A stretch of DNA of 64,000 nt from Candidatus Melainabacteria bacterium. GTDB lineage: Bacteria > Cyanobacteriota > Vampirovibrionia > 2-02-FULL-35-15. The stretch is taken from assembly GCA_016193285.1 (NCBI GenBank), contig JACPSL010000012.1, forward strand, positions 1-64,000, written 5' to 3'. Below the pieces are notes generated by a model. The model saw nothing but the letters and a program-made list of their open reading frames with translations. It searched no databases and was not told the DNA's origin. How positions within the stretch are numbered: position 1 is the stretch's first letter; each line of letters starts with the position of its first letter. The translations under genes were made by a program, and so were the position numbers. Positions 1 to 64,000 of the stretch are shown here, in pieces.

Positions 1-1
1 C

Positions 2-133
2 ATATTTTGTGCATTTGTTGCTTTTATTAGACTTGAATTAAGGAGGTTTAAAGATGGCATTACTTGGTATCAACAAAAATGGGATATCGTTAGAGACTCA
101 GTAAGAAATCATCTTGCTATGTCAACTGCGTAA
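2..133 (+). CDS. C-terminal end of a transposase-like gene (partial)
   Basis: An open frame enters from the left edge and stops at the TAA at 131-133, giving the last 43 residues of a protein. The tail contains RLELRRFKDGITWYQQKWDI and ends RDSVRNHLAMSTA. I recognise this as resembling the C-terminal end of DDE transposases of the IS4/IS701 type, where a conserved aromatic/basic stretch is followed by a short helix ending in 'R.A/S.R..L'. The catalytic core would lie outside the window, so the family is tentative. The flanking degenerate DNA fits an old insertion at the left end of the glycan locus. Confidence 0.45.
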   Translation: MFCAFVAFIRLELRRFKDGITWYQQKWDIVRDSVRNHLAMSTA

Positions 134-340
134 GATATCTATTTTTCTTCCAAAATGATTTGCCATTGCTTTAGTCCTTTCAAAAAGCATGGCCGTATTT
201 TTACTTAAATCTGTTCCATGAGTTAAAGATTTATTTACACGTTTTGGCTTTTAATTCCTGCCCATTTTAAACAATTGCTTCTTTATTAACCGTAAGTCCT
301 ATCTTCTTATCCTGACAGCTATGAGTGACATGCTATCCTC
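122..340 (-). pseudogene. degenerate coding remnant, unrecognised
   Basis: On the minus strand, frame pieces that read like real protein are interrupted by an in-frame TAA (near 268) and one frame change (near 250). The downstream piece (250 to 122) reads RVNKSLTHGTDLSKNTAMLF followed by ERTKAMANHFGRKIDILRS. The upstream piece includes IGLTVNKEAIV and NGQELKAK. The composition is unlike random AT-rich translation. I cannot name the family; a mobile-element or defence-gene relic is possible given the transposase tail that overlaps it. The stretch from 340 to 372 shows nothing further. Confidence 0.3.
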
Positions 341-372
341 GAATTTCTTACACACCCTTTTAAAGGAGCCTT

Positions 373-1350
373 CTATTCTAATTTTTGTAATATTGAAACT
401 GCTGGTATGCAACCATCTGGTACATCCCATTTATATGAGAATGATTCGTTTTGTCTTGTGTTTAAAATGTTCCAGGATTTTTTAGATTGGTTCCAGGTAA
501 TTAGCTCGGGTATATTGTCACCATCTAAATCAGCTGAAAGCGGAATATCCTCCTTTCCACCAAATTTAATTTGATTACTTCCTAAGTTTCCAGCATAATG
601 GAAGTACCAAGTTTGATCTTCTGGTCTCCAAAAAACAAGATCACATCTTCCATCTGCATTATAGTCATTTGGGACAATTACATCCCATTCCTTACCGTGT
701 TGAATATGTTCACTTTGATTGTGATCAAATCCTGAACTTGATTTTACTATGTGCCAAAAACCATCTCCTGGTCTCCAAACAATTAAGTCTGATTTTCCAT
801 CACCATCATAATCAGCGCTAAAGGCAGAATCTTCATTAGCACCTTCATAAACTGTTTTAAGAACTTTATTCCCATCCTTGTCTACATCAGTTAAAAACCA
901 TAATTTGATGCTTGCTCTCCAAATAGCAGGCTCGTACTTTTTGTCGCCATCTATATCAGAAGGTATTGGCAAATCATTGATTGCTCCAAAAAAAACTTTT
1001 TGAGATGGTAGGCCAGGATTTGAGGACTGATATATAATCCATTGTGCTGAATCTTTGTGGAAGAAAGCAAAATCTGTTTTTCCATCACCATCGTAGTCAG
1101 CAAGTACTGGAATATATTCAGTTGCATTTTCAAAAAAGTTTGACTTGTAGAATTTATTGTCAGATGATTGTTGGTAAAACAAGGTACCACTTTTTGGATC
1201 CCAAACAGAAAGATCCTCTATCTCATCTCCATCAAAGTCAGAACCATAACAAGATAATGAAGCAAATAAAATTAGTTTGTCTTTAGTTAAGTCAAGAAAC
1301 CATGCTGGTAAGATAAGTAACAAAAAGGATAATACAACTGCAGCATTCAT
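373..1350 (-). CDS. FG-GAP/VCBS calcium-repeat protein, membrane-anchored or secreted
   Basis: 325 residues. An N-terminal hydrophobic segment (about residues 4-20) should act as signal or anchor. It is followed by six evenly spaced repeats (period about 47) whose calcium-binding loops begin near residues 38, 85, 132, 180, 229 and 274, e.g. DYDGDGKSDLIVWRP and DYDGDGKTDFAFF. This is the FG-GAP/VCBS pattern of integrin-alpha-like beta-propellers, so an extracytoplasmic binding role is expected; the ligand is unknown. The ATG overlaps the stop of the upstream membrane protein gene (ATGA at 1347-1350), which fixes the start and implies translational coupling to that GT-C-like protein. No enzymatic motif is visible. 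Confidence 0.85.
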   Translation of the reverse strand: MNAAVVLSFLLLILPAWFLDLTKDKLILFASLSCYGSDFDGDEIEDLSVWDPKSGTLFYQQSSDNKFYKSNFFENATEYIPVLADYDGDGKTDFAFFHKDSAQWIIYQSSNPGLPSQKVFFGAINDLPIPSDIDGDKKYEPAIWRASIKLWFLTDVDKDGNKVLKTVYEGANEDSAFSADYDGDGKSDLIVWRPGDGFWHIVKSSSGFDHNQSEHIQHGKEWDVIVPNDYNADGRCDLVFWRPEDQTWYFHYAGNLGSNQIKFGGKEDIPLSADLDGDNIPELITWNQSKKSWNILNTRQNESFSYKWDVPDGCIPAVSILQKLE

Positions 1351-3206
1351 GCTATATGCTCCGCTTGCGTTCTAGTTTTAGTTATTTCTTTTTCAATTAT
1401 ATTTTTCAGATTTATTTGACCTAGGTATTTTGTAAGTAACAATAAAAAGACTATTAATGCTCCAAAGCTAATGTACAAAGAGATTTTACGAATTGGTGTA
1501 TTTTCAAAGCGTACTGTTATCTCATGTTTCCCGCCAGGAGCTTCAAAAACCATAGCACCGCTTTTAGGATCAATATTAATAATTGTGTTTTTCCCATCAA
1601 TGTAAACATTCCATCCAGGGAAAAAGAAGGTTCTCAATCTAACTTGATGTGGTGTAGGAGAAAAAATCTCAAACATTCTCTCATGTGACAACCATTTTTT
1701 TATTGTTATATCTATGTAGGGGTTAGTAGATTGTATAGCAGGTGAAAAATCATGTCTTAGATCTGTTTGCCTCCAATCCGGATCCCCTGTGATATTTGGC
1801 CTATATTCATCACTTGCCCAACTAATGCTAATTGCAGATTTAAGAAGATTTTCTTCTGGTACCCATCCCCAATGATACATGTTTATAAAATCAACATATA
1901 AAAGCAAACAAAAAGTAAATCCAGTAGCATAAATTATAATTTTGTAACCATAAATGTCAAATTTTTCTTTTAAGATTTTTCCAATTAAATCAAAAGCATA
2001 CACTAAAATAACCACACCAAATGTAAGGACAAATGTAGTAAACCTCCAAGGGAATTGAATTGTTTGAAGCGGCTTAATCATAAGCCATACATACAAAGAA
2101 ACAGGAGTCATCATTAAAAAAGAAATTACGAACATCAGTGAAGCCATTTTTATTCTAAGTGGTTCTATAAAATAAAGTTTTACTTTCCCCCAGTTTAAGA
2201 GCAAAGTTACAAGGCAGGTAAGAACAACTAGAGAAAATAGTGCATTGCTTACTTCATAATATCTATGATCAAAAATTGCCCATGCATATCCATCATCTCT
2301 GTGCCTGTCTAAGTATGTGTACAGGAAATTTTTAGAAAAATCCCAAAGAGGACCCTGTGTAAGGATTTCATCTGTGTGGACAAATCTTTTTTCAAGGCAT
2401 GCAGGGAGCAAATAAAAACTACTAAGTGCAACCCCAAATCCATAACTTAAAAAAAACCACTTAACAAACTTTTTTGTTCTGTATAGTAGCAAGCTAAGAA
2501 AAAAGTATGGAACACTTAAAAGTACAAGAACGAAAGCTGTTGCTAAGTGAGATAAAGCAAGACAAGCAAAACCTGTTGATGTAATTAAAAATGATTTTAA
2601 ATCAAACTCTTTATTCTTATCAAAACTATCAATGCCATATAAGGTAAGAAATAAAAATGGTATGGCAATGGTACTATTTGGCCAGTTCGTGTTATAGATA
2701 TAAATATGAATTGCAGGAGAAAAAATTACAAAGGCACAAGCAAGAATACTAGCAACAGGTGAGCCATGTCTTCTTAGATATAAGTAACCAAAAACAGTGG
2801 ATAAGAGCATTGGTGTTATATATATCCATTTGATTGAAAGTAAGGGATTTCTAAAAATTAAATCTATTAAAACAAAAAAATAATAAACTAGTGGTGCGTA
2901 GTAGTTAAAAATAGGTAAACCATATCCACTTGTATGAGCATCAATCCATCTTGGTAGCCATTGTCCCTGCCAAAAACATCTCTTAAAGTTATAAACATGT
3001 TCCATGTGAATATGCCAGTCAGCATGGCTTGGAATACTTTTACCAAAAATCATTGGGCCACAAGAAATGAGAGTTAGCAAGACAAGAAAAACAATTCTTT
3101 CCATTCTATTTCCAAGGAAGTGATATCCTTTTACTTCGTGTTGTATAGGTGATTCAGCGGTTGGTTCAGTTTGGCTTATAGTTTGATTTTCTGTGCTTTC
3201 AATCAT
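1347..3206 (-). CDS. polytopic membrane protein, PTPS-related/GT-C-like glycosyltransferase
   Basis: 619 residues with a cytoplasmic N-terminus, about a dozen membrane segments from residue 35 onward, a periplasmic C-terminal domain (about 470-585) and a final membrane helix. The first loop reads SHADWHIHMEHVYNFK, then YGLPIFNYYAPLVYYF, typical of the '6-pyruvoyl-tetrahydropterin synthase-related' membrane family (YfhO/GT-C type), which is thought to move sugars from lipid carriers. The acidic/histidine loop (ADWHIH) is a likely active-site region. It is followed by the coupled FG-GAP gene at 373-1350. The donor and acceptor are not deducible. A related protein lies at 15747-17432. Confidence 0.8.
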   Translation of the reverse strand: MIESTENQTISQTEPTAESPIQHEVKGYHFLGNRMERIVFLVLLTLISCGPMIFGKSIPSHADWHIHMEHVYNFKRCFWQGQWLPRWIDAHTSGYGLPIFNYYAPLVYYFFVLIDLIFRNPLLSIKWIYITPMLLSTVFGYLYLRRHGSPVASILACAFVIFSPAIHIYIYNTNWPNSTIAIPFLFLTLYGIDSFDKNKEFDLKSFLITSTGFACLALSHLATAFVLVLLSVPYFFLSLLLYRTKKFVKWFFLSYGFGVALSSFYLLPACLEKRFVHTDEILTQGPLWDFSKNFLYTYLDRHRDDGYAWAIFDHRYYEVSNALFSLVVLTCLVTLLLNWGKVKLYFIEPLRIKMASLMFVISFLMMTPVSLYVWLMIKPLQTIQFPWRFTTFVLTFGVVILVYAFDLIGKILKEKFDIYGYKIIIYATGFTFCLLLYVDFINMYHWGWVPEENLLKSAISISWASDEYRPNITGDPDWRQTDLRHDFSPAIQSTNPYIDITIKKWLSHERMFEIFSPTPHQVRLRTFFFPGWNVYIDGKNTIINIDPKSGAMVFEAPGGKHEITVRFENTPIRKISLYISFGALIVFLLLLTKYLGQINLKNIIEKEITKTRTQAEHIA

Positions 3207-3209
3207 AAT

Positions 3210-3244
3210 TTAGACCATAGACTATAGACCATAGACCATAGACC
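3210..3244. repeat. five-unit heptamer cassette (ATAGACC family)
   Basis: Five consecutive 7-nt units (one TTAGACC, one ATAGACT, three ATAGACC) make 35 nt in the gap between the membrane protein gene and the GT2 gene. The same unit type, also five units long, occurs inside alaS and the UbiD-like gene. A shorter pair of TTTCTCA-type heptamers lies just after it (about 3266-3282). Confidence 0.85.
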
Positions 3245-3282
3245 TGGGGAAAGAATTCTTTTTAGATTTCTCATTTCTCATC

Positions 3283-4029
3283 TTAGAATTCTTTTATATT
3301 ATACTGGTAAATAAATCTTACTTTTAACACTTCAAGAAACATTTTTATTGAATCCCTGAGCATGCTTACTTTTGAATCTTCAACATGGTACCAGTTTACA
3401 CCAACCTCTTTGATCTTATATCCAAGTCTCTTTGCTAAATAAAGATGTTCCACGTCGAAAGTATAATTAAAACATTTCTGTAAAGAAGCTAACTTTTCTG
3501 CTACATTTTTTTTATAAAGTTTAAAACCACATTGAGTATCTCTAATAGTTGCAAGATTTAAAGTTGCAAGGATCAAGTGAAAAGAAAACCCGATAAACCT
3601 GCGCTTAAAGGACATTTTTACTTTTGTAACCTCATCTTTTAAAACCCTGGAACCAACTACCACGTCATGTCCTTGATCAATCCAGGGTAAAAGTTTTTCT
3701 ATCTCTTCAATTGGGCTTGCACCATCAGCATCAGTGTATAAAACAAGCTCGGTAGAAATATCTTTAAATGCTTCTCTTACAGCGTAACCTTTACCACGAT
3801 TAATTTCATAACTAATAACGCTAAAGCAATTTTTATTTTTACTTATATTTTTAATCCAGTTATTAACTACCTCGTTAGTGTTATCTCTGCTGCCATCATT
3901 TACTACAATTACTTTAAATAAATTTGATCCTGATATTTTAGTTATGTAACTATCAATATCGTTTAATGTTCTTAGAATTCTTTTTGATTCATTGTAGGCA
4001 GGAATGACGATTGAGAGAGATTTGTTCAT
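3283..4029 (-). CDS. GT2 glycosyltransferase, dolichyl/polyprenyl-phosphate sugar transferase type
   Basis: 248 residues, a single GT-A domain without added membrane helices. Visible motifs are VIPAYNESKRI (nucleotide-binding start), VVNDGSRDNT, the metal-binding LYTDADGASP near residue 95, VVVGSR and DTQCGFKLYKK, all typical of DPM1/ALG5-like enzymes that make polyprenyl-phosphate sugars. Such products are the donors used by GT-C membrane transferases, which fits the neighbours. The ATG overlaps the stop of the upstream ATPase gene (ATGA at 4026-4029). The sugar is not known. Confidence 0.88.
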   Translation of the reverse strand: MNKSLSIVIPAYNESKRILRTLNDIDSYITKISGSNLFKVIVVNDGSRDNTNEVVNNWIKNISKNKNCFSVISYEINRGKGYAVREAFKDISTELVLYTDADGASPIEEIEKLLPWIDQGHDVVVGSRVLKDEVTKVKMSFKRRFIGFSFHLILATLNLATIRDTQCGFKLYKKNVAEKLASLQKCFNYTFDVEHLYLAKRLGYKIKEVGVNWYHVEDSKVSMLRDSIKMFLEVLKVRFIYQYNIKEF

Positions 4030-5402
4030 AATGTTAGTAAGTCCTTTGCATCAATTAATTCAACATTTTTTACTCTTGCAAAATCAATAGTGTCTTTTGT
4101 AAATCCACCTGAAGAGAAACAAAGAAATCTTGGAGATTTAATTCTTAGCACCTCAGCTTGTTTTGCAAGATCTGAAATTATGCTTGGTCCGTAAGGTTTT
4201 GATGACCATTTACATGAAGCTAGTGTATTAGTCTTGTCTGTGTTGTATGTAAAAATGTCGATTTCAACTTGTCCTGTTACAAATCTTCCCATTTTTTTTA
4301 TCATAAATTCCTTGTTATGTGGATAAAATCTACGAACGTATTCCATACAAATACTCTCAAAAACTGAAAACCCAATATGTGTGTCCAGATTTGGATAAAT
4401 GACTTTATTAAAAACGTCTTTTTGGTTTCCTAACTTTAACAGGCTTTGATTAGGAAGGATGAACCTGTACCAGAAATAAAATAAAGGATCTTTTAATTTG
4501 TAAATTGCTTTTCTGCTTTTCATTTCGTCTTCATTTACAGGTATTTCTTTCTGCATATAACCTAGTTCAATAAGTATTTTTAAATATTGGCTGATTTCAC
4601 TTGCACTCATGCTTAATCTAGAAGTAATATCTTTCATTTTTGTAGCTCCTGTTGAAACTGATAACAATATTTGTGAGTACTTAGTAATTTCTCTTAATTC
4701 GCTTTTTAAAATTAGATTTGGCTCATCAAATAAACGTTCATTCGGGGGTAAAATTTTTTCTATAACATTTTCTTCCCATGACATTTTTTCATCTAACAAG
4801 GATAAATATGCCGGTGTACCACCAAAAATTGAGTAAGTATAAAGCTTTTCTACAGGATTATATTTTTCTACAAATAAGCTTGCATCTATATAATTAAATG
4901 GTTCCAACTTTAATACGCCAGTAATTCTTCCATACAAAGGTGCTTTATATGATATTACTTTGCTTTCCATAAAACTTATGTGAGAGGTACATAAGATTAT
5001 TACCATATTTGACTTTGAACCTTTTTGATCCCAAAACCTTTGCAACTTTGACATCCAGCCCTTATGCTCATTAGCAATAAACTGTATCTCATCAAGGACA
5101 ATTAACAATCTCTCATTCTTGGATTTTTCTGAAAGTAATTCAAAAGCATCCTCCCAATCGTTAAATGTGAAAAACTCTTCTATTAATTTATTGTGTAAAA
5201 GAACCTTAGAGAAATCATTTAAACTATCCTTCGCAGTAGCTTCAGATGCTTGAAAATAAACACTGGTTTTATTTTTAATTAATTCAAGAAGCAATGTAGA
5301 CTTTCCTATCCGCCGTCTTCCATATATAACTAAGAGCTCAGGCCTTTTTGAACCCCATTTCTTGTTTAAAAAGTCTATTTCGTCTTTTCTATTTATAAAC
5401 AT
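4026..5402 (-). CDS. AAA ATPase with C-terminal nuclease-like domain (archaeal-type ATPase/DUF234)
   Basis: 458 residues. Walker A GRRRIGKSTLL lies near residue 28 and Walker B LLIVLDEIQFIA near 100. A winged-helix stretch follows (about 260-300), and the C-terminus has the PD-(D/E)XK-like order 'QVEIDIFTYN...LASCKW' (E/D then C-K). This is the archaeal-type ATPase plus DUF234 architecture, often found in accessory DNA. The function of the family is not established; DNA-related or toxin-like roles have been proposed. Two abutting palindromes lie directly upstream of the ATG. It is translationally coupled to the following GT2 gene although no functional link is obvious. Confidence 0.85.
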   Translation of the reverse strand: MFINRKDEIDFLNKKWGSKRPELLVIYGRRRIGKSTLLLELIKNKTSVYFQASEATAKDSLNDFSKVLLHNKLIEEFFTFNDWEDAFELLSEKSKNERLLIVLDEIQFIANEHKGWMSKLQRFWDQKGSKSNMVIILCTSHISFMESKVISYKAPLYGRITGVLKLEPFNYIDASLFVEKYNPVEKLYTYSIFGGTPAYLSLLDEKMSWEENVIEKILPPNERLFDEPNLILKSELREITKYSQILLSVSTGATKMKDITSRLSMSASEISQYLKILIELGYMQKEIPVNEDEMKSRKAIYKLKDPLFYFWYRFILPNQSLLKLGNQKDVFNKVIYPNLDTHIGFSVFESICMEYVRRFYPHNKEFMIKKMGRFVTGQVEIDIFTYNTDKTNTLASCKWSSKPYGPSIISDLAKQAEVLRIKSPRFLCFSSGGFTKDTIDFARVKNVELIDAKDLLTL

Positions 5403-5404
5403 TT

Positions 5405-5450
5405 AGTATAATCACGATTATACTATTAGCATAATTTAGATTATGCTAAT
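5405..5450. promoter_or_regulatory. two abutting palindromes at the ATPase promoter
   Basis: First palindrome: arms AGTATAAT/ATTATACT (5405-5412 and 5417-5424) with a CACG loop. Second: arms ATTAGCATAAT/ATTATGCTAAT (5425-5435 and 5440-5450) with a TTAG loop. They lie 3 nt upstream of the ATPase start codon (minus strand) and contain TATAAT-like boxes, so they look like an operator overlapping the promoter. The regulator is unknown; autoregulation is an inference. Confidence 0.55.
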
Positions 5451-5539
5451 AAAACAGGACTTTGTTATTAAACTTTATACAACAGGGAGCAAAAGTTTTA
5501 GTTTTTTAGTCATTTCTTGTTATAAGGGGAGAGTGTGAA

Positions 5540-8500
5540 ATGAGTTTTATAGTTGCAATTGTAGTTAGTTTAATATTAGTTTTTTTATTTGGGTTTATTG
5601 GCCACATAGTTACAAAAGAATTAAAACTAGGTGAAGAAAATAAGCTCTTATCTCATCTTATAAAAATTGCTTTGGGTGGCGCAGCATTTTTAATAGTAAT
5701 TAATTTGGCTGGTAACATTCTAAAAGATTTTAACTGGGCTTTGATTCTTACTTTTTTAGTAATTATTGCTTTAGCTACCTGGAAAAACCAAGAAACAATA
5801 AGTGTTTTTAAAAAGCTAAACAAAAGTTCTGTAAAAGAATTCTTTTCTAAGATAAAACAAAGCACTGATAAATATTTCTGGATTCTAATTGGAGTGATTA
5901 ATTTTATTTATGGTATTACTGCTTTTTCCACAACCAAGTTGGATCACTTTGGGCTTCCTTCTGGACATGTTTTTACTATAAATCAATTATTGGCTGGGAC
6001 CTATCCACCTAAATACTCTTTTCTACCTAACTTAGCTCAAAAATATCATTATGGAGCAGACATTCTTGGAGCAATAGTATCAAAGTTTTCTAACTGTCAT
6101 CCGGAAATTTCACTTGATGTTTTACTAATTGTTTTTTTGAATCTAAGTTTTCTTGCTCTTTATGCACTTGCAATAAAGTTTTGTAATTCAAGTCCAGTAA
6201 ACAAGTATTTAGTACCTTTTGCAGCGTTTTTAGCATGGGGACCAATAACAAATTTATTTATTAAAAATCCTGGAGAAAATATTCCACAAAAGTTTCTTGA
6301 GAAGATACAGTATCTAACTCAAAGCAGATTAATTGATGCAGCACAATGGTCTGGGCTTGTGCTTCATTGGTTTTTTGCCCCACCAATTGGAATTGGAATT
6401 TTCTTTTTTTTAATTGCTTTGTATTTGGTTTATAACTTCTTGGATGGGAAAAAAGGTTACAAATCTTTGTTTATTTTAGCAATCTTTCTTAGTAGCTTAG
6501 TAATTATAGATATTACAAAATTTATCGTAGTGATTGCTGGATTACTAATATACATAATCTTTAAAGCATCTGAATTAATCTTTGAAGAACCTAAATCAAT
6601 AGCTGAAAAAGACTTACAGTTTTCATTTAAAAGTTTTGGTGTATTGTTTGTTGTAATTTTAGTTCTTTGCTTAATTCATGAGAATTGGTTTACTTTCAAC
6701 AAAGCCTTTGTTCCACTTATGTCATTTTACAAATTTGGCACTACAAATTTACCAAGTGATTATAATCCAGTGAAAGCCAGTCTAATACTACTCATTATTT
6801 TTAGCTTTGGATATTACTTGGCTAATAAGCAAAAAAATAATTGGGTTTCATTTCTTATACCTTATTTTATAGTTAGTATGGTAACTCCATTTCTTTTTAC
6901 GATACCCAATGCTGGTATTGGCAAATTATTTATGGCAGGAAACTACATTGGAGCATTTGCAGTACCTTTAACAATTGATTTTGTAAAAAACAAATTTAAT
7001 TTTAAAGAACAGAAACTAACTGTTTTTTACATTGCTATCTTTATACTACTTAGCTTCAGCACATTTATGTTTTGGGCATTTGGAGATAAGACTAAACCAA
7101 CTTTTTTAACTCAAGGTGGTAAATTAAAATTTTCAGGTAAGCAAGTATTCCCCTACAAAGACAATTTAGAAGAAATGGAATTTGCAAAAAATCTGAGATC
7201 AAATAAATTTAAAAACTCAACAATATTAAGTGAACCCATGTATGGTGGAATATTAACTGTTAATTCAGGATTATTTGGTACATGGCCAATTATAGGTAAT
7301 TTCTACGAAGAAAATCCAATTAAAAAGGAAGTTATTGATTCAGTACTTGCAAATTTTAACTCTCTATTTACACTTAACAGTAAACTGCTTCAAGGACAAA
7401 GGATTCGTATACTATACTTAACCCCTAAACTAGTAAGATACATTTTGTCACCCAAAGCAAGACAGGTCTTATTAGCTACTGAATTAAATGGTGGCGGAAA
7501 ACTAATATACTCAAACAATAAAGATCTAGCTCAATTAAAGGAGACATATTTTATTGATCCTAAAAAACTAACTTATGACTCAGTCCTAAATTATGGTAAG
7601 AAGTTAAAAAAATATCTTAAGTCTGCAAATTTAAAAAACAATCACCCCATGTACTTAAAACAAATTGCAGAATGTCCATATTTTGGTATTTATAATGCAA
7701 TGTCAAATGACTTTGACGGAGATAAAATTTCAGACATAGCATTTTTCGATTATAATTCAAAAAAATGGACTACTATTTATGGAAAGGATCTACAAGAGGA
7801 AGAAGTTGATTTAAATAGTTCTATATTCGCAAATTATAATGGTAACTTGTTTACTCCTGTTCCATCAGATTATGATGGTGATGGAAAAACAGATATAGCA
7901 TTCTTTAATGAAAATAATGGAACCTGGAATATCTTACAATCCTCAAATTTGCAAGTCGATTCAAGCAAACAATTCGGGATACTTATAGAAGAACTTCCTC
8001 TGCCTGCATATCTGGATGAGGATTTAAAAACAGATCTATCTTGCTTTAATGCTAACCATGGAACATGGTATTCTGGAACAACAACTAAAGGTACTTATAG
8101 TAATAACTTTGGTCTTTCGCCATTAGATATTCCTGCTTTTGCAGATGTAGACGGGGATAAGCAGGCTGATTATATTATTTACAAACCAGACACAAAATTA
8201 CTCGAAGTTTATCTGTCAACAAAATCATTTGACAAATCTGATCACTTAAAACTAATCATAGGAAATAATAATGCAAGGCTTATCCCTGGAGATTATGATG
8301 GTGATAAAAAAGTTGATCTGGCAGTATGGACGCCAGAAAGTGGAGAATGGGAAATAGCTTATGCCAAAGATTTGTTAACAGCAAAAAGTAAACCACAAGA
8401 ATCAGCACCTTTTATTGGGTGTGGAGCAACAAGACAGTTAAATGAGGATTCTCAGCCATGCTTAACAAAAATAGTAAAGCTAGGGAACGCTGGTGATATT

Positions 8501-8659
8501 CCAATACCAGGAGATTATAACGGTGATGGAAAAACTGAAATTGCAATTTATCATATATCTATAGGACAGCTTGAAATTTTGCTTGATGGTGAAGTCAAGA
8601 AAAAAATCGATTTGTCAAAATACAAAAATTTAACTCCAGTAAGTTTTATTGGAGTATAA
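5540..8659 (+). CDS. fusion of polytopic GT-C-like membrane protein and FG-GAP repeats
   Basis: 1039 residues. Residues 1 to about 520 hold roughly a dozen hydrophobic helices with an early loop TTKLDHFGLPSGHVFTINQL and KYHYGADILGAI, resembling GT-C/DUF2298-like membrane glycosyltransferases. A soluble region follows (about 520-715). The C-terminal third carries six FG-GAP/VCBS repeats with calcium loops near 724, 777, 823, 868, 917 and 991, e.g. DYDGDGKTDIAFF and DYDGDKKVDLAVW; the third is degraded (LDEDLKTD). The start has the spacing GGGGAGAGTGTGAA-ATG. The fusion joins in one chain what its neighbours encode separately. Substrate unknown. Confidence 0.82.
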   Translation: MSFIVAIVVSLILVFLFGFIGHIVTKELKLGEENKLLSHLIKIALGGAAFLIVINLAGNILKDFNWALILTFLVIIALATWKNQETISVFKKLNKSSVKEFFSKIKQSTDKYFWILIGVINFIYGITAFSTTKLDHFGLPSGHVFTINQLLAGTYPPKYSFLPNLAQKYHYGADILGAIVSKFSNCHPEISLDVLLIVFLNLSFLALYALAIKFCNSSPVNKYLVPFAAFLAWGPITNLFIKNPGENIPQKFLEKIQYLTQSRLIDAAQWSGLVLHWFFAPPIGIGIFFFLIALYLVYNFLDGKKGYKSLFILAIFLSSLVIIDITKFIVVIAGLLIYIIFKASELIFEEPKSIAEKDLQFSFKSFGVLFVVILVLCLIHENWFTFNKAFVPLMSFYKFGTTNLPSDYNPVKASLILLIIFSFGYYLANKQKNNWVSFLIPYFIVSMVTPFLFTIPNAGIGKLFMAGNYIGAFAVPLTIDFVKNKFNFKEQKLTVFYIAIFILLSFSTFMFWAFGDKTKPTFLTQGGKLKFSGKQVFPYKDNLEEMEFAKNLRSNKFKNSTILSEPMYGGILTVNSGLFGTWPIIGNFYEENPIKKEVIDSVLANFNSLFTLNSKLLQGQRIRILYLTPKLVRYILSPKARQVLLATELNGGGKLIYSNNKDLAQLKETYFIDPKKLTYDSVLNYGKKLKKYLKSANLKNNHPMYLKQIAECPYFGIYNAMSNDFDGDKISDIAFFDYNSKKWTTIYGKDLQEEEVDLNSSIFANYNGNLFTPVPSDYDGDGKTDIAFFNENNGTWNILQSSNLQVDSSKQFGILIEELPLPAYLDEDLKTDLSCFNANHGTWYSGTTTKGTYSNNFGLSPLDIPAFADVDGDKQADYIIYKPDTKLLEVYLSTKSFDKSDHLKLIIGNNNARLIPGDYDGDKKVDLAVWTPESGEWEIAYAKDLLTAKSKPQESAPFIGCGATRQLNEDSQPCLTKIVKLGNAGDIPIPGDYNGDGKTEIAIYHISIGQLEILLDGEVKKKIDLSKYKNLTPVSFIGV

Positions 8660-8663
8660 AAGT

Positions 8664-10589
8664 CTATTCCCACTCAAGAAAAATTTCACTGTATCCTGGA
8701 TATGCAGGATACTGTAATTCTATTTTACCTGTTGATGTAATCGAAAACGGTTCTTCAAAATTAAGAGCAATCTTATTGACAAGCATTTTATCTAATTTAA
8801 TTCGCCATATCATTTTTTCTGGATGAATAAACTCGTAAGAATTGCTGAATACTTGGTTGTCATCTAAATATGCTCTTAAAGAAAGTTTCCGCCAGCCCTG
8901 AATAGAATTTGGTGCTCTTGTAATCAACCAAATAGATTTAATATGTGCAGGATGCTGTGGAGTTATATTTACAGAAGCAGGTCCAGGACTTCTTGCAGCC
9001 CAGCTTGTTGCAGGATTATTGTCAAAAGCTTTGTTTACATTGAAGTCGCTGTTAAATTCGCTTGAGGAAGTCACGATTAATGGAATGTATAACATTTTTT
9101 CTTTTGCCGACTGCCATGAAGGGGATATTTCGTAAATGATATCTGAAACAGGTTTGAACCATGCCTCAAGTTTTTTAAACTGTCCAGGATCCTGTGTTCT
9201 AAGCCCATCATAACAACCGATTATTCCCAAAGATATTCCTGTTAATATACTCCAGAATGCAGACAAAACAGCAAATGAAGTAACCAACTTATTTGCATTA
9301 ATTTTCTCATAGAAATAAAACCAGACCAAAGAAGCACAAAGTATCAAACACGCAGAAAAGTCCATTACATAACGCCAGGTTACACTGGTAGCAATCAAAA
9401 GAATACCTATATTTAAATAGGCAGGAATCAAAATTATCCAAAATTCAATCTGTTTTAAAATAGTATCCTCTTTTATGAAGCGTTTAATATTCAGCTTCTT
9501 ATCAAAGCAGTAGAAAGCTGGTGCTAAAAAAATCAATAAAATAAAAGGAATCCCTGTAAACATCCCAACTGTTTTTTCAAAGTAGTAAGCCTGTGGAACT
9601 TGAATGAATGTCGGAACAGTATAGTTTATGTGTATAAATGGGAACGCAGAATTTATAATAGGCAACTGAAAAAAATAAAAATAACTATTAGGAATTATAT
9701 TTTCAAAATTGAAGAATTTATCTGTGCTAGTATTTAGAACACATGTAAGCACATAATGTAAACCAAACTCTATGGGGTTTTCAAAACGAAGGAAATTATA
9801 AACAAAAAGAGAAGCAAGGCACATTAAAAAAGGAATTGTTAAATAAGCCCCTAATAAAATTTTTGAATGTTTAGTCAGACTCTGTTCTCCTTTTGTTAAT
9901 TTCCACCAAACTAAAGGTAATAATATTCCAGACAAAATAAATTGTGGTCTACATCCAATTGATAATCCCAAGAATAAACTAGCTAGTATAAAAGTTCTTT
10001 TTGAAGAACACTCCTTGCCTAAGGAACGACACAAAAAATAAAGCGCCCCCGATAAAAAGAAAGCACCTCCTGAGATAGCAACTTCATACATATCAGCACG
10101 CCTGAGATTATATAGAGCCCCATTAGCAAATGCTAATACTAAAACCGATAAAAGCAACATCCATTCCGGGATTCTCTTAAAATACTTATTTTTTAAGTGA
10201 TATATTAAAGCAACAGAGAAGATAAATAAACCAAAGGAAAAAATAAAAACTACAAGACTATCTGGGATTTTATTTCCAAGTAAAATTCTAAGTGGTATAT
10301 AAAGGAATATCAACGGGACAGGACCATGAGATAAATAATACTTTCCCTTATATAATGAAGCATCATGAAGCCTAAGTCCCCAATTATAAGCAGGATTATA
10401 TGGATCTGACAAAGCTAATAGTTCTTTTGGCGGTTCTATCGGTAAATTAATCTTACCTGCAAGAAATGCATCAGTAAGTAAATTATACATAGTATTATGC
10501 TCTCGATCTAATTGAAAGCTATTTGTACCACCTGTTGCATCCCAGAGATAAAAAAGAAAAACAAAAACAATAATATATCGTAATTTCAT
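8664..10589 (-). CDS. GT-C-like membrane protein with C-terminal discoidin-like domain
   Basis: 641 residues from the ATG at 10589. A TTG 21 nt upstream would add MVGDIIF, but neither has a clear ribosome site, and MKLRYIIVFVFLFYLWDATG reads as a natural first helix. About eleven membrane segments span residues 1-470. The first loop holds LDREHNTMYNLLTDAF and YLSHGPVPLIFLY, as in mannosyltransferase-like GT-C proteins. The last 140 residues (NVNKAFDNNPATSWAARSPG and following strands) match the pattern of a F5/8 type C (discoidin) carbohydrate-binding domain. It converges with the fusion gene, leaving only 4 nt between the stops. Confidence 0.75.
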   Translation of the reverse strand: MKLRYIIVFVFLFYLWDATGGTNSFQLDREHNTMYNLLTDAFLAGKINLPIEPPKELLALSDPYNPAYNWGLRLHDASLYKGKYYLSHGPVPLIFLYIPLRILLGNKIPDSLVVFIFSFGLFIFSVALIYHLKNKYFKRIPEWMLLLSVLVLAFANGALYNLRRADMYEVAISGGAFFLSGALYFLCRSLGKECSSKRTFILASLFLGLSIGCRPQFILSGILLPLVWWKLTKGEQSLTKHSKILLGAYLTIPFLMCLASLFVYNFLRFENPIEFGLHYVLTCVLNTSTDKFFNFENIIPNSYFYFFQLPIINSAFPFIHINYTVPTFIQVPQAYYFEKTVGMFTGIPFILLIFLAPAFYCFDKKLNIKRFIKEDTILKQIEFWIILIPAYLNIGILLIATSVTWRYVMDFSACLILCASLVWFYFYEKINANKLVTSFAVLSAFWSILTGISLGIIGCYDGLRTQDPGQFKKLEAWFKPVSDIIYEISPSWQSAKEKMLYIPLIVTSSSEFNSDFNVNKAFDNNPATSWAARSPGPASVNITPQHPAHIKSIWLITRAPNSIQGWRKLSLRAYLDDNQVFSNSYEFIHPEKMIWRIKLDKMLVNKIALNFEEPFSITSTGKIELQYPAYPGYSEIFLEWE

Positions 10590-10652
10590 AAAAATAATAT
10601 CGCCAACCAAACTTTTAGTTTAAAAATCACTCAATCTACTCCTGCATTAATA

Positions 10653-11375
10653 TTAATCCTTATATTTTAATAAAAAATTGTTAATTTTTATTCTTAGCAA
10701 ATCGATTGGAGCATCATAAAAACATTTGAATAAACTTATTCTACTTACTCTATTTTCTGGTTCGGGTGATACCTCAATTTGGTTAATTCTCATTTTTAAA
10801 ACTAGAGCCATATACAATAGTTCAATATCAAACATACCACCATTGATCTGCTGTCTTCGTACTAGTTGCATAACCGCTTCTTTCTTAAAAGCTTTGAACC
10901 CACACTGTGTATCATAAAAAAAAGTAGAATTAAAAATCAATATTCTCTGAAGCAGAAACAAACATATTGAAAGAATATATCTGAGAGGACTTCTACCTTT
11001 CCTATTTAACAACCTTTTTCCTATCACAATATCATAATTGTTATTTATAATCTCACTTATGAAAACATCAATTTGTACGAGAGGGATTAACATATCTGCA
11101 TCTAAATAAAATACAATGTCTCCAGTAGATTCTAGAATACCTACCTTTACAGCGGCCCCTTTTCCATTTCTTGCTCCTTGAATAATCTTGAGATTTGCAA
11201 TCTCATTTTGCTTTATATACCTATTTATTAAATTAAAGGTGTCATCTGTACTATCATCAACAATAATAATTTCATAGTTATATTTCTCGACCCAGGACAA
11301 GAGTTTTTTAATAGATTGGAGAATATTTTCTCCTTCATTATAGGTAGGTACTATAAATGAAACTTTTTTATTCAT
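10653..11375 (-). CDS. GT2 glycosyltransferase, polyprenyl-phosphate sugar transferase type
   Basis: 240 residues, GT-A fold only. Motifs: FIVPTYNEGENI, IIVDDSTDDT, the metal-binding VFYLDADMLIP, VIGKRLL and DTQCGFKAFKKEAV. It parallels the GT2 at 3283-4029 and likely charges a polyprenyl phosphate for a neighbouring GT-C enzyme (inference). Its ATG overlaps the stop of the methyltransferase gene (ATGA at 11372-11375), so the pair is translationally coupled. Confidence 0.87.
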   Translation of the reverse strand: MNKKVSFIVPTYNEGENILQSIKKLLSWVEKYNYEIIIVDDSTDDTFNLINRYIKQNEIANLKIIQGARNGKGAAVKVGILESTGDIVFYLDADMLIPLVQIDVFISEIINNNYDIVIGKRLLNRKGRSPLRYILSICLFLLQRILIFNSTFFYDTQCGFKAFKKEAVMQLVRRQQINGGMFDIELLYMALVLKMRINQIEVSPEPENRVSRISLFKCFYDAPIDLLRIKINNFLLKYKD

Positions 11376-12073
11376 CTAGGTTTACAAATTCCAATATTGT
11401 ATATGTTCAAGTTGATAACTCTGATATTAAATGGCAAAAACACTTCTTTTGATAAATTAAAAAAATTCTTTAACTCGCTTGTTATACTTTTATACTCATT
11501 TATATGTTCTTCTTTACCAAGCCATTTCATGTAATCTAGATTTTTAAACTTAGTATTCATATACCTTTCAGTAGTCAGTTGCCTGCCTAAGTTGATCAAA
11601 AAAGATGAATCTAAGGGTATTATATAAAGAAAAATCCCATCTTCTTGCAGATACTTTAATACGTTACGAAATATAATTTGTAAATGTTCATTGGAAAAAT
11701 GTTCCAATGCCTGAATAGCTGTGACAACATTATATTTTTTCTCTAAATTCCAGTCAGCATCTAAAACACTCTTATGAATAAAGCTATGCTTGTTATAGTT
11801 TTGTCTTGCTTCATTTATGAAATTTATATTATGATCTATTCCAGTATAAATTTCAAAATCGTTTAGAAAATCACAATTATGTCCAAGCCCGCAACATAAA
11901 TCTAGAATATCAATTTTTTCTTTTTTTGATTTCTTTCTGTACTTTTCCTTCAAATCCTTTATTGTCCAATGCCCCCAGTTTGACATGAATGAAGTAAGGG
12001 GGTTTTTATAGATATATTTTTGGATTTCTTCTCTTATTTCATTACTGTAGACTTCATAAAAAAGATTATTCAT
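11372..12073 (-). CDS. class I SAM-dependent methyltransferase
   Basis: 233 residues. The SAM-binding motif I is ILDLCCGLGHNCDFL near residue 57, motif II is TGIDHNINFI, and AIQALEHFSNEHLQ followed by LKYLQEDGIFLYIIP gives the later core strands of the Rossmann-type fold. No membrane segment. Located between the FG-GAP genes and a GT2, it probably modifies a sugar or glycan (inference from context). The substrate is not deducible. Confidence 0.8.
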   Translation of the reverse strand: MNNLFYEVYSNEIREEIQKYIYKNPLTSFMSNWGHWTIKDLKEKYRKKSKKEKIDILDLCCGLGHNCDFLNDFEIYTGIDHNINFINEARQNYNKHSFIHKSVLDADWNLEKKYNVVTAIQALEHFSNEHLQIIFRNVLKYLQEDGIFLYIIPLDSSFLINLGRQLTTERYMNTKFKNLDYMKWLGKEEHINEYKSITSELKNFFNLSKEVFLPFNIRVINLNIYNIGICKPR

Positions 12074-12113
12074 AGTTATAGTTTATTTGCTTTAGTAATT
12101 ATTGTTATGTTTC

Positions 12114-14099
12114 TTATTTATTTATAGAGTAATAAAAACCAGGACAATTTACCAATTTTATACTCTTTGAAACAAATAAATTATCACTCGCCAACTTTGC
12201 TAGTTTCCAATTCTTAGAAGAAAAACCTGCATTTATAGTTCCACTGGCAGTGTCAAGAAATACGATATCTGATTTCAAATCACCATCTATATCAGCTGTA
12301 AATGAATACCCATTTATCCCATTTCTAAAATGATAAGGATATATTTTACCATCAGAACTAGAGGAATAAATGAACTCATTATTATATGGATCTAAAATAG
12401 CAGGATCAACTTGCATATCACCATCAAAATCACTGCTTAACGGGGTTATAAATACTGCATTGTGAGACTTATTTTCTTGAAGAGCTACTTCAATTTCTTT
12501 TAGATTTGAAGATTTTACAATAACATATAGAACTTTATCTGGGTTAAAAACACAAAAATCATCAATTCCATCACCATCATAATCATTAATCTGTGGTATT
12601 CCGTTATTCCCGGCTATTGGAGTTAGCATAATTATTTGAATGTTTTCAGGAGATGATATACCGAGGTAACGTATGTAAAAAGTCTGATTGCTTGCTCTAT
12701 AAGCACCTAAATCCTGGATAGAGTCATTATTAAAATTACCAACCACAGGTTTATCATTTTTATTGCCAACCTGAATAGCAAATTTATATCCTAATCTACT
12801 TGAATCGCACAAAAAAACACCTGTATTAATTGACCAGAGGCAATTATCAAGAACGTAATCACCATCTGTATCAAAAACAAAAGGTATGTAGTTATCCATC
12901 TGATTTAACTTTAAGAGTTTCTTTTCTCGACAATCATTTTTATATAACCTTTGAGCTTTTAATAATTTTTCAAATTTGCAATAAATTATATTTCCATGAT
13001 CATAATAAGCCAGCACAGGTCTGTAGTTAAAATTAATCAGAGGACTTGAAATTGAATTATTGTTATAAAGTAGTTTCATTAACAAAAAATTATTGACCGG
13101 AAATGAGTTGGCAATTTGCGGATAGTAATAAATATTTTTTCTTACAGAGTTATGGAGCAAGTTGAATGTTAATAACCTTTTTGAGGAACTACTCCAAAAA
13201 GCAAGTTCGCTTGCTCCATCACCATCATAATCTGATGAAACAGGGAAATAATCATCTTTTAAACTAAGCTCTTTTTGGATAACCTCAATAGTTTTATCTG
13301 ATAATAATTCCCCACTTGAACTAAATAATAATAAAACTTTATTGTTTGTGTGTTCCCATACACACACATCAGCTTTACCATCTTGATCATAATCTGCAGG
13401 AATTGGCAGGAAATTTTTACCGCCCAATTTTTTTCTAGCCAGAGTGCCATCTCTTGACGATTTAATATTCCAGAAACCATCTTTGGAACTGTAAACAGCA
13501 AAATCAGCTTGCCCATCTCCATCATAATCCTTCGGCACTGGAATATTCTGCCCCATACCCAATTTAACTTTTATAAAAAGATTATTTGAACTTAATATCC
13601 CTTGAAAAGTATTATCTCTGGTTCTATAAAATATGAGATCGAATTTCCCATCACCATCATAATCACTTGGTAAAGGAATATCTTTATATTGACCTAACTT
13701 GGTAACATTTGCATTAGGATTGTTTCCATTTTTTATGTGCCATTCACCTTCTCCTTTAAGGTTAGTTCGATATACGCCGAAATCAAGAATAGAATCACCA
13801 TCAAAATATCCTACAAATGGAATATCACCTACTGTGCCCAAATTAAATTTGGAGTGTTTTATGTCCGATGAAGTTATTGTTTCAAAGAAGCAAGGTTCCA
13901 AAAATTTATTGAATCCTGACATTGAGGATGTATTCCAAAATATAAAATCAGATTTTCCATCCTTGTTTATATCAAGCAGATTGTTTATTTTTTGACATGG
14001 AGTTTTTATAGAAAATGATGATTGAAAATCTGGATTCTTTGTACACCCTGACAAAAACATAAAGACAAAAATTTGTAAAATGATAATTCTAGAAATCAT
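12114..14099 (-). CDS. large FG-GAP/VCBS repeat lipoprotein
   Basis: 661 residues from the ATG at 14099. An earlier ATG (14186) would overlap the upstream gene by 77 nt, whereas this start follows that stop by 10 nt and gives a clean lipoprotein signal (MISRIIILQIFVFMFLSGC, lipobox LSGC). At least eleven FG-GAP units follow, e.g. DYDGDGKFDLIFYR, DYDGDGQADFAVY, DYDQDGKADVCVW, DYDGDGIDDFCVF and DIDGDLKSDIVFL, with a degenerate stretch near the middle. That number suggests two propellers. The protein should sit on the cell surface or outer membrane. In tandem with another FG-GAP gene at 14110. Confidence 0.85.
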   Translation of the reverse strand: MISRIIILQIFVFMFLSGCTKNPDFQSSFSIKTPCQKINNLLDINKDGKSDFIFWNTSSMSGFNKFLEPCFFETITSSDIKHSKFNLGTVGDIPFVGYFDGDSILDFGVYRTNLKGEGEWHIKNGNNPNANVTKLGQYKDIPLPSDYDGDGKFDLIFYRTRDNTFQGILSSNNLFIKVKLGMGQNIPVPKDYDGDGQADFAVYSSKDGFWNIKSSRDGTLARKKLGGKNFLPIPADYDQDGKADVCVWEHTNNKVLLLFSSSGELLSDKTIEVIQKELSLKDDYFPVSSDYDGDGASELAFWSSSSKRLLTFNLLHNSVRKNIYYYPQIANSFPVNNFLLMKLLYNNNSISSPLINFNYRPVLAYYDHGNIIYCKFEKLLKAQRLYKNDCREKKLLKLNQMDNYIPFVFDTDGDYVLDNCLWSINTGVFLCDSSRLGYKFAIQVGNKNDKPVVGNFNNDSIQDLGAYRASNQTFYIRYLGISSPENIQIIMLTPIAGNNGIPQINDYDGDGIDDFCVFNPDKVLYVIVKSSNLKEIEVALQENKSHNAVFITPLSSDFDGDMQVDPAILDPYNNEFIYSSSSDGKIYPYHFRNGINGYSFTADIDGDLKSDIVFLDTASGTINAGFSSKNWKLAKLASDNLFVSKSIKLVNCPGFYYSINK

Positions 14100-14109
14100 G
14101 CAATTTCTT

Positions 14110-15618
14110 TTATTCAAGACAAACCTCATCATATTTATAGTTCTTGCTAGATTGAAAAAGACTGCAAACAGCAGTAACTGGATCATATAAAATCAAATCA
14201 GCCATAAAATCAGAATCAATATCAGAAACAAAGGGTATTCCATCAACTTTTTCATTTAAAGGGAAAGAAATATTTTTATTTAAAGCTGAAGAAGAGTAAC
14301 TGAATGCTTTATTAGCTGGATTTATAAATCCAAGCTCACATTTGCCATCCCCATCAAAATCTCCTACGACAGGTTTACCTTGGTCATTAAAGTGCAAATC
14401 TATTGATTTATTAGTTGATGACAACAAGGTTGAAAAGCTCATGTTATTTAAATTTAACATCCCTTTTTCTTTTATAAAGTCACCATCAAAATCACAAAGT
14501 ATGATTCCTTTGTTAACATTCAACATTCCCTTGTTAACTACAGATCTTAAGTTAGCTAAAGATTTCAAATCCCCATCTTTAGCCACAAATTTTCTCAATA
14601 AAAAGTAATTAACAGGTTCAGAATTTTCAGATACATTCACATTAAATTCTTCATAGTTTATTTCACCTTTTCCAATCTTAAACAAATGAACAGATTTTTG
14701 CTTGTCTTCCCAGAATGCAAGTTCATATTTTTTATCCCTGTCGATATCTAGTAATAACGGAAATATTTTTTTACCTGTTAATTTTTTATAAACTTCAGAT
14801 TCTACCCTATTAGAGGAGCTGTGGATTTTTGATGTAAAAACGATTTTGCATTTATTGTTATTAAAATTCCATACAGCTAAATCAGCCTTTCTGTCACCAT
14901 CATAGTCTGAGGGTATTGGAAGAAAGTTTTTTCCTCCTAGCATTATTTGTTCTATCAATCCTGTCTTTGAAAACTTAATAAGCCATTCCCCACTGGATGG
15001 TCTATATACGGAAAGGTCAATTAAACCATCTCCATCATAATCACTAGGAGTTGGTATGTCCCCTCTTATTCCTACATAATCTTGTAATATTTTATTCATA
15101 TAAGACAAGATTCCATAAAAACCAGCATCTTTTGGTTTATAAACTACAAAATCATAGATTCCATCACCATCGTAATCTCCTGGAACAGGCAAATCACCTA
15201 TTTCACCATATCTGTTAGTGAATGAAACTTTTGTCGAGCCATTAATCAAATTCCATTCATTGCCATTTTCTTTATATCTGTAAATGCCATAATCAATTAT
15301 CCCATCTCCCGAAAAATCTCCACATACCGGCATATCCCCGATCATGCCCAAAGACACTATTTCTTTATTACTTTTATCTTCTATGCTTATAATTTCGAAG
15401 AATGAAACCTTGCCGACAAATTCAGCATCCGATTTTAATGAATTACGAAAATTCCAAAATAAAAGTTCTGATTTATTATTATTTATTTGTGGTTTTAATT
15501 TATCATTGTGTAAAAAAGCTGACTTAAACTCATTAAATAAATTTCTGCAACAAGGAATGCTAAATAACAAAATTATTAAAATTAAAAACAAAATTTCAAT
15601 TCTACGGTTTTTATTCAT
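14110..15618 (-). CDS. FG-GAP/VCBS repeat protein with N-terminal membrane anchor
   Basis: 502 residues from the ATG at 15618, which has TTGGAA just upstream; a TTG six nt earlier is in frame but less likely. An N-terminal hydrophobic helix (about residues 10-25, ending PCC) is not a canonical lipobox. About nine FG-GAP units follow, including DYDGDGIYDFVVYKP, DYDGDGLIDLSVYRP, DYDGDRKADLAVW and DFDGDGKCELGF; one is degraded (FIKEKGML). It is 10 nt upstream of the second FG-GAP gene and likely co-transcribed with it, and divergent from the PTPS-related membrane gene at 15747. Confidence 0.84.
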   Translation of the reverse strand: MNKNRRIEILFLILIILLFSIPCCRNLFNEFKSAFLHNDKLKPQINNNKSELLFWNFRNSLKSDAEFVGKVSFFEIISIEDKSNKEIVSLGMIGDMPVCGDFSGDGIIDYGIYRYKENGNEWNLINGSTKVSFTNRYGEIGDLPVPGDYDGDGIYDFVVYKPKDAGFYGILSYMNKILQDYVGIRGDIPTPSDYDGDGLIDLSVYRPSSGEWLIKFSKTGLIEQIMLGGKNFLPIPSDYDGDRKADLAVWNFNNNKCKIVFTSKIHSSSNRVESEVYKKLTGKKIFPLLLDIDRDKKYELAFWEDKQKSVHLFKIGKGEINYEEFNVNVSENSEPVNYFLLRKFVAKDGDLKSLANLRSVVNKGMLNVNKGIILCDFDGDFIKEKGMLNLNNMSFSTLLSSTNKSIDLHFNDQGKPVVGDFDGDGKCELGFINPANKAFSYSSSALNKNISFPLNEKVDGIPFVSDIDSDFMADLILYDPVTAVCSLFQSSKNYKYDEVCLE

Positions 15619-15746
15619 TTCCAATCTTTTAATATAATGTATTATTAAATACTTGAAAGAGTTTAACTGATATTTGTAAGTATTACCTTCGGAAGCTTAG
15701 TTGATACTTAGTTTATCTTCAATTTGAATTTCAATATTCTGTAAAA

Positions 15747-17432
15747 ATGCCCCCGAATTTAATAACTAAAAAGTTGTCCTTAGCAAAAGTTGCTACCACT
15801 GGATTGATAGTCTTTATATTTTTATATGTTCCTTACCATACTCTCAAACCGTTGTTTCTTTGTGAAACCTGGCATGGCGGTCATGATGGCGGTGGGACGG
15901 TTTTTAATGCATGGAGTATAGTAACAATTCTTCAGGAGAATTTCCATCTACCACTTTGCTGGTTACCAGAAAATTTTGGTTATAAAGGTAACCCTTTTTG
16001 GCAATATTACCAGCCACTTCCTTACCTAGTTATTTACTTGTGCTCTATTTTTGTTTCAGCACTATACAAAACTGATGTTTATCTTTCACTAAAACTAAGC
16101 ACATATCTATCCTTTGTTATATCAGAGCTATGTATGTTTTTCCTGTTAAAAACGATTTTTAAAAATTCACCAAATGCAACTTTAACAAGTATTTTTGGCT
16201 CTCTGATTTATTTATTTGCACCGTATAGATTTATTGACTTATATGCTAGAAGTGCTTATTCAGAGCTTTGGATATTCTCCTGGATACCTCTTTATTTTTT
16301 GGGCTTCTACAAATTGTTTTTTTTAAAGGATAAAACAGGTTGTGTGCAAATTGCGGTTTCGATGTCACTTCTTTTATTAAGTCATTTTATGCCTTCCATT
16401 TTCTTTTTAATTATTCTATACATAGGATTCCTGATTTTTAAAGTGGTTAGAAAAGAACTTGGTAATTTTATAAAAGAAGATCTTGTAATCATAAAATGGT
16501 GTGCGATCTCAAATCTAATCGGGATGTGCATTTCTTCTTTTTATACTTTACCTCTTATCAATTGTAAAAAATATTTGTTTGGTGATATTGCTGGTTTTGA
16601 TGGGATGAGTTTAGAGGCTGTAAAGTACCACATTGTTGTTGCAGTAAATATGTTAAATCCATTGAGCTACAACTATCATTGGCGAGTTGGACAAGTATAT
16701 TTTCTGTCAATATTATTCTTAAATTTTATGCTTCTTAGCAAGAAAAAACTTAGGTTTAGACATCTCCTGTTTTTTTTAAATGTTGTTATATTCATAGCCA
16801 TGTTTTTTATTTGTGGAAATATCCTTTGGGAGCATCTACCACCAATTTTCTATAGTTTGCAATTTCCCTGGCGCCTATTTGTTGTTTACTCATTTTTTGG
16901 TTCTCTTATAATAGCACTTATAGCTAACGAATTTAAACTTACATTGCCAATATTAGTTCTAATATTATCTCTTCATATTTATACAACAAATAGATTTATT
17001 CCAGGCTCTATAGGTCCCGGGTTTGTGTATAACTATTACAATATAGAATCCTGGATTAATGACATTTATAAGAAGCAATTTTCAAGTTTAAATGGTGGCA
17101 GCTTTGCTCATGGTTTTTTACCTAAGACATCGTTTCCTGTACTTTTTAATTTTTCACCTTCACCAGATACAACCGGTGATGAAAATAATCCTACAAACTA
17201 TCTAATTATTAAACCTGGTATAAACATTCTTTCACATAAGAAAAATGCAAGTACTTTTATTTATGAGTTGTTTTTGGAAAAATCTAACTTTATAGTCTTA
17301 AGACAATACTTCTATCCAACATGGAAAGCCTACCTTGATTCAAAAGAGACAGATTTATATTTAACTGATTTAGGTTATATTGGGGTTGATGTTCCAAAAG
17401 GCAAACATATTCTGGAGATTAGATCAAACTAG
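15747..17432 (+). CDS. polytopic membrane protein, PTPS-related/GT-C-like glycosyltransferase
   Basis: 561 residues, about eleven membrane helices. The first periplasmic loop reads TWHGGHDGGGTVFNAW with a second motif FWQYYQPLPYLVIYL, matching the arrangement in the 1347-3206 protein (ADWHIH, then FNYYAPLVYY). A soluble C-terminal domain follows, ending in a strand-rich region (YFYPTWKAYLDSKE...VPKGKHILEI) like the YfhO-type periplasmic domain. Unlike the 1347 protein there is no final helix. Divergently arranged with the two FG-GAP genes; probably part of the same glycan system (inference). Confidence 0.78.
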   Translation: MPPNLITKKLSLAKVATTGLIVFIFLYVPYHTLKPLFLCETWHGGHDGGGTVFNAWSIVTILQENFHLPLCWLPENFGYKGNPFWQYYQPLPYLVIYLCSIFVSALYKTDVYLSLKLSTYLSFVISELCMFFLLKTIFKNSPNATLTSIFGSLIYLFAPYRFIDLYARSAYSELWIFSWIPLYFLGFYKLFFLKDKTGCVQIAVSMSLLLLSHFMPSIFFLIILYIGFLIFKVVRKELGNFIKEDLVIIKWCAISNLIGMCISSFYTLPLINCKKYLFGDIAGFDGMSLEAVKYHIVVAVNMLNPLSYNYHWRVGQVYFLSILFLNFMLLSKKKLRFRHLLFFLNVVIFIAMFFICGNILWEHLPPIFYSLQFPWRLFVVYSFFGSLIIALIANEFKLTLPILVLILSLHIYTTNRFIPGSIGPGFVYNYYNIESWINDIYKKQFSSLNGGSFAHGFLPKTSFPVLFNFSPSPDTTGDENNPTNYLIIKPGINILSHKKNASTFIYELFLEKSNFIVLRQYFYPTWKAYLDSKETDLYLTDLGYIGVDVPKGKHILEIRSN

Positions 17433-17579
17433 TACACCTCATCTTGCTTGCACATTCTCAAAATGGATTAAGCTGCTTTTGAATCTAATTTTTCACAAGT
17501 CGTTGTAGTATAATAAAACAAAAGTGGTTTTTATAGATTTGCGGTTTACAAAAAAATTAGCCCAAACTTTATTCAAAAT

Positions 17580-18452
17580 ATGGAATGTGATCTGTGTAAA
17601 TCTAAAAACCTCAAAACATGTTTTCCATATCATACTTATTCACTTGTTGAATGTAGAAATTGTAAGCTTAGGTTCTTAGATCCATTACCCAGTCCAGATG
17701 AATTAAAGAAACTCTATTCTAGTGATTACTATTTTAGTCCTGACTCAAACTTATATGGTTACTCAAACTATAAGGAGGATGTGAATCTTATAGTCTTAAC
17801 TGCAATACAAAGGTATAATACCTTGCGATTGATTCTTGGAAAGAGCTCGCACTTGAAATTACTGGATACCGGGTGTGCTTACGGATACTACATCGATATA
17901 GCGAGGTTATACGGCTGGGACGTTAGCGGCGTAGAAATAAACGAAGAATGTGTTAAAGAAGCTAAAAATAAACTCAATCTGGATGTCAGGAAAGGGACTC
18001 TTGAAGAGCAGCATTTTCCTGCAGAGACATTTGATGTTGTTACTTGCTGGGATATGATAGAGCATTTATTAAATCCTAGTAATTTCTTGCAACAAGTTAA
18101 CAGAATTCTTAAGCCTGGCGGATACTTCCTTCTTACTACACCTGACGTTGGAAGCATTCCCGCAAAAGTTCTTGGAAAACGTTGGATGGGATATAAGTCT
18201 TATGAACACGTGTATTTCTTTAATAAGAAAACTATCAAGCTATACTTAGAGGCTAATGGGTTTGCCCTTACAAGGTTCCAGTATACCGGCAAATATATCT
18301 CAAAGCAGTTGTTCTTAGATCGTTTAAAGTACTACTCAAAATTTTTAGGTTGGTTAGTATCTTTTCTAAACAACCTTCCTTTAAATGTTTTTTACTTAAA
18401 CCCACTTGACATAATGTTAGTGATAGCTAGAAAAGAAAAATTAGTGCCTTGA
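17580..18452 (+). CDS. zinc-ribbon SAM methyltransferase
   Basis: 290 residues. The N-terminus has two CxxC pairs (CDLCKSK near residue 3 and CRNCKLRF near 26), a zinc-ribbon-like start seen in sugar-modifying methyltransferases of glycan loci. A class I SAM core follows: LLDTGCAYGYYIDIA, GVEINEECV, CWDMIEHLLNP and LKPGGYFLLTTPD. Upstream (17433-17579) there is a TATAAT at about 17511, which may be its promoter. The substrate is unknown. Slightly higher GC around 17870-17950 than the flanks. Confidence 0.82.
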   Translation: MECDLCKSKNLKTCFPYHTYSLVECRNCKLRFLDPLPSPDELKKLYSSDYYFSPDSNLYGYSNYKEDVNLIVLTAIQRYNTLRLILGKSSHLKLLDTGCAYGYYIDIARLYGWDVSGVEINEECVKEAKNKLNLDVRKGTLEEQHFPAETFDVVTCWDMIEHLLNPSNFLQQVNRILKPGGYFLLTTPDVGSIPAKVLGKRWMGYKSYEHVYFFNKKTIKLYLEANGFALTRFQYTGKYISKQLFLDRLKYYSKFLGWLVSFLNNLPLNVFYLNPLDIMLVIARKEKLVP

Positions 18453-18488
18453 AATTATTTTGAAGCTATTTGGAATGTGAGTTAAATC

Positions 18489-18516
18489 AAATTAAATTAT
18501 CAGCATAATTTAATTT
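18489..18516. terminator. AT-rich hairpin between convergent genes
   Basis: Perfect 11-bp arms AAATTAAATTA/TAATTTAATTT around a TCAGCA-type loop, lying between the stops of the methyltransferase (18452) and hddA (18539). The position fits a bidirectional terminator, though the stem is weak and the T-rich run is only moderate. Confidence 0.45.
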
Positions 18517-18538
18517 CTTATTTTATCTCTTGCTGTAC

Positions 18539-19582
18539 TTAAACCAACTTAAGTTCTCTTTCTAAGGCTTGCCTTCTATTAAAAATATTCATCATAACTT
18601 TTGACCCATCAAAGTCAAACCTAAATCTCATTCTTCTCATACCTTTTAAGCTCATTACATTCGTAAGGCCTGATTGTCTTTCCTTTGGGCAATAAAACAT
18701 TAAAAATCCGCCACCACCTGCACCAAGAACTTTTCCACCTAGGGCACCATTTTTTATACCAAGCTCATAAATCCCATCTATGTTGTTTGATGATATTTTG
18801 TTAGAAAGTCTCTTTTTAGCTTTCCAATGATCATGCATTAATTTTCCAAATGCATCTAGGTTTCCTCGAGAAATAGCATCTAAAATTTTGTAACCGATAT
18901 CTTTTATTTCATGAAGGCTGTCAACAACCTGATTATGTGACTTTGATTCTTTGTCTTTAGCAGCTGTGCTTTGCTCTTTTAGGATCTGGCTTGCGGATCT
19001 GCTTGTGTGTGTGTAGTAAATTAGTAGTGAACTTTCTAGTTCATCAATGATATCTTCAGATACTTTTGGTCTCTCTACCTTTACTACGCCATCTTTTTCA
19101 ATGTTTAAAACTGTTAAGCCACCAAATGCGGCTGTATATTGATCTTGCTTTCCTACTGGTTCGTTTAGTACATCTATTTCAATATGGCATGCTTCCATAG
19201 CAAGCTCATAGGCAGAGACAGGAATATTTTTGTAGCAGTGTAATGCATTTAAAACTCCTACTAAGTAAGCTCCAGAAGAACCCAGTCCAGTCCCGGCGGG
19301 AATATCTGCTATTGATTGAATTTCTATTGCATTTTTTATATTCATAAACTTTAGAGCTTCTCTTACTAAAGGGTGTTGAACGTCCTTTACGTCTGAAACT
19401 TCTTCGTATTTGGAATATTTCACTCTTATTAAGTCATCAACTATTGGTGTATTTAAATGAATGAACATATATTTATCAATAGTTACTGAAAAAACAAAGC
19501 CACCATATTCATTGTAGTAAGAAGGAAGGTCTGTGCCGCCTCCTCCAAGTGTGATTCTAAACGGTGTTCTTGTAATTATCAT
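18539..19582 (-). CDS. hddA: D-glycero-D-manno-heptose 7-phosphate kinase (GHMP family)
   Basis: 347 residues. GHMP kinase signature: N-terminal RTPFRITLGGGGTDLPSYY, the ATP loop GTGLGSSGAYLVGVLNAL near residue 97 and C-terminal LGAGGGGFLMFY. This order and the start sequence are typical of HddA-like sugar kinases. The enzyme would phosphorylate C1 of D-glycero-D-manno-heptose 7-phosphate in the GDP-heptose route. It is coupled to hddC (ATGA overlap at 19579-19582). gmhA and gmhB, needed for the flanking steps, lie 5.8 kb away on the other strand. Confidence 0.85.
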   Translation of the reverse strand: MIITRTPFRITLGGGGTDLPSYYNEYGGFVFSVTIDKYMFIHLNTPIVDDLIRVKYSKYEEVSDVKDVQHPLVREALKFMNIKNAIEIQSIADIPAGTGLGSSGAYLVGVLNALHCYKNIPVSAYELAMEACHIEIDVLNEPVGKQDQYTAAFGGLTVLNIEKDGVVKVERPKVSEDIIDELESSLLIYYTHTSRSASQILKEQSTAAKDKESKSHNQVVDSLHEIKDIGYKILDAISRGNLDAFGKLMHDHWKAKKRLSNKISSNNIDGIYELGIKNGALGGKVLGAGGGGFLMFYCPKERQSGLTNVMSLKGMRRMRFRFDFDGSKVMMNIFNRRQALERELKLV

Positions 19583-20304
19583 TGTAGTTTTTTTGATTGG
19601 ATTAAATTTTCAGCAATATTTAGTGCATCCTTTGTATCAATTGCTATTACAAAGTCATTAGTCAAAAAAGCTTTCATTGTTTTTTTTCTCTTTAAAATTT
19701 CTGGAAAAATATCTTTTCCAAAGTCTAATTGGTTTTCTAACTGAATCATATCTAGAACTTCTGGCTCCAAGATATAAATTCCAGCATTAACAAAGGATTT
19801 ATACCCTGGAATCATATTTTTTTCTCCTTCTGAAAAAGACAAGACGTTATTATTTTCATCAACAATTACATAGCCGCCTGCGATTTTTGAGTTAATTGAC
19901 TTATCAGGGTCAAAAATACCAATTGTTACAAATGGGTTACATAAATTATGATAACTCATCATTCTGCCTAAATTGAAGTTCGAAAAATTATCACCATAAA
20001 TTACTAATAATTGTTCGTTACCAATAAAGCCTTGAGCATTTCTTACAGCTCCAGCAGTCCCTAGTGGTTCTTTTTCAAGCGAGTAGGTAATTTCAACTTC
20101 CCAATTCTTACCGTCTTTAAAATAATTTTTAATTATTTCAGGCATGTAGTGTAATGCAATGCATATTTCTTTTATGTTATGTTTTCTTAAAAGTAATATA
20201 TTGTATTCAAGTAATGGCTTGCCATTTACTTTATACATTGGCTTTGGAATATCTTGTAATCCAAGTCTTGTTCCAAGTCCGCCTGCAAGAACTATTGCTT
20301 TCAT
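19579..20304 (-). CDS. hddC: D-glycero-alpha-D-manno-heptose 1-phosphate guanylyltransferase-like nucleotidyltransferase
   Basis: 241 residues, a single nucleotidyltransferase domain. Motifs: VLAGGLGTRLGLQDIPKPMY at the N-terminus, EPLGTAGAVRNA, and VIYGDNFSNFNL (metal site). The length and adjacency to hddA favour HddC, the last step to GDP-heptose; a hexose 1-phosphate nucleotidyltransferase is possible from sequence alone. No hexapeptide-repeat tail. Cytoplasmic. Confidence 0.78.
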   Translation of the reverse strand: MKAIVLAGGLGTRLGLQDIPKPMYKVNGKPLLEYNILLLRKHNIKEICIALHYMPEIIKNYFKDGKNWEVEITYSLEKEPLGTAGAVRNAQGFIGNEQLLVIYGDNFSNFNLGRMMSYHNLCNPFVTIGIFDPDKSINSKIAGGYVIVDENNNVLSFSEGEKNMIPGYKSFVNAGIYILEPEVLDMIQLENQLDFGKDIFPEILKRKKTMKAFLTNDFVIAIDTKDALNIAENLIQSKKLQ

Positions 20305-20387
20305 AAGTTAGTTATAAAATTTTACCAATAAACTTTGCACTCAGCTTATAAAATTTGCTGATTTTTAATGGAAGTAGCAAAAGAATA

Positions 20388-21521
20388 CTAGCAAATAAAC
20401 TTTAAGTAGTTATCTTTGTTAATTACTGTAAAAGCCCCATTCTTATAATTTTTTAACCAAGCTAGTGGTTTTCTTACTTTCTTTTTAACATTCCATTTTA
20501 CTTCATATCCATGCAACTTCCCTTTTTTTTCTTCAACAAAATCAATTTCTTGCCCTTCATATGTTCTCCAAAAGTAATTGTTAGTAAAGATTTGACAATA
20601 TTCTTGTTTTTTAATTCTTTCTGTAATGATGTAGTTTTCCCAAAGCATACCAATGTCATCTCTTAAATCTATAGGATTAAAGTTATTCACTAATGTATTT
20701 CTAATGCCATTATCATAAAAACAATATCTAGGATTTTTGCTTATTTCTTTTCTTAAATTCCTACTATAACCAACTAACTTATAAATTACAAATGTTTTCT
20801 CCAGTAATTCTAGGTACCTTTCTGCAGTATTTTTACTAATGCCTAACTGACTGCCTAATTCATTGTAAGAGACTTCTTTCCCAATCTGAAAGGCTAAAAG
20901 TTGTAAAAGCCTCACTATTTTATCAGAATGTTTTAATCCTTCTAATTCAAGAATATCTTTGTATAAATATGAGTTCACTATTTCTTTTAGATATCGTTGT
21001 CTTTGCCCATTGTCATTCATTGTAACTACTTCAGGATATAAACCATAGATTAATCTTGTCTCTAAATTTGCTTCAGTTTCATGTTGATTTTCAATAGAAC
21101 TTATTTCAATTTGAGAAAGAGGAAATAATTTTAAAGTGTATTTTCTACCTGTTAAAGGTTCTCCAACATCTTTAGCTAAGTCAAAAGCAGAAGAACCAGT
21201 TGCAATCACCTTAATGTCTTTTATATGATCTACAATAAGTTTTAAGTTTAATCCAATGTCTTTAATTTTTTGTGCCTCATCGATTACTAGAAGCTTCTTA
21301 TTACCGACAAAACTTTTAAGTTTTTCAATTGATTGGCTGCTAAGATAACGCTGGACTGTTATATCTTCTCCACTCACAAGTAAATGTTTTTGTTTTGTTT
21401 GTTCTAGAAATTTATTAATTAAAGTAGTCTTGCCACACCTCCTGGGTCCATAAATTATTACTACCTTATTGGGATAAAGTGATTTTTTTAAATTCTTTAG
21501 TTGTTTCTGAGGAATATACAT
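20388..21521 (-). CDS. AAA ATPase, DUF4143-type
   Basis: 377 residues. Walker A VVIYGPRRCGKTTLI near residue 22, Walker B LLVIDEAQKI near 79 and sensor-like VIATGSSAFDLA. A helix-turn-helix stretch (SYNELGSQLGISKNTAERYL) is followed by the C-terminal nuclease-like EGQEIDFVEEKKGKLHGYEVK (E/D...E-K). This is the AAA_14/DUF4143 architecture, common in accessory DNA and of unknown function. One of three such ATPases in the window. A 12-nt palindrome lies immediately before the ATG. Confidence 0.85.
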   Translation of the reverse strand: MYIPQKQLKNLKKSLYPNKVVIIYGPRRCGKTTLINKFLEQTKQKHLLVSGEDITVQRYLSSQSIEKLKSFVGNKKLLVIDEAQKIKDIGLNLKLIVDHIKDIKVIATGSSAFDLAKDVGEPLTGRKYTLKLFPLSQIEISSIENQHETEANLETRLIYGLYPEVVTMNDNGQRQRYLKEIVNSYLYKDILELEGLKHSDKIVRLLQLLAFQIGKEVSYNELGSQLGISKNTAERYLELLEKTFVIYKLVGYSRNLRKEISKNPRYCFYDNGIRNTLVNNFNPIDLRDDIGMLWENYIITERIKKQEYCQIFTNNYFWRTYEGQEIDFVEEKKGKLHGYEVKWNVKKKVRKPLAWLKNYKNGAFTVINKDNYLKFIC

Positions 21522-21522
21522 A

Positions 21523-21579
21523 ATTTTATAAAATTAAATTCTGTCAATGAACTGACATTATTATACCAAATTCTGTCAA
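21523..21579. promoter_or_regulatory. palindrome and direct repeat upstream of the ATPase
   Basis: ATTTTATAAAAT (21523-21534) is a perfect palindrome next to the start codon. AAATTCTGTCAA occurs twice (21536-21547 and 21568-21579), the first overlapping a TGTCA/TGACA inverted pair. The arrangement looks like an operator, but no regulator can be assigned. Confidence 0.4.
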
Positions 21580-21587
21580 CAAATAAT

Positions 21588-21682
21588 CATGTAAACCTAC
21601 ACTCCACTATATATCCTAATGCTACAAAAAAATCCATCCACCCATTACACTTTTTCCCTTCTTTAAATGAATATTTAGAAAG
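21588..21682 (-). pseudogene. 3' fragment of a GT2 glycosyltransferase gene
   Basis: Minus-strand translation gives YSFKEGKKCNGWMDFF then VALGYIVECRFT and a TGA at 21588-21590. This matches the C-terminal part of the GT2 at 24579-25301 (RSFKEGKKCNGWMVFF, then AALYYMFHHRFT). At DNA level a stretch of over 30 nt around 21632-21666 is identical to 24646-24676 and its flanks are diverged. No start or catalytic part remains; an in-frame TAA lies just upstream. It is a relic, perhaps left by recombination or by arrival of the ATPase/toxin island. Confidence 0.7.
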
Positions 21683-21748
21683 AGCTTAATTTTGAATACT
21701 GTGGAACCCCTTCCTTCAAAACAAACTTAAAAAATCTTCTGATTACAA

Positions 21749-22996
21749 CTAATAAAGAAATGTCAAAGGTACACCAATTATTTTCTCATCTAAATATGTA
21801 ACGTGCTCTCCTCTGTAAAAGATAATCCCATATTCCACTTTATATCTGGAATATGATTCTATAAATAACTTCAAACCTCTTAGTACTTGTGGTTTAATTT
21901 GGTATGAGGATTTTATTTCAATAGGGATAATTTTCTCTCCAAGCTGTAAAATAAAATCAATCTCTGCATTATTTTTTGTCCGGTAAAAATAAAAATCTGG
22001 TCTATGCAGGTGATTTTTAATTGATTTATATATTTCTGAAAATACATAGGATTCTAGAATATTTCCCCAATAGCCTGAAGTCAGCATCCTCTCCTTGTCA
22101 AAGTTTTTAAGGATGAAATTTATTATTCCTGTATCAAGCGAGAAAATTTTTGGATTCTTAACTAAGATCTTGTTTCTTTGAATTCTAAAAGGATAAAGTT
22201 TTTTAAATTGATAGGATGTTTCAAGGATTGAAATATAATTTTTTACAGTGTTTACATTTATACCTACATCAGAGCTAATATGTGACATATTTAAAACATT
22301 TCCTGACTGATAGCAAAGCATGTTATATACGGTTTGGAAATTTCCTAACTCAGGGATTTTTGCTATGTCACGTAAATCCTTCTCTATATATGTTGTAATG
22401 TAGTTTTGGAACCATTGTTCTTTCTGTTGATTTGAATTTAAATTATGAACCTTTGGGAAACCTCCGTGAAGAATAAAGTTCTTTAGTTTCTCCTCCTTAA
22501 TTGGCTTAATTGGAGATATTTCTTTGTAAAGTTCTTTAACATTTTTTGATTTAAGTATTGTTTCTACAATACCTCCTTGTTTAATTGACAAGCTTTCGGA
22601 AATTGAAAATGGTAATAATTCTAATATGCCGGCTCTTCCAGCAAGAGATTCTGTAATGGATTTCATTAAAAGAAAATTAGCTGAGCCTGAGAGAATTATT
22701 TTCCATTTAAAACCCTCATCAACAATTTTTTTTATTGAATGGAATAAGATGGGTGCTTTCTGTACCTCATCCAAAATTACATTTGAATTAAAATCTTTAA
22801 CAAATAAATCCGGATCATCTATAGCTTTAATTAGTAAACTTCTATCATCAAGATTAAAATATTTCCAGGACTTGTTCATATAATGTTTTAACATTGTAGA
22901 TTTCCCGCTTTGTCTTGGACCTGTAATTGATATAACAGGAAAAACCTTAAAGAGAGGCTCGATTTCTTTTTCGATATTTCTTTTTTGATAAACCAT
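21749..22996 (-). CDS. AAA ATPase, DUF4143-type
   Basis: 415 residues. Walker A ISITGPRQSGKSTMLKHYM near residue 22, Walker B NVILDEVQKAP near 74 and SGSANFLLMKSITESLAGRA. An HTH-like segment (MSHISSDVGINVNTVKNYI) is followed by the nuclease-like tail NNAEIDFILQLGEKIIPIEI-K. Same architecture as 20388-21521 but clearly diverged, so not a recent duplicate. A TATAAT lies 6 nt before the ATG and overlaps a long inverted repeat, suggesting a leaderless, autoregulated transcript (inference). Confidence 0.86.
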   Translation of the reverse strand: MVYQKRNIEKEIEPLFKVFPVISITGPRQSGKSTMLKHYMNKSWKYFNLDDRSLLIKAIDDPDLFVKDFNSNVILDEVQKAPILFHSIKKIVDEGFKWKIILSGSANFLLMKSITESLAGRAGILELLPFSISESLSIKQGGIVETILKSKNVKELYKEISPIKPIKEEKLKNFILHGGFPKVHNLNSNQQKEQWFQNYITTYIEKDLRDIAKIPELGNFQTVYNMLCYQSGNVLNMSHISSDVGINVNTVKNYISILETSYQFKKLYPFRIQRNKILVKNPKIFSLDTGIINFILKNFDKERMLTSGYWGNILESYVFSEIYKSIKNHLHRPDFYFYRTKNNAEIDFILQLGEKIIPIEIKSSYQIKPQVLRGLKLFIESYSRYKVEYGIIFYRGEHVTYLDEKIIGVPLTFLY

Positions 22997-23005
22997 ACAA
23001 TTATT

Positions 23006-23048
23006 ATACCAGTAAATTTTGTATTTAGCTTACAAAATTTACTGGTAT
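23006..23048. promoter_or_regulatory. 18-bp inverted repeat over an ATPase promoter
   Basis: Perfect arms ATACCAGTAAATTTTGTA (23006-23023) and its complement (23031-23048) with a 7-nt loop TTTAGCT. The minus-strand TATAAT (23003-23008) of the 21749-22996 ATPase overlaps the left arm. The site could be an operator or a terminal/target palindrome of a mobile unit. It also lies 135 nt upstream of the AbiE-like pair on the other strand. Confidence 0.65.
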
Positions 23049-23182
23049 TGAGCAAAGATGGCATGGCAAAAGTTTTTTTGGTAAAATAAGTTCTCTTTTT
23101 ATCATGATATTATAAATTAGGATTTATGAACAATTATACTCTGTTTCTCACATATGCTATTATTAGCATGTTTGAGAACTAT

Positions 23183-23803
23183 ATGAAATTTGTTGAGATT
23201 AAAGAAAAACTAAAAAGGTTTATAGTCTTTTCTATAAATGACATAAGAAAAATTGATGAAAGTAAAAATCTTTTAAGAAGATTATACGAATGGCAAGATA
23301 AAAATTATATCAAACGAATTAGCAAGGGTTTTTATATACTTAGTGATTTGGAAATCAATGAACAGATTTTATTTTTAATAGCAAATAAAATATATGAACC
23401 TTCTTATGTTTCACTCGAATCAGCATTAAATTTTTATAATCTAATTCCTGAAATTGTGCCAAATATTACCTGTGTAACTACTAAAAAGACCCAGTTGTTT
23501 AATACCGAAAAGATTTTATTTATATATAAAAAAGTTAAGTCAAAATCCTTTTTTGGTTATAAATTAATTAAATACAAAAATTGGACATACAAAATTGCTG
23601 ATGTTGAAAAAACAATCCTGGATTACCTGTATTTAAATCCAAATTTAAAGTCAGAGAATGATTTCAAGGAGCTTAGAATAGATAAAAAGACTTTAAAGAA
23701 ACAGATTAACAAGACAAAATTAAATCTTTACTTAAAATCAATTGGAAATCAAAAACTGTTAACCAGAGTTAAAAAATTTCTCAGGAGTGTTGAATATGCT
23801 TAA
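23183..23803 (+). CDS. AbiEi-like antitoxin / transcriptional regulator
   Basis: 206 residues from the ATG at 23183. An ATG at 23126 with AGGA three nt upstream is also open, but its extra 19 residues are hydrophobic and unlike the family start, so I prefer MKFVEIKEKLKRFIVFSIND. The N-terminus has a winged-helix pattern (FSINDIRKID...LYEWQDKNYIKRISKGFYIL) as in AbiEi antitoxins, followed by a domain with SYVSLESALNFYNLIP and WTYKIADVEKTILDYLYL. It overlaps the nucleotidyltransferase gene by 17 nt, the typical antitoxin-toxin order of type IV AbiE systems. Confidence 0.78.
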   Translation: MKFVEIKEKLKRFIVFSINDIRKIDESKNLLRRLYEWQDKNYIKRISKGFYILSDLEINEQILFLIANKIYEPSYVSLESALNFYNLIPEIVPNITCVTTKKTQLFNTEKILFIYKKVKSKSFFGYKLIKYKNWTYKIADVEKTILDYLYLNPNLKSENDFKELRIDKKTLKKQINKTKLNLYLKSIGNQKLLTRVKKFLRSVEYA

Positions 23804-24572
23804 TTACGAGGATATTGAGAATTATTTCCCTGAGAGTATAAGGCATCAGAAAAAATATATTCTTATGGAGTATTTTCAATACAAAATTTTAAACATATTA
23901 TTTAGTTTGAAATTTTCAAGGAAACTGATCTTCATAGGTGGTACTGCAATAAGAATAATTTATAATACTAAAAGATTTTCGGAAGATCTGGATTTTGACA
24001 ATTTCAAATTAACACTTGATGAATTCTCAGATACTGCAAGTGAAGTAAAGAAAAAGTTAAAGCTTGAAGGATATGAAATAAATATAGAAACAACAAGTAA
24101 AAAAGATACTTTTCACTACCTAATTAAGATTCCAAAACTACTTTATGACTTTAATGTGACTCCACACGCAAACCAAAATCTTCTTATTAAGGTTGACACA
24201 CAATCGCATAATTTTAAATATATTCCTGAGGAAAAGATTTTAAACAAATTTGGAGTTTTTACTCAAATTAATGTTGCACCAAAAGATATTTTACTTTCTC
24301 AAAAAATTGCTGCAGTTTTCAACAGAAAACGGTTTAGGAGCAGAGACTTTTATGACACAGTGTTTTTGTTTGGAATTACTAAACCAAATTATGACTACTT
24401 AAAGGAAAAGCTTAATATAAACAAACTTAGTGAGTTAAAAGAACTGCTCCTCAAAAAGTGTGAAAAAATTCAATTTAAAGAATTAGAAAATGATATAAAG
24501 CCTTTTTTATTTAATAGTGCCGATTCAATGATGGTTAGTAAATTTAAGGAATATATTACTGGATTAAATTAA
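23787..24572 (+). CDS. AbiEii-like nucleotidyltransferase toxin
   Basis: 261 residues. The signature LIFIGGTAIRIIYNTKRFSE followed by DLDFD (residues about 50-73) is the nucleotidyltransferase motif of the AbiEii/DUF1814 family, with both catalytic aspartates in DLDFD. Later LLSQKIAAVFNRKRFRSRDFYD matches the conserved K...R.RDxxD region. Members are growth-inhibiting toxins neutralised by AbiEi and can give phage abortive infection. All visible key residues are intact. It converges with the GT2 gene, leaving 6 nt. Confidence 0.85.
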   Translation: MLNMLNYEDIENYFPESIRHQKKYILMEYFQYKILNILFSLKFSRKLIFIGGTAIRIIYNTKRFSEDLDFDNFKLTLDEFSDTASEVKKKLKLEGYEINIETTSKKDTFHYLIKIPKLLYDFNVTPHANQNLLIKVDTQSHNFKYIPEEKILNKFGVFTQINVAPKDILLSQKIAAVFNRKRFRSRDFYDTVFLFGITKPNYDYLKEKLNINKLSELKELLLKKCEKIQFKELENDIKPFLFNSADSMMVSKFKEYITGLN

Positions 24573-24578
24573 AAAATA

Positions 24579-25301
24579 TTACAAAATCTCTTCTCCTAGA
24601 GTAAATCTATGGTGAAACATATAGTATAAAGCAGCAAAGAAAACCATCCACCCATTACACTTTTTCCCTTCTTTAAAAGAACGCGCTGAATAAGTAATTG
24701 GAACTTCTTTAATTTTTATTCCATTTTTTAAAAGCTTGTTTGTAACTTCTGAACAAAATTCAAATCCTTTGCTTTTTAAGTCTAGATTTTTAATTAGTTC
24801 AGACTTAAAAGCTTTATAAGCAGTACATTGATCTGTAATTTTTGTCCTATATGACAGGCTTGTTAAAAAGTTTAAAATCCTGCTTCCAATTTTATTTATT
24901 AATCTCATTTTTTTTATATCACCTAAAAATCTAGAGCCATAAACTACTTGAGATTCACCGTTGAGAATTGGCTCAATGACGTTTATATATTCGTTTGGAT
25001 TATATTCTAAATCCCCGTCTTGAATAAGAATAATATCTCCAGTAGCACTTTTAATTCCTATTCGGACTGCTGAACCTTTTCCACTATTTCTAGAAAGATT
25101 AAATGCTCTGATTAAATTTTTACTTGTGAACTCTTTTATAATTTCTAACGTGTTATCTGTTGAGCCGTCGTTTATAACTATTATTTCTTTTTTAATATTA
25201 CTTGGTAGCTTAGCGTCTATTATTTTTTTTAATACTTCACAAAGATACTTACCTTCGTTATATACAGGTACTATGATTGATAGTTTTATTTGCTTTGTCA
25301 T
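24579..25301 (-). CDS. GT2 glycosyltransferase, dolichyl-phosphate mannosyltransferase type
   Basis: 240 residues. Motifs: IIVPVYNEGKYL, VINDGSTDNT, ILIQDGDLEYNP (metal binding near residue 98), VVYGSRFLG and CTAYKAFKS. The C-terminus (SFKEGKKCNGWMVFFAALYY) matches the UDP-glucose/dolichol-phosphate glycosyltransferase subgroup. No membrane helices, so a cytoplasmic enzyme on the inner face. A diverged 3' copy remains at 21588-21682. Head-to-head with gmhA. Confidence 0.87.
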   Translation of the reverse strand: MTKQIKLSIIVPVYNEGKYLCEVLKKIIDAKLPSNIKKEIIVINDGSTDNTLEIIKEFTSKNLIRAFNLSRNSGKGSAVRIGIKSATGDIILIQDGDLEYNPNEYINVIEPILNGESQVVYGSRFLGDIKKMRLINKIGSRILNFLTSLSYRTKITDQCTAYKAFKSELIKNLDLKSKGFEFCSEVTNKLLKNGIKIKEVPITYSARSFKEGKKCNGWMVFFAALYYMFHHRFTLGEEIL

Positions 25302-25356
25302 GCTCTTTTAAATATTATTACATGACTCTTGGGTATATAATTTACTAGAAAGACTA

Positions 25357-25989
25357 ATGGATTATATCAAAACATATCTAGAACAAACGTCAAGGATTGC
25401 ACAAATGTTAGATCAAAATGCAATTAATAAAGCTATTAATATTTTAAAAGATGTAAGAGAAAATAAAGGACGAGTTTTTGTTTTAGGAGTAGGAGGTGGT
25501 GCAGGTAATGCATCGCATGCTGTAAATGATTTTAGGAAAATTGCTGGTATTGAAACATATGCTCCAACTGACAACGTTTCAGAACTTACTGCAAGGGTAA
25601 ACGATGATGGCTGGGATTCAGTATTTAAAAACTGGTTAGCTGTTAGTAAATTAAGCAATAATGATGTTGTAATAGTTTTTTCTGTTGGTGGCGGAAACGT
25701 AGAAAAAAATATAAGTGTAAATCTTGTAAAGGCTTTAAAGTTTGCAAAAGAAGTAAGTGCAAAAATAATTGGTGTAGTAAGCAGAGATGGTGGATACACA
25801 AAAGAAGTTGCTGATTGTTGTATTTTAATTCCTACTCTAACTCCAAATACTGTTACCCCGCATGCTGAAGAATTCCAAGCAGTTATTTGGCACCTTATTG
25901 TTTCCCATCCAGAAATTCAAAGAAGTGAAATGAAGTGGGAAGGTGTTGTAGGGAGGGGCTTGATTAATCAAGCCCGTACAAATGCATAG
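25357..25989 (+). CDS. gmhA: SIS-domain phosphosugar isomerase, GmhA-like (sedoheptulose 7-phosphate isomerase)
   Basis: 210 residues. One SIS domain: LGVGGGAGNASHAVNDFRK, VSELTARVNDDGWD, and IVFSVGGGNVEKNISVNLVK. Converts sedoheptulose 7-phosphate to heptose 7-phosphate. The assignment rests on the fold plus the adjacent gmhB. Typical GmhA has GNGGSA in the phosphate loop, whereas here it is GVGGGAGNAS, so a paralogous isomerase is possible. The 3' end carries a 20-nt perfect palindrome that also leads into the overlapping gmhB start. Confidence 0.75.
   Translation: MDYIKTYLEQTSRIAQMLDQNAINKAINILKDVRENKGRVFVLGVGGGAGNASHAVNDFRKIAGIETYAPTDNVSELTARVNDDGWDSVFKNWLAVSKLSNNDVVIVFSVGGGNVEKNISVNLVKALKFAKEVSAKIIGVVSRDGGYTKEVADCCILIPTLTPNTVTPHAEEFQAVIWHLIVSHPEIQRSEMKWEGVVGRGLINQARTNA
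25956..25975. repeat. 20-nt perfect palindrome at the 3' end of gmhA
   Basis: GGGCTTGATT followed by its exact complement AATCAAGCCC, flanked by GTAGGGAG and GTAC, so the ends resemble the GTAG...CTAC form of cyanobacterial small dispersed palindromes. It encodes the last residues of the isomerase (GLINQA) and ends 6 nt before the gmhB start. Confidence 0.7.
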
Positions 25990-26566
25990 AGCAGTCTTTC
26001 TAGATCGCGACGGCGTCTTAAATTATCCGGTTTTTAATTCAGCCACTAATGAATATGAAGCACCGTTTGAAGAAAAAGATTTCAAGTTTTTGCCTGGTGT
26101 AATTGAATCTTTAAGAGAGCTACTTGCAATGCATTACAAGCTTTTTCTTGTGTCAAATCAACCTGACTATGCAAAAGGAAAAACTACGCTTGAAAATCTT
26201 TTAAGTGTCCATAAAAAAATGCACTTGATTCTTCTAAAAAATAATATTCACTTTGCTGAATACTATTATTGTTATCATCATCCACATGGAATTATTTCAG
26301 CATATTCAATTAAGTGTACTTGCAGAAAACCTGGTAATTTATTTTTAATGAAAGCAAAAGAAAAATATGATATTGATATGACTTGTTCCTGGATGATTGG
26401 AGATAGAGATGTAGATATTTTTTGTGGACAAGCATCTGGAGTTAAAACAATTTTAATAAAGCTAAGTGAGTCAAAGAGTAAGGTAAATAAAAGTAAGCCG
26501 GATTTTATAGCAGGTAGCTTACAAGAAGCAGCTGAGATAATTAAAAAATTGACAATTGAGAATTAG
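25982..26566 (+). CDS. gmhB: D-glycero-D-manno-heptose 1,7-bisphosphate 7-phosphatase (HAD-IIIA)
   Basis: 194 residues. HAD motif I AVFLDRDGVLNYP at the N-terminus, motif II LVSNQP, a zinc-loop-like Cys/His set (CYHHPHG...CTCRKPG) and motif IV MIGDRDVDIFCGQASG. This matches GmhB-type histidinol-phosphatase-like enzymes. It overlaps gmhA by 8 nt. Removes the 7-phosphate between the HddA and HddC steps of GDP-heptose synthesis. Cytoplasmic. Confidence 0.86.
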   Translation: MHRAVFLDRDGVLNYPVFNSATNEYEAPFEEKDFKFLPGVIESLRELLAMHYKLFLVSNQPDYAKGKTTLENLLSVHKKMHLILLKNNIHFAEYYYCYHHPHGIISAYSIKCTCRKPGNLFLMKAKEKYDIDMTCSWMIGDRDVDIFCGQASGVKTILIKLSESKSKVNKSKPDFIAGSLQEAAEIIKKLTIEN

Positions 26567-26575
26567 AGATTAGAA
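26548..26575. repeat. short heptamer run (AATTGAG type)
   Basis: Four 7-nt units (AATTGAC, AATTGAG, AATTAGA, GATTAGA) cover the gmhB stop and run into the GGAGG ribosome site of the next gene. They are similar in unit size to the other heptamer runs. Confidence 0.55.
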
Positions 26576-26589
26576 TGGAGGATATTGAA

Positions 26590-27357
26590 ATGACTATTAA
26601 AGAACAAAATAATTTAACATTACCTGTAAGGGCTTATTGCAGTAAGCCCTTACCAAACCTAAAAGTAAAAATATTTGCAGATGGTGCTGAGCTTAAATCA
26701 ATGATAGAGGCCTATAAAGGCGGCATTATAAAAGGCTTTACTACAAATCCTACTTTAATGCGAAAAAACGGGATTAGTGATTATGAAGCATTTGCAAAAG
26801 AAGTTTTAAAAAATATTCCAGATATGCCTATTTCTTTTGAAGTGTTTTCAGATGATTTTAATGATATGGAACGTCAGGCAAGGTTAATTGCGTCATGGGG
26901 TAAAAATGTAAATGTAAAAATACCAATTACAAATACAAAAGGACAGCCTTCAATTCCACTTATTAAAAAGCTTTCAAGTGATGGCTTATCTTTAAATATT
27001 ACTGCAATACTAACTGTAGAACAAGTAAAAGCAGTAAGTGAAGTCTTAAATTCAAATGTTTATACTATTGTTTCTGTATTTGCAGGGAGAATTGCTGATA
27101 CAGGAAGAGATCCAATGCCATATATAATTGAATGTGCAAAAATTTTGAAGCCACTAAAAAGTGTTGATCTCCTTTGGGCAAGCTCCCGTGAATTATTAAA
27201 TATTTACCAGGCTGAAGAAGCAGGATGTCAAATTATTACTGTAACTAATGACATAATAAAAAAATTGCCGAATATAAATAAAGATTTAAAAGAATTATCT
27301 CTTGATACTGTAAAAATGTTTTATAAAGATGCTTGTGAGGCAGGGTTCTTAATATAG
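26590..27357 (+). CDS. transaldolase / fructose-6-phosphate aldolase-like enzyme
   Basis: 255 residues from the ATG at 26590, chosen because GGAGG (26577-26581) lies 8 nt upstream; the ATG at 26575 precedes that site. Small-type transaldolase motifs: IFADGAEL, GFTTNPTLM, VNVKIPITN (Schiff-base lysine) and SVFAGRIADTGRDP. In this context it could supply sedoheptulose 7-phosphate to gmhA (inference). Residues 13-22 (VRAYCSKPLP) are encoded by a palindrome and look like an added N-terminal piece ahead of the first barrel strand. Confidence 0.82.
   Translation: MTIKEQNNLTLPVRAYCSKPLPNLKVKIFADGAELKSMIEAYKGGIIKGFTTNPTLMRKNGISDYEAFAKEVLKNIPDMPISFEVFSDDFNDMERQARLIASWGKNVNVKIPITNTKGQPSIPLIKKLSSDGLSLNITAILTVEQVKAVSEVLNSNVYTIVSVFAGRIADTGRDPMPYIIECAKILKPLKSVDLLWASSRELLNIYQAEEAGCQIITVTNDIIKKLPNINKDLKELSLDTVKMFYKDACEAGFLI
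26626..26653. repeat. palindromic element inside the transaldolase gene
   Basis: Arms GTAAGGGCTTA (26626-26636) and TAAGCCCTTAC (26643-26653) with a 6-nt loop, in frame in the N-terminal extension. Its GTA...TAC ends resemble the other palindromes in the window. Confidence 0.7.
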
Positions 27358-27367
27358 GAGATCTTAA

Positions 27368-28723
27368 ATGAAAGTCGCAGTAATAGGTTTAGGTTATGTT
27401 GGTCTTGTAACAGCAGCATGTTTAGCTGAACTTGGGCATGAGGTTTTAGGGATTGATATTGATTCAAGTAGGATCAATATGCTTAAAGAAGGTGAAATGC
27501 CAATTTATGAACCTGGTCTTAGAGAGTTAGTTACAAAAAATAATTCTGAAGGCAGATTAATTTTTACAGAAAACTTTAATGAAGAAGTTGATAAAGTAAA
27601 ACTTATTTTTTTAGCAGTTGGCACCCCATCAAATTCAGATGGTACTCCTGATTTAAGTGCTGTTTATGGTTCTTTGAATTCACTAATGCCATTTATTAAG
27701 AGCTATAAGATATTTGTTTTAAAGTCTACTGTTCCAATTGGTACAAGTAGTGAAATAAAAAAATACATAAGTAAGAAATTAAAAACAGATTTTGATGTAG
27801 TTTCAAATCCTGAATTTTTAAAAGAAGGTACTGCAGTCCAGGATTTTATGAAACCAGACAGGATAATTATTGGCACTGAAAATATTAAAGTTGCTGAGAT
27901 TATGAGAGAACTTTACTCTCACTTTACTAGAAATGGCCACCCAATTTTAATAATGGACCTTGTATCTAGTGAAATAGTAAAGTATGCTTCTAATTTAATG
28001 CTTGCTTTAAGAGTTTCTTTTATTAATGAAGTTGCATTGCTTTGTGATTTTACTCATGCTGATGTAAGAAGGGTTAGAGAAGGTGTAATTAGTGATCCAA
28101 GGCTTGGAAGTCAGTTTTTATATCCATCTTTAGGTTTTGGTGGTTCATGTTTACCAAAAGATGTTCAAGCACTTAGTCATTTCATAGATGAGAAATTAAT
28201 TGGTCTTTTAATTCCAAAAGTAACACTATTGGTAAATGAAAGACAATCAAAGTGGTTCATAGACAAAATTATTAATTGGTTTGGGAAAAGTGGGATTAAA
28301 AACAAAGTAATAACAATTTGGGGTACAAGTTTTAAAGCAGGTACAGATGATATTAGAGAATCACCTGCCCTAAAAGTAATTGAGGGGCTTGGTGAAGCTG
28401 GTGCAAAGTTAAGACTTTATGATCCAATTGCACTTAAAAATACTAAGAAATATTTTGTAGATGCTTCTTTTAATGAGAATCTTTACTTTGCCACTAGTGA
28501 AATGAACTCAGTTTCTGGTGCAAATGCACTTGTTGTTTGTACTGAGTGGCTTCAATTTAGAAACCCGGATCTTGAAAAATTAGCACAGGAATTAAAAGAC
28601 AAAGTAATTTTTGATGGAAGGAATCTATACGATCCAGAGAAGCTTAGGCTACATGGCTTAAACCATGTTGGGATTGGGATACCGCTAAATAAACAAAGAG
28701 CTGAGCTGAAAGCTGAGAGCTGA
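27368..28723 (+). CDS. ugd: UDP-glucose 6-dehydrogenase
   Basis: 451 residues. NAD-binding MKVAVIGLGYVGLVTAACLA at the N-terminus, then AVGTPSNSDG, STVPIGTS, NPEFLKEGTA, and the catalytic cysteine in GFGGSCLPKDV near residue 263. The C-terminal domain has TWGTSFKAGTDDIRESPAL-like UDP-binding sequence (ITIWGTSFKAGTDDIRESPA). Makes UDP-glucuronate for surface glycans. GGAG lies 6 nt before the ATG. The last eight residues (RAELKAES) are written by a heptamer repeat and exceed the normal end. Confidence 0.93.
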   Translation: MKVAVIGLGYVGLVTAACLAELGHEVLGIDIDSSRINMLKEGEMPIYEPGLRELVTKNNSEGRLIFTENFNEEVDKVKLIFLAVGTPSNSDGTPDLSAVYGSLNSLMPFIKSYKIFVLKSTVPIGTSSEIKKYISKKLKTDFDVVSNPEFLKEGTAVQDFMKPDRIIIGTENIKVAEIMRELYSHFTRNGHPILIMDLVSSEIVKYASNLMLALRVSFINEVALLCDFTHADVRRVREGVISDPRLGSQFLYPSLGFGGSCLPKDVQALSHFIDEKLIGLLIPKVTLLVNERQSKWFIDKIINWFGKSGIKNKVITIWGTSFKAGTDDIRESPALKVIEGLGEAGAKLRLYDPIALKNTKKYFVDASFNENLYFATSEMNSVSGANALVVCTEWLQFRNPDLEKLAQELKDKVIFDGRNLYDPEKLRLHGLNHVGIGIPLNKQRAELKAES

Positions 28724-28729
28724 AAGCTT
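28699..28729. repeat. heptamer run (AGCTGAA type) at the ugd stop
   Basis: About four units of AGCTGAA/AGCTGAG run through the last codons and stop of ugd and abut the TATAAT (28731-28736) in front of the PhoU-like gene. Confidence 0.6.
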
Positions 28730-28742
28730 GTATAATATATTC

Positions 28743-29399
28743 ATGACTCAAGCACGTGTAACTTTCCGGGATGAACTTATTGAACTACAGTCGTTAGTTT
28801 TGGACCTAGCAGAAAAGGTTAAAGCTAATGGTGAACTATTGCTTGAGTATTTTAAAAAGCATGATGTATCTGAACTTTTCTTTAAGATAAAAAATAAGGA
28901 TAAAGAAATAGACAATGCTCGTTGGCAAGTACATGACTATGGTGATAAGTTAATTGTTTTACAACAGCCAGTAGCTAAAGACTTCAGGCAGATTATTACT
29001 TCTATTCAAATTACAGATAATTTAGAGAGAATAGGAGATCATTATAAGAAAATTGCAAGGTTTCTTGAAAAAGTTAGTTTTCCCGATATTGGAATGCCTG
29101 AAGAAATAGTTGACATGGCTCGCTTAAGTGTTCAAATGCTTGGAGAAGCAATTCAAGCCTACTCAGTTTTATTTGATGGAAGAGTAAATAAAATTGCTGA
29201 AGAAGATGACAGAGTAGATTCTATATATAGGAGTGCAATTAAAAAAATCATCAATATGATTAAGTCATCTCCTGAAGAAAAAGTTGACAGCATTTCAAAA
29301 CTTTTTTTCATAGCACAAAGTTTTGAAAGAGCAAGCGATCATGCTGCAAAAATTGGGCAACTGGTGAATTTTGCTATAACAGGAGAAAGAAAAAATTAA
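28743..29399 (+). CDS. PhoU-like phosphate-signalling protein
   Basis: 218 residues from the ATG at 28743; a TTG at 28728 is in frame but overlaps the -10-like TATAAT (28731-28736), which lies 6 nt before this ATG and suggests a leaderless start. The helical sequence holds two PhoU repeats: 'KDFRQIITSIQITDNLERIGDHYKKIA' region (EDNLERIGD-like) and 'SISKLFFIAQSFERASDHAAKIG' in the second half, with the acidic E/D-R-x-x-D metal-cluster motifs. No pst transporter or kinase genes are nearby. Cytoplasmic regulator of phosphate uptake in known systems. Confidence 0.82.
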   Translation: MTQARVTFRDELIELQSLVLDLAEKVKANGELLLEYFKKHDVSELFFKIKNKDKEIDNARWQVHDYGDKLIVLQQPVAKDFRQIITSIQITDNLERIGDHYKKIARFLEKVSFPDIGMPEEIVDMARLSVQMLGEAIQAYSVLFDGRVNKIAEEDDRVDSIYRSAIKKIINMIKSSPEEKVDSISKLFFIAQSFERASDHAAKIGQLVNFAITGERKN

Positions 29400-29845
29400 T
29401 TTCTAACCTGTAAGTATTTTTTAGGTTCTTTTAAAATCTTTTTTACATTGAACCTGTGGATAATTCTATTAATTAAAAAGTATGTTGAGAATTTTCTGTT
29501 AGGATTAAAGAATTGGTCGCAAAGGAAATGTGTTATAAGTGAAAGACTTATTCCAACTCTCCATGGTGTAAGTGCTGGATCTAAAGTTAGGATAAAGAAT
29601 AAAATCAAAAGCTCATATGAGTGTAAAGGTATATAAAGCTTTCCACTGAAATGCTCATGATGTGCTCCGTTAACTTTCTTCCAATCCCACTTTTTCCCAT
29701 GTGCATAAAAATAATCAATAACATGATCCAGATCAATTAACGTACCTACTAAAAAACTTGCGACGGCTGGAGCAATTTGATCATAAAGTAAATAGGTACT
29801 TAAACCTATTGCGGCTGATATTGCAATATGTCCTGAAGTTCTCAT
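29396..29845 (-). CDS. YdjM/DUF457-like membrane-associated metal-dependent hydrolase
   Basis: 149 residues. GHIAISAAIG at the start, then VGTLIDLDHVIDYF and GAHHEHFSGK, with two to three hydrophobic segments (about residues 10-40, 80-95 and 100-115) and HFLCDQFFNP. The H...DLDH...H pattern fits the YdjM/DUF457 family of putative membrane-bound hydrolases; the reaction is unknown. It overlaps the PhoU-like stop by 4 nt in convergent orientation. Confidence 0.65.
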   Translation of the reverse strand: MRTSGHIAISAAIGLSTYLLYDQIAPAVASFLVGTLIDLDHVIDYFYAHGKKWDWKKVNGAHHEHFSGKLYIPLHSYELLILFFILTLDPALTPWRVGISLSLITHFLCDQFFNPNRKFSTYFLINRIIHRFNVKKILKEPKKYLQVRN

Positions 29846-29900
29846 AATGGTTTTTTACCCTGCTTAATTAAATTATCAACATTTTTGGTTAAGCGTTACT

Positions 29901-29966
29901 TAAGACTATAGACCATAGACCATGAGCAGTGGTAAAATTTTTTTTGGTCTTTAGTCTATAGTCTTT
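29901..29966. repeat. inverted heptamer arms forming a hairpin before ispF
   Basis: Three heptamers (TAAGACT, ATAGACC, ATAGACC; 29901-29921) face three inverted ones (GGTCTTT, AGTCTAT, AGTCTTT; 29946-29966). The 19-bp core pairs with two mismatches and is followed by a run of seven T, then the ispF ATG. It looks like a terminator or leader hairpin built from the repeat family. Confidence 0.65.
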
Positions 29967-29970
29967 TTTT

Positions 29971-30438
29971 ATGCGGATTGGTCACGGGTATGATATTCAC
30001 AAACTTGTTCCAGGTAGAAAACTTATACTTGGAGGTGTGGAGCTCCCTTACTCAAAAGGTCTTCTTGGTCATACAGATGCTGATGTCCTTACGCATGCAA
30101 TTATTGATGCACTCTTAGGTGCAGCTGGCCTTGGTGACATTGGTCAGTATTTCCCTGATACAGATCCTAAATGGAAAGGCGCTTATAGCATTGATTTACT
30201 TAAAGTTGTTCTTGAATCATTAAAAAATAATGGATATTTAATAGAAAACATAGATTGCTCAGTAGTAACAGAGGAACCTAAGTTAGCTCCGTATATAAGT
30301 CAAATGAAAAAAAAGTTAGCAAGTGTCCTAGAAGTTAAAGATAACAAAATAAATATAAAAGCAAAAACAAATGAAGGTTTAGATTCAATTGGAAATAAAA
30401 ATGCAATTTGTGCCTGGGCTGTAGCAATGCTTGAGTAG
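29971..30438 (+). CDS. ispF: 2-C-methyl-D-erythritol 2,4-cyclodiphosphate synthase
   Basis: 155 residues, the usual length. MRIGHGYDIHKL gives the metal-binding DxH at the N-terminus, followed by GVELPYSKGLLGHTDADVLT, LGDIGQYFPDTDPKWKG, and KAKTNEGLDSIGNKNAICAW. All residues for zinc and CDP-ME binding appear intact. Methylerythritol-phosphate pathway to isoprenoids; dxr of the same pathway is at 33528-34706. A repeat-derived hairpin with T-run lies directly before the ATG and no Shine-Dalgarno is seen. Confidence 0.95.
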   Translation: MRIGHGYDIHKLVPGRKLILGGVELPYSKGLLGHTDADVLTHAIIDALLGAAGLGDIGQYFPDTDPKWKGAYSIDLLKVVLESLKNNGYLIENIDCSVVTEEPKLAPYISQMKKKLASVLEVKDNKINIKAKTNEGLDSIGNKNAICAWAVAMLE

Positions 30439-30539
30439 AATATCTTGTAATTTACATTTTGTTACTTTTTAAAGCCTTGTCCTCAAAGCAGGGAATAAGA
30501 ACAACAGGGATGTGAATATCTACTTTGAAGGGGGATGAA

Positions 30540-31373
30540 ATGAACAGGTATAAAACTTTTTTTCTTTTTGTAATTTTGGTCTTTGTTTTTTGTGCTAATA
30601 AAGCTATTGCACAAACAACACCAATCACTTATACAATTACCTTATCAGGTAATGTATTAAATTCATTGTCAGCAACAAATATAACAGTTGCATTTAATCC
30701 AAGTGGTTCAGCACAGTTAGATAGTAGTTTTACAGTTATGGCAAATGGCGCATCAGTATTATTGTCTAATGTAGACTCAACAAAAAATGTAATCTCTGTT
30801 GTATTTAATGGTGCAATTACTGATGGAGCTTTAACAATAAATGGAAATTTAAAACAAGGCTCAGTTGTTGGTAGTCCAACTATAACAGTTACTAAAGTAG
30901 AAGCAGCTGGCGGGACAAATATAACTAGTCAACTAACAACAACAGCTAAAATAAATACACAATCTGCACCAGAACCAACTCCAACTCCAACTCCAACTCC
31001 AACTCCGACCCCAACTCCTACCTCAGACGAGCCTGAAGAAGATGAACCAAGTCTATCCATAACTGCTCCTAGCTCAGTTCGACTAAAGTTAAAGAAATTA
31101 AATGTAATTAAGATAGTAGTTGAGCAAACAGATTTTACATCAATTAGCAGGTGTGATGTTGACAGTTCAGATGAAACGTTTTTAAAAGTAAGACCAAGCA
31201 GATTTGTTTTAAGCCCGAGCAGAGGTAAAAAAATACTAGTAGGTAAAGTACCAATCTTGGCTGCTAGAAATCTTATTAAACAAGGAACTTCTGAAACGGT
31301 TACCGTTGAAGTGACATGTGACAACGGGGCATTTGGTGAAAAGGATATTGCTCTAGTAGGAGGTTCGCAGTAA
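30540..31373 (+). CDS. secreted protein with Pro-Thr linker, unrecognised
   Basis: 277 residues from the ATG at 30540, preceded by AGGGGGAT; the TTG at 30525 lies before that ribosome site. A signal peptide (KTFFLFVILVFVFCANKAIA, cleavage after AIA-Q) leads a Ser/Thr/Val-rich beta-type domain (about 25-145), a (PT)n linker near 150-167 encoded by a CCAACT microsatellite, an acidic stretch and a second beta-type domain. The first domain faintly recalls cohesin/Ig-like folds. Function unknown; probably surface-exposed. Converges with dnaX with almost no gap. Confidence 0.75.
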   Translation: MNRYKTFFLFVILVFVFCANKAIAQTTPITYTITLSGNVLNSLSATNITVAFNPSGSAQLDSSFTVMANGASVLLSNVDSTKNVISVVFNGAITDGALTINGNLKQGSVVGSPTITVTKVEAAGGTNITSQLTTTAKINTQSAPEPTPTPTPTPTPTPTPTSDEPEEDEPSLSITAPSSVRLKLKKLNVIKIVVEQTDFTSISRCDVDSSDETFLKVRPSRFVLSPSRGKKILVGKVPILAARNLIKQGTSETVTVEVTCDNGAFGEKDIALVGGSQ

Positions 31374-32954
31374 CTATTCAATTTGTTTAGCACCAAGTAA
31401 GTCTTTTATGCTTCTTGATAACTCATCATCATTGGAGGTTTCAAGGTTTCGAGGTTTCAAGGTTTCGAGATTTTGAAGTTTCGAGGTTTCTGAAATCTGA
31501 GCATGTGGTTCAACTTTAAATCTAATTACTTTTGGTTCTATATTAGTTGAGAGTTTAATAGCTCTAATTATCATTTCTTTCTTTTTTGTATCTTGTTCTA
31601 ATCTTGGCAGAAACATATCTCTAGATAAACCAATCTCAGCAAGTTCACTAGATAAACTAATTAGATAACTTTCAGATTGATTAAGTAAAGTTTTTGTTGG
31701 GTTACTGTCTATTAGACTGATGGCTTGTTTCCATGAGGTTTCAAGGTTTTGAGGTTTTGAGGTTTCAAGGTTTTGAGGTTTTGAGGTTTCAAGGTTTTGA
31801 GGTTTCAAGGTTTCAAGGTTTTCAAGCTTTTCAATTCTTTCTTTTAACTCTGTCATAGAAACTAAAAAATCTTCATCAAGCATACTCATAATCTCTACCA
31901 TAAACTGTAACTCTTGACTTAGTGCAAATCGGAGCTTTGTCAATGCATCCTGTAGTTTGTCAATAATTTTTAGTAAATGCCCTTGTTTAACTTTTTCTAA
32001 GACATTTAAATCGTTTGATAATTCCTTACTTAATTCATTTCTACATTCAGGGTCAATTTTTGCTTTTGCTAGATCAATAATTAACTCTAGTAAATCTTTA
32101 AATATTTCACTTATATCTTTTCCAGTTTTAATTAACTCTTCAGCAAGATCTATAACTCTTTTTTTATTAAAAGTTAATATTGCTTCCATTAATGTAAACA
32201 AAGCACTTCTTTCAACTGTTCCCAGAAGTTTAAATACTTCCTTTGAATCTATTGGTCTATCATCATCTTGTAGAACACTTATTTGATCTAAAAGTGATAT
32301 TGCATCTCTCAAACAGCCAAGGGACTTCTTTGAAATAAAATTAATAATATTTTGATCAATGTTTATTTTTTCTTCTTTTGTAATTGCTTTAATCTTGCTC
32401 TCAGTTTCAATTATTGATGCAGGCTTAAAATCAAACTTTTGACATCTGCTAATAATTGTTGGAATCACTTTGTATTCTTCTGTTGTAGCTAAAATAAAAA
32501 TTACATTTTTTGGCGGTTCTTCAATTGTTTTTAAGAGTGCATTAAAAGCATGATCAGTAAGCATATGCACTTCATCAATAATATAAATTTTAAACCTGGA
32601 TCCATATGTAACTAGTCCTACTCTGTTTATTAAATCTTCAGCGTCTTCTACCTTTCTATGGCTTGCAGCATCAATTTCTATTACATCAAGCGAGTTACCT
32701 TGAATGATTGATTTGCAGCTTAGACATTTATCACAAGGTTCTAACGTAATCCCAGACATACAATTTAGTGACTTAGCAAGTATTCTTGCTGTAGAGGTCT
32801 TTCCTGTACCACGTGGCCCGCAAAAAAGATAAGCATGAACAATTTTATTGTATAAAATTGCATTAGAAAGAGTTTTTCTAACAAACTCCTGTCCAATTAT
32901 TTCAAACAATTTTTGTGGGCGATATTTTAAATATAAAGGTTGATATTGTTTCAT
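31374..32954 (-). CDS. dnaX: DNA polymerase III gamma/tau subunit
   Basis: 526 residues. N-terminal YLKYRPQKLFEIIGQEFVRK, Walker A FCGPRGTGKTSTARIL, the zinc module CDKCLSCKSI, Walker B IYIIDEVHMLTDHAFNALLK and the SRC motif (TIISRCQKFDF). This is the clamp-loader ATPase. The tau-like C-terminus is built partly from octamer repeats: residues about 376-407 read NLETSKPQ-type units, and another array covers about 489-507. ATGA overlap with pth (32951-32954). No slippery A-run for frameshifting was noticed. Confidence 0.94.
   Translation of the reverse strand: MKQYQPLYLKYRPQKLFEIIGQEFVRKTLSNAILYNKIVHAYLFCGPRGTGKTSTARILAKSLNCMSGITLEPCDKCLSCKSIIQGNSLDVIEIDAASHRKVEDAEDLINRVGLVTYGSRFKIYIIDEVHMLTDHAFNALLKTIEEPPKNVIFILATTEEYKVIPTIISRCQKFDFKPASIIETESKIKAITKEEKINIDQNIINFISKKSLGCLRDAISLLDQISVLQDDDRPIDSKEVFKLLGTVERSALFTLMEAILTFNKKRVIDLAEELIKTGKDISEIFKDLLELIIDLAKAKIDPECRNELSKELSNDLNVLEKVKQGHLLKIIDKLQDALTKLRFALSQELQFMVEIMSMLDEDFLVSMTELKERIEKLENLETLKPQNLETSKPQNLETSKPQNLETSWKQAISLIDSNPTKTLLNQSESYLISLSSELAEIGLSRDMFLPRLEQDTKKKEMIIRAIKLSTNIEPKVIRFKVEPHAQISETSKLQNLETLKPRNLETSNDDELSRSIKDLLGAKQIE
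31433..31488. repeat. octamer array in the 3' part of dnaX
   Basis: Seven 8-nt units such as TCAAGGTT, TCGAGGTT and TTGAAGTT. On the minus strand these are AACCTTGA/AACCTCGA, the same family as before purD and in yidD. They translate to NLETLKPRNLETS-type sequence. Confidence 0.85.
31733..31828. repeat. twelve-unit octamer array within dnaX
   Basis: Twelve consecutive 8-nt units (ATGAGGTT, then TCAAGGTT/TTGAGGTT, ending TTCAAGCT), 96 nt in total. Three units equal 24 nt, giving an 8-residue protein repeat (NLETSKPQ) that stays in frame. Confidence 0.9.
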
Positions 32955-33538
32955 ACTTTTATTTCTACTCCATTAAACTTATTCATGGCCTTTTCAATAT
33001 TTTCATTTATTATTATCTCGATGGCATCTACTGAAATATCCACTACTTTTTTTACTAGCTTTTCTTCATTAGGCGTAAACTTCCTTAAAACATAATCTGC
33101 CCTTATATCTCCACCAGGATCAGGTCCTATGCCAACTCTAAGTCTTGTAAATTCTTGTACACCTCCTAAAGACTGGATTATAGATTCTACACCATGATGA
33201 CCAGCTGCACTACTATTAAAAACAATTCTAATTTTTCCAAGATTTAGTGCTACTTCATCATGTACTACGATTAAATCTTTAGAATCAATCTTAAAGTAAT
33301 TTAGTAATTTAACAACTGCATTCCCAGAATTATTCATGTATGTAGTTGGCCAAGCTAGGATAATATTGTAATTTTCTGTCTTTCCATGTCCATACCAACA
33401 AAGAAGCTTTTTTTCTTTTTTCTTTGATATCTTATATTTTTTACTAAGAGTGTTAAGCACAGTAAAACCAATATTATGTCGAGTATCTTTATACTCTTCA
33501 GTTGGATTTCCAAGACCAATAATTAATTTAGTTAACAC
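32951..33538 (-). CDS. pth: peptidyl-tRNA hydrolase
   Basis: 195 residues. LIIGLGNPTEEYKDTRHNIG carries the catalytic histidine (HNIG), followed by PTTYMNNSGNAV and VVHDEVALNLGKIR (catalytic Asp) and AAGHHGVESI. Frees tRNA from stalled peptidyl-tRNA in the cytoplasm. Overlaps dxr upstream by 11 nt and dnaX downstream by 4 nt, making a tight dxr-pth-dnaX run. Confidence 0.95.
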   Translation of the reverse strand: MLTKLIIGLGNPTEEYKDTRHNIGFTVLNTLSKKYKISKKKEKKLLCWYGHGKTENYNIILAWPTTYMNNSGNAVVKLLNYFKIDSKDLIVVHDEVALNLGKIRIVFNSSAAGHHGVESIIQSLGGVQEFTRLRVGIGPDPGGDIRADYVLRKFTPNEEKLVKKVVDISVDAIEIIINENIEKAMNKFNGVEIKV

Positions 33539-34706
33539 TTACTTCTACTTTTACTTTTTTTCTTGTTTCATTATCTATCTCAATAATTTCTTCAAGTGAT
33601 GCAGGAAGAGTTGGATTATGATTTTCTAGAGCTTGAGAAATAATTTTTTCAATACCACCGAAAGATATTTGTTCTTTTAAAAACATATCAACAGCAACTT
33701 CATTTGCAGCATTTAGAACAATTGAATAACTTTTTCCTTTTGATGCAACCTCATAAGCTAGTTTTAAACATGGAAATTTATTGAGATCAGGCTTTTCAAA
33801 CTCAAGTTTTCCAATAGATAACAAATCACAAAACAAGTTAAATGGTAATTCTTTTCTTTCAGGATAAAAAAGCGAGTATTGAATAGGAAGTCTCATATCA
33901 GTAGCACCAAGCTGTGCAATTATATTCCCGTCAATAAATTCAACTGCGCTGTGCATAATACTTTGAGGATGGATGTAAACATCGATTTGTTTTTCACTTA
34001 AATTAAAAAGAGTCATTGCTTCAATAACTTCTAATCCTTTATTCATGAGAGTTGCAGAGTCTACTGTAATTTTTTGTCCCATTACCCAAGTAGGATGTTT
34101 TAGTGCTTGCTCTTTTGTTGCTTTTTGTATTGCATTTGTTTCCCATGTTCTAAATGGACCGCCTGATGCTGTTAAAATAATTCTCTTTATTTTTTCTTTG
34201 GGGAGACGCCCTGTTGGGGCGTCTTTACCAATACATTGGTGAATTGCAACATGCTCGCTATCAAGTGGAATAATTTCACCATGGTTTTTTATAAGTAATT
34301 CTTTAATTAAGCTTCCTGCAATTACTAAGGTTTCTTTATTTGCAAATGCTACTCTTTTTCCATAACTTAGTGCAGAAATTGTTGGCTTTAAACCAAGCGA
34401 TCCAACTAATCCGTTTACTACAATGTCACATGAGCAAGAGGAAATAAATTCGAGTCCAATATCTCCCCAGAAAATCTCAATGAGTGGATTTTTTAAAATT
34501 AACTTTAATTCTTGTGCTAAAGATAAGTCTTTTACAGATACAAATCTTGGCTTATGCTCTTTTACTTGCTCTGCTAAGAGCTGTGCATTTCCACCTGCTG
34601 CTAAACCAATAACTTCAAAATCATCCTTAAATGCTGATATTACATCAAGAGTTTGTCTACCTATTGATCCTGTTGAGCCTAGGATTGCAATTTTTTTTTG
34701 TTTCAT
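33528..34706 (-). CDS. dxr: 1-deoxy-D-xylulose 5-phosphate reductoisomerase
   Basis: 392 residues from the ATG at 34706 (MKQKKIAILGSTGSIGRQTL); the upstream GTG at 34727 lies in a hairpin and adds non-conserved residues. NADPH motif GSTGSIG, then ANKETLVIAG, PLDSEHVAIHQ, ILTASGGPFRTW and HPTWVMGQKITVDSATLMNK (metal and substrate site) are all present. Second step of the MEP pathway. Residues about 161-167 (KDAPTGR) are encoded by a palindrome placed in the variable loop before the IILTASGGPF strand, so the reading frame has absorbed it. Confidence 0.95.
   Translation of the reverse strand: MKQKKIAILGSTGSIGRQTLDVISAFKDDFEVIGLAAGGNAQLLAEQVKEHKPRFVSVKDLSLAQELKLILKNPLIEIFWGDIGLEFISSCSCDIVVNGLVGSLGLKPTISALSYGKRVAFANKETLVIAGSLIKELLIKNHGEIIPLDSEHVAIHQCIGKDAPTGRLPKEKIKRIILTASGGPFRTWETNAIQKATKEQALKHPTWVMGQKITVDSATLMNKGLEVIEAMTLFNLSEKQIDVYIHPQSIMHSAVEFIDGNIIAQLGATDMRLPIQYSLFYPERKELPFNLFCDLLSIGKLEFEKPDLNKFPCLKLAYEVASKGKSYSIVLNAANEVAVDMFLKEQISFGGIEKIISQALENHNPTLPASLEEIIEIDNETRKKVKVEVSVN
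34204..34224. repeat. AGACGCCC palindrome inside dxr
   Basis: Arms AGACGCCC (34204-34211) and GGGCGTCT (34217-34224) with a TGTTG loop. Nearly the same element occurs between genes at 44012-44032. It is GC-richer than its surroundings. Confidence 0.8.
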
Positions 34707-34717
34707 ATAGTTTATTT

Positions 34718-34739
34718 GGGCAGACACACAGGTCTGCCC
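34718..34739. repeat. GGGCAGAC palindrome between valS and dxr
   Basis: Arms GGGCAGAC and GTCTGCCC around ACACAG, with a terminal TTAC after it. It lies between the valS stop and the dxr start. No T-run follows, so it is a poor terminator, and its form fits the other dispersed palindromes. Confidence 0.7.
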
Positions 34740-34744
34740 TTACA

Positions 34745-37444
34745 TTATTTCAGAAGCCCTATCTGCTCGTTAATTATTTTTATCTGGTTTTCAAGTTCTG
34801 AGACTCTGTTCTTAACTTCATCTATTTTATCCTGAGCAGCATTGTTAACAAAGTTTGAATTATTAAGCTTTGTTTTTTGATTTTCTAGCTCTTTTTCAAA
34901 CTGACCTTTTCTTTTGTTTAAGTTGTTTAACATATTGTCAAGATCAACAAGACCTGATAGTGGAATTAAGATTCTTGTATTTCCAATAAGTGCTCCAGTT
35001 GAAGGTTTTATTGGATGAAAGTCACTTAAAATATCTAAATCAGACTGAGTAAGAGTTTTAATAAATTTTGATGAACTCTCAAGTGCGAGTTTTTCAAGTT
35101 TATCTTTAGTAAATAATTTAACTTCTATTTTCTTTGACCAGGGAATTCCAGAAGTTTGTCTTAAATTTCTAATTGCTTCAGTAGTTTCAATTACATGGCC
35201 AAGGCTGTCTATAACTTCGTTATCTAAAAATTCTGTTTTAGCATTTGGATAACTAGCATTAGAAATCAATCCCGATTGTTTTAACATCTCCCATATTTCT
35301 TCTGTAATAAATGGCATAATAGGATGCAGTACTCTTGTAATTCCACTTACTATATAAAAAAGGATTTTTTGAGTTGATTCTTTTAAATCAGGATCAACTA
35401 ACTGGCTTTTTGCTATTTCAATATACCAATCACAAAATTGATTCCAGGTAAACTTATAAATTTGATCTGCAAAATATGTAAACTGATACTCAGTAAAACA
35501 CAACTTAGTATTACAAAGCAACTCAGTATATTTATGAAGTATCCAACGGTCTGCTATGGTAAGTTTTTTCTTGTCTAAGTTATTTAAATCAAGTTCATAT
35601 TTTTTTTCTTTATCTAAATTTTGCAGGACAAATCTAACCGCGTTCCATAATTTATTTGCAAATCTTTTATATTGTTCAAGAGTATCTGATTCCCACTTTC
35701 CATCTTTATCTTTTCTCCCTGGGAAGCGGACATCCTGATTCCCAGTTACTCCAAGACTAAAATACCAAAACCTGGTTGCATCAGCTCCATATTTTTCAAT
35801 CATTTCAAGTGGATCAATTGCATTGCCTTTTGATTTTGACATTCTTTTCCCGTCTGGTGTCTGAATTACAGGATGAATTAATACTTCTTTAAATGGAACT
35901 TGACCAGTAAACTCTAAACTCATAAAAACCATTCTTGAAACCCAAAGATTAATTATTTCTCTTGCTGTTGCTAAAATACTTGTTGGATAAAAAGTTTTAA
36001 AATAATTGTTCGCCGGTTTGTTCTCATCTGGCCACCCTAATGTCACAAAAGGCCATAGTGCAGAACTAAACCATGTGTCTAAAACATCTGGGTCCTGAGT
36101 ATAGTTTCCCACATCTTTTGGAGGCTCTTCAGAAACGTAGATCTCACTTGTTCCCTTCCTATACCATACCGGTATCTGATGTCCCCACCAAAGCTGTCTT
36201 GATATGCACCAATCTTTAATATTTTTTAACCAGTTTAAATAATGATCTTTGTATCTTTCAGGAATAAATTTTATTTTCTTATCTTCTACAACTTTAATAG
36301 CTGGTTTAACAAGTGGCTCCATTTTTATGTACCACTGAAGAGATAAGTACGGCTCAATTACTGCCCCACACCTATCATGCTTGATTGAAGGTTGATTATA
36401 TTCTTCAATTTTTTTTATCAGATTAAGCTCTTCAAGTTTTTGAATAGTTATTTCTCTTGCTTTAAACCTGTCTTGATTTACTATTTCACTTGGTATGCCA
36501 AGATTTTCTTTGTCTTGGATTTTCCCATTTGGTGACAAGATTTCAGGAAATTCTTTAAGATCTTTATTTCTCTCAAAAATTTCATAGTCAGCAATGTCAT
36601 GAGCAGGAGTAATTTTTAAACAACCAGTTCCAAAATTAATTTCAATTGTAGAATCTGAAATGATTGGAATTTGTTTATTTAGTAAAGGCAGGGTCACCCT
36701 GCCTCCTGCAAGTTTCTTATATCTTCCATCATTTGGATTTACTGCTACAGCAATATCTCCAAACATTGTCTCTGGGCGTGTTGTAGCTACAGTAAGCCCG
36801 CCTTTTGAAATATCTTTAATATCAAATGGATATAAAATATAATAAAGTTTTCCTTTTATTTGTTCAGTTTCTACTTCTAGATCACTTATGCTTGTTAAAC
36901 ATTTAGGACACCAGTTAACTATTCTTTTTCCTCTGTAAATCAGTTCTTTTTTATAAAGTTCTACAAATACTTTTCTGATTGCTTTTGTGTAATTTTTATC
37001 CATTGTAAAAACCAGGCGATCATAATCCATAAAACAACCTAGTTTTTTCATTTGATCAATGATTTCATTTCCATGTTTTTCTTTCCATTTCCAGACATAG
37101 TTTAAAAATTCTTCTCTTCCTAAATTTTCTTTTCTCTTTTTCTCATTTTTTAAAATATCCCTTTCAACTAAAACTTGTGTTGCAATACCAGCATGATCTG
37201 TCCCACCTTGCCAAAGAACGTTTTTCCCATTCATTTTGTGGTATCTGATTAAAACATCTTGAATAGTATCCCCAAATGCATGACCCATGTGAAGATTTCC
37301 AGTAACATTTGGCGGCGGGAGTGCAATTGAAAAGTTTTCCTTAGTTGAAATAATTTCGGACTTAAAAAGTTTTTCACTCAACCAAATCTTTAGCCATTTT
37401 TCTTCAACTTCTTTTGGATTATAGGTTTTAGAGAGATCGTGCAT
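34745..37444 (-). CDS. valS: valyl-tRNA synthetase
   Basis: 899 residues from the ATG at 37444 (MHDLSKTYNPKEVEEKWLKI, the usual family start); an upstream GTG at 37462 is in frame. HIGH-type motif PPNVTGNLHMGHAFG, editing-domain TTRPETMFGD, WCISRQLWWGHQIP, KMSKS motif RMSKSKGNAIDP and a C-terminal coiled coil (about 830-890) typical of ValRS. Charges tRNA-Val with editing of threonine. A TATAGT box lies 23 nt upstream. A short palindrome at 36686-36704 does not change the alignment length. Confidence 0.96.
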   Translation of the reverse strand: MHDLSKTYNPKEVEEKWLKIWLSEKLFKSEIISTKENFSIALPPPNVTGNLHMGHAFGDTIQDVLIRYHKMNGKNVLWQGGTDHAGIATQVLVERDILKNEKKRKENLGREEFLNYVWKWKEKHGNEIIDQMKKLGCFMDYDRLVFTMDKNYTKAIRKVFVELYKKELIYRGKRIVNWCPKCLTSISDLEVETEQIKGKLYYILYPFDIKDISKGGLTVATTRPETMFGDIAVAVNPNDGRYKKLAGGRVTLPLLNKQIPIISDSTIEINFGTGCLKITPAHDIADYEIFERNKDLKEFPEILSPNGKIQDKENLGIPSEIVNQDRFKAREITIQKLEELNLIKKIEEYNQPSIKHDRCGAVIEPYLSLQWYIKMEPLVKPAIKVVEDKKIKFIPERYKDHYLNWLKNIKDWCISRQLWWGHQIPVWYRKGTSEIYVSEEPPKDVGNYTQDPDVLDTWFSSALWPFVTLGWPDENKPANNYFKTFYPTSILATAREIINLWVSRMVFMSLEFTGQVPFKEVLIHPVIQTPDGKRMSKSKGNAIDPLEMIEKYGADATRFWYFSLGVTGNQDVRFPGRKDKDGKWESDTLEQYKRFANKLWNAVRFVLQNLDKEKKYELDLNNLDKKKLTIADRWILHKYTELLCNTKLCFTEYQFTYFADQIYKFTWNQFCDWYIEIAKSQLVDPDLKESTQKILFYIVSGITRVLHPIMPFITEEIWEMLKQSGLISNASYPNAKTEFLDNEVIDSLGHVIETTEAIRNLRQTSGIPWSKKIEVKLFTKDKLEKLALESSSKFIKTLTQSDLDILSDFHPIKPSTGALIGNTRILIPLSGLVDLDNMLNNLNKRKGQFEKELENQKTKLNNSNFVNNAAQDKIDEVKNRVSELENQIKIINEQIGLLK

Positions 37445-37512
37445 CTTTTTTACAGAAATCACTAAATACTATACAATGCGGGGTGTGGTAATATTTTCTT
37501 TGGGGTAAAAAA

Positions 37513-37857
37513 ATGCCTGCTCTTGATAAAGATCCAATTATAGTTTTTGTAACTACTAAAGATGTTACAGAAGCTGAAAAAATTGCAGGTGAACTTGTAA
37601 AAGATGGTTTAGCTGCTTGTGTAAATATTATAAATAAGGTCAGATCAATTTACAGATGGCAGGGAGAGATTTGCAGAGATGCAGAAGCTCTTTGCATAAT
37701 TAAAACAGTAAAAGGGAATTTCGGAGCCTTAAAAGATAAAGTTAAGTCAATGCATAGCTACACAGTTCCAGAAGTTATTGGGTTGCCTATAGATATTGGA
37801 TCTGAAAAATATTTAAAATGGCTTGTAAAAGAGGCTAAAGTACTGGCAAAAACGTAA
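37513..37857 (+). CDS. cutA: CutA-like divalent-cation tolerance protein
   Basis: 114 residues, the normal CutA length. IVFVTTKDVTEAEKIAGELV at the start, LAACVNIINKVRSIYRWQGE in the middle and HSYTVPEVIGLPIDIGSEKYL near the end are the family hallmarks. Small trimeric cytoplasmic protein, linked to metal tolerance in some bacteria but with no firmly known reaction. GGGGTAAAAAA precedes the ATG. Divergent from valS. Confidence 0.9.
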   Translation: MPALDKDPIIVFVTTKDVTEAEKIAGELVKDGLAACVNIINKVRSIYRWQGEICRDAEALCIIKTVKGNFGALKDKVKSMHSYTVPEVIGLPIDIGSEKYLKWLVKEAKVLAKT

Positions 37858-37949
37858 ATTCACAAAAGTTTAGCTTTTACGAACCTGGACAAAAATAAAA
37901 ACATCTTATAGAATTACAAATTAATTCAAGGAAATAAACAAAGGAGTTT

Positions 37950-39557
37950 ATGAGTATACAATTAGGTGCAGTACTTCACTGCTATCAACCTATTAGAAAT
38001 ATGTCCGATGTTGCTTTTATTCCTTTAAAACTAAGACTCAATGATAAGGCAATAGGAGCAAGAAACTTAATTCCACATGCTGATGGAAAAGAAGCAACTG
38101 ACTGGAATATTAGAGAAATAACTCCTCAATGTTATGAGGCTCTTGCTAAAGGAGGGGTATTTAAAGCATTAGCTTTTAATTTTGGACCAACTTTATTAAA
38201 GGATTTATGGATGCATGCTCCTCTCGTATACGACAAGATAATAGAAAGTGAAAAAGCTAGCACTGATAGATTTGAAGGACATAGCAATGCACTTGCCCAG
38301 GCTTCTCCAAACCATGCAATATTGCCACTTGCAAAAAATGGAGATAAGCTTACTCATATACGTTGGGCACTTGCAGAATATGAAATGCACTATAAAAAAC
38401 GTCCTGAAGGAGTCTGGCTCCCTGAAACTGCAGTAGATGAAGGAACCTTAGCTTTGCTTGCTGATGAAGGGATAAAATATACAATACTTTCTCCAACACA
38501 AGCAAAGCAATTTAGAAAAATTGGCAGTGATGACAAGAGTTGGCAGGATGCTGGATGGGAAGGGAAAAATGTTGATCCTTCTTATGCTTATAAAGTTCAT
38601 TTTAAAGACGAGAAGTACAAAAACAAAAATATAAATGTATTCTTTTATGATCATAAATTCCAAAATAATATAGCATTTCCAAATGGAAGCGATAGTTGGG
38701 TATATGATAGGAGTGAAAATTTCTTACATAGATGGTTTGGAGCACGAGGTGATTTTAAACATTTTGGAATAGATGGAGAAACATTTGGCTGGCACCAAAA
38801 AGGGAAAGCATCTTTACTTGCTGGCGCAGTAAATATTATTGATACCAAAAAGAAAGATTGGCAGAGTGCTGAGTTTATGAACTATGGTTTGTTCCTTGAA
38901 AAAAATCCTCCACAAATGGAAGTACAAATATACAATAACTCTTCCTGGAGCTGTGATGTAGAGCTTAACAGATGGGGACAACTTGTAAGAGAAGAAAAGG
39001 AACAGAATGGAAATAAGTGGCTTGAAGACAGATATTCTCTTTATGGAATTACTCATTGGCATCCGTCTTGGAGAGTACAATTTAGAAATGCACTTGATTC
39101 TTTAAACACAAGTCTTAAGCTTGTATATGAAAAGAATGCGCCCAAATATTTTAAGGATCCAGAAAAGGCTGCTCTAGACTATGGTCTTGTAGTTTCAAAT
39201 TCAAGATCTTTTTATGAGTTTTTTGATCTTCATAAAAAGCCAAATGCAGATATTGACAAGGCCTATAAGCTTCTTGAAATGCAAAAATTCATGAAGTACA
39301 TGTTTACAAGCTGTGGGTGGTTTCATGAATATGTAGGCAGAATTGAACCGTTTACTAATTTTATTTGTGCTAACAGTGCTATAAGAATAGGTAGAGAATT
39401 TGAGTTTGAGTCTCAAGCTGAAATTGAAGAGATTTTTCTTAACTCGCTTTCTCCTGATATGGCGCAGTCTTACAAACGAGCAAAGGAAGAAAATGATAAA
39501 TGGAGCACTAAGCTTGATTCTTTACAACCCCAGCCTCAGATAAGGACTGCTGCATAG
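37950..39557 (+). CDS. glycoside hydrolase family 57 protein
   Basis: 535 residues. GAVLHCYQPIRN at the N-terminus, FNFGPTLLKDL, RPEGVWLPETAVDEGTLALL (nucleophile-type Glu region), and FFYDHKFQNNIAF, FGIDGETFGWHQKGKA (acid Asp/Glu region) match the GH57/DUF3536 subgroup. GH57 enzymes act on alpha-glucans (amylase, branching or 4-alpha-glucanotransferase); which one is not clear. No signal peptide, so cytoplasmic, perhaps for glycogen. AAGGAG lies 4 nt before the ATG. Confidence 0.85.
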   Translation: MSIQLGAVLHCYQPIRNMSDVAFIPLKLRLNDKAIGARNLIPHADGKEATDWNIREITPQCYEALAKGGVFKALAFNFGPTLLKDLWMHAPLVYDKIIESEKASTDRFEGHSNALAQASPNHAILPLAKNGDKLTHIRWALAEYEMHYKKRPEGVWLPETAVDEGTLALLADEGIKYTILSPTQAKQFRKIGSDDKSWQDAGWEGKNVDPSYAYKVHFKDEKYKNKNINVFFYDHKFQNNIAFPNGSDSWVYDRSENFLHRWFGARGDFKHFGIDGETFGWHQKGKASLLAGAVNIIDTKKKDWQSAEFMNYGLFLEKNPPQMEVQIYNNSSWSCDVELNRWGQLVREEKEQNGNKWLEDRYSLYGITHWHPSWRVQFRNALDSLNTSLKLVYEKNAPKYFKDPEKAALDYGLVVSNSRSFYEFFDLHKKPNADIDKAYKLLEMQKFMKYMFTSCGWFHEYVGRIEPFTNFICANSAIRIGREFEFESQAEIEEIFLNSLSPDMAQSYKRAKEENDKWSTKLDSLQPQPQIRTAA

Positions 39558-39691
39558 ATAAAATAAATTTAATCTGCCTTGCTCTAGACAAATATGTAAG
39601 CAACCTTTACAATAAACCTTAATTGTTTGTGATGACTTGGAACAACTTGTGGCAAAAGGAATTCATATACACATAACAAAGGAGTAAGTGT

Positions 39692-40348
39692 ATGGGGATA
39701 GCATCAGTAGGAAGACTAGGTAACCAAGTAGGTTTCCAAGGAAGGCTTCATATTCCGAACATAGGACATGAAGAAGTCCATGAACTTTATACAACTGAGC
39801 CAGCTACAGAAGTTGGAAAACCAAAAGATGGTTGGGTAATACTTAGAGTTGATCATGTTTTAATTACTAATTCAAATCAAGATGATGGGATTTATCGTGT
39901 TGAAATAAATCCAGCCTTTCAAAACTTTGCAACTTTTAATAACAAATCACAGGATTTAAAAAAACTTGAAGAAGAACTTTTCCACTTGCTACAACAAGAA
40001 AATGTAAATCGAGTCATTTTTAGTTTCAATGATTGCAAAGGAGTAGACAGATTAAAAATTAATGGAGATTATAACTTAGTAGATGAAACTCTTAAAAGTC
40101 CAGATGGCCGTGAGTATATGGAAAAGTTAATGTTTCGTGCTCTAGCAAGAGCAATAAGTTTAGGAAAAGAGTTTACAATTATTCACCTAGAACCAAGTCT
40201 TTACGGAGAAGGCAAAGGCGCGCTTTTATTTAATTCTCTTGTACATAAAACATTAGCTGATGTAATTAAATTTGAAAGTGGTGACTTACCTGCTAGAAAT
40301 CAAGAAGCTAAAGGTCTTCCTCTATCTTCAGACTATTACTTGGGATAA
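39692..40348 (+). CDS. hypothetical protein, unrecognised family
   Basis: 218 residues, acidic and soluble, without signal peptide or membrane segment. It begins MGIASVGRLGNQVGFQGRLH. A mixed alpha/beta stretch includes GWVILRVDHVLITN and NRVIFSFNDCKGVDRL, and a helix is followed by EFTIIHLEPSLYGEG. A strong ribosome site (AAGGAG, 8 nt spacing) and normal codon use say it is expressed. I do not recognise the family. Lies between GH57 and the RpaB-like regulator with a long non-coding stretch after it. Confidence 0.75.
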   Translation: MGIASVGRLGNQVGFQGRLHIPNIGHEEVHELYTTEPATEVGKPKDGWVILRVDHVLITNSNQDDGIYRVEINPAFQNFATFNNKSQDLKKLEEELFHLLQQENVNRVIFSFNDCKGVDRLKINGDYNLVDETLKSPDGREYMEKLMFRALARAISLGKEFTIIHLEPSLYGEGKGALLFNSLVHKTLADVIKFESGDLPARNQEAKGLPLSSDYYLG

Positions 40349-40690
40349 ATAAACTTACCAGTCTTAAAAAAATTTTATCTATTTTGTTTTTATAATCTCT
40401 GACAAGGATTTAAGATTTAGCTAGTACTCGTTCGTCAACAAATCTTCTTTGGCCGGAGCGAGTTCATAAAGCTTCTTAATTGTATTTTTATCTCGCTATT
40501 GCTATTTTGGACAGAGCTTAAGCAGATAATAACAATAGTTAATACTAGAAAAATCAATGTCTTTTGAGTAATTTTTAAGGGTTTACAATAAAACACAGAC
40601 TGTTCATATTTCTTAACATGGGATATATTAGTGGTTAAATAAGATAAGCATAGTTCACAAATTTAAATTTATTTACTGGAGTGCAACTTT
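40349..40690 (+). promoter_or_regulatory. 342-nt non-coding stretch before the response regulator
   Basis: No convincing ORF. A TATAAT at 40391-40396 is followed by a hairpin with 8-bp arms ACTCGTTC (40427-40434) and a complementary GGAGCGAGT-side arm (about 40454-40462, one G-U pair). Together these could mark a long leader of the regulator gene or a small RNA. GGAG lies 10 nt before the ATG at 40691. No T-run follows the hairpin. Confidence 0.3.
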
Positions 40691-41476
40691 ATGGAAACAG
40701 TTTTAAAAACACAAAATGAAACTGTCCAAACTTCTCCTTTACCAACAAGTGAAATTATAGAGAAGGAACCAAAAACTAAAGTGTTAGTTGTTGATGATGA
40801 AACTGCTATAAGAAGAATTCTTGAAACACGTTTAAAACTTTCAGGATATCAAGTTGATGTTGCAGTAGATGGTGAACAAGCAATAGAGAAATTTAACACT
40901 TATCATCCAGACATTGTAATTCTAGATATTATGTTACCAAAAACTGATGGCTTTGCAGTATGTAAGGAAATTAGATCATACTCTGAAGTCCCAGTCATAA
41001 TTTTAAGTGCAGTAACAGATGTCGCTGATCGAATTAAAGGACTTGAAATGGGAGCAGATGATTATGTAACAAAACCATTTAGTCCAAATGAACTTGAAGC
41101 AAGGATTAAAGCTGTCCTTAGAAGAGTTACAGATAGGCCAATGGATCAAAGTGTAGGTCACTCAAATAATGTAATTGTAATTGGCAATTTAAAAATAGAT
41201 ACAAGCAAAAGACAGGTTTATAAAAACAATGAAAGAATAAGGTTAACTGGAATGGAGTTTAACTTGCTTGAACTTTTAGTAAATAATTCTGGTAAACCAT
41301 ATTCACGAGCAGAAATCTTACAACAAGTCTGGTCGTATCCTGCAGATCATAGAATAGATACTCGTGTTGTTGATGTTCATATAAGTAGGCTTAGATCAAA
41401 ACTTGAAGAAGATCCTACAAATCCAGAACTTATACTTACTTCACGTGGAACTGGTTATATGTTTCAAAAGATTTAA
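40691..41476 (+). CDS. rpaB: RpaB/Ycf27-like OmpR-family response regulator
   Basis: 261 residues. Receiver domain (about 28-145): VLVVDDETAIRRILETRL, phospho-acceptor Asp in IVILDIMLPKTDGF, conserved Lys in DDYVTKPFSPNELEARIKAV. The C-terminal winged helix includes GMEFNLLELLVNNSGKPYSR and VDVHISRLRSKLEED. The stretch ADRIKGLEMGADDYV plus FSPNELEARI is diagnostic of cyanobacterial RpaB. In cyanobacteria RpaB controls high-light and cell-envelope genes with the kinase Hik33; no kinase is encoded here. A 25-residue N-terminal extension precedes the receiver. Confidence 0.86.
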   Translation: METVLKTQNETVQTSPLPTSEIIEKEPKTKVLVVDDETAIRRILETRLKLSGYQVDVAVDGEQAIEKFNTYHPDIVILDIMLPKTDGFAVCKEIRSYSEVPVIILSAVTDVADRIKGLEMGADDYVTKPFSPNELEARIKAVLRRVTDRPMDQSVGHSNNVIVIGNLKIDTSKRQVYKNNERIRLTGMEFNLLELLVNNSGKPYSRAEILQQVWSYPADHRIDTRVVDVHISRLRSKLEEDPTNPELILTSRGTGYMFQKI

Positions 41477-41487
41477 GGGAATAAATC

Positions 41488-41519
41488 GGTGGAGGGATGA
41501 ACCGGTGAACCGGTGAAGC
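41488..41519. repeat. four-unit octamer run (GGTGAACC type) before argH
   Basis: Units GGTGGAGG, GATGAACC, GGTGAACC and GGTGAAGC fill most of the gap between the response regulator and argH. GGTGAACC is nearly self-complementary (ACCGGT centres). Confidence 0.7.
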
Positions 41520-41525
41520 TGTATC

Positions 41526-42920
41526 ATGAATAGGTCTAACGATAAAAAACTATGGTCTGGACGTTTTAAGGAAGAAACAGCTCTTCTTTTAGATCAATTT
41601 AACTCAAGTCTTAGCTTTGACAAAAGACTTTATAAGCAAGACATTGCTTGCTCAATAGCTTATGCAAAGATGCTTGCTCACTCTAGGATTATTTCTAAAC
41701 AAGAGTCTGAAGAAATAATCCGTGGTTTAGCAAAAATTTATGAAGAAATAGAAATTGAAAAAAATAAATGGTTTGAAGAAAATAAAAACGAAGATATTCA
41801 TTCTGCTATTGAATGTAGGCTAATTAATATAATAGGTGAGGTTGCAAAAAAACTTCATACTGGCAGAAGCAGGAATGATCAAATTGCTACAGATATTAGA
41901 TTGTGGTTAAAAGAAGAAGTAAAAGAAATAATAAATTTATTAAAAAAATTAAGAAGTATACTAATACAGCTTGCAAGAAATTACTACAATACAATTATCT
42001 TAGGATACACTCATCTTCAACCAGCTCAGCCTATTACACTTGGGCATTATTTGCTTTCTTATGAACAAAAAATTTTAAGAGACATAGAAAGATTTAAAGA
42101 AAATTTAAATAGAATTGATATTTTGCCACTTGGATCTGGTGCACTTTCTGGAACAAGTTTTCCAATCGACAGAAACTTTTTAGTAAAAGAATTAGGTTTT
42201 AAAGCTTTATCAGAAAATAGCATGGATGCTGTAAGTGACAGAGATTTTCTTGCAGAATGTTTGTTTAATATTTCCTTGTTAGGTATACACTTAAGTCAAT
42301 TTTCAGAAGAGTTAATTTTATGGAACAGTGAAGAATTTAAATATATAGCTATATCTGACTCATATGCTACAGGAAGCAGCATGATGCCCAATAAGAAAAA
42401 TCCTGATGTTCCTGAATTAATACGTGGAAAAGCAGGCAGATTTCTTGGCAATCTAGTTAGTATGTTGACAGTTTTAAAAGGACTTCCTCAAGCATATAAC
42501 AAAGATCTTCAAGAAGATAAGGAAAGAATTTTTGATTCAGTTGATAACATAAAAATTGTCTTGCAAATAGCAGATGAGTTTTTACAAAATATAAACTTTA
42601 ACAAAGAAAAGATGTACGAAACTGCCAACAGTGGTTTTGTTAGTGCAACAGATGTTGCAGATTATTTAACTAAAAAAGGAATACCATTTAGAGTTGCTCA
42701 TGAAGTAGTTGGGAAAATTGTTGCATATTGTATTGAAAGGAAAAGACAGTTTAAGGATTTAAGCATGAGTGAATGGAATAGTTTTCATAGATCATTTAAT
42801 GATGACATCATTGAGAAAATTAAGATTGAGTCTTGTGTAGAATCAAAGAATATTTATGGAGGAACTTCTCCAATGCAGGTTTTAAAAGCTATTGAACGTG
42901 CTGAGAGGAGAAATAGTTGA
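41526..42920 (+). CDS. argH: argininosuccinate lyase
   Basis: 464 residues. N-terminal KLWSGRFKEET, then DIHSAIECRL, LHTGRSRNDQIATDIRLWL, the fumarase-family signature TGSSMMPNKKNPDVPELIRG with the mobile catalytic serine loop, and TATDVADYL-like region (SATDVADYLTKKG). Last step of arginine synthesis. Six nt after an octamer run; no clear Shine-Dalgarno. Its stop overlaps the TTG start of the next gene (TTGA), so the two are translationally coupled. Confidence 0.95.
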   Translation: MNRSNDKKLWSGRFKEETALLLDQFNSSLSFDKRLYKQDIACSIAYAKMLAHSRIISKQESEEIIRGLAKIYEEIEIEKNKWFEENKNEDIHSAIECRLINIIGEVAKKLHTGRSRNDQIATDIRLWLKEEVKEIINLLKKLRSILIQLARNYYNTIILGYTHLQPAQPITLGHYLLSYEQKILRDIERFKENLNRIDILPLGSGALSGTSFPIDRNFLVKELGFKALSENSMDAVSDRDFLAECLFNISLLGIHLSQFSEELILWNSEEFKYIAISDSYATGSSMMPNKKNPDVPELIRGKAGRFLGNLVSMLTVLKGLPQAYNKDLQEDKERIFDSVDNIKIVLQIADEFLQNINFNKEKMYETANSGFVSATDVADYLTKKGIPFRVAHEVVGKIVAYCIERKRQFKDLSMSEWNSFHRSFNDDIIEKIKIESCVESKNIYGGTSPMQVLKAIERAERRNS

Positions 42921-44011
42921 ACTCTCATAATCAAGCAATGATACTAGCAGCTGGTGTAGGTTCCAGACTTGATCCACTTACAACTCACATTCCAAAACCA
43001 CTTTGTCCTATTCTTGGGAAACCAGTTATGGAGCACATTATAGACCTTTGCGTAAAACATGGTTTTACTAATTTAGCAGCAAATACTCATGTTCATGCAA
43101 ATAAAGTCTCAGATTATTTTAAAGATGCTAATAAAAAATTTGGTGTAAATCTAAATCTTGTCTATGAAAAAGATTTGACTGGCATTGCAGGAGGGATTAG
43201 GAGTTGTAAAAAATATTTAACTAATGATGTTATTTTAATTATTATGGGTGATGCTTTAACTGATCTTGATTTAAGTTCTTTATATGAAGAACACATAAAA
43301 GGTAAATGTCCTGTAACCATTGGGATAAAAGAGGTTGAAGACACAAGCCAATTTGGAGTTGTTGTTACTGATAAAAATAACAAAGTCATTTCATTCCAAG
43401 AAAAACCAAAACCAAATGAAGCTAAAAGTAACCTAGCAAATACTGGAATTTATTTTTTTAGTCAAGAGATTTTAAATGAGATCCCATCTGAAAAAGAAGC
43501 TCCTAAATATGATGTAGCAACTGATCTTTTTCAGAAACTAATGGCTAAAAATATTCCAATGCAAGCTATTAATATTCATGCGTATTGGGCTGATATTGGG
43601 ACTTTAAAAAATTATCGCAAGGGCATTCAAGATTCATTAGATGAGAAAGTAAAGATTGACATCAGTGCTCTTAAGACCAATTTTGGCTATAGGGAAAAAG
43701 GAGTTTCAATAAATTCAAGTGCAAGAATTAATGGAAAGGTTTACATGGCTGAAAATGTAAAAATCGAATCAAATGTAAAAATTACAGGACTAACGTACAT
43801 TGAGAAAAACTGTACAATAAAAGAAAATTCTTACATTGATAATTCAATAATTTGGGCTAATTCTTATGTAGGTAGTAATGTAAAAATTATAAATAGCATT
43901 CTTGGAAATGATTGTAAGGTAAAAGAAAACACAGAAATGATTTCAAATTCTGTATGGGCACCAGAGACAATAATTGAGGGTGGTACAAAGCCAAGCATAG
44001 TATTTGGCTAG
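42917..44011 (+). CDS. sugar-1-phosphate nucleotidyltransferase with left-handed beta-helix domain
   Basis: 364 residues. N-terminal MILAAGVGSRLDPLTTHIPK (nucleotide-binding G-x-G-x-R...K), GIAGGIRSCKKYL, IIMGDALTDLDL (metal Asp), and EKPKPNEAKSNLANTGIYFF form a full GT-A-type nucleotidyltransferase. The last 110 residues hold hexapeptide-type turns (SINSSARINGKVYMAENVKI) for a beta-helix. Likely a mannose- or glucose-1-phosphate transferase; the base is unclear. The start is TTG with AGGAG six nt upstream. Confidence 0.87.
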   Translation: MNSHNQAMILAAGVGSRLDPLTTHIPKPLCPILGKPVMEHIIDLCVKHGFTNLAANTHVHANKVSDYFKDANKKFGVNLNLVYEKDLTGIAGGIRSCKKYLTNDVILIIMGDALTDLDLSSLYEEHIKGKCPVTIGIKEVEDTSQFGVVVTDKNNKVISFQEKPKPNEAKSNLANTGIYFFSQEILNEIPSEKEAPKYDVATDLFQKLMAKNIPMQAINIHAYWADIGTLKNYRKGIQDSLDEKVKIDISALKTNFGYREKGVSINSSARINGKVYMAENVKIESNVKITGLTYIEKNCTIKENSYIDNSIIWANSYVGSNVKIINSILGNDCKVKENTEMISNSVWAPETIIEGGTKPSIVFG

Positions 44012-44032
44012 AGACGCCCCAGTGGGGCGTCT
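44012..44032. repeat. AGACGCCCC palindrome before rimM
   Basis: Arms AGACGCCCC and GGGGCGTCT around AGT, starting at the last base of the nucleotidyltransferase stop. Same family as the copy inside dxr. Could also act as a weak terminator, but no T-run follows. Confidence 0.8.
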
Positions 44033-44057
44033 GTACATGGATGATAAATAAAGCAGT

Positions 44058-44558
44058 ATGTTTTTAATTGGCACAATTGTAGGCGTATTTGGGAATAAGG
44101 GAGATTTAAAAATTATCCCTTTAATAAATCCATCTAATTATCTTTTACAAATTAATTCAATTTTTTTAGAAGGAGCTAATACTATTAAGCAAGAGTTTAA
44201 AGTTTTAAAATCAAAAAAACATAAAAATGTTCATCTGTTTACATTAGAGGGAATTGATAATATTGAGGTTGCTGAAAGCTTAGTAGGTTTATCTGTTTAT
44301 GTTTCAACTATTGAGTTTAAAGAGCTTCAAAAAAACGAATATTACTATCATGATTTAGAAGGTTTAACTGTTTATACCGAAACTGGTGAGTTAATAGGAA
44401 AGGTAGATCATATATTAAACACAGGGCATGATATTCTTGTAATTAAAAATGAAGAAGGAAAAGAAATAATGATACCTTTTGTAGATGAAATAGTTCCAGA
44501 GGTTAATTTAAAAGAAAAAACAATAACAATAAATGCAATTAGTGGATTGGTGGAATAA
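44058..44558 (+). CDS. rimM: ribosome maturation factor RimM
   Basis: 166 residues. N-terminal barrel LIGTIVGVFGNKGDLKIIP and C-terminal PRC-barrel starting YYYHDLEGLTVYTETGELIG with MIPFVDEIVPEVNLKEKTI. Assists 30S head assembly. First of a tight rimM-trpF run; trpF starts 3 nt after its stop. Confidence 0.92.
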   Translation: MFLIGTIVGVFGNKGDLKIIPLINPSNYLLQINSIFLEGANTIKQEFKVLKSKKHKNVHLFTLEGIDNIEVAESLVGLSVYVSTIEFKELQKNEYYYHDLEGLTVYTETGELIGKVDHILNTGHDILVIKNEEGKEIMIPFVDEIVPEVNLKEKTITINAISGLVE

Positions 44559-44560
44559 AA

Positions 44561-45202
44561 GTGCACAATATAAGGATTAAAATCTGTGGGATAACATCAG
44601 TTTACGATGCAAGAATGGTTTGTTCATTTCCAATTCATGCTGTTGGGTTAAACTTTGTTAAAAGATCGAAAAGACGAATCAATATAAAGACAGCAAGAGA
44701 AATAATTGATAGATTACCACCGTTAGTTGAACCTGTTTTAGTTTTTCAGGATGAAAGTATAAGTGAGGTGCTTTATTTAACTCATCTTTTTGGAGTGAAT
44801 ACTGTTCAGTTACACGGGACAGAACCAGTTTCTTACTGTAATGAGTTGAAAAGATTTAATAAGTCTCTAAGAATAATTAAAGCTCTTCCTACGAAAGAAG
44901 CATCAGTTATACAATTAAATGCATACAAAAAAGCCTGTGATTGTTTTTTACTTGATTCATATGACAGAAAGAGTCAAATGGGCGGGACAAGAAAGCCATC
45001 TGACTGGAATATTGCGCAAGAAATAGTTTCAAAATCAAGGTTACCAATTATCCTTGCAGGAGGTTTAAATCCTTATAATATTCAAAGTGCAATTAAAAGA
45101 GTAAAACCTTTTGCAGTTGATTTAAATAGTGGTGTTGAATCACGTGTTGGAAAGAAGGACAGAAGCATGATGGAGAAATTATTTGAAGAATTGAATTCGT
45201 GA
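44561..45202 (+). CDS. trpF: phosphoribosylanthranilate isomerase
   Basis: 213 residues. IRIKICGITSVYDARMV with the catalytic cysteine, HAVGLNFVKRSKR, NTVQLHGTE and the phosphate-binding ILAGGLNPYNIQSAI. A beta/alpha barrel of tryptophan synthesis. Starts with GTG, preceded by TGGAATAAAA, directly after rimM. No other trp gene is in the window. Confidence 0.92.
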   Translation: MHNIRIKICGITSVYDARMVCSFPIHAVGLNFVKRSKRRINIKTAREIIDRLPPLVEPVLVFQDESISEVLYLTHLFGVNTVQLHGTEPVSYCNELKRFNKSLRIIKALPTKEASVIQLNAYKKACDCFLLDSYDRKSQMGGTRKPSDWNIAQEIVSKSRLPIILAGGLNPYNIQSAIKRVKPFAVDLNSGVESRVGKKDRSMMEKLFEELNS

Positions 45203-45210
45203 TATATAAT
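45183..45210 (+). promoter_or_regulatory. alaS promoter, probably leaderless
   Basis: TTGAAG (45183-45188), a 16-nt spacer and TATAAT (45205-45210). The -10 box ends 8 nt before the alaS ATG at 45219, so transcription should begin at or next to the start codon. No Shine-Dalgarno is present. The promoter lies within the end of trpF. Confidence 0.6.
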
Positions 45211-45218
45211 TATTCAGA

Positions 45219-47819
45219 ATGGGACCAGCAACCTCAAAAGAAATTCGTGAGTCTTGGATTAGTTTTTTTTCTAAAGAGCATGGTCACACATATGTCAAGA
45301 GCAGCTCTTTAATACCAGACAATCCAACACTTTTATTAACAGGAGCTGGCATGGTTCAGTTTGTACCATATTTTTTAGATTTAAAAGAACCTGAATTTAA
45401 ACGTGCAGCAACTATTCAAAAATGTACACGTGTTGGAGGAAAAGATTCTGATCTTGAAAATATTGGGAGAACAACAAGACATCACTCGTTTTTTGAAATG
45501 CTTGGAAATTTTAGTTTTGGAGATTATTTTAAATCTGAAGCAATTTCTTGGGCATGGGATTATGTAACAAAGATTTTAAGCTTGCCAAAGGAAAAGTTGA
45601 TTGTCTCTGTTTTTAAGGGAGATAAAATAACACCTTTTGATAGTGAAGCTTATGATTTATGGAAAAAACTTGGTTTAGATGAAAGTAAAATTAAAAAACT
45701 AGGTAGGAAAGATGTGTTTTGGGGTCCTCCAGGGCCAACAGGTCCTTGTGGACCATGTTCTGAGATTTATTTTGACAGAGGGCCTGATTTTAAAGATCCA
45801 GATGAGAGATATTTAGAGATCTGGAATCTTGTTTTTATGGAATTTGAAAAAGATGAAGAAGGGAAGATTAAATTACTTGCGAAAAAAAATATAGACACAG
45901 GAGCTGGACTAGAAAGAATTGCTCTTATTTTACAGAGTAAACCAAGTACATTTGAAACAGATCTTTTAAAACCGATTCTAGACACAGTTTGTGAAATAAC
46001 GAAGGGTAAATCTGATTTAAAAACAAGAATCATTACCGATCACATTCGTTGTATTTGTTTTTTAATTGCAGATGGAATAAGACCTAGCAATTTAGGACGT
46101 GGTTATGTACTCCGCATGCTAATTAGAAGAGCAGCAAGATTTGGTTACTTGCTTGGTATGAGAGAGCCATTTTTATATAAATTACCAGGAGTAGTGACAG
46201 AAAATTATTCAGTGGTTTACACTGAGCTGTTAAACATAAATTTAACTATTGAGGTAGTTAAACGAGAAGAAGAAAAGTTCTTAGAAACAATTGAACGAGG
46301 ACTTGTTTATTTGGATAATTTATTTTTAAAACCAGGGAAAATAATTTCAGGAGAAGATGCTTTTAATTTATATTCTACCTATGGTTTTCCAGTTGAATTA
46401 ACTATTGATATTGCAAAAGAAAAGGATAAAGAAGTTAATCTTGTAAGTTTTGAAACTGCAAAAGAAAAGCATTCAGAAGTTTCAAACAAAGATGTTTTTG
46501 CAGTTAAGTTAACAGATAAAAAAAATTATGGAGATCTTTTAAAAGAACTTGGAACTACACAATTTTTAGGATATGAAGTAGAAAGATGTGATGCAAAAGT
46601 TCTTGCAATTTTAAACTCAAGTGGAGAAAGAGTAGAAAAAATAAAAGAAGGAGAAAGTGGTGAAATTATTTTAGACAAGACTGTTTTTTATGCTGAATCT
46701 GGAGGACAAGTAGGTGATATTGGAATTATTAGAGACCAAAGACTAGAGACTATAGACCAGAGACCTAAGGTTATAGTTACTGATACACAAAAATTTGAAG
46801 GACTCTTTATGCATCATGTACAGGTAAAATCTGGAGAAATAAAAATTGGAGATAATGTTTCATGTGAAATTGACTTAGAAAGACGAACTCGCACAAAACA
46901 TCACCATAGTGCTACACATCTTATGCACTCAGCACTTAGAAAGATCTTTGGAGAAACCCTTCAGCAAGCAGGTTCAGAGGTAAATTATGAAAGAACAAGA
47001 TTTGATTTTACGCTTGATCGAGGAGCAAAACCAGAAGAAATTAAAATGATTGAAGACATGGTAAATAACTGGATTCAAAAAAAACTACCAGTAGAAATAA
47101 AAGAAATGTCATTTGATGATGCAATAAAAACAGGTGCTCTGGCATTTTTTGGGGATAAGTATGGTGATTTTGTAAGAGTCATAAAAATGGGGGATGAAAA
47201 AGAACTTGCAAGTGTTGAGTTTTGTGGTGGAACGCATGTAAAAAACACTAGTGAAATAGGTGAATTTAAAATAATTAAAGAAAGCTCAATTAGTGCTGGT
47301 ACAAGAAGAATAGAAGCAGTTAGTGGAGAGGCACTAAGAGAGTACATGGTTAAGCAAGAAAAAGAAAGAGAATTAAAATCACAGAAAGAAAAGGAGCTAG
47401 AAGTAAAAAAGATACAAGAAGAAAAAAAAACTGCTCTTAGTTTGGAAAAATTAAAGATGCAAGAAGACAAAATACAAAAATTACCAAATGATGTTTTACT
47501 TTTTATTCCCAAGTCAGATGATTATGGATCAAATGCAATTAAAATCTATATTGAAAATAAAATTAAATCAGAGACAAAACTAGTTGCTGTAATTGTAAAT
47601 GTAGAGACGTTGCTCGCAACGTCTCTAACATTTTATGTAGGCATCACAAAAGACCTTATCCAGAAAGGCTTAAAAGCCAAAGAACTTGTAAACAAAATTG
47701 CAGAGGTAACTGGTGGTCGTGGTGGCGGTCGCGATGATTTTGCACAAGCTGGTGGGAAAGATATTTCAAGAATTGAAGAAGCTTTAAAAGCTGGTCAGAA
47801 ATTTATTCTACTTTTTTAA
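45219..47819 (+). CDS. alaS: alanyl-tRNA synthetase
   Basis: 866 residues. Catalytic core ESWISFFSKEHGHTYVKSSS, RHHSFFEMLGNFSFGDYF, WGPPGPTGPCGPCSEIYFDR; editing domain FYAESGGQVGD and HHHSATHLMHSALRK, with VEFCGGTH supplying the zinc ligand; coiled coil near 705-755 and C-terminal GGRGGGRDDFAQAGG. Two repeat-derived pieces are read in frame: residues about 505-516 (RDQRLETIDQRP, heptamer cassette) in the editing domain, and about 795-803 (VETLLATSL, palindrome) in the C-terminal domain. Essential for charging tRNA-Ala, so both insertions must be tolerated. Confidence 0.96.
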   Translation: MGPATSKEIRESWISFFSKEHGHTYVKSSSLIPDNPTLLLTGAGMVQFVPYFLDLKEPEFKRAATIQKCTRVGGKDSDLENIGRTTRHHSFFEMLGNFSFGDYFKSEAISWAWDYVTKILSLPKEKLIVSVFKGDKITPFDSEAYDLWKKLGLDESKIKKLGRKDVFWGPPGPTGPCGPCSEIYFDRGPDFKDPDERYLEIWNLVFMEFEKDEEGKIKLLAKKNIDTGAGLERIALILQSKPSTFETDLLKPILDTVCEITKGKSDLKTRIITDHIRCICFLIADGIRPSNLGRGYVLRMLIRRAARFGYLLGMREPFLYKLPGVVTENYSVVYTELLNINLTIEVVKREEEKFLETIERGLVYLDNLFLKPGKIISGEDAFNLYSTYGFPVELTIDIAKEKDKEVNLVSFETAKEKHSEVSNKDVFAVKLTDKKNYGDLLKELGTTQFLGYEVERCDAKVLAILNSSGERVEKIKEGESGEIILDKTVFYAESGGQVGDIGIIRDQRLETIDQRPKVIVTDTQKFEGLFMHHVQVKSGEIKIGDNVSCEIDLERRTRTKHHHSATHLMHSALRKIFGETLQQAGSEVNYERTRFDFTLDRGAKPEEIKMIEDMVNNWIQKKLPVEIKEMSFDDAIKTGALAFFGDKYGDFVRVIKMGDEKELASVEFCGGTHVKNTSEIGEFKIIKESSISAGTRRIEAVSGEALREYMVKQEKERELKSQKEKELEVKKIQEEKKTALSLEKLKMQEDKIQKLPNDVLLFIPKSDDYGSNAIKIYIENKIKSETKLVAVIVNVETLLATSLTFYVGITKDLIQKGLKAKELVNKIAEVTGGRGGGRDDFAQAGGKDISRIEEALKAGQKFILLF
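46731..46765. repeat. five-unit heptamer cassette inside alaS
   Basis: Units AGAGACC, AAAGACT, AGAGACT, ATAGACC and AGAGACC, 35 nt in all. Located where other AlaRS proteins have a short turn after FYAESGGQVGD.GII. Confidence 0.9.
47602..47627. repeat. TAGAGACGTTGC palindrome inside alaS
   Basis: Perfect 12-bp arms TAGAGACGTTGC/GCAACGTCTCTA with a TC loop. The sequence is of the type abundant in cyanobacterial genomes as a small dispersed repeat. Confidence 0.88.
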
Positions 47820-48560
47820 ATTGTGTAGCCTTCTTATTGCCTCAAGTTCTTTTTCTTTTTGAGCTTTTTGAACTTTTCTTGCTTCCTGGATCCACGATGA
47901 TAAATTAACTTTGCCATTATTGTTTCCATTTTCTTGTTCGGCAGAAGGATCTTCTTGATTGCTTAGTATTTTTTCTAATTTAGTTTTATTAAATCCGTAT
48001 GGAGAATTATATGTAAGAGGCTTGGGAGGTTCATAGTTTAAGAGCCAGCTTTGAAGCCGGCTTGCTCTTCTAGTTGAATCATAAAGACCTTCTGCGTCAA
48101 ATAAAAGATAGTAGTTCTCCGGATTTTCCCACTGAACTTTAGCAGGATCTATCTTGTTAATTAATTCTTCAATTAAAATGGCTGCTTGTTCTATTGTTTT
48201 AAGAAACTTGTGTAGCCTTGGAATATCCATATTTTCAGTATTAATTGCTTTTGATAGTTCAAAAGATTCTAACTTTATATCACTTGCTTTTTTAGAGAGA
48301 TTACTTTGTTTTAACCTTTTTGCAAAATCTTCTAAGATTTGTGCAGCATATTCAGCTCTGTTATCAATTAGTTCCCTAACAAGTTCAGTTTCAGCTTCTT
48401 TTGGATCTTGTGGTATTTTAGGTAGCTCAACTTTTTCAATGCTTGAAGTAGGTTTGTTTTTTATTGTGTCATTTGCACTGGCTTGAGGTAATGGATGAGC
48501 TAATGCTGCACTTAATACAGCAAATGAGGCATAGCCTAATAATTTTGTTGACCTTAGCAA
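47808..48560 (-). CDS. secreted helical protein, unrecognised
   Basis: 250 residues starting at a TTG (48558-48560), which gives a plausible signal peptide (KLLGYASFAVLSAALAHPLP, cleavage near ASA-N). No in-frame ATG offers a better start. The mature part is mostly charged helices (e.g. ELIDNRAEYAAQILEDFAKR) and ends in a Lys/Glu-rich helix. Likely periplasmic; no family recognised. A TATACT lies about 11 nt before the TTG. The 3' end overlaps alaS by 12 nt in convergent orientation. Confidence 0.65.
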   Translation of the reverse strand: MLRSTKLLGYASFAVLSAALAHPLPQASANDTIKNKPTSSIEKVELPKIPQDPKEAETELVRELIDNRAEYAAQILEDFAKRLKQSNLSKKASDIKLESFELSKAINTENMDIPRLHKFLKTIEQAAILIEELINKIDPAKVQWENPENYYLLFDAEGLYDSTRRASRLQSWLLNYEPPKPLTYNSPYGFNKTKLEKILSNQEDPSAEQENGNNNGKVNLSSWIQEARKVQKAQKEKELEAIRRLHNLKK

Positions 48561-48597
48561 GATTGTTGTTAAGTATAACAGGTAAGAAATAATAATG

Positions 48598-49560
48598 CTA
48601 ATATTTCTTTAATTTAATAAGCCCTTCTCTGTCCTTTGCTTCTCCTTGTGTTAAAGACCAAGCCCTGGAGCTATTTTTACTTTTATTCCTAAGTTCTTCA
48701 CCATTTACTTCATGCCACTTGAAATCAAATAAAATATGTTTAGGATCATCATTGTAGATAGTAATTTCTCTAAATGCATTTGGGTATTGAACAACAGCAG
48801 GACAGCTGTTGTGAATTATATTTTTAATTTTGGATAATTTTGCAGCATGATAATGACCACTAAATACTGCAAGAACATTTTTATATTCTTTAATTAAATT
48901 TAAAAGCTTAGTTCTGTCTGGTTCAACAATAAAATGATCCTTACTTTTATATGGTTCAACTATTGGGAAATGAATAGCAATGATTACAAACCTATCCTTA
49001 CTATTTTCTAACTCATCATGTAACCATTTAAGTTGCTTGTCATCAATTTGCCCAAGTGCTGTAACAATTTTATCTGTGGTGCCATCAAGACAAATAAATT
49101 TAAACTTTTCATTAGGCAAAAAAGAATAATAAGTAGAGACGGGGTTAACCCCGTCTCTACTAAATTTTTTAATAAATCCTTTTTTACCAAGTCCACCACC
49201 TATACTTACATCATGATTGCCAAGTAAAACATACAATGGATATTTTAATGACATAGTAATATTAATAAACTTATCTACTAAGTCTTCTTCTGGTGTGTCT
49301 ACAAGATCTCCTGTAGCTAAAACAAGATCCAGATCTTTTATATTATTTATTTGTTCAACAGCACTAGTTAAAAGTTTTTCAGAGCTTCCAAGTAGTCTCT
49401 CTGCATCTTTTGCATATGAATGTTGAAGATGAATGTCAGAGATCTGGACAAAATGTAAAAGTGGTTTTAATTCCTTAGAACTTGTAAAAGAAGTAGAGAA
49501 GCAAAGAAGTAAGGAAGTAAAGAAACATGAAAATAAAAAATATTTTCTTTTTTTAGTCAT
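48598..49560 (-). CDS. secreted calcineurin-like metallophosphoesterase
   Basis: 320 residues. Signal peptide (FLFSCFFTSLLLCFSTSFTS) then the metal-site series VQISDIHLQHSY, LVLATGDLVD, YVLLGNHDVS, VIIAIHFPI and FSGHYHAAKL, i.e. all five metallophosphoesterase motifs. Probably periplasmic; the substrate is unknown. Residues about 134-143 (RDGVNPVST) are encoded by a perfect 28-bp palindrome, placed between GNHD and the next strand, away from the metal ligands. Confidence 0.86.
   Translation of the reverse strand: MTKKRKYFLFSCFFTSLLLCFSTSFTSSKELKPLLHFVQISDIHLQHSYAKDAERLLGSSEKLLTSAVEQINNIKDLDLVLATGDLVDTPEEDLVDKFINITMSLKYPLYVLLGNHDVSIGGGLGKKGFIKKFSRDGVNPVSTYYSFLPNEKFKFICLDGTTDKIVTALGQIDDKQLKWLHDELENSKDRFVIIAIHFPIVEPYKSKDHFIVEPDRTKLLNLIKEYKNVLAVFSGHYHAAKLSKIKNIIHNSCPAVVQYPNAFREITIYNDDPKHILFDFKWHEVNGEELRNKSKNSSRAWSLTQGEAKDREGLIKLKKY
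49133..49160. repeat. perfect 28-bp palindrome inside the metallophosphoesterase gene
   Basis: GTAGAGACGGGGTT followed directly by its complement AACCCCGTCTCTAC, flanked on both sides by TAA-containing sequence that could be a short target duplication. Same GTAGAGAC end as the element in alaS. Confidence 0.92.
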
Positions 49561-49594
49561 AGCTTTTTCTAATCTATCATGAACTGAGGTTGGG

Positions 49595-49662
49595 AAGTTA
49601 CGAAGTTATGAACCTTGTAACCTCGTAACCTTGTAACCTCGTAACCTTGTAACTTCGTAACT
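49595..49662. repeat. octamer array before purD with an inverted piece
   Basis: Six AACCTTGT/AACCTCGT/AACTTCGT units (49611-49658) preceded by two inverted units (GAAGTTAC, GAAGTTAT). The inverted part can pair with the last units. The array abuts the purD TATAAT. Confidence 0.88.
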
Positions 49663-49666
49663 GTAA

Positions 49667-49672
49667 TATAAT
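49667..49672 (+). promoter_or_regulatory. purD -10 box, leaderless type
   Basis: TATAAT ends 7 nt before the purD ATG. A TTGTAA within the octamer array (49647-49652) could serve as a -35 with a short 14-nt spacer. Confidence 0.5.
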
Positions 49673-49679
49673 TTTTATT

Positions 49680-51005
49680 ATGAATGTTTTAGTAATTGGT
49701 GGTGGTGGAAGAGAACATGCAATTTGCTGGAAATTGCATCAAAGTCCACATGTGACTCATATATTTTGTGCTCCAGGAAATGCAGGTATTGCTGAAGTAG
49801 CAACTTGTATCCCTGTAAAGCCACACGATATTGAAAGATTAGCAGAAACTGCAATTGCACAAAAAATTGATCTAACAATTGTTGGTATGGATGAACCTTT
49901 ATCTCTTGGTATTGTTGATCATTTTAAGAAGAAAGGACTTAGAATATTTGGACCTACAAAAAACGCAGCAAAATTAGAATGGTCAAAATATTTTGCAAAA
50001 GAGTTTATGCTAAAGCACAATATTCCTACAGCATCTTACGCATGTTTTGATAGCAGGGATTTTGCTATAGCTTATGCAAAATCCAAAGAGCCTCCAATTG
50101 TAGTAAAAGCAGATGGTCTTGCACTTGGTAAAGGAGTAACAGTTGCTAAATCTCTTGATGAGGCTAAAATTGCTATTCATGATTGTTTTGATGGGAAATT
50201 TGGCAGAGCAGGAAGTCTTGTAGTAATTGAAGATTTTTTAAAAGGGCAAGAAGTTTCTGTTTTTGCATTTTGTGATGGGAAAGATGCTGTTACATTAGCT
50301 ACAGCTCAGGATTATAAAAGATTAGAAGATGGCGATAATGGCCCAAATACAGGTGGAATGGGAGCATATGCACCAGTCTCTTTTGTAAGCCCAGAGCTGC
50401 TTGGAAAAATAAAAGAAGAAATCATTTCTCCTACTTTAACTGGGATGGCTAGCGAAGGTAATCCATATCAAGGCATTCTTTATCTTGGACTTATGATTGA
50501 TGAACATGGAAATCCAAGAGTTGTTGAGTTTAACTCAAGACTTGGAGATCCAGAAGCACAAGTTGTTTTACCTTTATTAGATGAAGATTTTTTTGAAATT
50601 TGTTTTTCAGTTACTGAAGGTGACTTAGGAAAGTATAAAGAAGGTTTACACAGATTAGGTGGTGCTGCACTTTGTGTAGTTATTGCTTCAAAAGGTTATC
50701 CTCAAAACTATGAAAAGGGTATTCCAATTGGATTTCAGAAACTTAATGAGCCAATAGAAGTTGTTAGCGGTAAAAACCCACAAACAATTGAGTCAATTTT
50801 AAAAGCCAAAGGAATTATTTTTCATGCAGGTACAGCAAGAGATACTGATGGCAGGCTTGTTTCAAATGGAGGAAGAGTATTAGGTGTTACTGCACTTGCA
50901 GACAATCTCTTAGATGCCCAAGTCCTAGCATATAAATTATGTGAAAGAATTGATTTTGAAGGGAAATATTATCGTAGGGATATTGGTGATAAAGGAATGA
51001 TTTAG
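49680..51005 (+). CDS. purD: phosphoribosylamine-glycine ligase (GAR synthetase)
   Basis: 441 residues. MNVLVIGGGGREHAICWKLH, CAPGNAGIAEVAT, ATP-grasp KADGLALGKGVTVAKSLDEA, the acidic EDFLKGQEVSVFAF, GPNTGGMGAYAPV and VVEFNSRLGDPEAQVVLPLL. All PurD signatures are intact. Second step of purine synthesis. Its 5' region is an octamer array and a TATAAT only 7 nt from the ATG. The downstream gap (51006-51120) shows nothing clear. Confidence 0.95.
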   Translation: MNVLVIGGGGREHAICWKLHQSPHVTHIFCAPGNAGIAEVATCIPVKPHDIERLAETAIAQKIDLTIVGMDEPLSLGIVDHFKKKGLRIFGPTKNAAKLEWSKYFAKEFMLKHNIPTASYACFDSRDFAIAYAKSKEPPIVVKADGLALGKGVTVAKSLDEAKIAIHDCFDGKFGRAGSLVVIEDFLKGQEVSVFAFCDGKDAVTLATAQDYKRLEDGDNGPNTGGMGAYAPVSFVSPELLGKIKEEIISPTLTGMASEGNPYQGILYLGLMIDEHGNPRVVEFNSRLGDPEAQVVLPLLDEDFFEICFSVTEGDLGKYKEGLHRLGGAALCVVIASKGYPQNYEKGIPIGFQKLNEPIEVVSGKNPQTIESILKAKGIIFHAGTARDTDGRLVSNGGRVLGVTALADNLLDAQVLAYKLCERIDFEGKYYRRDIGDKGMI

Positions 51006-51120
51006 CTCATTTAATACTGAGATCATCTTGTGTAAAAATGTTATTTTCTCCACTGTTAAACACCTCACTATCCTCTCCACCACAACAACTATTCAGTTTT
51101 ATTTCTTAAGAGGAATGTAA

Positions 51121-51798
51121 CTACTTGTATATTACATAATGATCATCGTCTCTTCCATCACTTCCCCACAGACTACTAAAAAGTCCCTTCCTTACATAAT
51201 GATCATCGTCTCTTCCATCACTTCCCCATAGACTACTAAAAAGTCCTTTCCCTGAACTACCAAAAAGCCCTCCCCCTGAACTATTAAAAAGTTCCCAAAG
51301 TGAAAGCAATGAAGTAAGAGCAGTCATCCACGAAGGACTTTCATTCTCTGGAACTCCAACAGTGGGATTTGAGTTTGTTGGAGGAGATCCAATAACAGGA
51401 TCATGAGGGCTGGGTGTAATAGGCCTTTCAACTGGAAGTGTAACATCAGGAGGTCCAGAAGGCCCAGGGACAATAACAGGATCATAGGGGGGACGTGTAG
51501 TAGGCTTCTCAACTGGAAGTGTAACAGTAGGAGGTCCAGAAGGCCCAGGTCTAACAACAGGATCATAAGAGGGACGTGTAGTAGGCTTCTCAACTGGAAG
51601 TGTAACAATTCTATCTGGTGGTCCTAGTGCTTTTTTCTCTTCTATATTGTTACTAGTTGAAGTATTTCTACCAGTAGCAGTTAAAGGTATGACAGAGTCT
51701 CCATTGGGATTACGTCCATTTACAACCTGTGGAATGCCCTTCTTTGTTGTTACTGCTGCTATTGGTTGGGTGGATGTTGTAATAGATGTATGTACCAT
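51121..51798 (-). CDS. repeat-rich low-complexity protein, unrecognised
   Basis: 225 residues, no signal peptide. The middle holds three copies of a 27-residue unit with VTLPVEKPTTRPxYDPV and PGPSGPP. The C-terminus holds KGLFSSLWGSDGRDDDHYV twice, encoded by two nearly identical 60-nt direct repeats, plus older related pieces (GLFGSSGKGLF). Gly/Pro/Ser-rich and probably unstructured. Function unknown. The clean frame across repeats suggests it is translated. Confidence 0.6.
   Translation of the reverse strand: MVHTSITTSTQPIAAVTTKKGIPQVVNGRNPNGDSVIPLTATGRNTSTSNNIEEKKALGPPDRIVTLPVEKPTTRPSYDPVVRPGPSGPPTVTLPVEKPTTRPPYDPVIVPGPSGPPDVTLPVERPITPSPHDPVIGSPPTNSNPTVGVPENESPSWMTALTSLLSLWELFNSSGGGLFGSSGKGLFSSLWGSDGRDDDHYVRKGLFSSLWGSDGRDDDHYVIYK
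51132..51251. repeat. two tandem 60-nt direct repeats
   Basis: 51132-51191 and 51192-51251 differ at only about two or three positions and encode the duplicated C-terminal 20 residues of the protein at 51121-51798. Recent duplication. Confidence 0.9.
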
Positions 51799-51899
51799 AT
51801 AGTTCTCTAATTTAGTTTAATAGTAATAGACTTCTACAGTAAAACATAAACAGGTTATCTTCTTGTTAAAGGAATTAAAGGATTAGTGTAAATTAATTT

Positions 51900-52118
51900 T
51901 TAAATACTTTCTTGATTTATTTTATATTGAGTTTGAACTAATGCACTTTGAAGTTTGTTTTCTTCGTCTGGTTGTCCTCTTACTTTTTTAAGCTTAGCTA
52001 ATAGTGCTGCTTGTTCCTCTTTAAGTTTTTTTAGTCCTTCGCTTCTTTTAGTATCTGTAGTGCTTTGAGCATCAGCTCTGCTTGTTTGGTTTGATGAATT
52101 TATTGAGTTTACTTCCAT
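51900..52118 (-). CDS. small helical protein, unrecognised
   Basis: 72 residues from the ATG at 52118 (MEVNSINSSNQTSRADAQST); the longer frame starts only at a TTG. A disordered polar N-terminus is followed by a charged helix (GLKKLKEEQAALLAKLKKVR) that could form a coiled coil. No SD is visible. Unknown function; codon use and length are compatible with a real small gene. Confidence 0.5.
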   Translation of the reverse strand: MEVNSINSSNQTSRADAQSTTDTKRSEGLKKLKEEQAALLAKLKKVRGQPDEENKLQSALVQTQYKINQESI

Positions 52119-52497
52119 AGGGAGTACCTGACTAATTACAAAGTAAAACAAATGTTGGTTAATTTTTGGATAACATCTTCCAAAAAGTAACCCCCTGTAT
52201 GAGCTCTAACACAGGGGGTTATTTCCTTTTATTACTTTTTATTGTTTGTTAATTCTCTAGAGAAGCTAGAGAACCGACCTACTTACCGATTTGATTTAAC
52301 ACTGCGGTTAATTTTTCCGCTCTCCTTTGGGTCAATTATACTAGCTTGTGTTGCCCACTTTGATTTAGTGTCTTATCAAATGGCTACTATAAGCATACTC
52401 ACAATTAATAAAAAATTCAAGTTATTAATTATCCATATTTAATGTTGATTAAAAAAAATTTACAAAAGTTATGAGGCTTTAACCAATGTATAATATG
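52119..52497. other. 379-nt stretch with no clear gene
   Basis: A plus-strand ORF at 52242-52442 looks like chance (hydrophobic, no ribosome site). The stretch holds a GC-rich hairpin at 52188-52221. On the minus strand it has a TATAAT (about 52337) and small hairpins (GCGG...CCGC near 52303-52319, TTCTCTAG region near 52250-52270), which could be a small RNA ending at that hairpin. I could not match it to 6S, SRP, tmRNA or RNase P RNA. Confidence 0.3.
52188..52221. terminator. strong hairpin with T-rich flanks
   Basis: 11-bp arms TAACCCCCTGT/ACAGGGGGTTA around a 12-nt loop. T-runs follow on both strands (CTTTTTGG on minus, TTTCCTTTTATT on plus). It has the form of an intrinsic terminator, but no annotated gene ends at it, which hints at an unannotated RNA. 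Confidence 0.6.
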
Positions 52498-52938
52498 CTA
52501 ACCCTTGCCTGGTTTTGCTTTTGAAAAATAAGTGATGATATTAGTTTGTGCTCCAATATTGTCTTTTCTTTTAACACTTATAGTTACTTCTTTAAGTCCA
52601 GTATCTTCAGATATGTTAACTGGATAGTTTTCAGGCCTCCCCACAGTTTTTGGATCAATATACTTAACAGTAACTCTTACTAAAAAATCTTTAACATTTT
52701 TAACGACTGTCATACCATCTGTACTGCCTAGTGCGTCAAGTTCTTGATCATAATAGCTTAGTGACTTTAACCTTTCCCATTCGTTTTGAGCTAGATTAAC
52801 TGCCTGGTTTTGCATTTGAATCCTGACATTTTTTTGAATAATGTATGGAAATATTGCAATAATTCCAGATAAAGCAGTAGTAATAATCACTACGCTTACC
52901 ATAAGTTCAATTAATGATTGGCCAAATTGATTACGCAT
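52498..52938 (-). CDS. type IV pilin-like / pseudopilin protein
   Basis: 146 residues. The N-terminus FGQSLIELMVSVVIITTALS is a prepilin signal: short leader, Gly before the cleavage point, Glu at +5 of the mature protein and a hydrophobic helix. Similar to PilV/GspI-like minor pilins. The rest (NLAQNEWERLKSLSYYDQEL and following strands) is the globular head. Its role in a pilus or secretion pseudopilus is not evident, as no other pil or gsp gene is here. Begins 3 nt after the yidC stop. Confidence 0.8.
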   Translation of the reverse strand: MRNQFGQSLIELMVSVVIITTALSGIIAIFPYIIQKNVRIQMQNQAVNLAQNEWERLKSLSYYDQELDALGSTDGMTVVKNVKDFLVRVTVKYIDPKTVGRPENYPVNISEDTGLKEVTISVKRKDNIGAQTNIITYFSKAKPGKG

Positions 52939-52941
52939 AAG

Positions 52942-54036
52942 TTATGTTCTCATTACCATCCATGTTTGCAATGCTTGAATAAAACCACTTACTACAAAAT
53001 ATAAAAGTACCCCTGCAGGGACAGGAAACATTAAAGTCATTACACCTACCATGGACGGCATTATTTTTTGCATTGTTTTTTGCATCTCAGCTTGTTTTAA
53101 ATCTATTGGAGGTGGTGAAGATTTTGCAGTAACTTTTCCAGAAAGCCAGATTGTTACTACAAACAAAAAAACTAAAATTATTATATCCATGTTTAGTTTT
53201 CCACTTATTGGATCAACTGCCCCAGTTTTTCCAAGTCCACTTATAAACAAGAAATTATCTTTTTCAGAACTGCCAGGTAAGATTGCTTGTAAGTAAACTT
53301 TTGTAGGTTGCTTTGTTTTTAAAGTAACGTTATTATCAGGCTTTACTTTAATTTCAGCAAAAGAGTTTAAGTCTTTTGCTGTATATCCTGGTGTATAGTA
53401 TGGCCTGTCAGAAAGTTGCCACTGAATGTTTTCTGTAATCCCATTTATATTTCCTTCAAGCTTAAAAATACTGTATGTAATTTCTTTATTAGCTGGAATC
53501 CTTACAGGACCAGGGTTTAAAACTAATCTTCCTTTTTCTCCTTTCTTACCAACAAAAATAGTTGGTGTAGATGAACCTTTTATTTGTTCATTTAATGTTT
53601 GATCTTTGTTTAAAATTTCTACTGGTACAGTTATTGCAACTGGTTTAAATGGAGAACCATTGAAAGCCCAAAAAAGAGCAATTAAAATTGGGAGCTGAAA
53701 TAACATTGGGAAACAACCACCAAGAGGATTTACTTTATTAGTTTGATAAAATTCCATCATATCTTTTTGAAATGCAGCTTGTACTTCTTTTAATTTCCCT
53801 GGCTTATCTTTATATCTTTCTTTTTGTTGGTTAAATCTGTCCTGAAGAATTTTTATTTTAGGCTGAAGTGCTTGCATTTTTCGCATTGATTCAGTTTGTT
53901 GTTTTGTAAGTGGATAAAGAATAATTTTTACAAGTATTGTTACTGCAATAATTGCCCAGCCGTAACTCCCTAAAGTACGATTGAAAAAATCAAGCATTGG
54001 CAAAATAAAGTGATATGTTATTAAACTAAAATCCAT
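52942..54036 (-). CDS. yidC: membrane protein insertase YidC
   Basis: 364 residues. Core motifs: GSYGWAIIAVTILVKIILYP with the groove arginine/lysine region (LTKQQTESMRKMQALQPKIK), NPLGGCFPMLFQLPILIALF, and C-terminal QKTMQKIMPSMVGVMTLMFP. About 140 residues of periplasmic domain (roughly 125-265) are inserted between membrane segments, as in cyanobacterial YidC proteins, while the large N-terminal domain of proteobacterial YidC is absent. Its start overlaps yidD by 11 nt. Confidence 0.93.
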   Translation of the reverse strand: MDFSLITYHFILPMLDFFNRTLGSYGWAIIAVTILVKIILYPLTKQQTESMRKMQALQPKIKILQDRFNQQKERYKDKPGKLKEVQAAFQKDMMEFYQTNKVNPLGGCFPMLFQLPILIALFWAFNGSPFKPVAITVPVEILNKDQTLNEQIKGSSTPTIFVGKKGEKGRLVLNPGPVRIPANKEITYSIFKLEGNINGITENIQWQLSDRPYYTPGYTAKDLNSFAEIKVKPDNNVTLKTKQPTKVYLQAILPGSSEKDNFLFISGLGKTGAVDPISGKLNMDIIILVFLFVVTIWLSGKVTAKSSPPPIDLKQAEMQKTMQKIMPSMVGVMTLMFPVPAGVLLYFVVSGFIQALQTWMVMRT

Positions 54037-54346
54037 GAATTAACCTCGCAACCTCATAACCTTGTAACCTCGAAACCTTGTAACCTCGAAACCTCGGTAC
54101 TTCGTCTATCCCTCCTTCACATAATGGATGACATCTTAAAATCCTTTTAACTGAGAGAGCAAGGCCAATAAACAGGCCATGTTTTTGAATTGATTCTAAA
54201 AAATAATCAGAACAACTTGGATAAAAACGACATTCAAAAAAGCCAAATAAAGATCTTAAAAATCTTGTCTTTTGCCATAAGTTGGTTGAAAAAGGAAGGG
54301 CCATATAAAGGAATGTGTGTATTGTAGAAAAAACTTTTGTAAACAT
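54026..54346 (-). CDS. yidD: membrane protein insertion efficiency factor YidD
   Basis: 106 residues. FYPSCSDYFLESIQKHGLFI and RILRCHPLCEGGIDEVP are the YidD hallmarks, with conserved cysteines. The last 21 residues (from about residue 81, FRGYKVSRLQGYEVARL) are read from an octamer array, so the natural end has been extended. Follows rnpA and overlaps yidC. Confidence 0.92.
   Translation of the reverse strand: MFTKVFSTIHTFLYMALPFSTNLWQKTRFLRSLFGFFECRFYPSCSDYFLESIQKHGLFIGLALSVKRILRCHPLCEGGIDEVPRFRGYKVSRLQGYEVARLIHGF
54042..54105. repeat. eight-unit octamer array in the 3' end of yidD
   Basis: Units AACCTCGC, AACCTCAT, AACCTTGT, AACCTCGA, AACCTTGT, AACCTCGA, AACCTCGG and TACTTCGT, 64 nt, ending 5 nt upstream of the yidC ATG. 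Confidence 0.9.
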
Positions 54347-54350
54347 ATAC

Positions 54351-54719
54351 CTAATTAATTTTTCTTAACAAGTCTTCCATTGTATCTCTTATTTGCATGA
54401 AGGTAGAATTCTTTATGCCTGGATTTGCTATCCATATCAAAACATTTGGAATGGTTTTATTTTGTAAAAGAAATGTGTTTTTAATTAATTGATATGCAGC
54501 TCTCATTCTTCTTTTTATTAAATTTCTTTTAGTTGCTCTTTTGTCTACTTTTAAACCTACAATAAAAGCAGCTTTAGGTAACTTGTTAATATCTTTTCTC
54601 TTAAATAAATAATAAAGACTTAATAAATTAGAACTTAGCCTTCGTTTCATTTTATTCCTAGGATTAAAAATAAAATTAAAAAGACTTCTATCTTTTAGTC
54701 TTTCAGATTTAGGTAGCAT
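54351..54719 (-). CDS. rnpA: ribonuclease P protein component
   Basis: 122 residues, basic. Starts MLPKSERLKDRSLFNFIFNP; VGLKVDKRATKRNLIKRRMR is the RNR-type signature of RnpA. Helps RNase P process tRNA 5' ends. In the conserved rpmH-rnpA-yidD-yidC order. Confidence 0.93.
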   Translation of the reverse strand: MLPKSERLKDRSLFNFIFNPRNKMKRRLSSNLLSLYYLFKRKDINKLPKAAFIVGLKVDKRATKRNLIKRRMRAAYQLIKNTFLLQNKTIPNVLIWIANPGIKNSTFMQIRDTMEDLLRKIN

Positions 54720-54725
54720 AATAAA

Positions 54726-54863
54726 TTAACTTATTGCAAGTCTCTTGCGACCTTTTAACCTTCTTCTTTTTAATACGTTTCTACCTGCTTTGGTTTTTAA
54801 TCTTGCCCTAAAACCACTAGTTTTAATTTTTTTTCTTTTTGATCCACCTAAAGTTCGTTTCAT
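54726..54863 (-). CDS. rpmH: 50S ribosomal protein L34
   Basis: 45 residues, too short for usual ORF cut-offs. Translation [20 protein letters not shown] then [20 protein letters not shown] and RLAIS, a full L34. Start at 54863 and TAA at 54726-54728, six nt before rnpA. First gene of the minus-strand block, divergent from dnaA. Confidence 0.97.
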
Positions 54864-54908
54864 TGATTGTTTCCCTTATGTTTTTGCAACACCAATATTT
54901 ATAACATA

Positions 54909-54943
54909 AATTCTCAATTCTCAATTCTTAATTCTCAATTTTT
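54909..54943. repeat. five-unit heptamer cassette between rpmH and dnaA
   Basis: Units AATTCTC, AATTCTC, AATTCTT, AATTCTC and AATTTTT, 35 nt. Same length as the ATAGACC cassettes but with a different unit. No DnaA boxes are evident in this gap (54864-54991). Confidence 0.85.
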
Positions 54944-54991
54944 TCATGTTAAGCTCATAAGTCCGCTTTAAAAAGCTAAAGAGTCTTTGTT

Positions 54992-56344
54992 ATGAATTAT
55001 GATGTTGAAAAAATTTGGCAAGATGTTCAAGTCCATCTTTCTAAGGAAATAAAAGGCCCAAGCTTTCAAACTTGGATAAAGCCTTCTAAGCTCATTGAGC
55101 TAAAAGAAGATAAAGCTACTCTTGCAGTAAAAAATGAATTTAATAAGAACTTTCTCAAACAATGCTACATAGATAAGATTTCATATTGCATTGAAAAAAC
55201 AATTAAAAGGAAAATCACATTAGAAATTGTTGTTAAAAGTGATTTAAAGATAAGTGAGTTTGTTTCATCAATTGCAAATTTAAAAGAAGTAGAAATTCAA
55301 CCCTTGGCCCTCAGCCCTCAGTCCGCAACAAATTTAAATCCTTCTTATACTTTTGAAAATTTTGTTGTTGGGCCATGTAATCAGTTTTGTCATGCTGCTG
55401 CACTTGCTATTGCTGAAACACAAGGGGAGTTATATAACCCATTATTTATTTATAGTGGAGTTGGCCTTGGAAAAACTCATTTAGTACATGCAATTGCAAA
55501 CTATGCAATGAGTGAAAATAAGAATGCTCATGTAAAATATACAAGCTCTGAATCTTTTACAAATGAGTTGATCCAATCTATAAGAACCAATTCAATGTCT
55601 GGGTTTAGAGAAAAATTCAGGCACGTGGATATTTTAATGATTGACGATGTTCAGTTTTTAGCTGGAAAGGAAGCAACTCAGGAAGAATTTTTTCATACAT
55701 TTAATACACTCAAAGAAAATGGCAAGCAAGTAATTCTAACTGCAGACAGGCCTCCAAGCTCTTTGTCTTCTATTGCTGACAGACTAAGAAGTCGGTTTGA
55801 AGGCGGGTTAATTGCAAATATTCAATTTCCTGATCTTGAAACCAGAACGGCCATCATTCTTTTAAAAGCTGAACGTTTAAATATTAATTTGCAAATGGAT
55901 GTTGCAGAGTATATTGCGACTATGTATTCAAATAATATAAGAGAACTTGAAGGTGTATTAAAGAGAGTTCATGCATATTTTTCTTTTACTCAAGAAGAAA
56001 TAAATTTAAAAAATGTTCAAAGAGTTTTATCGTCAAATCATTCCTCTTGTAATAAACCATCTCCAGAAACCATGCTTAAGATTGTTGCCTCTTTTTACAA
56101 TATTTCCTCTGACGATTTAATTAGTTTAAAAAGGTCTTCTGATTTAACATTGCCAAGACATATTGCTATTTATCTCTTACATAATTCAGGGTTAAGTTTT
56201 CCAAGAATTGGAGAATTATTATCTAAGAGGACTCATAGTTCTGCAATTTATGCTTATAAACAAATTAAGAAAAAACTTGAGCAAGACAAAGTGCTTTCCG
56301 AAAATGTTAATTCTTTAATGGGATTAATTGAAAGAAGAAGATAA
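54992..56344 (+). CDS. dnaA: chromosomal replication initiator DnaA
   Basis: 450 residues. Domain I (EKIWQDVQVHLSKEIKGPSF), a short domain II linker, AAA+ domain from YTFENFVVGPCNQFCHAAAL with Walker A IYSGVGLGKTHLVHAI and Walker B ILMIDDVQFLAGKEATQEEF, and domain IV with the DNA-binding signature LPRHIAIYLLHNSGLSFPRI plus THSSAIYAYKQI. The linker near residues 104-111 (PLALSPQS) is written by a CCCTCAG heptamer run. dnaN is not next to it. Confidence 0.96.
   Translation: MNYDVEKIWQDVQVHLSKEIKGPSFQTWIKPSKLIELKEDKATLAVKNEFNKNFLKQCYIDKISYCIEKTIKRKITLEIVVKSDLKISEFVSSIANLKEVEIQPLALSPQSATNLNPSYTFENFVVGPCNQFCHAAALAIAETQGELYNPLFIYSGVGLGKTHLVHAIANYAMSENKNAHVKYTSSESFTNELIQSIRTNSMSGFREKFRHVDILMIDDVQFLAGKEATQEEFFHTFNTLKENGKQVILTADRPPSSLSSIADRLRSRFEGGLIANIQFPDLETRTAIILLKAERLNINLQMDVAEYIATMYSNNIRELEGVLKRVHAYFSFTQEEINLKNVQRVLSSNHSSCNKPSPETMLKIVASFYNISSDDLISLKRSSDLTLPRHIAIYLLHNSGLSFPRIGELLSKRTHSSAIYAYKQIKKKLEQDKVLSENVNSLMGLIERRR
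55301..55326. repeat. heptamer run in the dnaA linker
   Basis: CCCTTGG, CCCTCAG, CCCTCAG and a partial TCCGCA unit. In-frame and placed in the variable domain II, where length changes are tolerated. Confidence 0.6.
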
Positions 56345-56394
56345 AGACTTATAATTTATTTATAAGTACACTTAACGAAAAAAGGAGAAAACCA

Positions 56395-57894
56395 ATGGCA
56401 ACAAAACAATTAGAGTTACATCAATCAGTAGTAAAGTTTTTAAGTTCTGCACCAAAAAAAATGTTAATTGGTGGTGAGTTTGTAAGTGCTAAATCTGGAA
56501 AAACTTTTGACACAATTAATCCTGCAACAGGTGAAGTAATTGTAAAAGTTTGTGAGGCTTCTAGTGAAGATATTGATAAGGCAGTTAAGGCTGCAAGAAA
56601 AGCATTTGAAGGAGAGTGGAAAAAAGTTACTCCATATCAAAGGCAACAGCTTTTACTTAAGCTTGCAGATTTAGTTGAAAAAAATTCAGAAGAGCTTGCA
56701 CAACTTGAAACCTTGGATAATGGAAAACCAATTAATGAATCAAGAGCAGTAGACGTTCCATTTACTGTAGAACATTTTAGATATTATGCTGGCTGGGCTA
56801 CAAAAATACATGGTGAGACACTTCCAGTCTCATGTGGGAATTATTTTACTTATACCTTACGTGAGCCCGTTGGTGTAGTTGGCCAAATTATTCCATGGAA
56901 CTTTCCTCTTCTTATGGCAGCATGGAAAATTGCAGCAGCAATTGCTTGTGGGAATTGTGTAGTATTAAAACCTGCAGAACAAACACCACTTACTGCTCTT
57001 AGGCTTGGTGAACTTATTATGGAAGCAGGATTTCCAGCTGGTGTTATAAATATTTGTCCAGGCTTTGGGCCTACTGCTGGTGCTGCTTTATCAAGTCACA
57101 TAGATGTAGATAAAGTAGCCTTTACAGGAGAATATACTACAGGCCGGGAAATTATAAAAGCTTCAGCAGGAAACTTAAAAAGAGTTTCACTTGAACTTGG
57201 AGGGAAATCACCAAACATTGTTTTTATGGATAGTGATCTTGAAGGTGCATTAAGAGGATGTATGGGAAGTGTATTTTTTAATCAAGGTCAGGTTTGTTGT
57301 GCTGGTACTAGGCTTTTTATAGAAAAACCAATCTATGAAGACTTTGTATCAAAGCTTTCAGACAGAGCAAGAAAAATAAAACTTGGTCCTGGCTTAAGTG
57401 AAGAAACTCAAATGGGGCCACTTGTTAGTGAAGACCAGTTAAAAAGAGTAACTGGATATCTGGATATTGGTAAAAAAGAAGGAGCAAAAGCAGTATGTGG
57501 TGGTGAAAGAGCAAAAGATGGTGACTTACAAAGAGGATATTTTGTAGAGCCAACTATTTTTGCAAATGTTAACAATAAAATGAGAATTGCACAAGAAGAA
57601 ATTTTTGGACCTGTTGTAAGTGCAATTCCATTTAAAGATGTTAATGATGCAGTGTTTCAAGGGAATGAAACTACATACGGCCTTGCTAGCGGTGTATGGA
57701 CAAAGGACATTAAAAAAGCACATGCAGTTGCAAGAGCATTAAAAGCAGGGACAGTTTGGGTAAATTGTTACAATATCTTTGATCCAGCTACACCATTTGG
57801 AGGCTACAAACAAAGCGGGTTTGGACGTGAAGGTGGACTACATGCGCTAGAACTTTATACACAAGTAAAAAGTGTGTTTGTAAATTTAGATTAG
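56395..57894 (+). CDS. NAD(P)-dependent aldehyde dehydrogenase
   Basis: 499 residues. VGQIIPWNFPLLMAAWKIAA, VLKPAEQTPLTAL, general-base Glu in SLELGGKSPNIVF, catalytic Cys in NQGQVCCAGTRLF and EEIFGPVVSAIPF are all present; the C-terminus PFGGYKQSGFGREGG matches class 1/2-type ALDH. The natural aldehyde is not deducible. AAAGGAG lies 8 nt before the ATG. Follows dnaA, converges with the patatin gene by a 9-nt overlap. Confidence 0.93.
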   Translation: MATKQLELHQSVVKFLSSAPKKMLIGGEFVSAKSGKTFDTINPATGEVIVKVCEASSEDIDKAVKAARKAFEGEWKKVTPYQRQQLLLKLADLVEKNSEELAQLETLDNGKPINESRAVDVPFTVEHFRYYAGWATKIHGETLPVSCGNYFTYTLREPVGVVGQIIPWNFPLLMAAWKIAAAIACGNCVVLKPAEQTPLTALRLGELIMEAGFPAGVINICPGFGPTAGAALSSHIDVDKVAFTGEYTTGREIIKASAGNLKRVSLELGGKSPNIVFMDSDLEGALRGCMGSVFFNQGQVCCAGTRLFIEKPIYEDFVSKLSDRARKIKLGPGLSEETQMGPLVSEDQLKRVTGYLDIGKKEGAKAVCGGERAKDGDLQRGYFVEPTIFANVNNKMRIAQEEIFGPVVSAIPFKDVNDAVFQGNETTYGLASGVWTKDIKKAHAVARALKAGTVWVNCYNIFDPATPFGGYKQSGFGREGGLHALELYTQVKSVFVNLD

Positions 57895-58752
57895 TGCATT
57901 TTTGTTACTTGATGCACCCTTATATTCTGAAAGTATTCTTCTTGCTGCAAGATAACCAGCATTAATAATCTCGTCGATTTGCCAGTTTTTTAAATTAAAA
58001 TCTAATGAGCTTACATTCCATACAGCTGGATTTATTACAAATAAATCCCCTCTTTGTTTGCAGTCTTTTTCAAATTTCCATCTGTTAATGTCTTCTTGAA
58101 CTCTTGCAAAGGATAAGATTTCAAATCCTTGAATAATTTTTGATATTTTTCCACCTTCGTTTTCTTTTAAACCAACATAACCAAGACTAATAGCTAATAA
58201 TGAAAGGAAGTTGTCTTGAAAATTAAAAAATATTGGACAAGAATTCCAGTGTCCACCGTCAATATATGTACAGTTGCCTACCTCGTGTTCTTTAAAAATA
58301 CCACTAATTGCACAACTTGCTGCAATTGAATTTTTTAAGTCAGTAATTTTTAACATGTCTGTGTACATAGCTTTTATTCCACATCTTGGGCTTTTGGTTG
58401 CCATGATATGTAATTTACTAACAAGTTCAATTTCTTTTAGTTCATTTTTTGTAAATTGTTTTTCTATCCACTCCCCAATTTTTATTGTTGTAGGTTCTGT
58501 AAATAAAAATTCAAACTTATCTGATATAAACCAAAATGGGAACAACTTTTTATGCATTTTTTCTTCTTTAAAAAGATTAATTACATCTTTAGGGTCTTTT
58601 CTTAAAAAGATAAATGGTGCTATTAAAGAACCACCTGACACTGCAATAATTTCATTAAACTTTATTTCATTCTCAAAACAATATTTATAAACACCTAAAT
58701 GAGCATAAGATCTAACTCCGCCACCAGATAAGACAAGATTAAATGTTTGCAT
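57886..58752 (-). CDS. patatin-like phospholipase
   Basis: 288 residues. Oxyanion loop LVLSGGGVRSYAHLGV at the N-terminus, nucleophile-elbow region IAVSGGSLIAPF near residue 40 and the DGG motif YIDGGHWNSCP near 165. The nucleophile context is AVSGGS rather than the usual GxSxG, so the first Gly is Ala; activity is likely but not certain. No signal peptide. The start lies inside the DUF167 gene (58-nt overlap). A TATAAT ends 6 nt before the ATG. Confidence 0.83.
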   Translation of the reverse strand: MQTFNLVLSGGGVRSYAHLGVYKYCFENEIKFNEIIAVSGGSLIAPFIFLRKDPKDVINLFKEEKMHKKLFPFWFISDKFEFLFTEPTTIKIGEWIEKQFTKNELKEIELVSKLHIMATKSPRCGIKAMYTDMLKITDLKNSIAASCAISGIFKEHEVGNCTYIDGGHWNSCPIFFNFQDNFLSLLAISLGYVGLKENEGGKISKIIQGFEILSFARVQEDINRWKFEKDCKQRGDLFVINPAVWNVSSLDFNLKNWQIDEIINAGYLAARRILSEYKGASSNKNALI

Positions 58753-59000
58753 GAAGATATTATAATTGTTTTTCTTTTTTGTTTATGCCCTTTAATAATC
58801 TTGATATTTGATTTTGGTATTTTTAGTTTTTCAGCTAAAAATCTAACTAATTCTTCATTTGCAGCATTATCTTGTGGAGGGGATTTTAATTTAATTTTTA
58901 GTGAGTCATTGTATATGCCAACAATTTCTAATTTTGAAGAGCGAGGAATAACGTAAATGTTTAACGTTAGATTATTGTTTTCTTTTTTATACCAGTTCAC
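58695..59000 (-). CDS. DUF167/YggU family protein
   Basis: 101 residues. LTLNIYVIPRSSKLEIVGIY, then the family core LKIKLKSPPQDNAANEELVR and IPKSNIKIIKGHKQKRKTI. The known structures are small alpha/beta proteins of unknown function. Its tail of about 20 residues overlaps the patatin start. Confidence 0.85.
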   Translation of the reverse strand: MNWYKKENNNLTLNIYVIPRSSKLEIVGIYNDSLKIKLKSPPQDNAANEELVRFLAEKLKIPKSNIKIIKGHKQKRKTIIISSCKHLILSYLVAELDLMLI

Positions 59001-59005
59001 TTTTT

Positions 59006-59653
59006 TTAAAAATGAAAACGTTGTGGGCTGGTCTCAAATCTGTCTGTCTTAAAATAATAACCGAGAAAATCTACAAAAAGTACATCGTGTACATCGTAAC
59101 TCTTAGAACCGTTACCAGAGATTACTGTTGTTGCATCAGGATATTGCTTCTTGAGCATGTAATCTTGTGCAGCTGAATATCCTGAATGAACTTGCTCAGC
59201 TTCAGGTGTAGTTTCACCAAGCTCTTTTTCGTGTTTTGTTCTAGCTTGATTGATCATATTTTTTAGAGCATAAATATTTGCAGAGCCTTGTGTTACTCTG
59301 AGATCAAAGACTGGTGATATTAGTACAATCTTAGTATCTTCTTGCTCGTCTGTTCTAGTGCTAGCCACTGCTCCAACAGCTAACTCAAGCTGTTGGTTCC
59401 TTCTTATCAACATTAGTACAACTGGGTAATCACTTACATCTGTACAATACTTATCCCATTGCTCTTTTGTCCATTCCTTAAACCCGCCTGTAGCTGGTTT
59501 AGGTTTATAAACAACATATGGTTCTAATGTTTTTATAACACTAGGTATATCCATAGCTTTTAATAAGTTACTTGCTGGAGCTTGTTGAAGAGATGAAATC
59601 CCTCCAGTACCGGCGCTTGTTTTGCTAGGTGTTGTAGCGTCATTTACTCGCAT
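59006..59653 (-). CDS. hypothetical soluble protein, unrecognised
   Basis: 215 residues. A Ser/Thr/Ala-rich N-terminal tail (about 1-25) precedes an alpha/beta domain with YPVVLMLIRRNQQLELAVGA, TKIVLISPVFDLRV and DVLFVDFLGYYFKTDRF. No membrane segment. A TATAGT lies 8 nt before the ATG, fitting a leaderless start. No family recognised; similar in size and style to the protein at 39692-40348, but no clear sequence match between them. Confidence 0.7.
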   Translation of the reverse strand: MRVNDATTPSKTSAGTGGISSLQQAPASNLLKAMDIPSVIKTLEPYVVYKPKPATGGFKEWTKEQWDKYCTDVSDYPVVLMLIRRNQQLELAVGAVASTRTDEQEDTKIVLISPVFDLRVTQGSANIYALKNMINQARTKHEKELGETTPEAEQVHSGYSAAQDYMLKKQYPDATTVISGNGSKSYDVHDVLFVDFLGYYFKTDRFETSPQRFHF

Positions 59654-59746
59654 AAATAATTACTATACAGCAAGAAAAAAGCTTTTAATTTTTCCTTTAG
59701 AATTATTTAATTAATTTGCTTAACTTGCCGTAAATACTGAATTTAT

Positions 59747-61069
59747 TTAACTTTTTGTTTTTTGTTCCACTGGTATATTTTCTTCAATTGTTTCACCAGA
59801 AATATTTTTTGTTCTTGTAATTTTTGCTCCTAATGAACAAAGTTTTTGATCCATGGATTCGTAGCCACGATCAATATGTGATAAGCCAGTAATTTCTGTT
59901 TTTCCACTAGCAATTAATCCTGCAACAACTAATCCAGCCCCACCACGAATATCTTGAGCAGTTATTTTTGTACCACTTAATTTTTCTACACCATTTATTA
60001 CTGCAACATTGTTACTTACTTTTATATCTGCTCCCATTCTTACTAATTCATTTACATGTGAAAAACGTTCTTCATAAATTGTTTCTTTAATTGTGCTTGT
60101 ACCAACTGCAACTGTAAGTGGCACTGTAATTAATGCTTGCATGTCAGTAGGAAATCCAGGATACCATCCTGTGCTTATGCTTACAGGATGCAGTCTACCA
60201 TAAGATGCTTTGCCTTTTACTACTCTATTGTCAAGTACTTCAATTGTTACTCCTGCTTCTTGAAGTTTACTTGTTGTAGCTTGTATATGCTCTGGATCTA
60301 TATTTCTTATAATAACTTCTCCTCCAGTAGCAATAGCTGCAATTAGATAAGTCCCTGCTTCTAATCTGTCGCTAAGAGGTACATATTCTGTTGAATGTAA
60401 ATCTTTTTGCTTAATTCCTGCAATTGTCATCTGATGAGTACCAGCCCCATGGATATTTGCTCCCATTGAATTTAAGAAACAAGCAAGATCAACAATCTCA
60501 GGATCACAAGCAGCATTTTCAATTATTGTTTCACCTTCAGCAAAAATGCTAGCTAACATTATATTTTCAGTAGCGCCATTACTTGGTAAATCTAAATAAA
60601 TTCTTGCACCAGTTAACTTACCTGCTTTTGCAAGCATATAACCTTGATCTAGTTTTACTTCAGCACCTAATGCTTTTAAACCTTTTTCATGAAGATCTAA
60701 TCTTCTAGTTCCAATTTGACATCCTCCAGGAAGTGCAACTCTTGCTTCTTTAAATCTAGCAAGTAATGGACCTACTACATTAAATGAAGCTCTAAGTTTG
60801 TTTACTAATTCATGTGGTGCAAATGATCCTGAAATATCAGAACTATCAATTTCTAATGAGTTACCTTTAAATTTTATTTTTGCTCCTAAGAACTCTAGTA
60901 CTTCAACCATACTAAACACATCAGTTAGTCTTGGTACATTAGTTATACAAACAGAGCCTGGAAAAATTAATGAAGCTGCCATTTGTTTTAAAACAGCATT
61001 TTTTGCTCCAGAGATTATGACTTCCCCAGATAATTTTTTTTCACCAGTTATGACTAATTTCTCGTTCAT
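59747..61069 (-). CDS. murA: UDP-N-acetylglucosamine 1-carboxyvinyltransferase
   Basis: 440 residues. LSGEVIISGAKNAVLKQMAA at the start; catalytic cysteine in LPGGCQIGTRRLDLHEKGL (Cys present, so fosfomycin-sensitive type; the usual RPxDLH is RRLDLH here); later PGFPTDMQALITVPL and RGGAGLVVAGLIASGK. First committed step of peptidoglycan synthesis, consistent with a walled cell. A C-terminal tail of about 15 residues is non-conserved. Confidence 0.95.
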   Translation of the reverse strand: MNEKLVITGEKKLSGEVIISGAKNAVLKQMAASLIFPGSVCITNVPRLTDVFSMVEVLEFLGAKIKFKGNSLEIDSSDISGSFAPHELVNKLRASFNVVGPLLARFKEARVALPGGCQIGTRRLDLHEKGLKALGAEVKLDQGYMLAKAGKLTGARIYLDLPSNGATENIMLASIFAEGETIIENAACDPEIVDLACFLNSMGANIHGAGTHQMTIAGIKQKDLHSTEYVPLSDRLEAGTYLIAAIATGGEVIIRNIDPEHIQATTSKLQEAGVTIEVLDNRVVKGKASYGRLHPVSISTGWYPGFPTDMQALITVPLTVAVGTSTIKETIYEERFSHVNELVRMGADIKVSNNVAVINGVEKLSGTKITAQDIRGGAGLVVAGLIASGKTEITGLSHIDRGYESMDQKLCSLGAKITRTKNISGETIEENIPVEQKTKS

Positions 61070-61161
61070 TTTCCCTTAAAATAAAACACAAAGAGGCATT
61101 GTACCATTTATTCCGTTATTCTTTATACCCTCATTTTATAATAGTTTGGTAAAGGTTTTTG

Positions 61162-62739
61162 ATGTACAAAGATCTAAGAACATTTATAAGAAAACTTGAA
61201 GAATGTAGTGAACTTATAAGAGTAACTGCACCAGTAAATCCCTATCTTGAGATTTCTGAAATAACTAACAGAGTTTCAAAAGCAAACCAGGACAAAAATA
61301 AAGCCTTACTATTTGAAAATGTTTTAGGGTGTCAGATTCCAGTTCTTATTAATGCCTTAGGTTCTTATAAAAGAATGTACTTAGCATTAGGTGTTAATTC
61401 ATTTAAAGAGATTGCAGAGAGGATTGAAAAGTTCCTAGATAAAAAGATCCCTGATAGCTTTTTAGGTAAGTTAGGGATGCTACCAAAACTTGTTGAGATA
61501 GCTTCTTTCCCTCCACGTATTGTAAGTAATGGCCCTTGCCAAGAGATAGTGATAACTTCTCCAAAAGAACCCATGCTAGATAAGTTACCCATCATTACTG
61601 CATGGCCTCAGGACGTGGCTCCTTTTATTACTATGACAGTTGTTGTAACAAAAGATCCTATAACAGGTATACGTAATGCAGGAATGTATCGCCTGCAAAA
61701 ATTGGACAATTGTACTACTTGTATGCATTGGCATAAGCATCATGATGGAGGTCAGAACTATATTGAGACTATAGACTATAGACCAGAGACCAAAGACCTT
61801 GCTTCTGTTTTGGAATTGAGAGCAAGGATGACAGATAGATTAGGACAAGAAGTAGAACGAGACGGCGAGACAGCTATAAAGCTTCAAGAAAAAACCTTGA
61901 AACCTCGCAAGATGGAAGTTGCTGTTGCAATTGGCTGTGATCCAGCTATTATGTATGCAGCAAGTGCTCCACTTCCACATGGAGTTGATGAGTTTTTATT
62001 TGCTGGTTTTTTAAGAAGTGCACCAGTTGAGCTTGTTAAATGTAAAACAGTAGATCTTGAAGTACCGGGGGCAAGTGAAATTATACTTGAGGGTTATGTT
62101 GATTTAGATGAGCTTACCGTAGAGGGGCCATTTGGAGATCATACTGGTTTTTATAGCCAGCCAGCTTTATTCCCGAAGTTTCACATTACTGCAATGACTC
62201 ACAGAAAAGATCCAATTTATACTACAACTATTGTTGGCAAGCCACCAATGGAAGATTGTTATATGGGAAAAGCAACTGAACAAATATTTTTGCCGCTCAT
62301 TAAAGTTTTTTTGCCAGAAGTTGTGGATTTAAATTTTCCACTTGAAGGAGTTTTTCATAATTGTGCAATAGTAAGTATAAAGAAAAAATATCCAGCTCAT
62401 GCAAAAAAAGTTATAAATGCAATCTGGGGTTTAGGACAAATGATGTTTACAAAATATGTTATAGTTGTTGATCATGATATAGATGTTCATAATATATCTG
62501 AAGTTGCATTTCATGTTTTTGCAAATACAGATCCAAAACGCGATTCACTTTTTACAGAAGGACCAGCAGACATTTTAGATCATGCACCAAATAAAATTGC
62601 TATGTCTGGTAAGATGGGGCTTGATGCAACAAGGAAATTGGCCTCAGAAGGATATGAAAGACAGTGGCCTTGTGAAATGCTGATGGACAAAGCTACTAAA
62701 GAGTTGGTATCTAGAAGGTGGAAGGAGTATGGGCTATAG
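61162..62739 (+). CDS. UbiD-family (prenylated-FMN) decarboxylase with internal repeat insertion
   Basis: 525 residues from the ATG at 61162; the TTG just before it is in frame. YKDLRTFIRKLEECSELIRV, PRIVSNGPCQEIV, then NAGMYRLQKLDNCTTCMHWH, AIGCDPAIMYAASAPLPHGV, FAGFLR and EGPFGDHTGFYS are the UbiD core, including the E...D/E catalytic region. About 50 residues between HDGGQNY (near 195) and MEVAVAIG (near 251) are extra and carry a heptamer cassette and two octamers. Substrate uncertain (menaquinone/ubiquinone-type or aromatic acid). No ubiX is seen here. Confidence 0.88.
   Translation: MYKDLRTFIRKLEECSELIRVTAPVNPYLEISEITNRVSKANQDKNKALLFENVLGCQIPVLINALGSYKRMYLALGVNSFKEIAERIEKFLDKKIPDSFLGKLGMLPKLVEIASFPPRIVSNGPCQEIVITSPKEPMLDKLPIITAWPQDVAPFITMTVVVTKDPITGIRNAGMYRLQKLDNCTTCMHWHKHHDGGQNYIETIDYRPETKDLASVLELRARMTDRLGQEVERDGETAIKLQEKTLKPRKMEVAVAIGCDPAIMYAASAPLPHGVDEFLFAGFLRSAPVELVKCKTVDLEVPGASEIILEGYVDLDELTVEGPFGDHTGFYSQPALFPKFHITAMTHRKDPIYTTTIVGKPPMEDCYMGKATEQIFLPLIKVFLPEVVDLNFPLEGVFHNCAIVSIKKKYPAHAKKVINAIWGLGQMMFTKYVIVVDHDIDVHNISEVAFHVFANTDPKRDSLFTEGPADILDHAPNKIAMSGKMGLDATRKLASEGYERQWPCEMLMDKATKELVSRRWKEYGL
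61764..61798. repeat. five-unit heptamer cassette inside the UbiD-like gene
   Basis: Units TGAGACT, ATAGACT, ATAGACC, AGAGACC and AAAGACC, 35 nt, encoding TIDYRPETKD-type residues 201-212. Two octamer units (AACCTTGA, AACCTCGC) follow at 61893-61908. Confidence 0.9.
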
Positions 62740-62742
62740 AAA

Positions 62743-63405
62743 ATGATGTATTTTATACTCCATCCAATCTCATCTTTAAATCATCTTGTTGCAAGGTTAT
62801 TTACTGATCAAGCAACTTTTTTAATTTCTATAATTGTCTTTGTATTAATTTCACTAAATTTTAAAAATAGGTTTTGGCAAAAAGCTGATAGAGAAATTTC
62901 TGAATGGGCAAAAGAGTCAAGTAACAATTTTTTTAAAACACATGCTGAAGACAATGCTATTTTTGGAAATGCAATATTTCATATTTTGTTTTCAGTTGTA
63001 CTTTCACTTATTTTTTTCTTAGTAAAACATAAGTTTAGTCTTGTAATGTCGATTTTATTTACACTTATTTTTTCGTGGGGTTTAAACCGTGCCATGAAGT
63101 TAATTTTCAGAAGAATAAGACCTGAAAATATTCCAGCTAGTACAAGGAGAAGGCTTAGCTATTGCTTTCCAAGTGGGCATGTTATGGCAAGTATTCCAAT
63201 TTATTTTTTTAGTGCAATTCTTTTACAAACCTTGTTACCATTTTTGCCTTGGTATTTAATAGCGTTTGTGATTTCAATTCTTGTTGTGATGTCTAGAATT
63301 TACTTAAACCATCACTATTTTTCAGATGTCTTAGCAGGGATAGCTGCTGGAATCTTTTGCTTACATATTTCAATATGGTTTTATTTTTTTACCGGGCTTG
63401 TGTAG
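62743..63405 (+). CDS. PAP2 (type 2 phosphatidic acid) phosphatase, membrane-bound
   Basis: 220 residues, five to six hydrophobic helices. The three phosphatase motifs are present: KLIFRRIRPE, PSGHVMAS and SRIYLNHHYFSDVLAG. Possible roles are dephosphorylation of undecaprenyl pyrophosphate or phosphatidic acid at the membrane; undecaprenyl recycling would suit the nearby murA (inference). Starts 3 nt after the UbiD-like stop, so likely co-transcribed. Confidence 0.9.
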   Translation: MMYFILHPISSLNHLVARLFTDQATFLISIIVFVLISLNFKNRFWQKADREISEWAKESSNNFFKTHAEDNAIFGNAIFHILFSVVLSLIFFLVKHKFSLVMSILFTLIFSWGLNRAMKLIFRRIRPENIPASTRRRLSYCFPSGHVMASIPIYFFSAILLQTLLPFLPWYLIAFVISILVVMSRIYLNHHYFSDVLAGIAAGIFCLHISIWFYFFTGLV

Positions 63406-63417
63406 TTAATGATTAGA

Positions 63418-63423
63418 TACAAT
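63418..63423 (+). promoter_or_regulatory. pyrF -10 box, leaderless type
   Basis: TACAAT ends 8 nt before the pyrF ATG at 63432, in the gap after the PAP2 gene. No Shine-Dalgarno is seen. Confidence 0.45.
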
Positions 63424-63431
63424 TTTAACCA

Positions 63432-64000
63432 ATGAATTGTAAAGCAAAAGATTATTTAATAGTTGCACTTGATACGTCAAGCAAGGATGAAGCTTTAAAA
63501 GTAGTTCAGGAGCTTAAAGACTGTGTTGGATTTTTTAAGGTTGGCTTAGAACTTTTTACAGCTTGTGGACCTAAAATAATTCAAGAAATAAAAAAGAGAA
63601 ATTGTAAAATTTTCTTTGACGGGAAATTCTTAGACATACCAAATACAGTCAGTAAAGCCATTGCGAATTTGGTTTGTCACAAAGTAGATATGATAAATGT
63701 ACATTTATCAGGTGGGATTAAAATGTTGCTTGAAGCAAAAGAAATTTTACAGAAGACTGCAAAAGAAAACAATATTCAAGCTCCTAAACTTCTTGGAGTA
63801 ACAGTTTTAACTAGCATAACTAATGAAATCCTTCAGGATGATCTGCAAATTAAAACTCAAATAGAAGAGTATGTTTTAAGCAGAGCAAAACTAGCTATGC
63901 AAACAGGTTTAGATGGCATTGTGTGTTCTCCAAGAGAAGCAAGTGTTATTAGAAAAGCTACAAGTGAAGATTTTTTAATTGTTACACCAGGAGTAAGGCC
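63432..64000 (+). CDS. pyrF: orotidine 5'-phosphate decarboxylase (partial, cut by the window end)
   Basis: The first 189 residues. DYLIVALDTSSKDEALKVV, VGFFKVGLELFTACG, the catalytic DxKxxD segment FFDGKFLDIPNTVSKAI, then VHLSGGIKML, LGVTVLTSI, DGIVCSPREA and TPGVRP at the window end are all diagnostic of PyrF. Last step of UMP synthesis. The ATG at 63432 follows a TACAAT box by 8 nt. Confidence 0.95.
   Translation, partial: MNCKAKDYLIVALDTSSKDEALKVVQELKDCVGFFKVGLELFTACGPKIIQEIKKRNCKIFFDGKFLDIPNTVSKAIANLVCHKVDMINVHLSGGIKMLLEAKEILQKTAKENNIQAPKLLGVTVLTSITNEILQDDLQIKTQIEEYVLSRAKLAMQTGLDGIVCSPREASVIRKATSEDFLIVTPGVR

Follow-up and report, generated by a model that had tools for sequence, protein, structure and literature searches.

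A conserved gene cassette in a family of Melainabacteria that couples and fuses FG-GAP beta-propellers with putative GT-C-type membrane proteins

In three-component glycosylation systems, a GT2 enzyme charges polyprenyl phosphate, a flippase turns the lipid-linked sugar, and a GT-C enzyme carries out the transfer (PMC8035078). Some GT-C enzymes have a lectin-like C-terminal module of their own, as described for AftD (PMC8035078) and as cited for EmbC in PMC11127046, and a review raises the speculation that GT-C enzymes of smaller size depend on a further protein to bind the acceptor (PMC8035078). Among beta-propellers, the PVL lectins belong to the VCBS propeller superfamily (PMC8023676). A survey of bacterial integrin-type propellers reported that none of the bacterial sequences it had collected has a membrane-anchoring segment (PMC3192720). 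A pairing of FG-GAP and GT-C proteins was found in no paper of the literature searched, a scope with most subscription journals outside it.

The window analysed here covers the opening 64 kb of an 88-kb contig. The contig comes from a Melainabacteria genome of 1.81 Mb, in an uncultured lineage that is related to the cyanobacteria but is not photosynthetic. All of the open reading frames considered are present at their coordinates (Table 1), and the four polytopic proteins, the FG-GAP genes, the ATGA overlap between 1347-3206 and 373-1350 and the fusion at 5540-8659 are as the original prediction had described them. FG-GAP repeats (PF13517/PF01839) score above the curated cut-off in 373-1350, 5540-8659, 12114-14186 and 14110-15624, and these four genes hold all 11 of the PF13517 matches in this genome. 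The cassette was compared across the window's genome and 10 other genomes of the bacterial family (n = 11), about 280 other genomes of the class (278 for the PTPS1 search) and a sample of the phylum Cyanobacteriota. Its anatomy is real and conserved across the family: the predicted co-occurrence of the two kinds of protein was borne out, in that they are coupled or fused in every family genome. Phyla beyond Cyanobacteriota were covered by a single genome-contig scan, sensitive to close relatives only, whose one match was a Melainabacteria relative (MFRN01000026), and fusions may exist elsewhere. In the stretches read, no polytopic GT-C-like gene neighbours the FG-GAP genes found in other Melainabacteria (G018, G023, G030, G042) or in cyanobacteria (G331, G380, G384). 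Two of these Melainabacteria, from another family (G042 and G018; L083:1457-3725 and L084:75-2379), have a secreted FG-GAP gene that divergently adjoins what by eye is an HldE/RfaE-type heptose-phosphate kinase-like gene. Very large FG-GAP proteins (2800-5300 aa) occur in relatives of the window's genome (L055:5169-13556, L056, G004:C1:298525-313089) and none occurs in that genome itself.

Table 1. Features of the cassette and its surroundings, with positions in the window.
Feature	Coordinates	Strand	Basis and remarks
Small FG-GAP propeller protein, 325 aa	373..1350	-	PF13517 2.5e-15; N-terminal membrane anchor or signal segment
PTPS1, PTPS_related polytopic membrane protein	1347..3206	-	PF10131 3.5e-10
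DPM1/AglJ-like GT2, 248 aa	3283..4029	-	PF00535 9e-29
Fusion protein, 1039 aa	5540..8659	+	DUF2298-related polytopic half ~1-515; soluble linker 515-715; FG-GAP propeller ~720-1039
Polytopic membrane protein	8664..10589	-	C-terminal F5_F8_type_C (discoidin/CBM-like) weak, E 0.039
Second GT2, DPM1/GtrB-like	10653..11375	-	PF00535 6e-26
SAM methyltransferase, same sub-operon as the second GT2	11372..12073	-	PF13489
FG-GAP lipoprotein A, double-length	12114..14099	-	PF13517 2e-12
FG-GAP lipoprotein B	14110..15618	-	PF13517 1.4e-7
PTPS2, second PTPS_related membrane protein	15747..17432	+	PF10131 in 5/5 orthologs
HddA-like kinase and HddC-like guanylyltransferase	18539..20304	-	NCBIfam HddA 1.4e-56, HddC 2e-38, both below equivalog cut-offs
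SIS-type isomerase (GmhA-like) and HAD phosphatase (GmhB-like)	25357..26566	+	PF13580, PF13242

Three of the start codons in Table 1 were revised. By inspection, the protein at 8664 likely begins at 10589 and not at 10610, and lipoprotein B likely at 15618 and not at 15624. The reading frame 12114-14186 most likely starts at 14099 (MISRII...LSGC), a start chosen because of the lipobox alignment, and with it a 77-bp overlap with 14110-15624 disappears.

PTPS1 and the small propeller form the coupled pair. Their genes share 4 bp in the window (1347-1350), and among the nine family genomes in which both genes are readable the overlap is 4 bp in eight and 1 bp in one; an overlap conserved in this way points to translational coupling of the two proteins. 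PTPS1 was found in 11/11 family genomes, with a PF10131 match in 8/8 of the orthologs, and at E 1e-10 in 0/278 other genomes of the class. The small propeller has an ortholog in every family genome where that place is assembled, carries six DxDxDG-type motifs at a spacing of 45-49 residues, and is as conserved as PTPS1, with a mean column identity of 70% in each case. The first extracellular loop of PTPS1 contains an invariant D63-W64-H65-x-H67, and its C-terminal module appears YfhO-like by eye. PTPS1 is probably a GT-C glycosyltransferase; the families PF10131 (PTPS_related) and DUF2298 are both presumably members of the GT-C clan. As a separate observation on this end of the locus, three stretches in relatives (L042:4657-7289, L047:16553-19247 and L051:4278-7044) have the small propeller gene or its neighbouring lipoprotein gene followed by genes for P-II, for an ammonium transporter, for an ornithine-cyclodeaminase-like protein and for a protein of ~1400 aa without a Pfam match; this synteny is conserved and in the window is lost to the contig start.

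The fusion gene lies divergently to that of PTPS1. Orthologs of the fusion, 38-51% identical over the matched stretch, occur in 10/10 of the other family genomes (11/11 with the window's own), one of them truncated at the end of its contig; the divergent copy of G005 lies at a contig end. Searches of about 280 further genomes of the class, and of the rest of the phylum sample, turned up no such fusion. An assembly artefact was considered and rejected, since orthologs of both halves are present in 10/10 other family genomes. The locus had been predicted to encode four GT-C/PTPS-related proteins, a count that goes too far: PF10131 is matched by 1347-3206 and by the orthologs of 15747-17432, and by neither of the other two. 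In hhalign comparisons the fused membrane half shows homology to DUF2298 proteins (96.6%, E 4.7e-10) and no relation to PTPS1, so that the label PTPS-related was discarded for it; a direct Pfam scan of this half in the 11 fusion orthologs gave no match, and the DUF2298 (PF10060) cut-off was not reached. The polytopic protein 8664-10610 likewise matched no GT-C profile, its F5_F8_type_C match being the sole one, and 8664-type proteins show no relation to PTPS1 by hhalign. Relatives of the 8664 type lie near the fusion in several family genomes.

The DUF2298 relatives of the fused half are proteins of 760-780 aa, which these bacteria encode in further glycan clusters. Their first loop reads DxxxH...NxYPP...YHYGxD, with D122, H126 and D158 invariant (n=5). 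In the fusions the corresponding histidine (His143) is invariant, YP and mostly G-x-D are kept, and an acidic D174 is present in 10/11, but the Asp of DxxxH (H-4) is missing from its place in 11/11, the nearest Asp, at 135, being found in 9/11. Because this first Asp is lost from its place, the fused half may have altered activity or may be catalytically dead. It could then act as a receptor or scaffold without catalysis, in which a degenerate DUF2298/GT-C body would anchor the propeller beside the active PTPS enzymes or sense a glycan. The absence, throughout the fusions, of an aspartate invariant in five relatives, and the loss of the nearest alternative in two of the fusions, fit such a role, but the retention of His143, YP and D174 is what would be expected of a working pocket, and the divergent G005 copy sits at a contig end; we consider a receptor or scaffold very unlikely. 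As an aside on the DUF2298 proteins, in relatives several adjacent polytopic proteins of 680-800 aa, some with TPR parts, stand beside them (L089, L090, L091); these clusters are a second dense GT-C-like region.

The fusion has fourteen membrane segments when residues 166-184 (mean hydropathy 0.08) are counted as outer loop. With loops summed by hand, Lys/Arg per residue is about 0.20 in the inner loops versus about 0.08 in the outer ones, a charge bias by which the first loop and the propeller are predicted to lie outside. An AlphaFold model built from a 4-row alignment gave pLDDT <50 for nearly all residues 1-720, and only the propeller part was moderately confident, with blocks mostly at 60-84 and some weaker stretches. 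This part shows six DxDxDG-type motifs; the third (D826) is a degenerate one, placed by means of the alignment. The nearest structures to the modelled propeller by Foldseek were a KICSTOR subunit, presumably the FG-GAP subunit ITFG2, and propellers of the PVL type. GlcNAc lectins were among the matches (2bwm, 2bwr, 4up4, 4tqm and 5mb4), with E 2.5e-5 to 4.5e-5 for 2bwm, 2bwr and 4up4 on a modest model, as were Tc toxin propellers, integrins and the biofilm protein Bap1. Similarity to PVL is moderate (TM about 0.45, rmsd 7), and at such a value with a low-confidence model it is the fold class alone that is supported, a VCBS/FG-GAP-superfamily propeller being predicted for the C-terminal part of the fusion. 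For the small propeller, a PDB sequence search gave weak matches to a secreted esterase only, PVL was not found by its profile, and a single-sequence AlphaFold model (pLDDT 44) was set aside. A search of a viral structure library gave no useful match.

An alternative is that the propellers serve as adhesins at the surface or as matrix proteins, chance neighbours in a glycan locus whose membrane proteins make an unrelated polysaccharide. The match to Bap1 speaks for it. The family also encodes numerous further FG-GAP proteins of 800-5300 aa at other places in its genomes, and in the stretches read those of other Melainabacteria and of cyanobacteria have no GT-C-like neighbour. Chance neighbourhood is nevertheless hard to reconcile with a fusion in 11/11 genomes and a conserved gene overlap; the window's genome has FG-GAP nowhere else, and a small propeller as conserved as the enzyme (70% each) does not resemble a diversifying adhesin. 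We regard this alternative as distinctly unlikely.

The GT2 at 3283-4029 is probably a polyprenyl-phosphate hexose synthase, the nearest NCBIfam models (AglJ, ArnC, dolichyl-P hexose and undecaprenyl-phosphate sugar transferases) all being matched below their cut-offs. It lies between the fusion and PTPS1, just upstream of the latter, in 8/11 family genomes and is missing from beside PTPS1 in G005, G006 and G010, with G006 having no match to it at E 1e-20. No hydrophobic segment is present in its 248 residues, and a GtrA-type flippase (GtrA_DPMS_TM, PF04138) is absent from 10/11 family genomes, including that of the window. The second GT2 and the adjacent methyltransferase have orthologs, 57% and 67% identical respectively, that adjoin the fusion in G010. 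Further along the window, the HddA/HddC-like and GmhA/GmhB-like genes are consistent with a supply of GDP-D-glycero-D-manno-heptose; the HddA and HddC models were matched below equivalog cut-offs, and the identity of the sugar is thus just a suggestion, with the pair at 25357-26566 placed in the heptose route as a plausible assignment. A transaldolase-type enzyme is also encoded near the cassette, and relatives of HddA/HddC lie near it in G001 and G006 too. The surface-glycan setting first proposed for this region is supported by the DPM1-like GT2 adjoining PTPS1 and by these genes resembling the heptose route.

Other genes of the region stand apart from the cassette. An AAA ATPase_2/DUF234 gene (4026-5402), with a 4-bp overlap with the GT2 gene, was rejected as a cassette member, since it lacks an ortholog in the other family loci; it is inserted in the window's genome alone. 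Two more tandem AAA ATPases, 26% identical to each other, lie inside the glycan region (20388-22996), and similar genes occur near the GmhA-like gene in G006 (L046 9099-11591). The gene pair at 23126-24572 is AbiEi/AbiEii toxin-antitoxin-like by eye, its second member being a nucleotidyltransferase. A dnaX-like gene (31374-32954) has repeated peptides PQNLETSK in its C-terminal part, possibly a repeat tolerated in coding sequence, and alaS (45219-47819) has a similar stretch, RLETIDQRPK.

PTPS2 is homologous to PTPS1 (hhalign 99%, E 9.6e-18), has an invariant H46-D47 in its first loop and is probably also a GT-C protein, although the copy in the window falls 0.7 bit under the PF10131 cut-off. 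Within the family it is confined to G000, G001, G002, G007 and G009, and full-length relatives of the FG-GAP lipoproteins, with a lipobox Cys invariant in 10/10, occur in exactly these five genomes, both being absent from the other six. The probability of this pattern would be 1/462 if the genomes were independent, which they are not, and the best combined tree needs two changes; with so few independent events, the co-occurrence of PTPS2 and the propeller lipoproteins is suggestive, and is not proof.

This covariation, and the overlap that couples one enzyme gene to one exported protein gene, would also be expected if the propellers were themselves the acceptors, exported proteins glycosylated by co-translated GT-C enzymes, with the fusion as an enzyme carrying its attached substrate. 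Against this, PTPS1 and PTPS2 are PTPS_related and not of the PMT or OST families, a polytopic chain that carries its own substrate in 11/11 genomes would be unusual, and inspection noted no Ser/Thr-rich glycosylation stretches in the propellers. Glycosylation of the propellers seems to us unlikely.

The reading preferred here, to which we give a probability of roughly 45%, is that of a periplasmic glycan-modification cassette of the multi-component kind in which beta-propellers are the acceptor-recognition part. The GT2 at 3283-4029 would load a sugar onto polyprenyl phosphate, the lipid-linked product would reach the outer face of the membrane via a putative flippase, and PTPS1, through the conserved Asp and His residues of its first outer loop, would transfer the sugar to a surface glycan. 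The anchored 325-aa propeller may bind this glycan or its growing end by means of a Ca-stabilised propeller and present it to PTPS1. The fusion would embody the same idea in a single chain, as a DUF2298-type membrane body with its own propeller, and PTPS2 and the two propeller lipoproteins could together make up an accessory set that serves a second linkage. The sequences show the anatomy, its conservation, the coupling, the fusion and the family assignments; the propeller fold and the outside location of the fused propeller are predicted, and enzymatic activity, glycan binding and the order of these steps are inferred. In the original prediction the propellers hold or present the glycan or acceptor, a hypothesis supported by the GlcNAc-lectin fold similarity of the model, the predicted outside location and the conserved coupling. 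Several observations count against the preferred reading: the absence of a GtrA-type flippase from 10/11 genomes, the GT2 missing from beside PTPS1 in three of them, the displaced Asp of the fused half, the moderate propeller scores and the few independent events behind the PTPS2/lipoprotein pattern. A propeller coupled to one GT-C-type protein and fused to another also matches what the idea of a separate acceptor-binder would predict (PMC8035078). Whether the cassette represents a new class of extracytoplasmic glycosyltransferase complex, drawing its acceptor specificity from an FG-GAP beta-propeller that is exchangeable, either as a subunit or as a fused domain, is a more tentative proposal, which we advance with considerable doubt.

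The cassette offers a candidate pair of enzyme and acceptor-binder, coupled in translation, alongside a natural fusion of both kinds of part, throughout one bacterial family. The question whether smaller GT-C enzymes rely on a second protein for acceptor recognition (PMC8035078) becomes testable with defined proteins. If true, the preferred reading would also point to a role for the membrane proteins of the PTPS_related and DUF2298 families, and to one for a bacterial integrin-type propeller.

Among known systems, the CsbB-GtcA-YfhO and Gtr three-component systems (PMC8035078) likewise have a polyprenyl-phosphate-sugar GT2 adjoining a polytopic protein of the GT-C type whose first loop contains acidic residues, and the cassette may, by analogy, work like them. 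It differs in lacking a GtrA-family flippase in 10/11 genomes, in a GT2 with neither membrane helices nor a GtrA_DPMS_TM partner, and in the addition of conserved propeller partners or a fusion; without that flippase and with no membrane anchor on the GT2, it is not counted as a three-component member. As in EmbC and AftD, a polytopic body is followed on the outside by a binding module, but the module here is an FG-GAP beta-propeller where theirs are carbohydrate-binding modules, and the fused body is DUF2298-related. PTPS1 and PTPS2 match PTPS_related (PF10131) and the fused half is homologous to DUF2298 (PF10060) proteins of the same bacteria, whereas that half matches no Pfam model itself, and the functions of both families are largely undefined. 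PVL-type lectins (2bwm, 4up4; PMC8023676) share the DxDxDG blade motifs, and several are among the best Foldseek relatives, but PVL has seven blades where six motifs are visible in the cassette propellers, and the latter are membrane-bound or lipoproteins. Finally, FG-GAP repeats are common to the cassette and to the bacterial integrin-type propellers surveyed earlier (PMC3192720), with the difference that in the cassette a polytopic membrane protein either carries the propeller as a fused part or is made along with it.

Follow-up and report, generated by a model that had tools for sequence, protein, structure and literature searches.

The window, i.e., the whole 64,000-nt stretch of DNA that was analyzed, lies on contig 12 of a draft genome (1.81 Mb, 39 contigs, 96% complete) of Candidatus Melainabacteria, a relative of cyanobacteria from groundwater. 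It contains alaS, the gene for alanine--tRNA ligase (AlaRS), which carries a heptamer array and a palindrome, and further repeats of the same families are found elsewhere in the window:

3211 to 3244, plus strand: heptamer array of the same family as the alaS array, intergenic
45219 to 47819, plus strand: alaS, alanine--tRNA ligase, an intact, open ORF of 866 aa with both repeats in frame
46730 to 46769, plus strand: heptamer array of five AGAGACC-like units, in the editing-region hairpin loop, AlaRS residues about 505-517
47601 to 47629, unstranded: palindrome GTAGAGACGTTGCTCGCAACGTCTCTAAC, in a hairpin turn of the DHHA1 C-terminal domain, net +2 residues
49132 to 49161, unstranded: palindrome AGTAGAGACGGGGTTAACCCCGTCTCTACT, another member of the alaS palindrome family, lying in frame within a metallophosphoesterase gene on the minus strand (48601-49560)
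61766 to 61797, plus strand: heptamer array of the same family as the alaS array, in frame in ubiD (61159-62736)

The original prediction held that alaS stays open despite its two repeats, and this was borne out by the 866-aa product, which is encoded by one copy in the genome and scores 835.6 bits against the curated model TIGR00344 alaS (cut-off, 457). Pfam identified the domains tRNA-synt_2c, tRNA_SAD and DHHA1, and both the curated model and this domain order place the protein among bacterial alanine--tRNA ligases. We aligned AlaRS with its counterparts in ten further genomes belonging to the family of the host and in 19 other members of the class. Alignment with relatives, as the original prediction had proposed, revealed extra residues at both repeat sites, rather than none. 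At residues about 720-740, the linker helix preceding the C-terminal domain is ~25-45 residues shorter in the host and in its closest relative, G007, than in other family members.

The proposed mapping onto a structure was carried out on an AlphaFold model of AlaRS, which was built on four sequences and is poor in the catalytic domain, so that the editing and C-terminal domains alone were used. In this model, the heptamer site is placed between strands E502-506 and E517-526, and the palindrome site between strands E788-795 and E803-809; both are predicted to be beta-hairpin turns between adjacent strands. The open frame and these predicted turns agree with the earlier claim that both repeats keep the frame and sit in turns.

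At the first site, a heptamer cassette had been expected in the editing domain at residues about 505-516, and it is found there as the array AGAGACC-AAAGACT-AGAGACT-ATAGACC-AGAGACC. The pattern AGACNNN, repeated four times, has 10 matches within the window compared with 0.02 expected. The host protein is 5 residues longer here than that of G007 and 7 longer than many others, which amounts to a net gain of +5 to +7 residues over most relatives. Other genomes carry different sequences in the same loop. In G007 it is occupied by a palindrome, GTAGGGGCATGCCATGGCATGCCTAC, of a type dispersed in that genome (33 copies of its pattern), while in G010 it holds an array of a different heptamer, CAATACT, which occurs at one other place in that genome. 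In L030, which is more distantly related, the loop contains a REP-like insert of 25 residues. The AlaRS heptamer loop is a site of recurrent turnover.

At the second site, the palindrome has a 28-bp form, GTAGAGACG..CGTCTCTA[A]C, at about 47601-47629, within which TAGAGACGTTGC-TC-GCAACGTCTCTA forms perfect 12-nt arms (47602-47627, residues about 795-803), confirming the 12-bp-arm palindrome originally placed in the C-terminal domain. With up to 3 mismatches allowed, GAGACGTTGCNNGCAACGTCTC occurs once in the window and is absent from shuffled sequences. The host is 2 residues longer at this site than 9 of the 10 family members and most class members, reading IVNVETLLATSLTFYV where G001, for example, reads IIADITSENKLTFFV. 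The element is longer than nine codons, yet the net change in the protein is only +2 residues; the 28-nt element stands where ~22 nt of the earlier turn sequence are now missing. The claim that repeats add amino acids to an essential enzyme therefore holds for the heptamer site, mostly with +5 to +7 residues, and hardly for the palindrome site with its +2.

Both alaS repeats are members of dispersed short repeat families. Palindromes with the same outer arm number 44 genome-wide, while a reversed control pattern gave none. They are 27-29 nt long, carry GTAG/CTAC at both ends in 32 of the 44, and have at most one inner mismatch in all except one (43/44). Palindrome subfamilies in the genomes of the family are GTAGAGACG, GTAGAGGC and GTAGGGGC. 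That they reflect chance or an assembly artefact is hardly credible: the genome is a draft of 39 contigs and the named relatives are metagenome assemblies, but the 44 copies stand against no control matches, the family recurs in several independent assemblies and the reading frames are open.

We examined ~355 kb of the genome (window included) around the 44 palindromes and the heptamer arrays, with genes called by a hexamer model. Thirty-eight palindromes lie inside coding ORFs, in frame, and about 6 lie outside genes. Among the genic copies, 22 are read as VET..SL and 16 as RDA..VS; the third frame is empty, since GTAG would supply a stop there. Dozens of housekeeping genes bear palindromes, among them leuS, gltX, trpA, trpC, hemB, pyrD, fmt, cca, queA (two copies), mnmA, mnmE, rluD, rlmD, thiE, thiL, phosphohexomutase, enolase (eno) and ychF, named by us from sequence, with rluD and enolase checked with Pfam. 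Single genes can hold several palindromes. In the host genome (L097:2369-3400 and L119:2615-3469), queA holds two, and thiL holds one together with a degenerate one.

The predominance of genic copies raises the possibility that the hairpin is useful in mRNA or as a recognition site for a protein or DNA uptake, its protein turns being incidental. The stability of the alaS hairpin is higher than its composition would give (z -3.0), and the genic share of 38/44 exceeds a simple neutral bound at 91% coding (P 0.007). Against this, the host genes are functionally unrelated, copies outside genes exist, the element has no conserved position within a gene and the net length changes described below would go unexplained, making a useful hairpin a very improbable explanation.

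The four-unit heptamer pattern has 63 matches genome-wide compared with 5 for a control pattern. About 30 heptamer arrays were found in the fetched DNA, with 15 of the 30 inside genes. The arrays often form face-to-face pairs, as at loci L104, L107, L108, L115 and L122 (near position 3000; for L115, near 8050), with an AGACC-type array followed ~10 nt later by a GGTCT-type array, and such pairs would form long imperfect hairpins. The window also contains further tandem families with 8-nt units (GAGGTTTC, AACCTCGT) at 31435-31490, 31734-31831, 49611-49661 and 54041-54096.

The small length change at the alaS palindrome recurs across the family. For 29 of the genes with palindromes, orthologues were identified in five relatives and fetched from four, using the joined gene segments as the query and realigning every orthologue individually; the relatives belong to other genera, with ~70% protein identity, and no empty sites were seen at the DNA level. 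At the palindromes, 87% of comparisons show a protein length other than that of the relative; for shifted control windows the figure is 17%. Across the 29 genes and four relatives, the net change has a median of +1 residue and a maximum of +8, and none of the 29 sites shows the +9 or +10 residues of a clean insertion. A clean insertion of 28 nt is thereby excluded, which leaves one-step replacement or the trimming of every insertion. At the 11 strict sites, where palindrome-free relatives agree with each other, the net changes are -4, -1, -1, 0, 2, 2, 3, 4, 4, 5 and 8 residues, implying that 4-40 nt of the target are missing. Solved structures of outgroups extend this comparison: RluD aligns without a gap to E. 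coli RluD across the palindrome (net zero), enolase differs by +1 residue and HemB by +8. Based on these alignments, overwriting appears to describe the palindromes better than insertion does. The loops that hold them are indel-prone anyway, which counts against replacement.

Two larger inserts of other kinds were seen in relatives near palindrome sites of the host. At the mnmA site, G001 (L180) has a HISTSAHQ repeat that is 36 residues longer, and near the rlmD site, G007 (L161) has a 29-residue REP-like insert (VIASEAKQS..).

Insertion of the Rickettsia type, in which the whole element adds 9-10 residues and later loop deletions under length selection trim the surplus, gives the same picture as replacement in comparisons between genera. 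Loops tolerate indels, Rickettsia elements are known in-frame insertions (PMC3733652), and hemB and comM, both at +8 residues, come near a full insertion. We nevertheless consider this course unlikely, as no site stands at +9 or +10, RluD has exactly the length of its E. coli counterpart, and elements with intact arms occur at net -4 to +5 residues, where trimming would have had to hit the old sequence only and never the element.

In 15 of 106 comparisons, including some for fmt, cca, trpA and trpC, the relative carries a palindrome of its own where the host has one, compared with 10 of 561 controls (P 3e-7). The occupation of some sites may date back to the common ancestor and would then pull net lengths toward zero. 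Taken further, the sites could have been filled in the ancestor of the family, the copies having since changed or been lost in each lineage, so that relatives would be poor stand-ins for the ancestor. Such old vertical occupancy would account for the shared sites; it leaves unexplained RluD, queG, thiE, rlmD and the second alaS site, where the relatives have no palindrome and are alike in length, as well as the solved outgroups of the same length, and we regard it as improbable.

Copying between arms would fit the inner sequences. The inner arms of same-site palindromes in relatives are mostly different (e.g., fmt and cca), with the arms still matched. Symmetry also extends slightly into the unique flank (1.05 vs 0.38 nt). 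Together with the scarcity of inner mismatches in the host, these matched arms and the flank symmetry suggest arm-to-arm copying, e.g., by template switching. Target duplication was looked for at the palindromes and none was found. Past the first bases of the flanks, complementarity showed no excess in local alignment and a modest excess when anchored at the element; given this weak signal, we make no claim that the element is drawn to hairpins already present.

A possible mobiliser was sought among the transposase genes of the host genome, which has one IS200-type gene and one RAYT-like gene. The latter scores 59 bits, compared with the curated cut-off of 80 for REP-associated transposases, and itself carries the palindrome in frame; the same holds for two RAYT-like genes found in relatives. 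In these three genomes (L141:1836-2420, on contig 18 of the host; L135:1636-2232; L139:2026-2556), the in-frame GTAG palindrome follows the HUH motif, and several other genomes of the family have repeat-like sequence at the same place of the gene. The repeats neighbouring the RAYT-like gene of the host are ATGTAACC palindromes instead of the one it carries, and four RAYT-like genes have this different palindrome type, ATGTAACC..GGTTACAT, nearby. With a score below the cut-off and other palindromes nearby, we rejected RAYT as a proven mobiliser; it is a plausible candidate.

The GTAGAGACG palindrome is shared beyond the class, since other genomes in the phylum have the same 28-mers and arms; the exact 28-mer GTAGAGACGTTGCATGCAACGTCTCTAC is found in the host (L093) and in several of them. 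It is common in several families of probably photosynthetic cyanobacteria, and within the class it was found above background only in the family of the host. GTAG palindromes of cyanobacteria have the same outer arms and length as the host element. The two other phylum genomes sampled, which are probably photosynthetic cyanobacteria, have most of their copies between genes (4 of 22 are genic), whereas those of the host are mostly genic (38 of 44; P 9e-8).

The host element was also compared with known repeat systems, and we found no paper on palindromes in Melainabacteria. In the GTAG-tagged REP superfamily, the GTAG end is unpaired (PMC3733652). The host element shares with GTAG REPs a palindrome of 20-40 bp, many dispersed copies and a terminal GTAG. 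It differs in that GTAG pairs with CTAC instead of standing unpaired at one end, in that REPs are mostly intergenic, and in that a RAYT flanked by the repeat is lacking. Since these defining features are absent, the element was not filed in the superfamily, though it still works like a GTAG REP. Rickettsia palindromic elements (RPEs) insert into genes, lengthening the protein by tens of residues. Such lengthening by a whole element is not seen in the host, where the net change is -4 to +8 residues. RPEs are dispersed, palindromic and in frame in many protein-coding genes, whose proteins presumably work (PMC3733652), and they share in-frame palindromes in ORFs with the host element, a likeness by description. 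Perfect inverted repeats also lie inside functional protein-coding genes of Nematomorpha mitochondria (PMC6649704), and template switching has been proposed to create and maintain hairpins, keeping their arms matched (PMC8794818). Unlike the host palindromes, neither the Nematomorpha palindromes nor the template-switch hairpins are dispersed elements with a shared outer motif. The heptamer arrays resemble the STRR heptamer repeats of heterocystous cyanobacteria, which likewise consist of degenerate 7-nt units in short dispersed tandem arrays (likened by description); in the host, by comparison, about half of the arrays are genic (15/30).

Taking these results together, we consider it probable that the palindrome, a symmetric GTAGAGACG..CGTCTCTAC element, enters genes by replacement, with selection keeping the tolerated frames and turns, and that the heptamers are a parallel system. 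The 27-29 nt of the element would be exchanged for 4-40 nt of the gene, mostly at surface turns, and the resulting difference in length would be divisible by three. Copies would then be retained by selection only in the two TAG-free frames and at folds that tolerate a new turn. In a single-step event, a hairpin of single-stranded DNA could enter the lagging strand by annealing or copying, or template switching could occur between palindromes, and arm-to-arm copying would keep the arms matched while the inner arms change. Heptamer arrays would act as a parallel tandem-repeat system in the same kind of loops. It is possible, and we suggest it only tentatively, that this is a copy-and-replace repeat, whose 28-nt hairpin overwrites a host stretch of similar length in one step with little length change, colonises coding sequence and repeatedly rewrites the same turns.

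Short palindromic repeats are usually seen as intergenic passengers or, in Rickettsia, as protein-lengthening insertions. The palindromes of this host would instead substitute several residues of a protein turn at once, in essential enzymes too, and a single genome thereby provides ~40 natural experiments on the acceptance of foreign peptide segments by conserved folds. As related genera have different palindromes at these turns, the mode of spread, whether template switching, hairpin annealing or insertion with later trimming, is directly testable.
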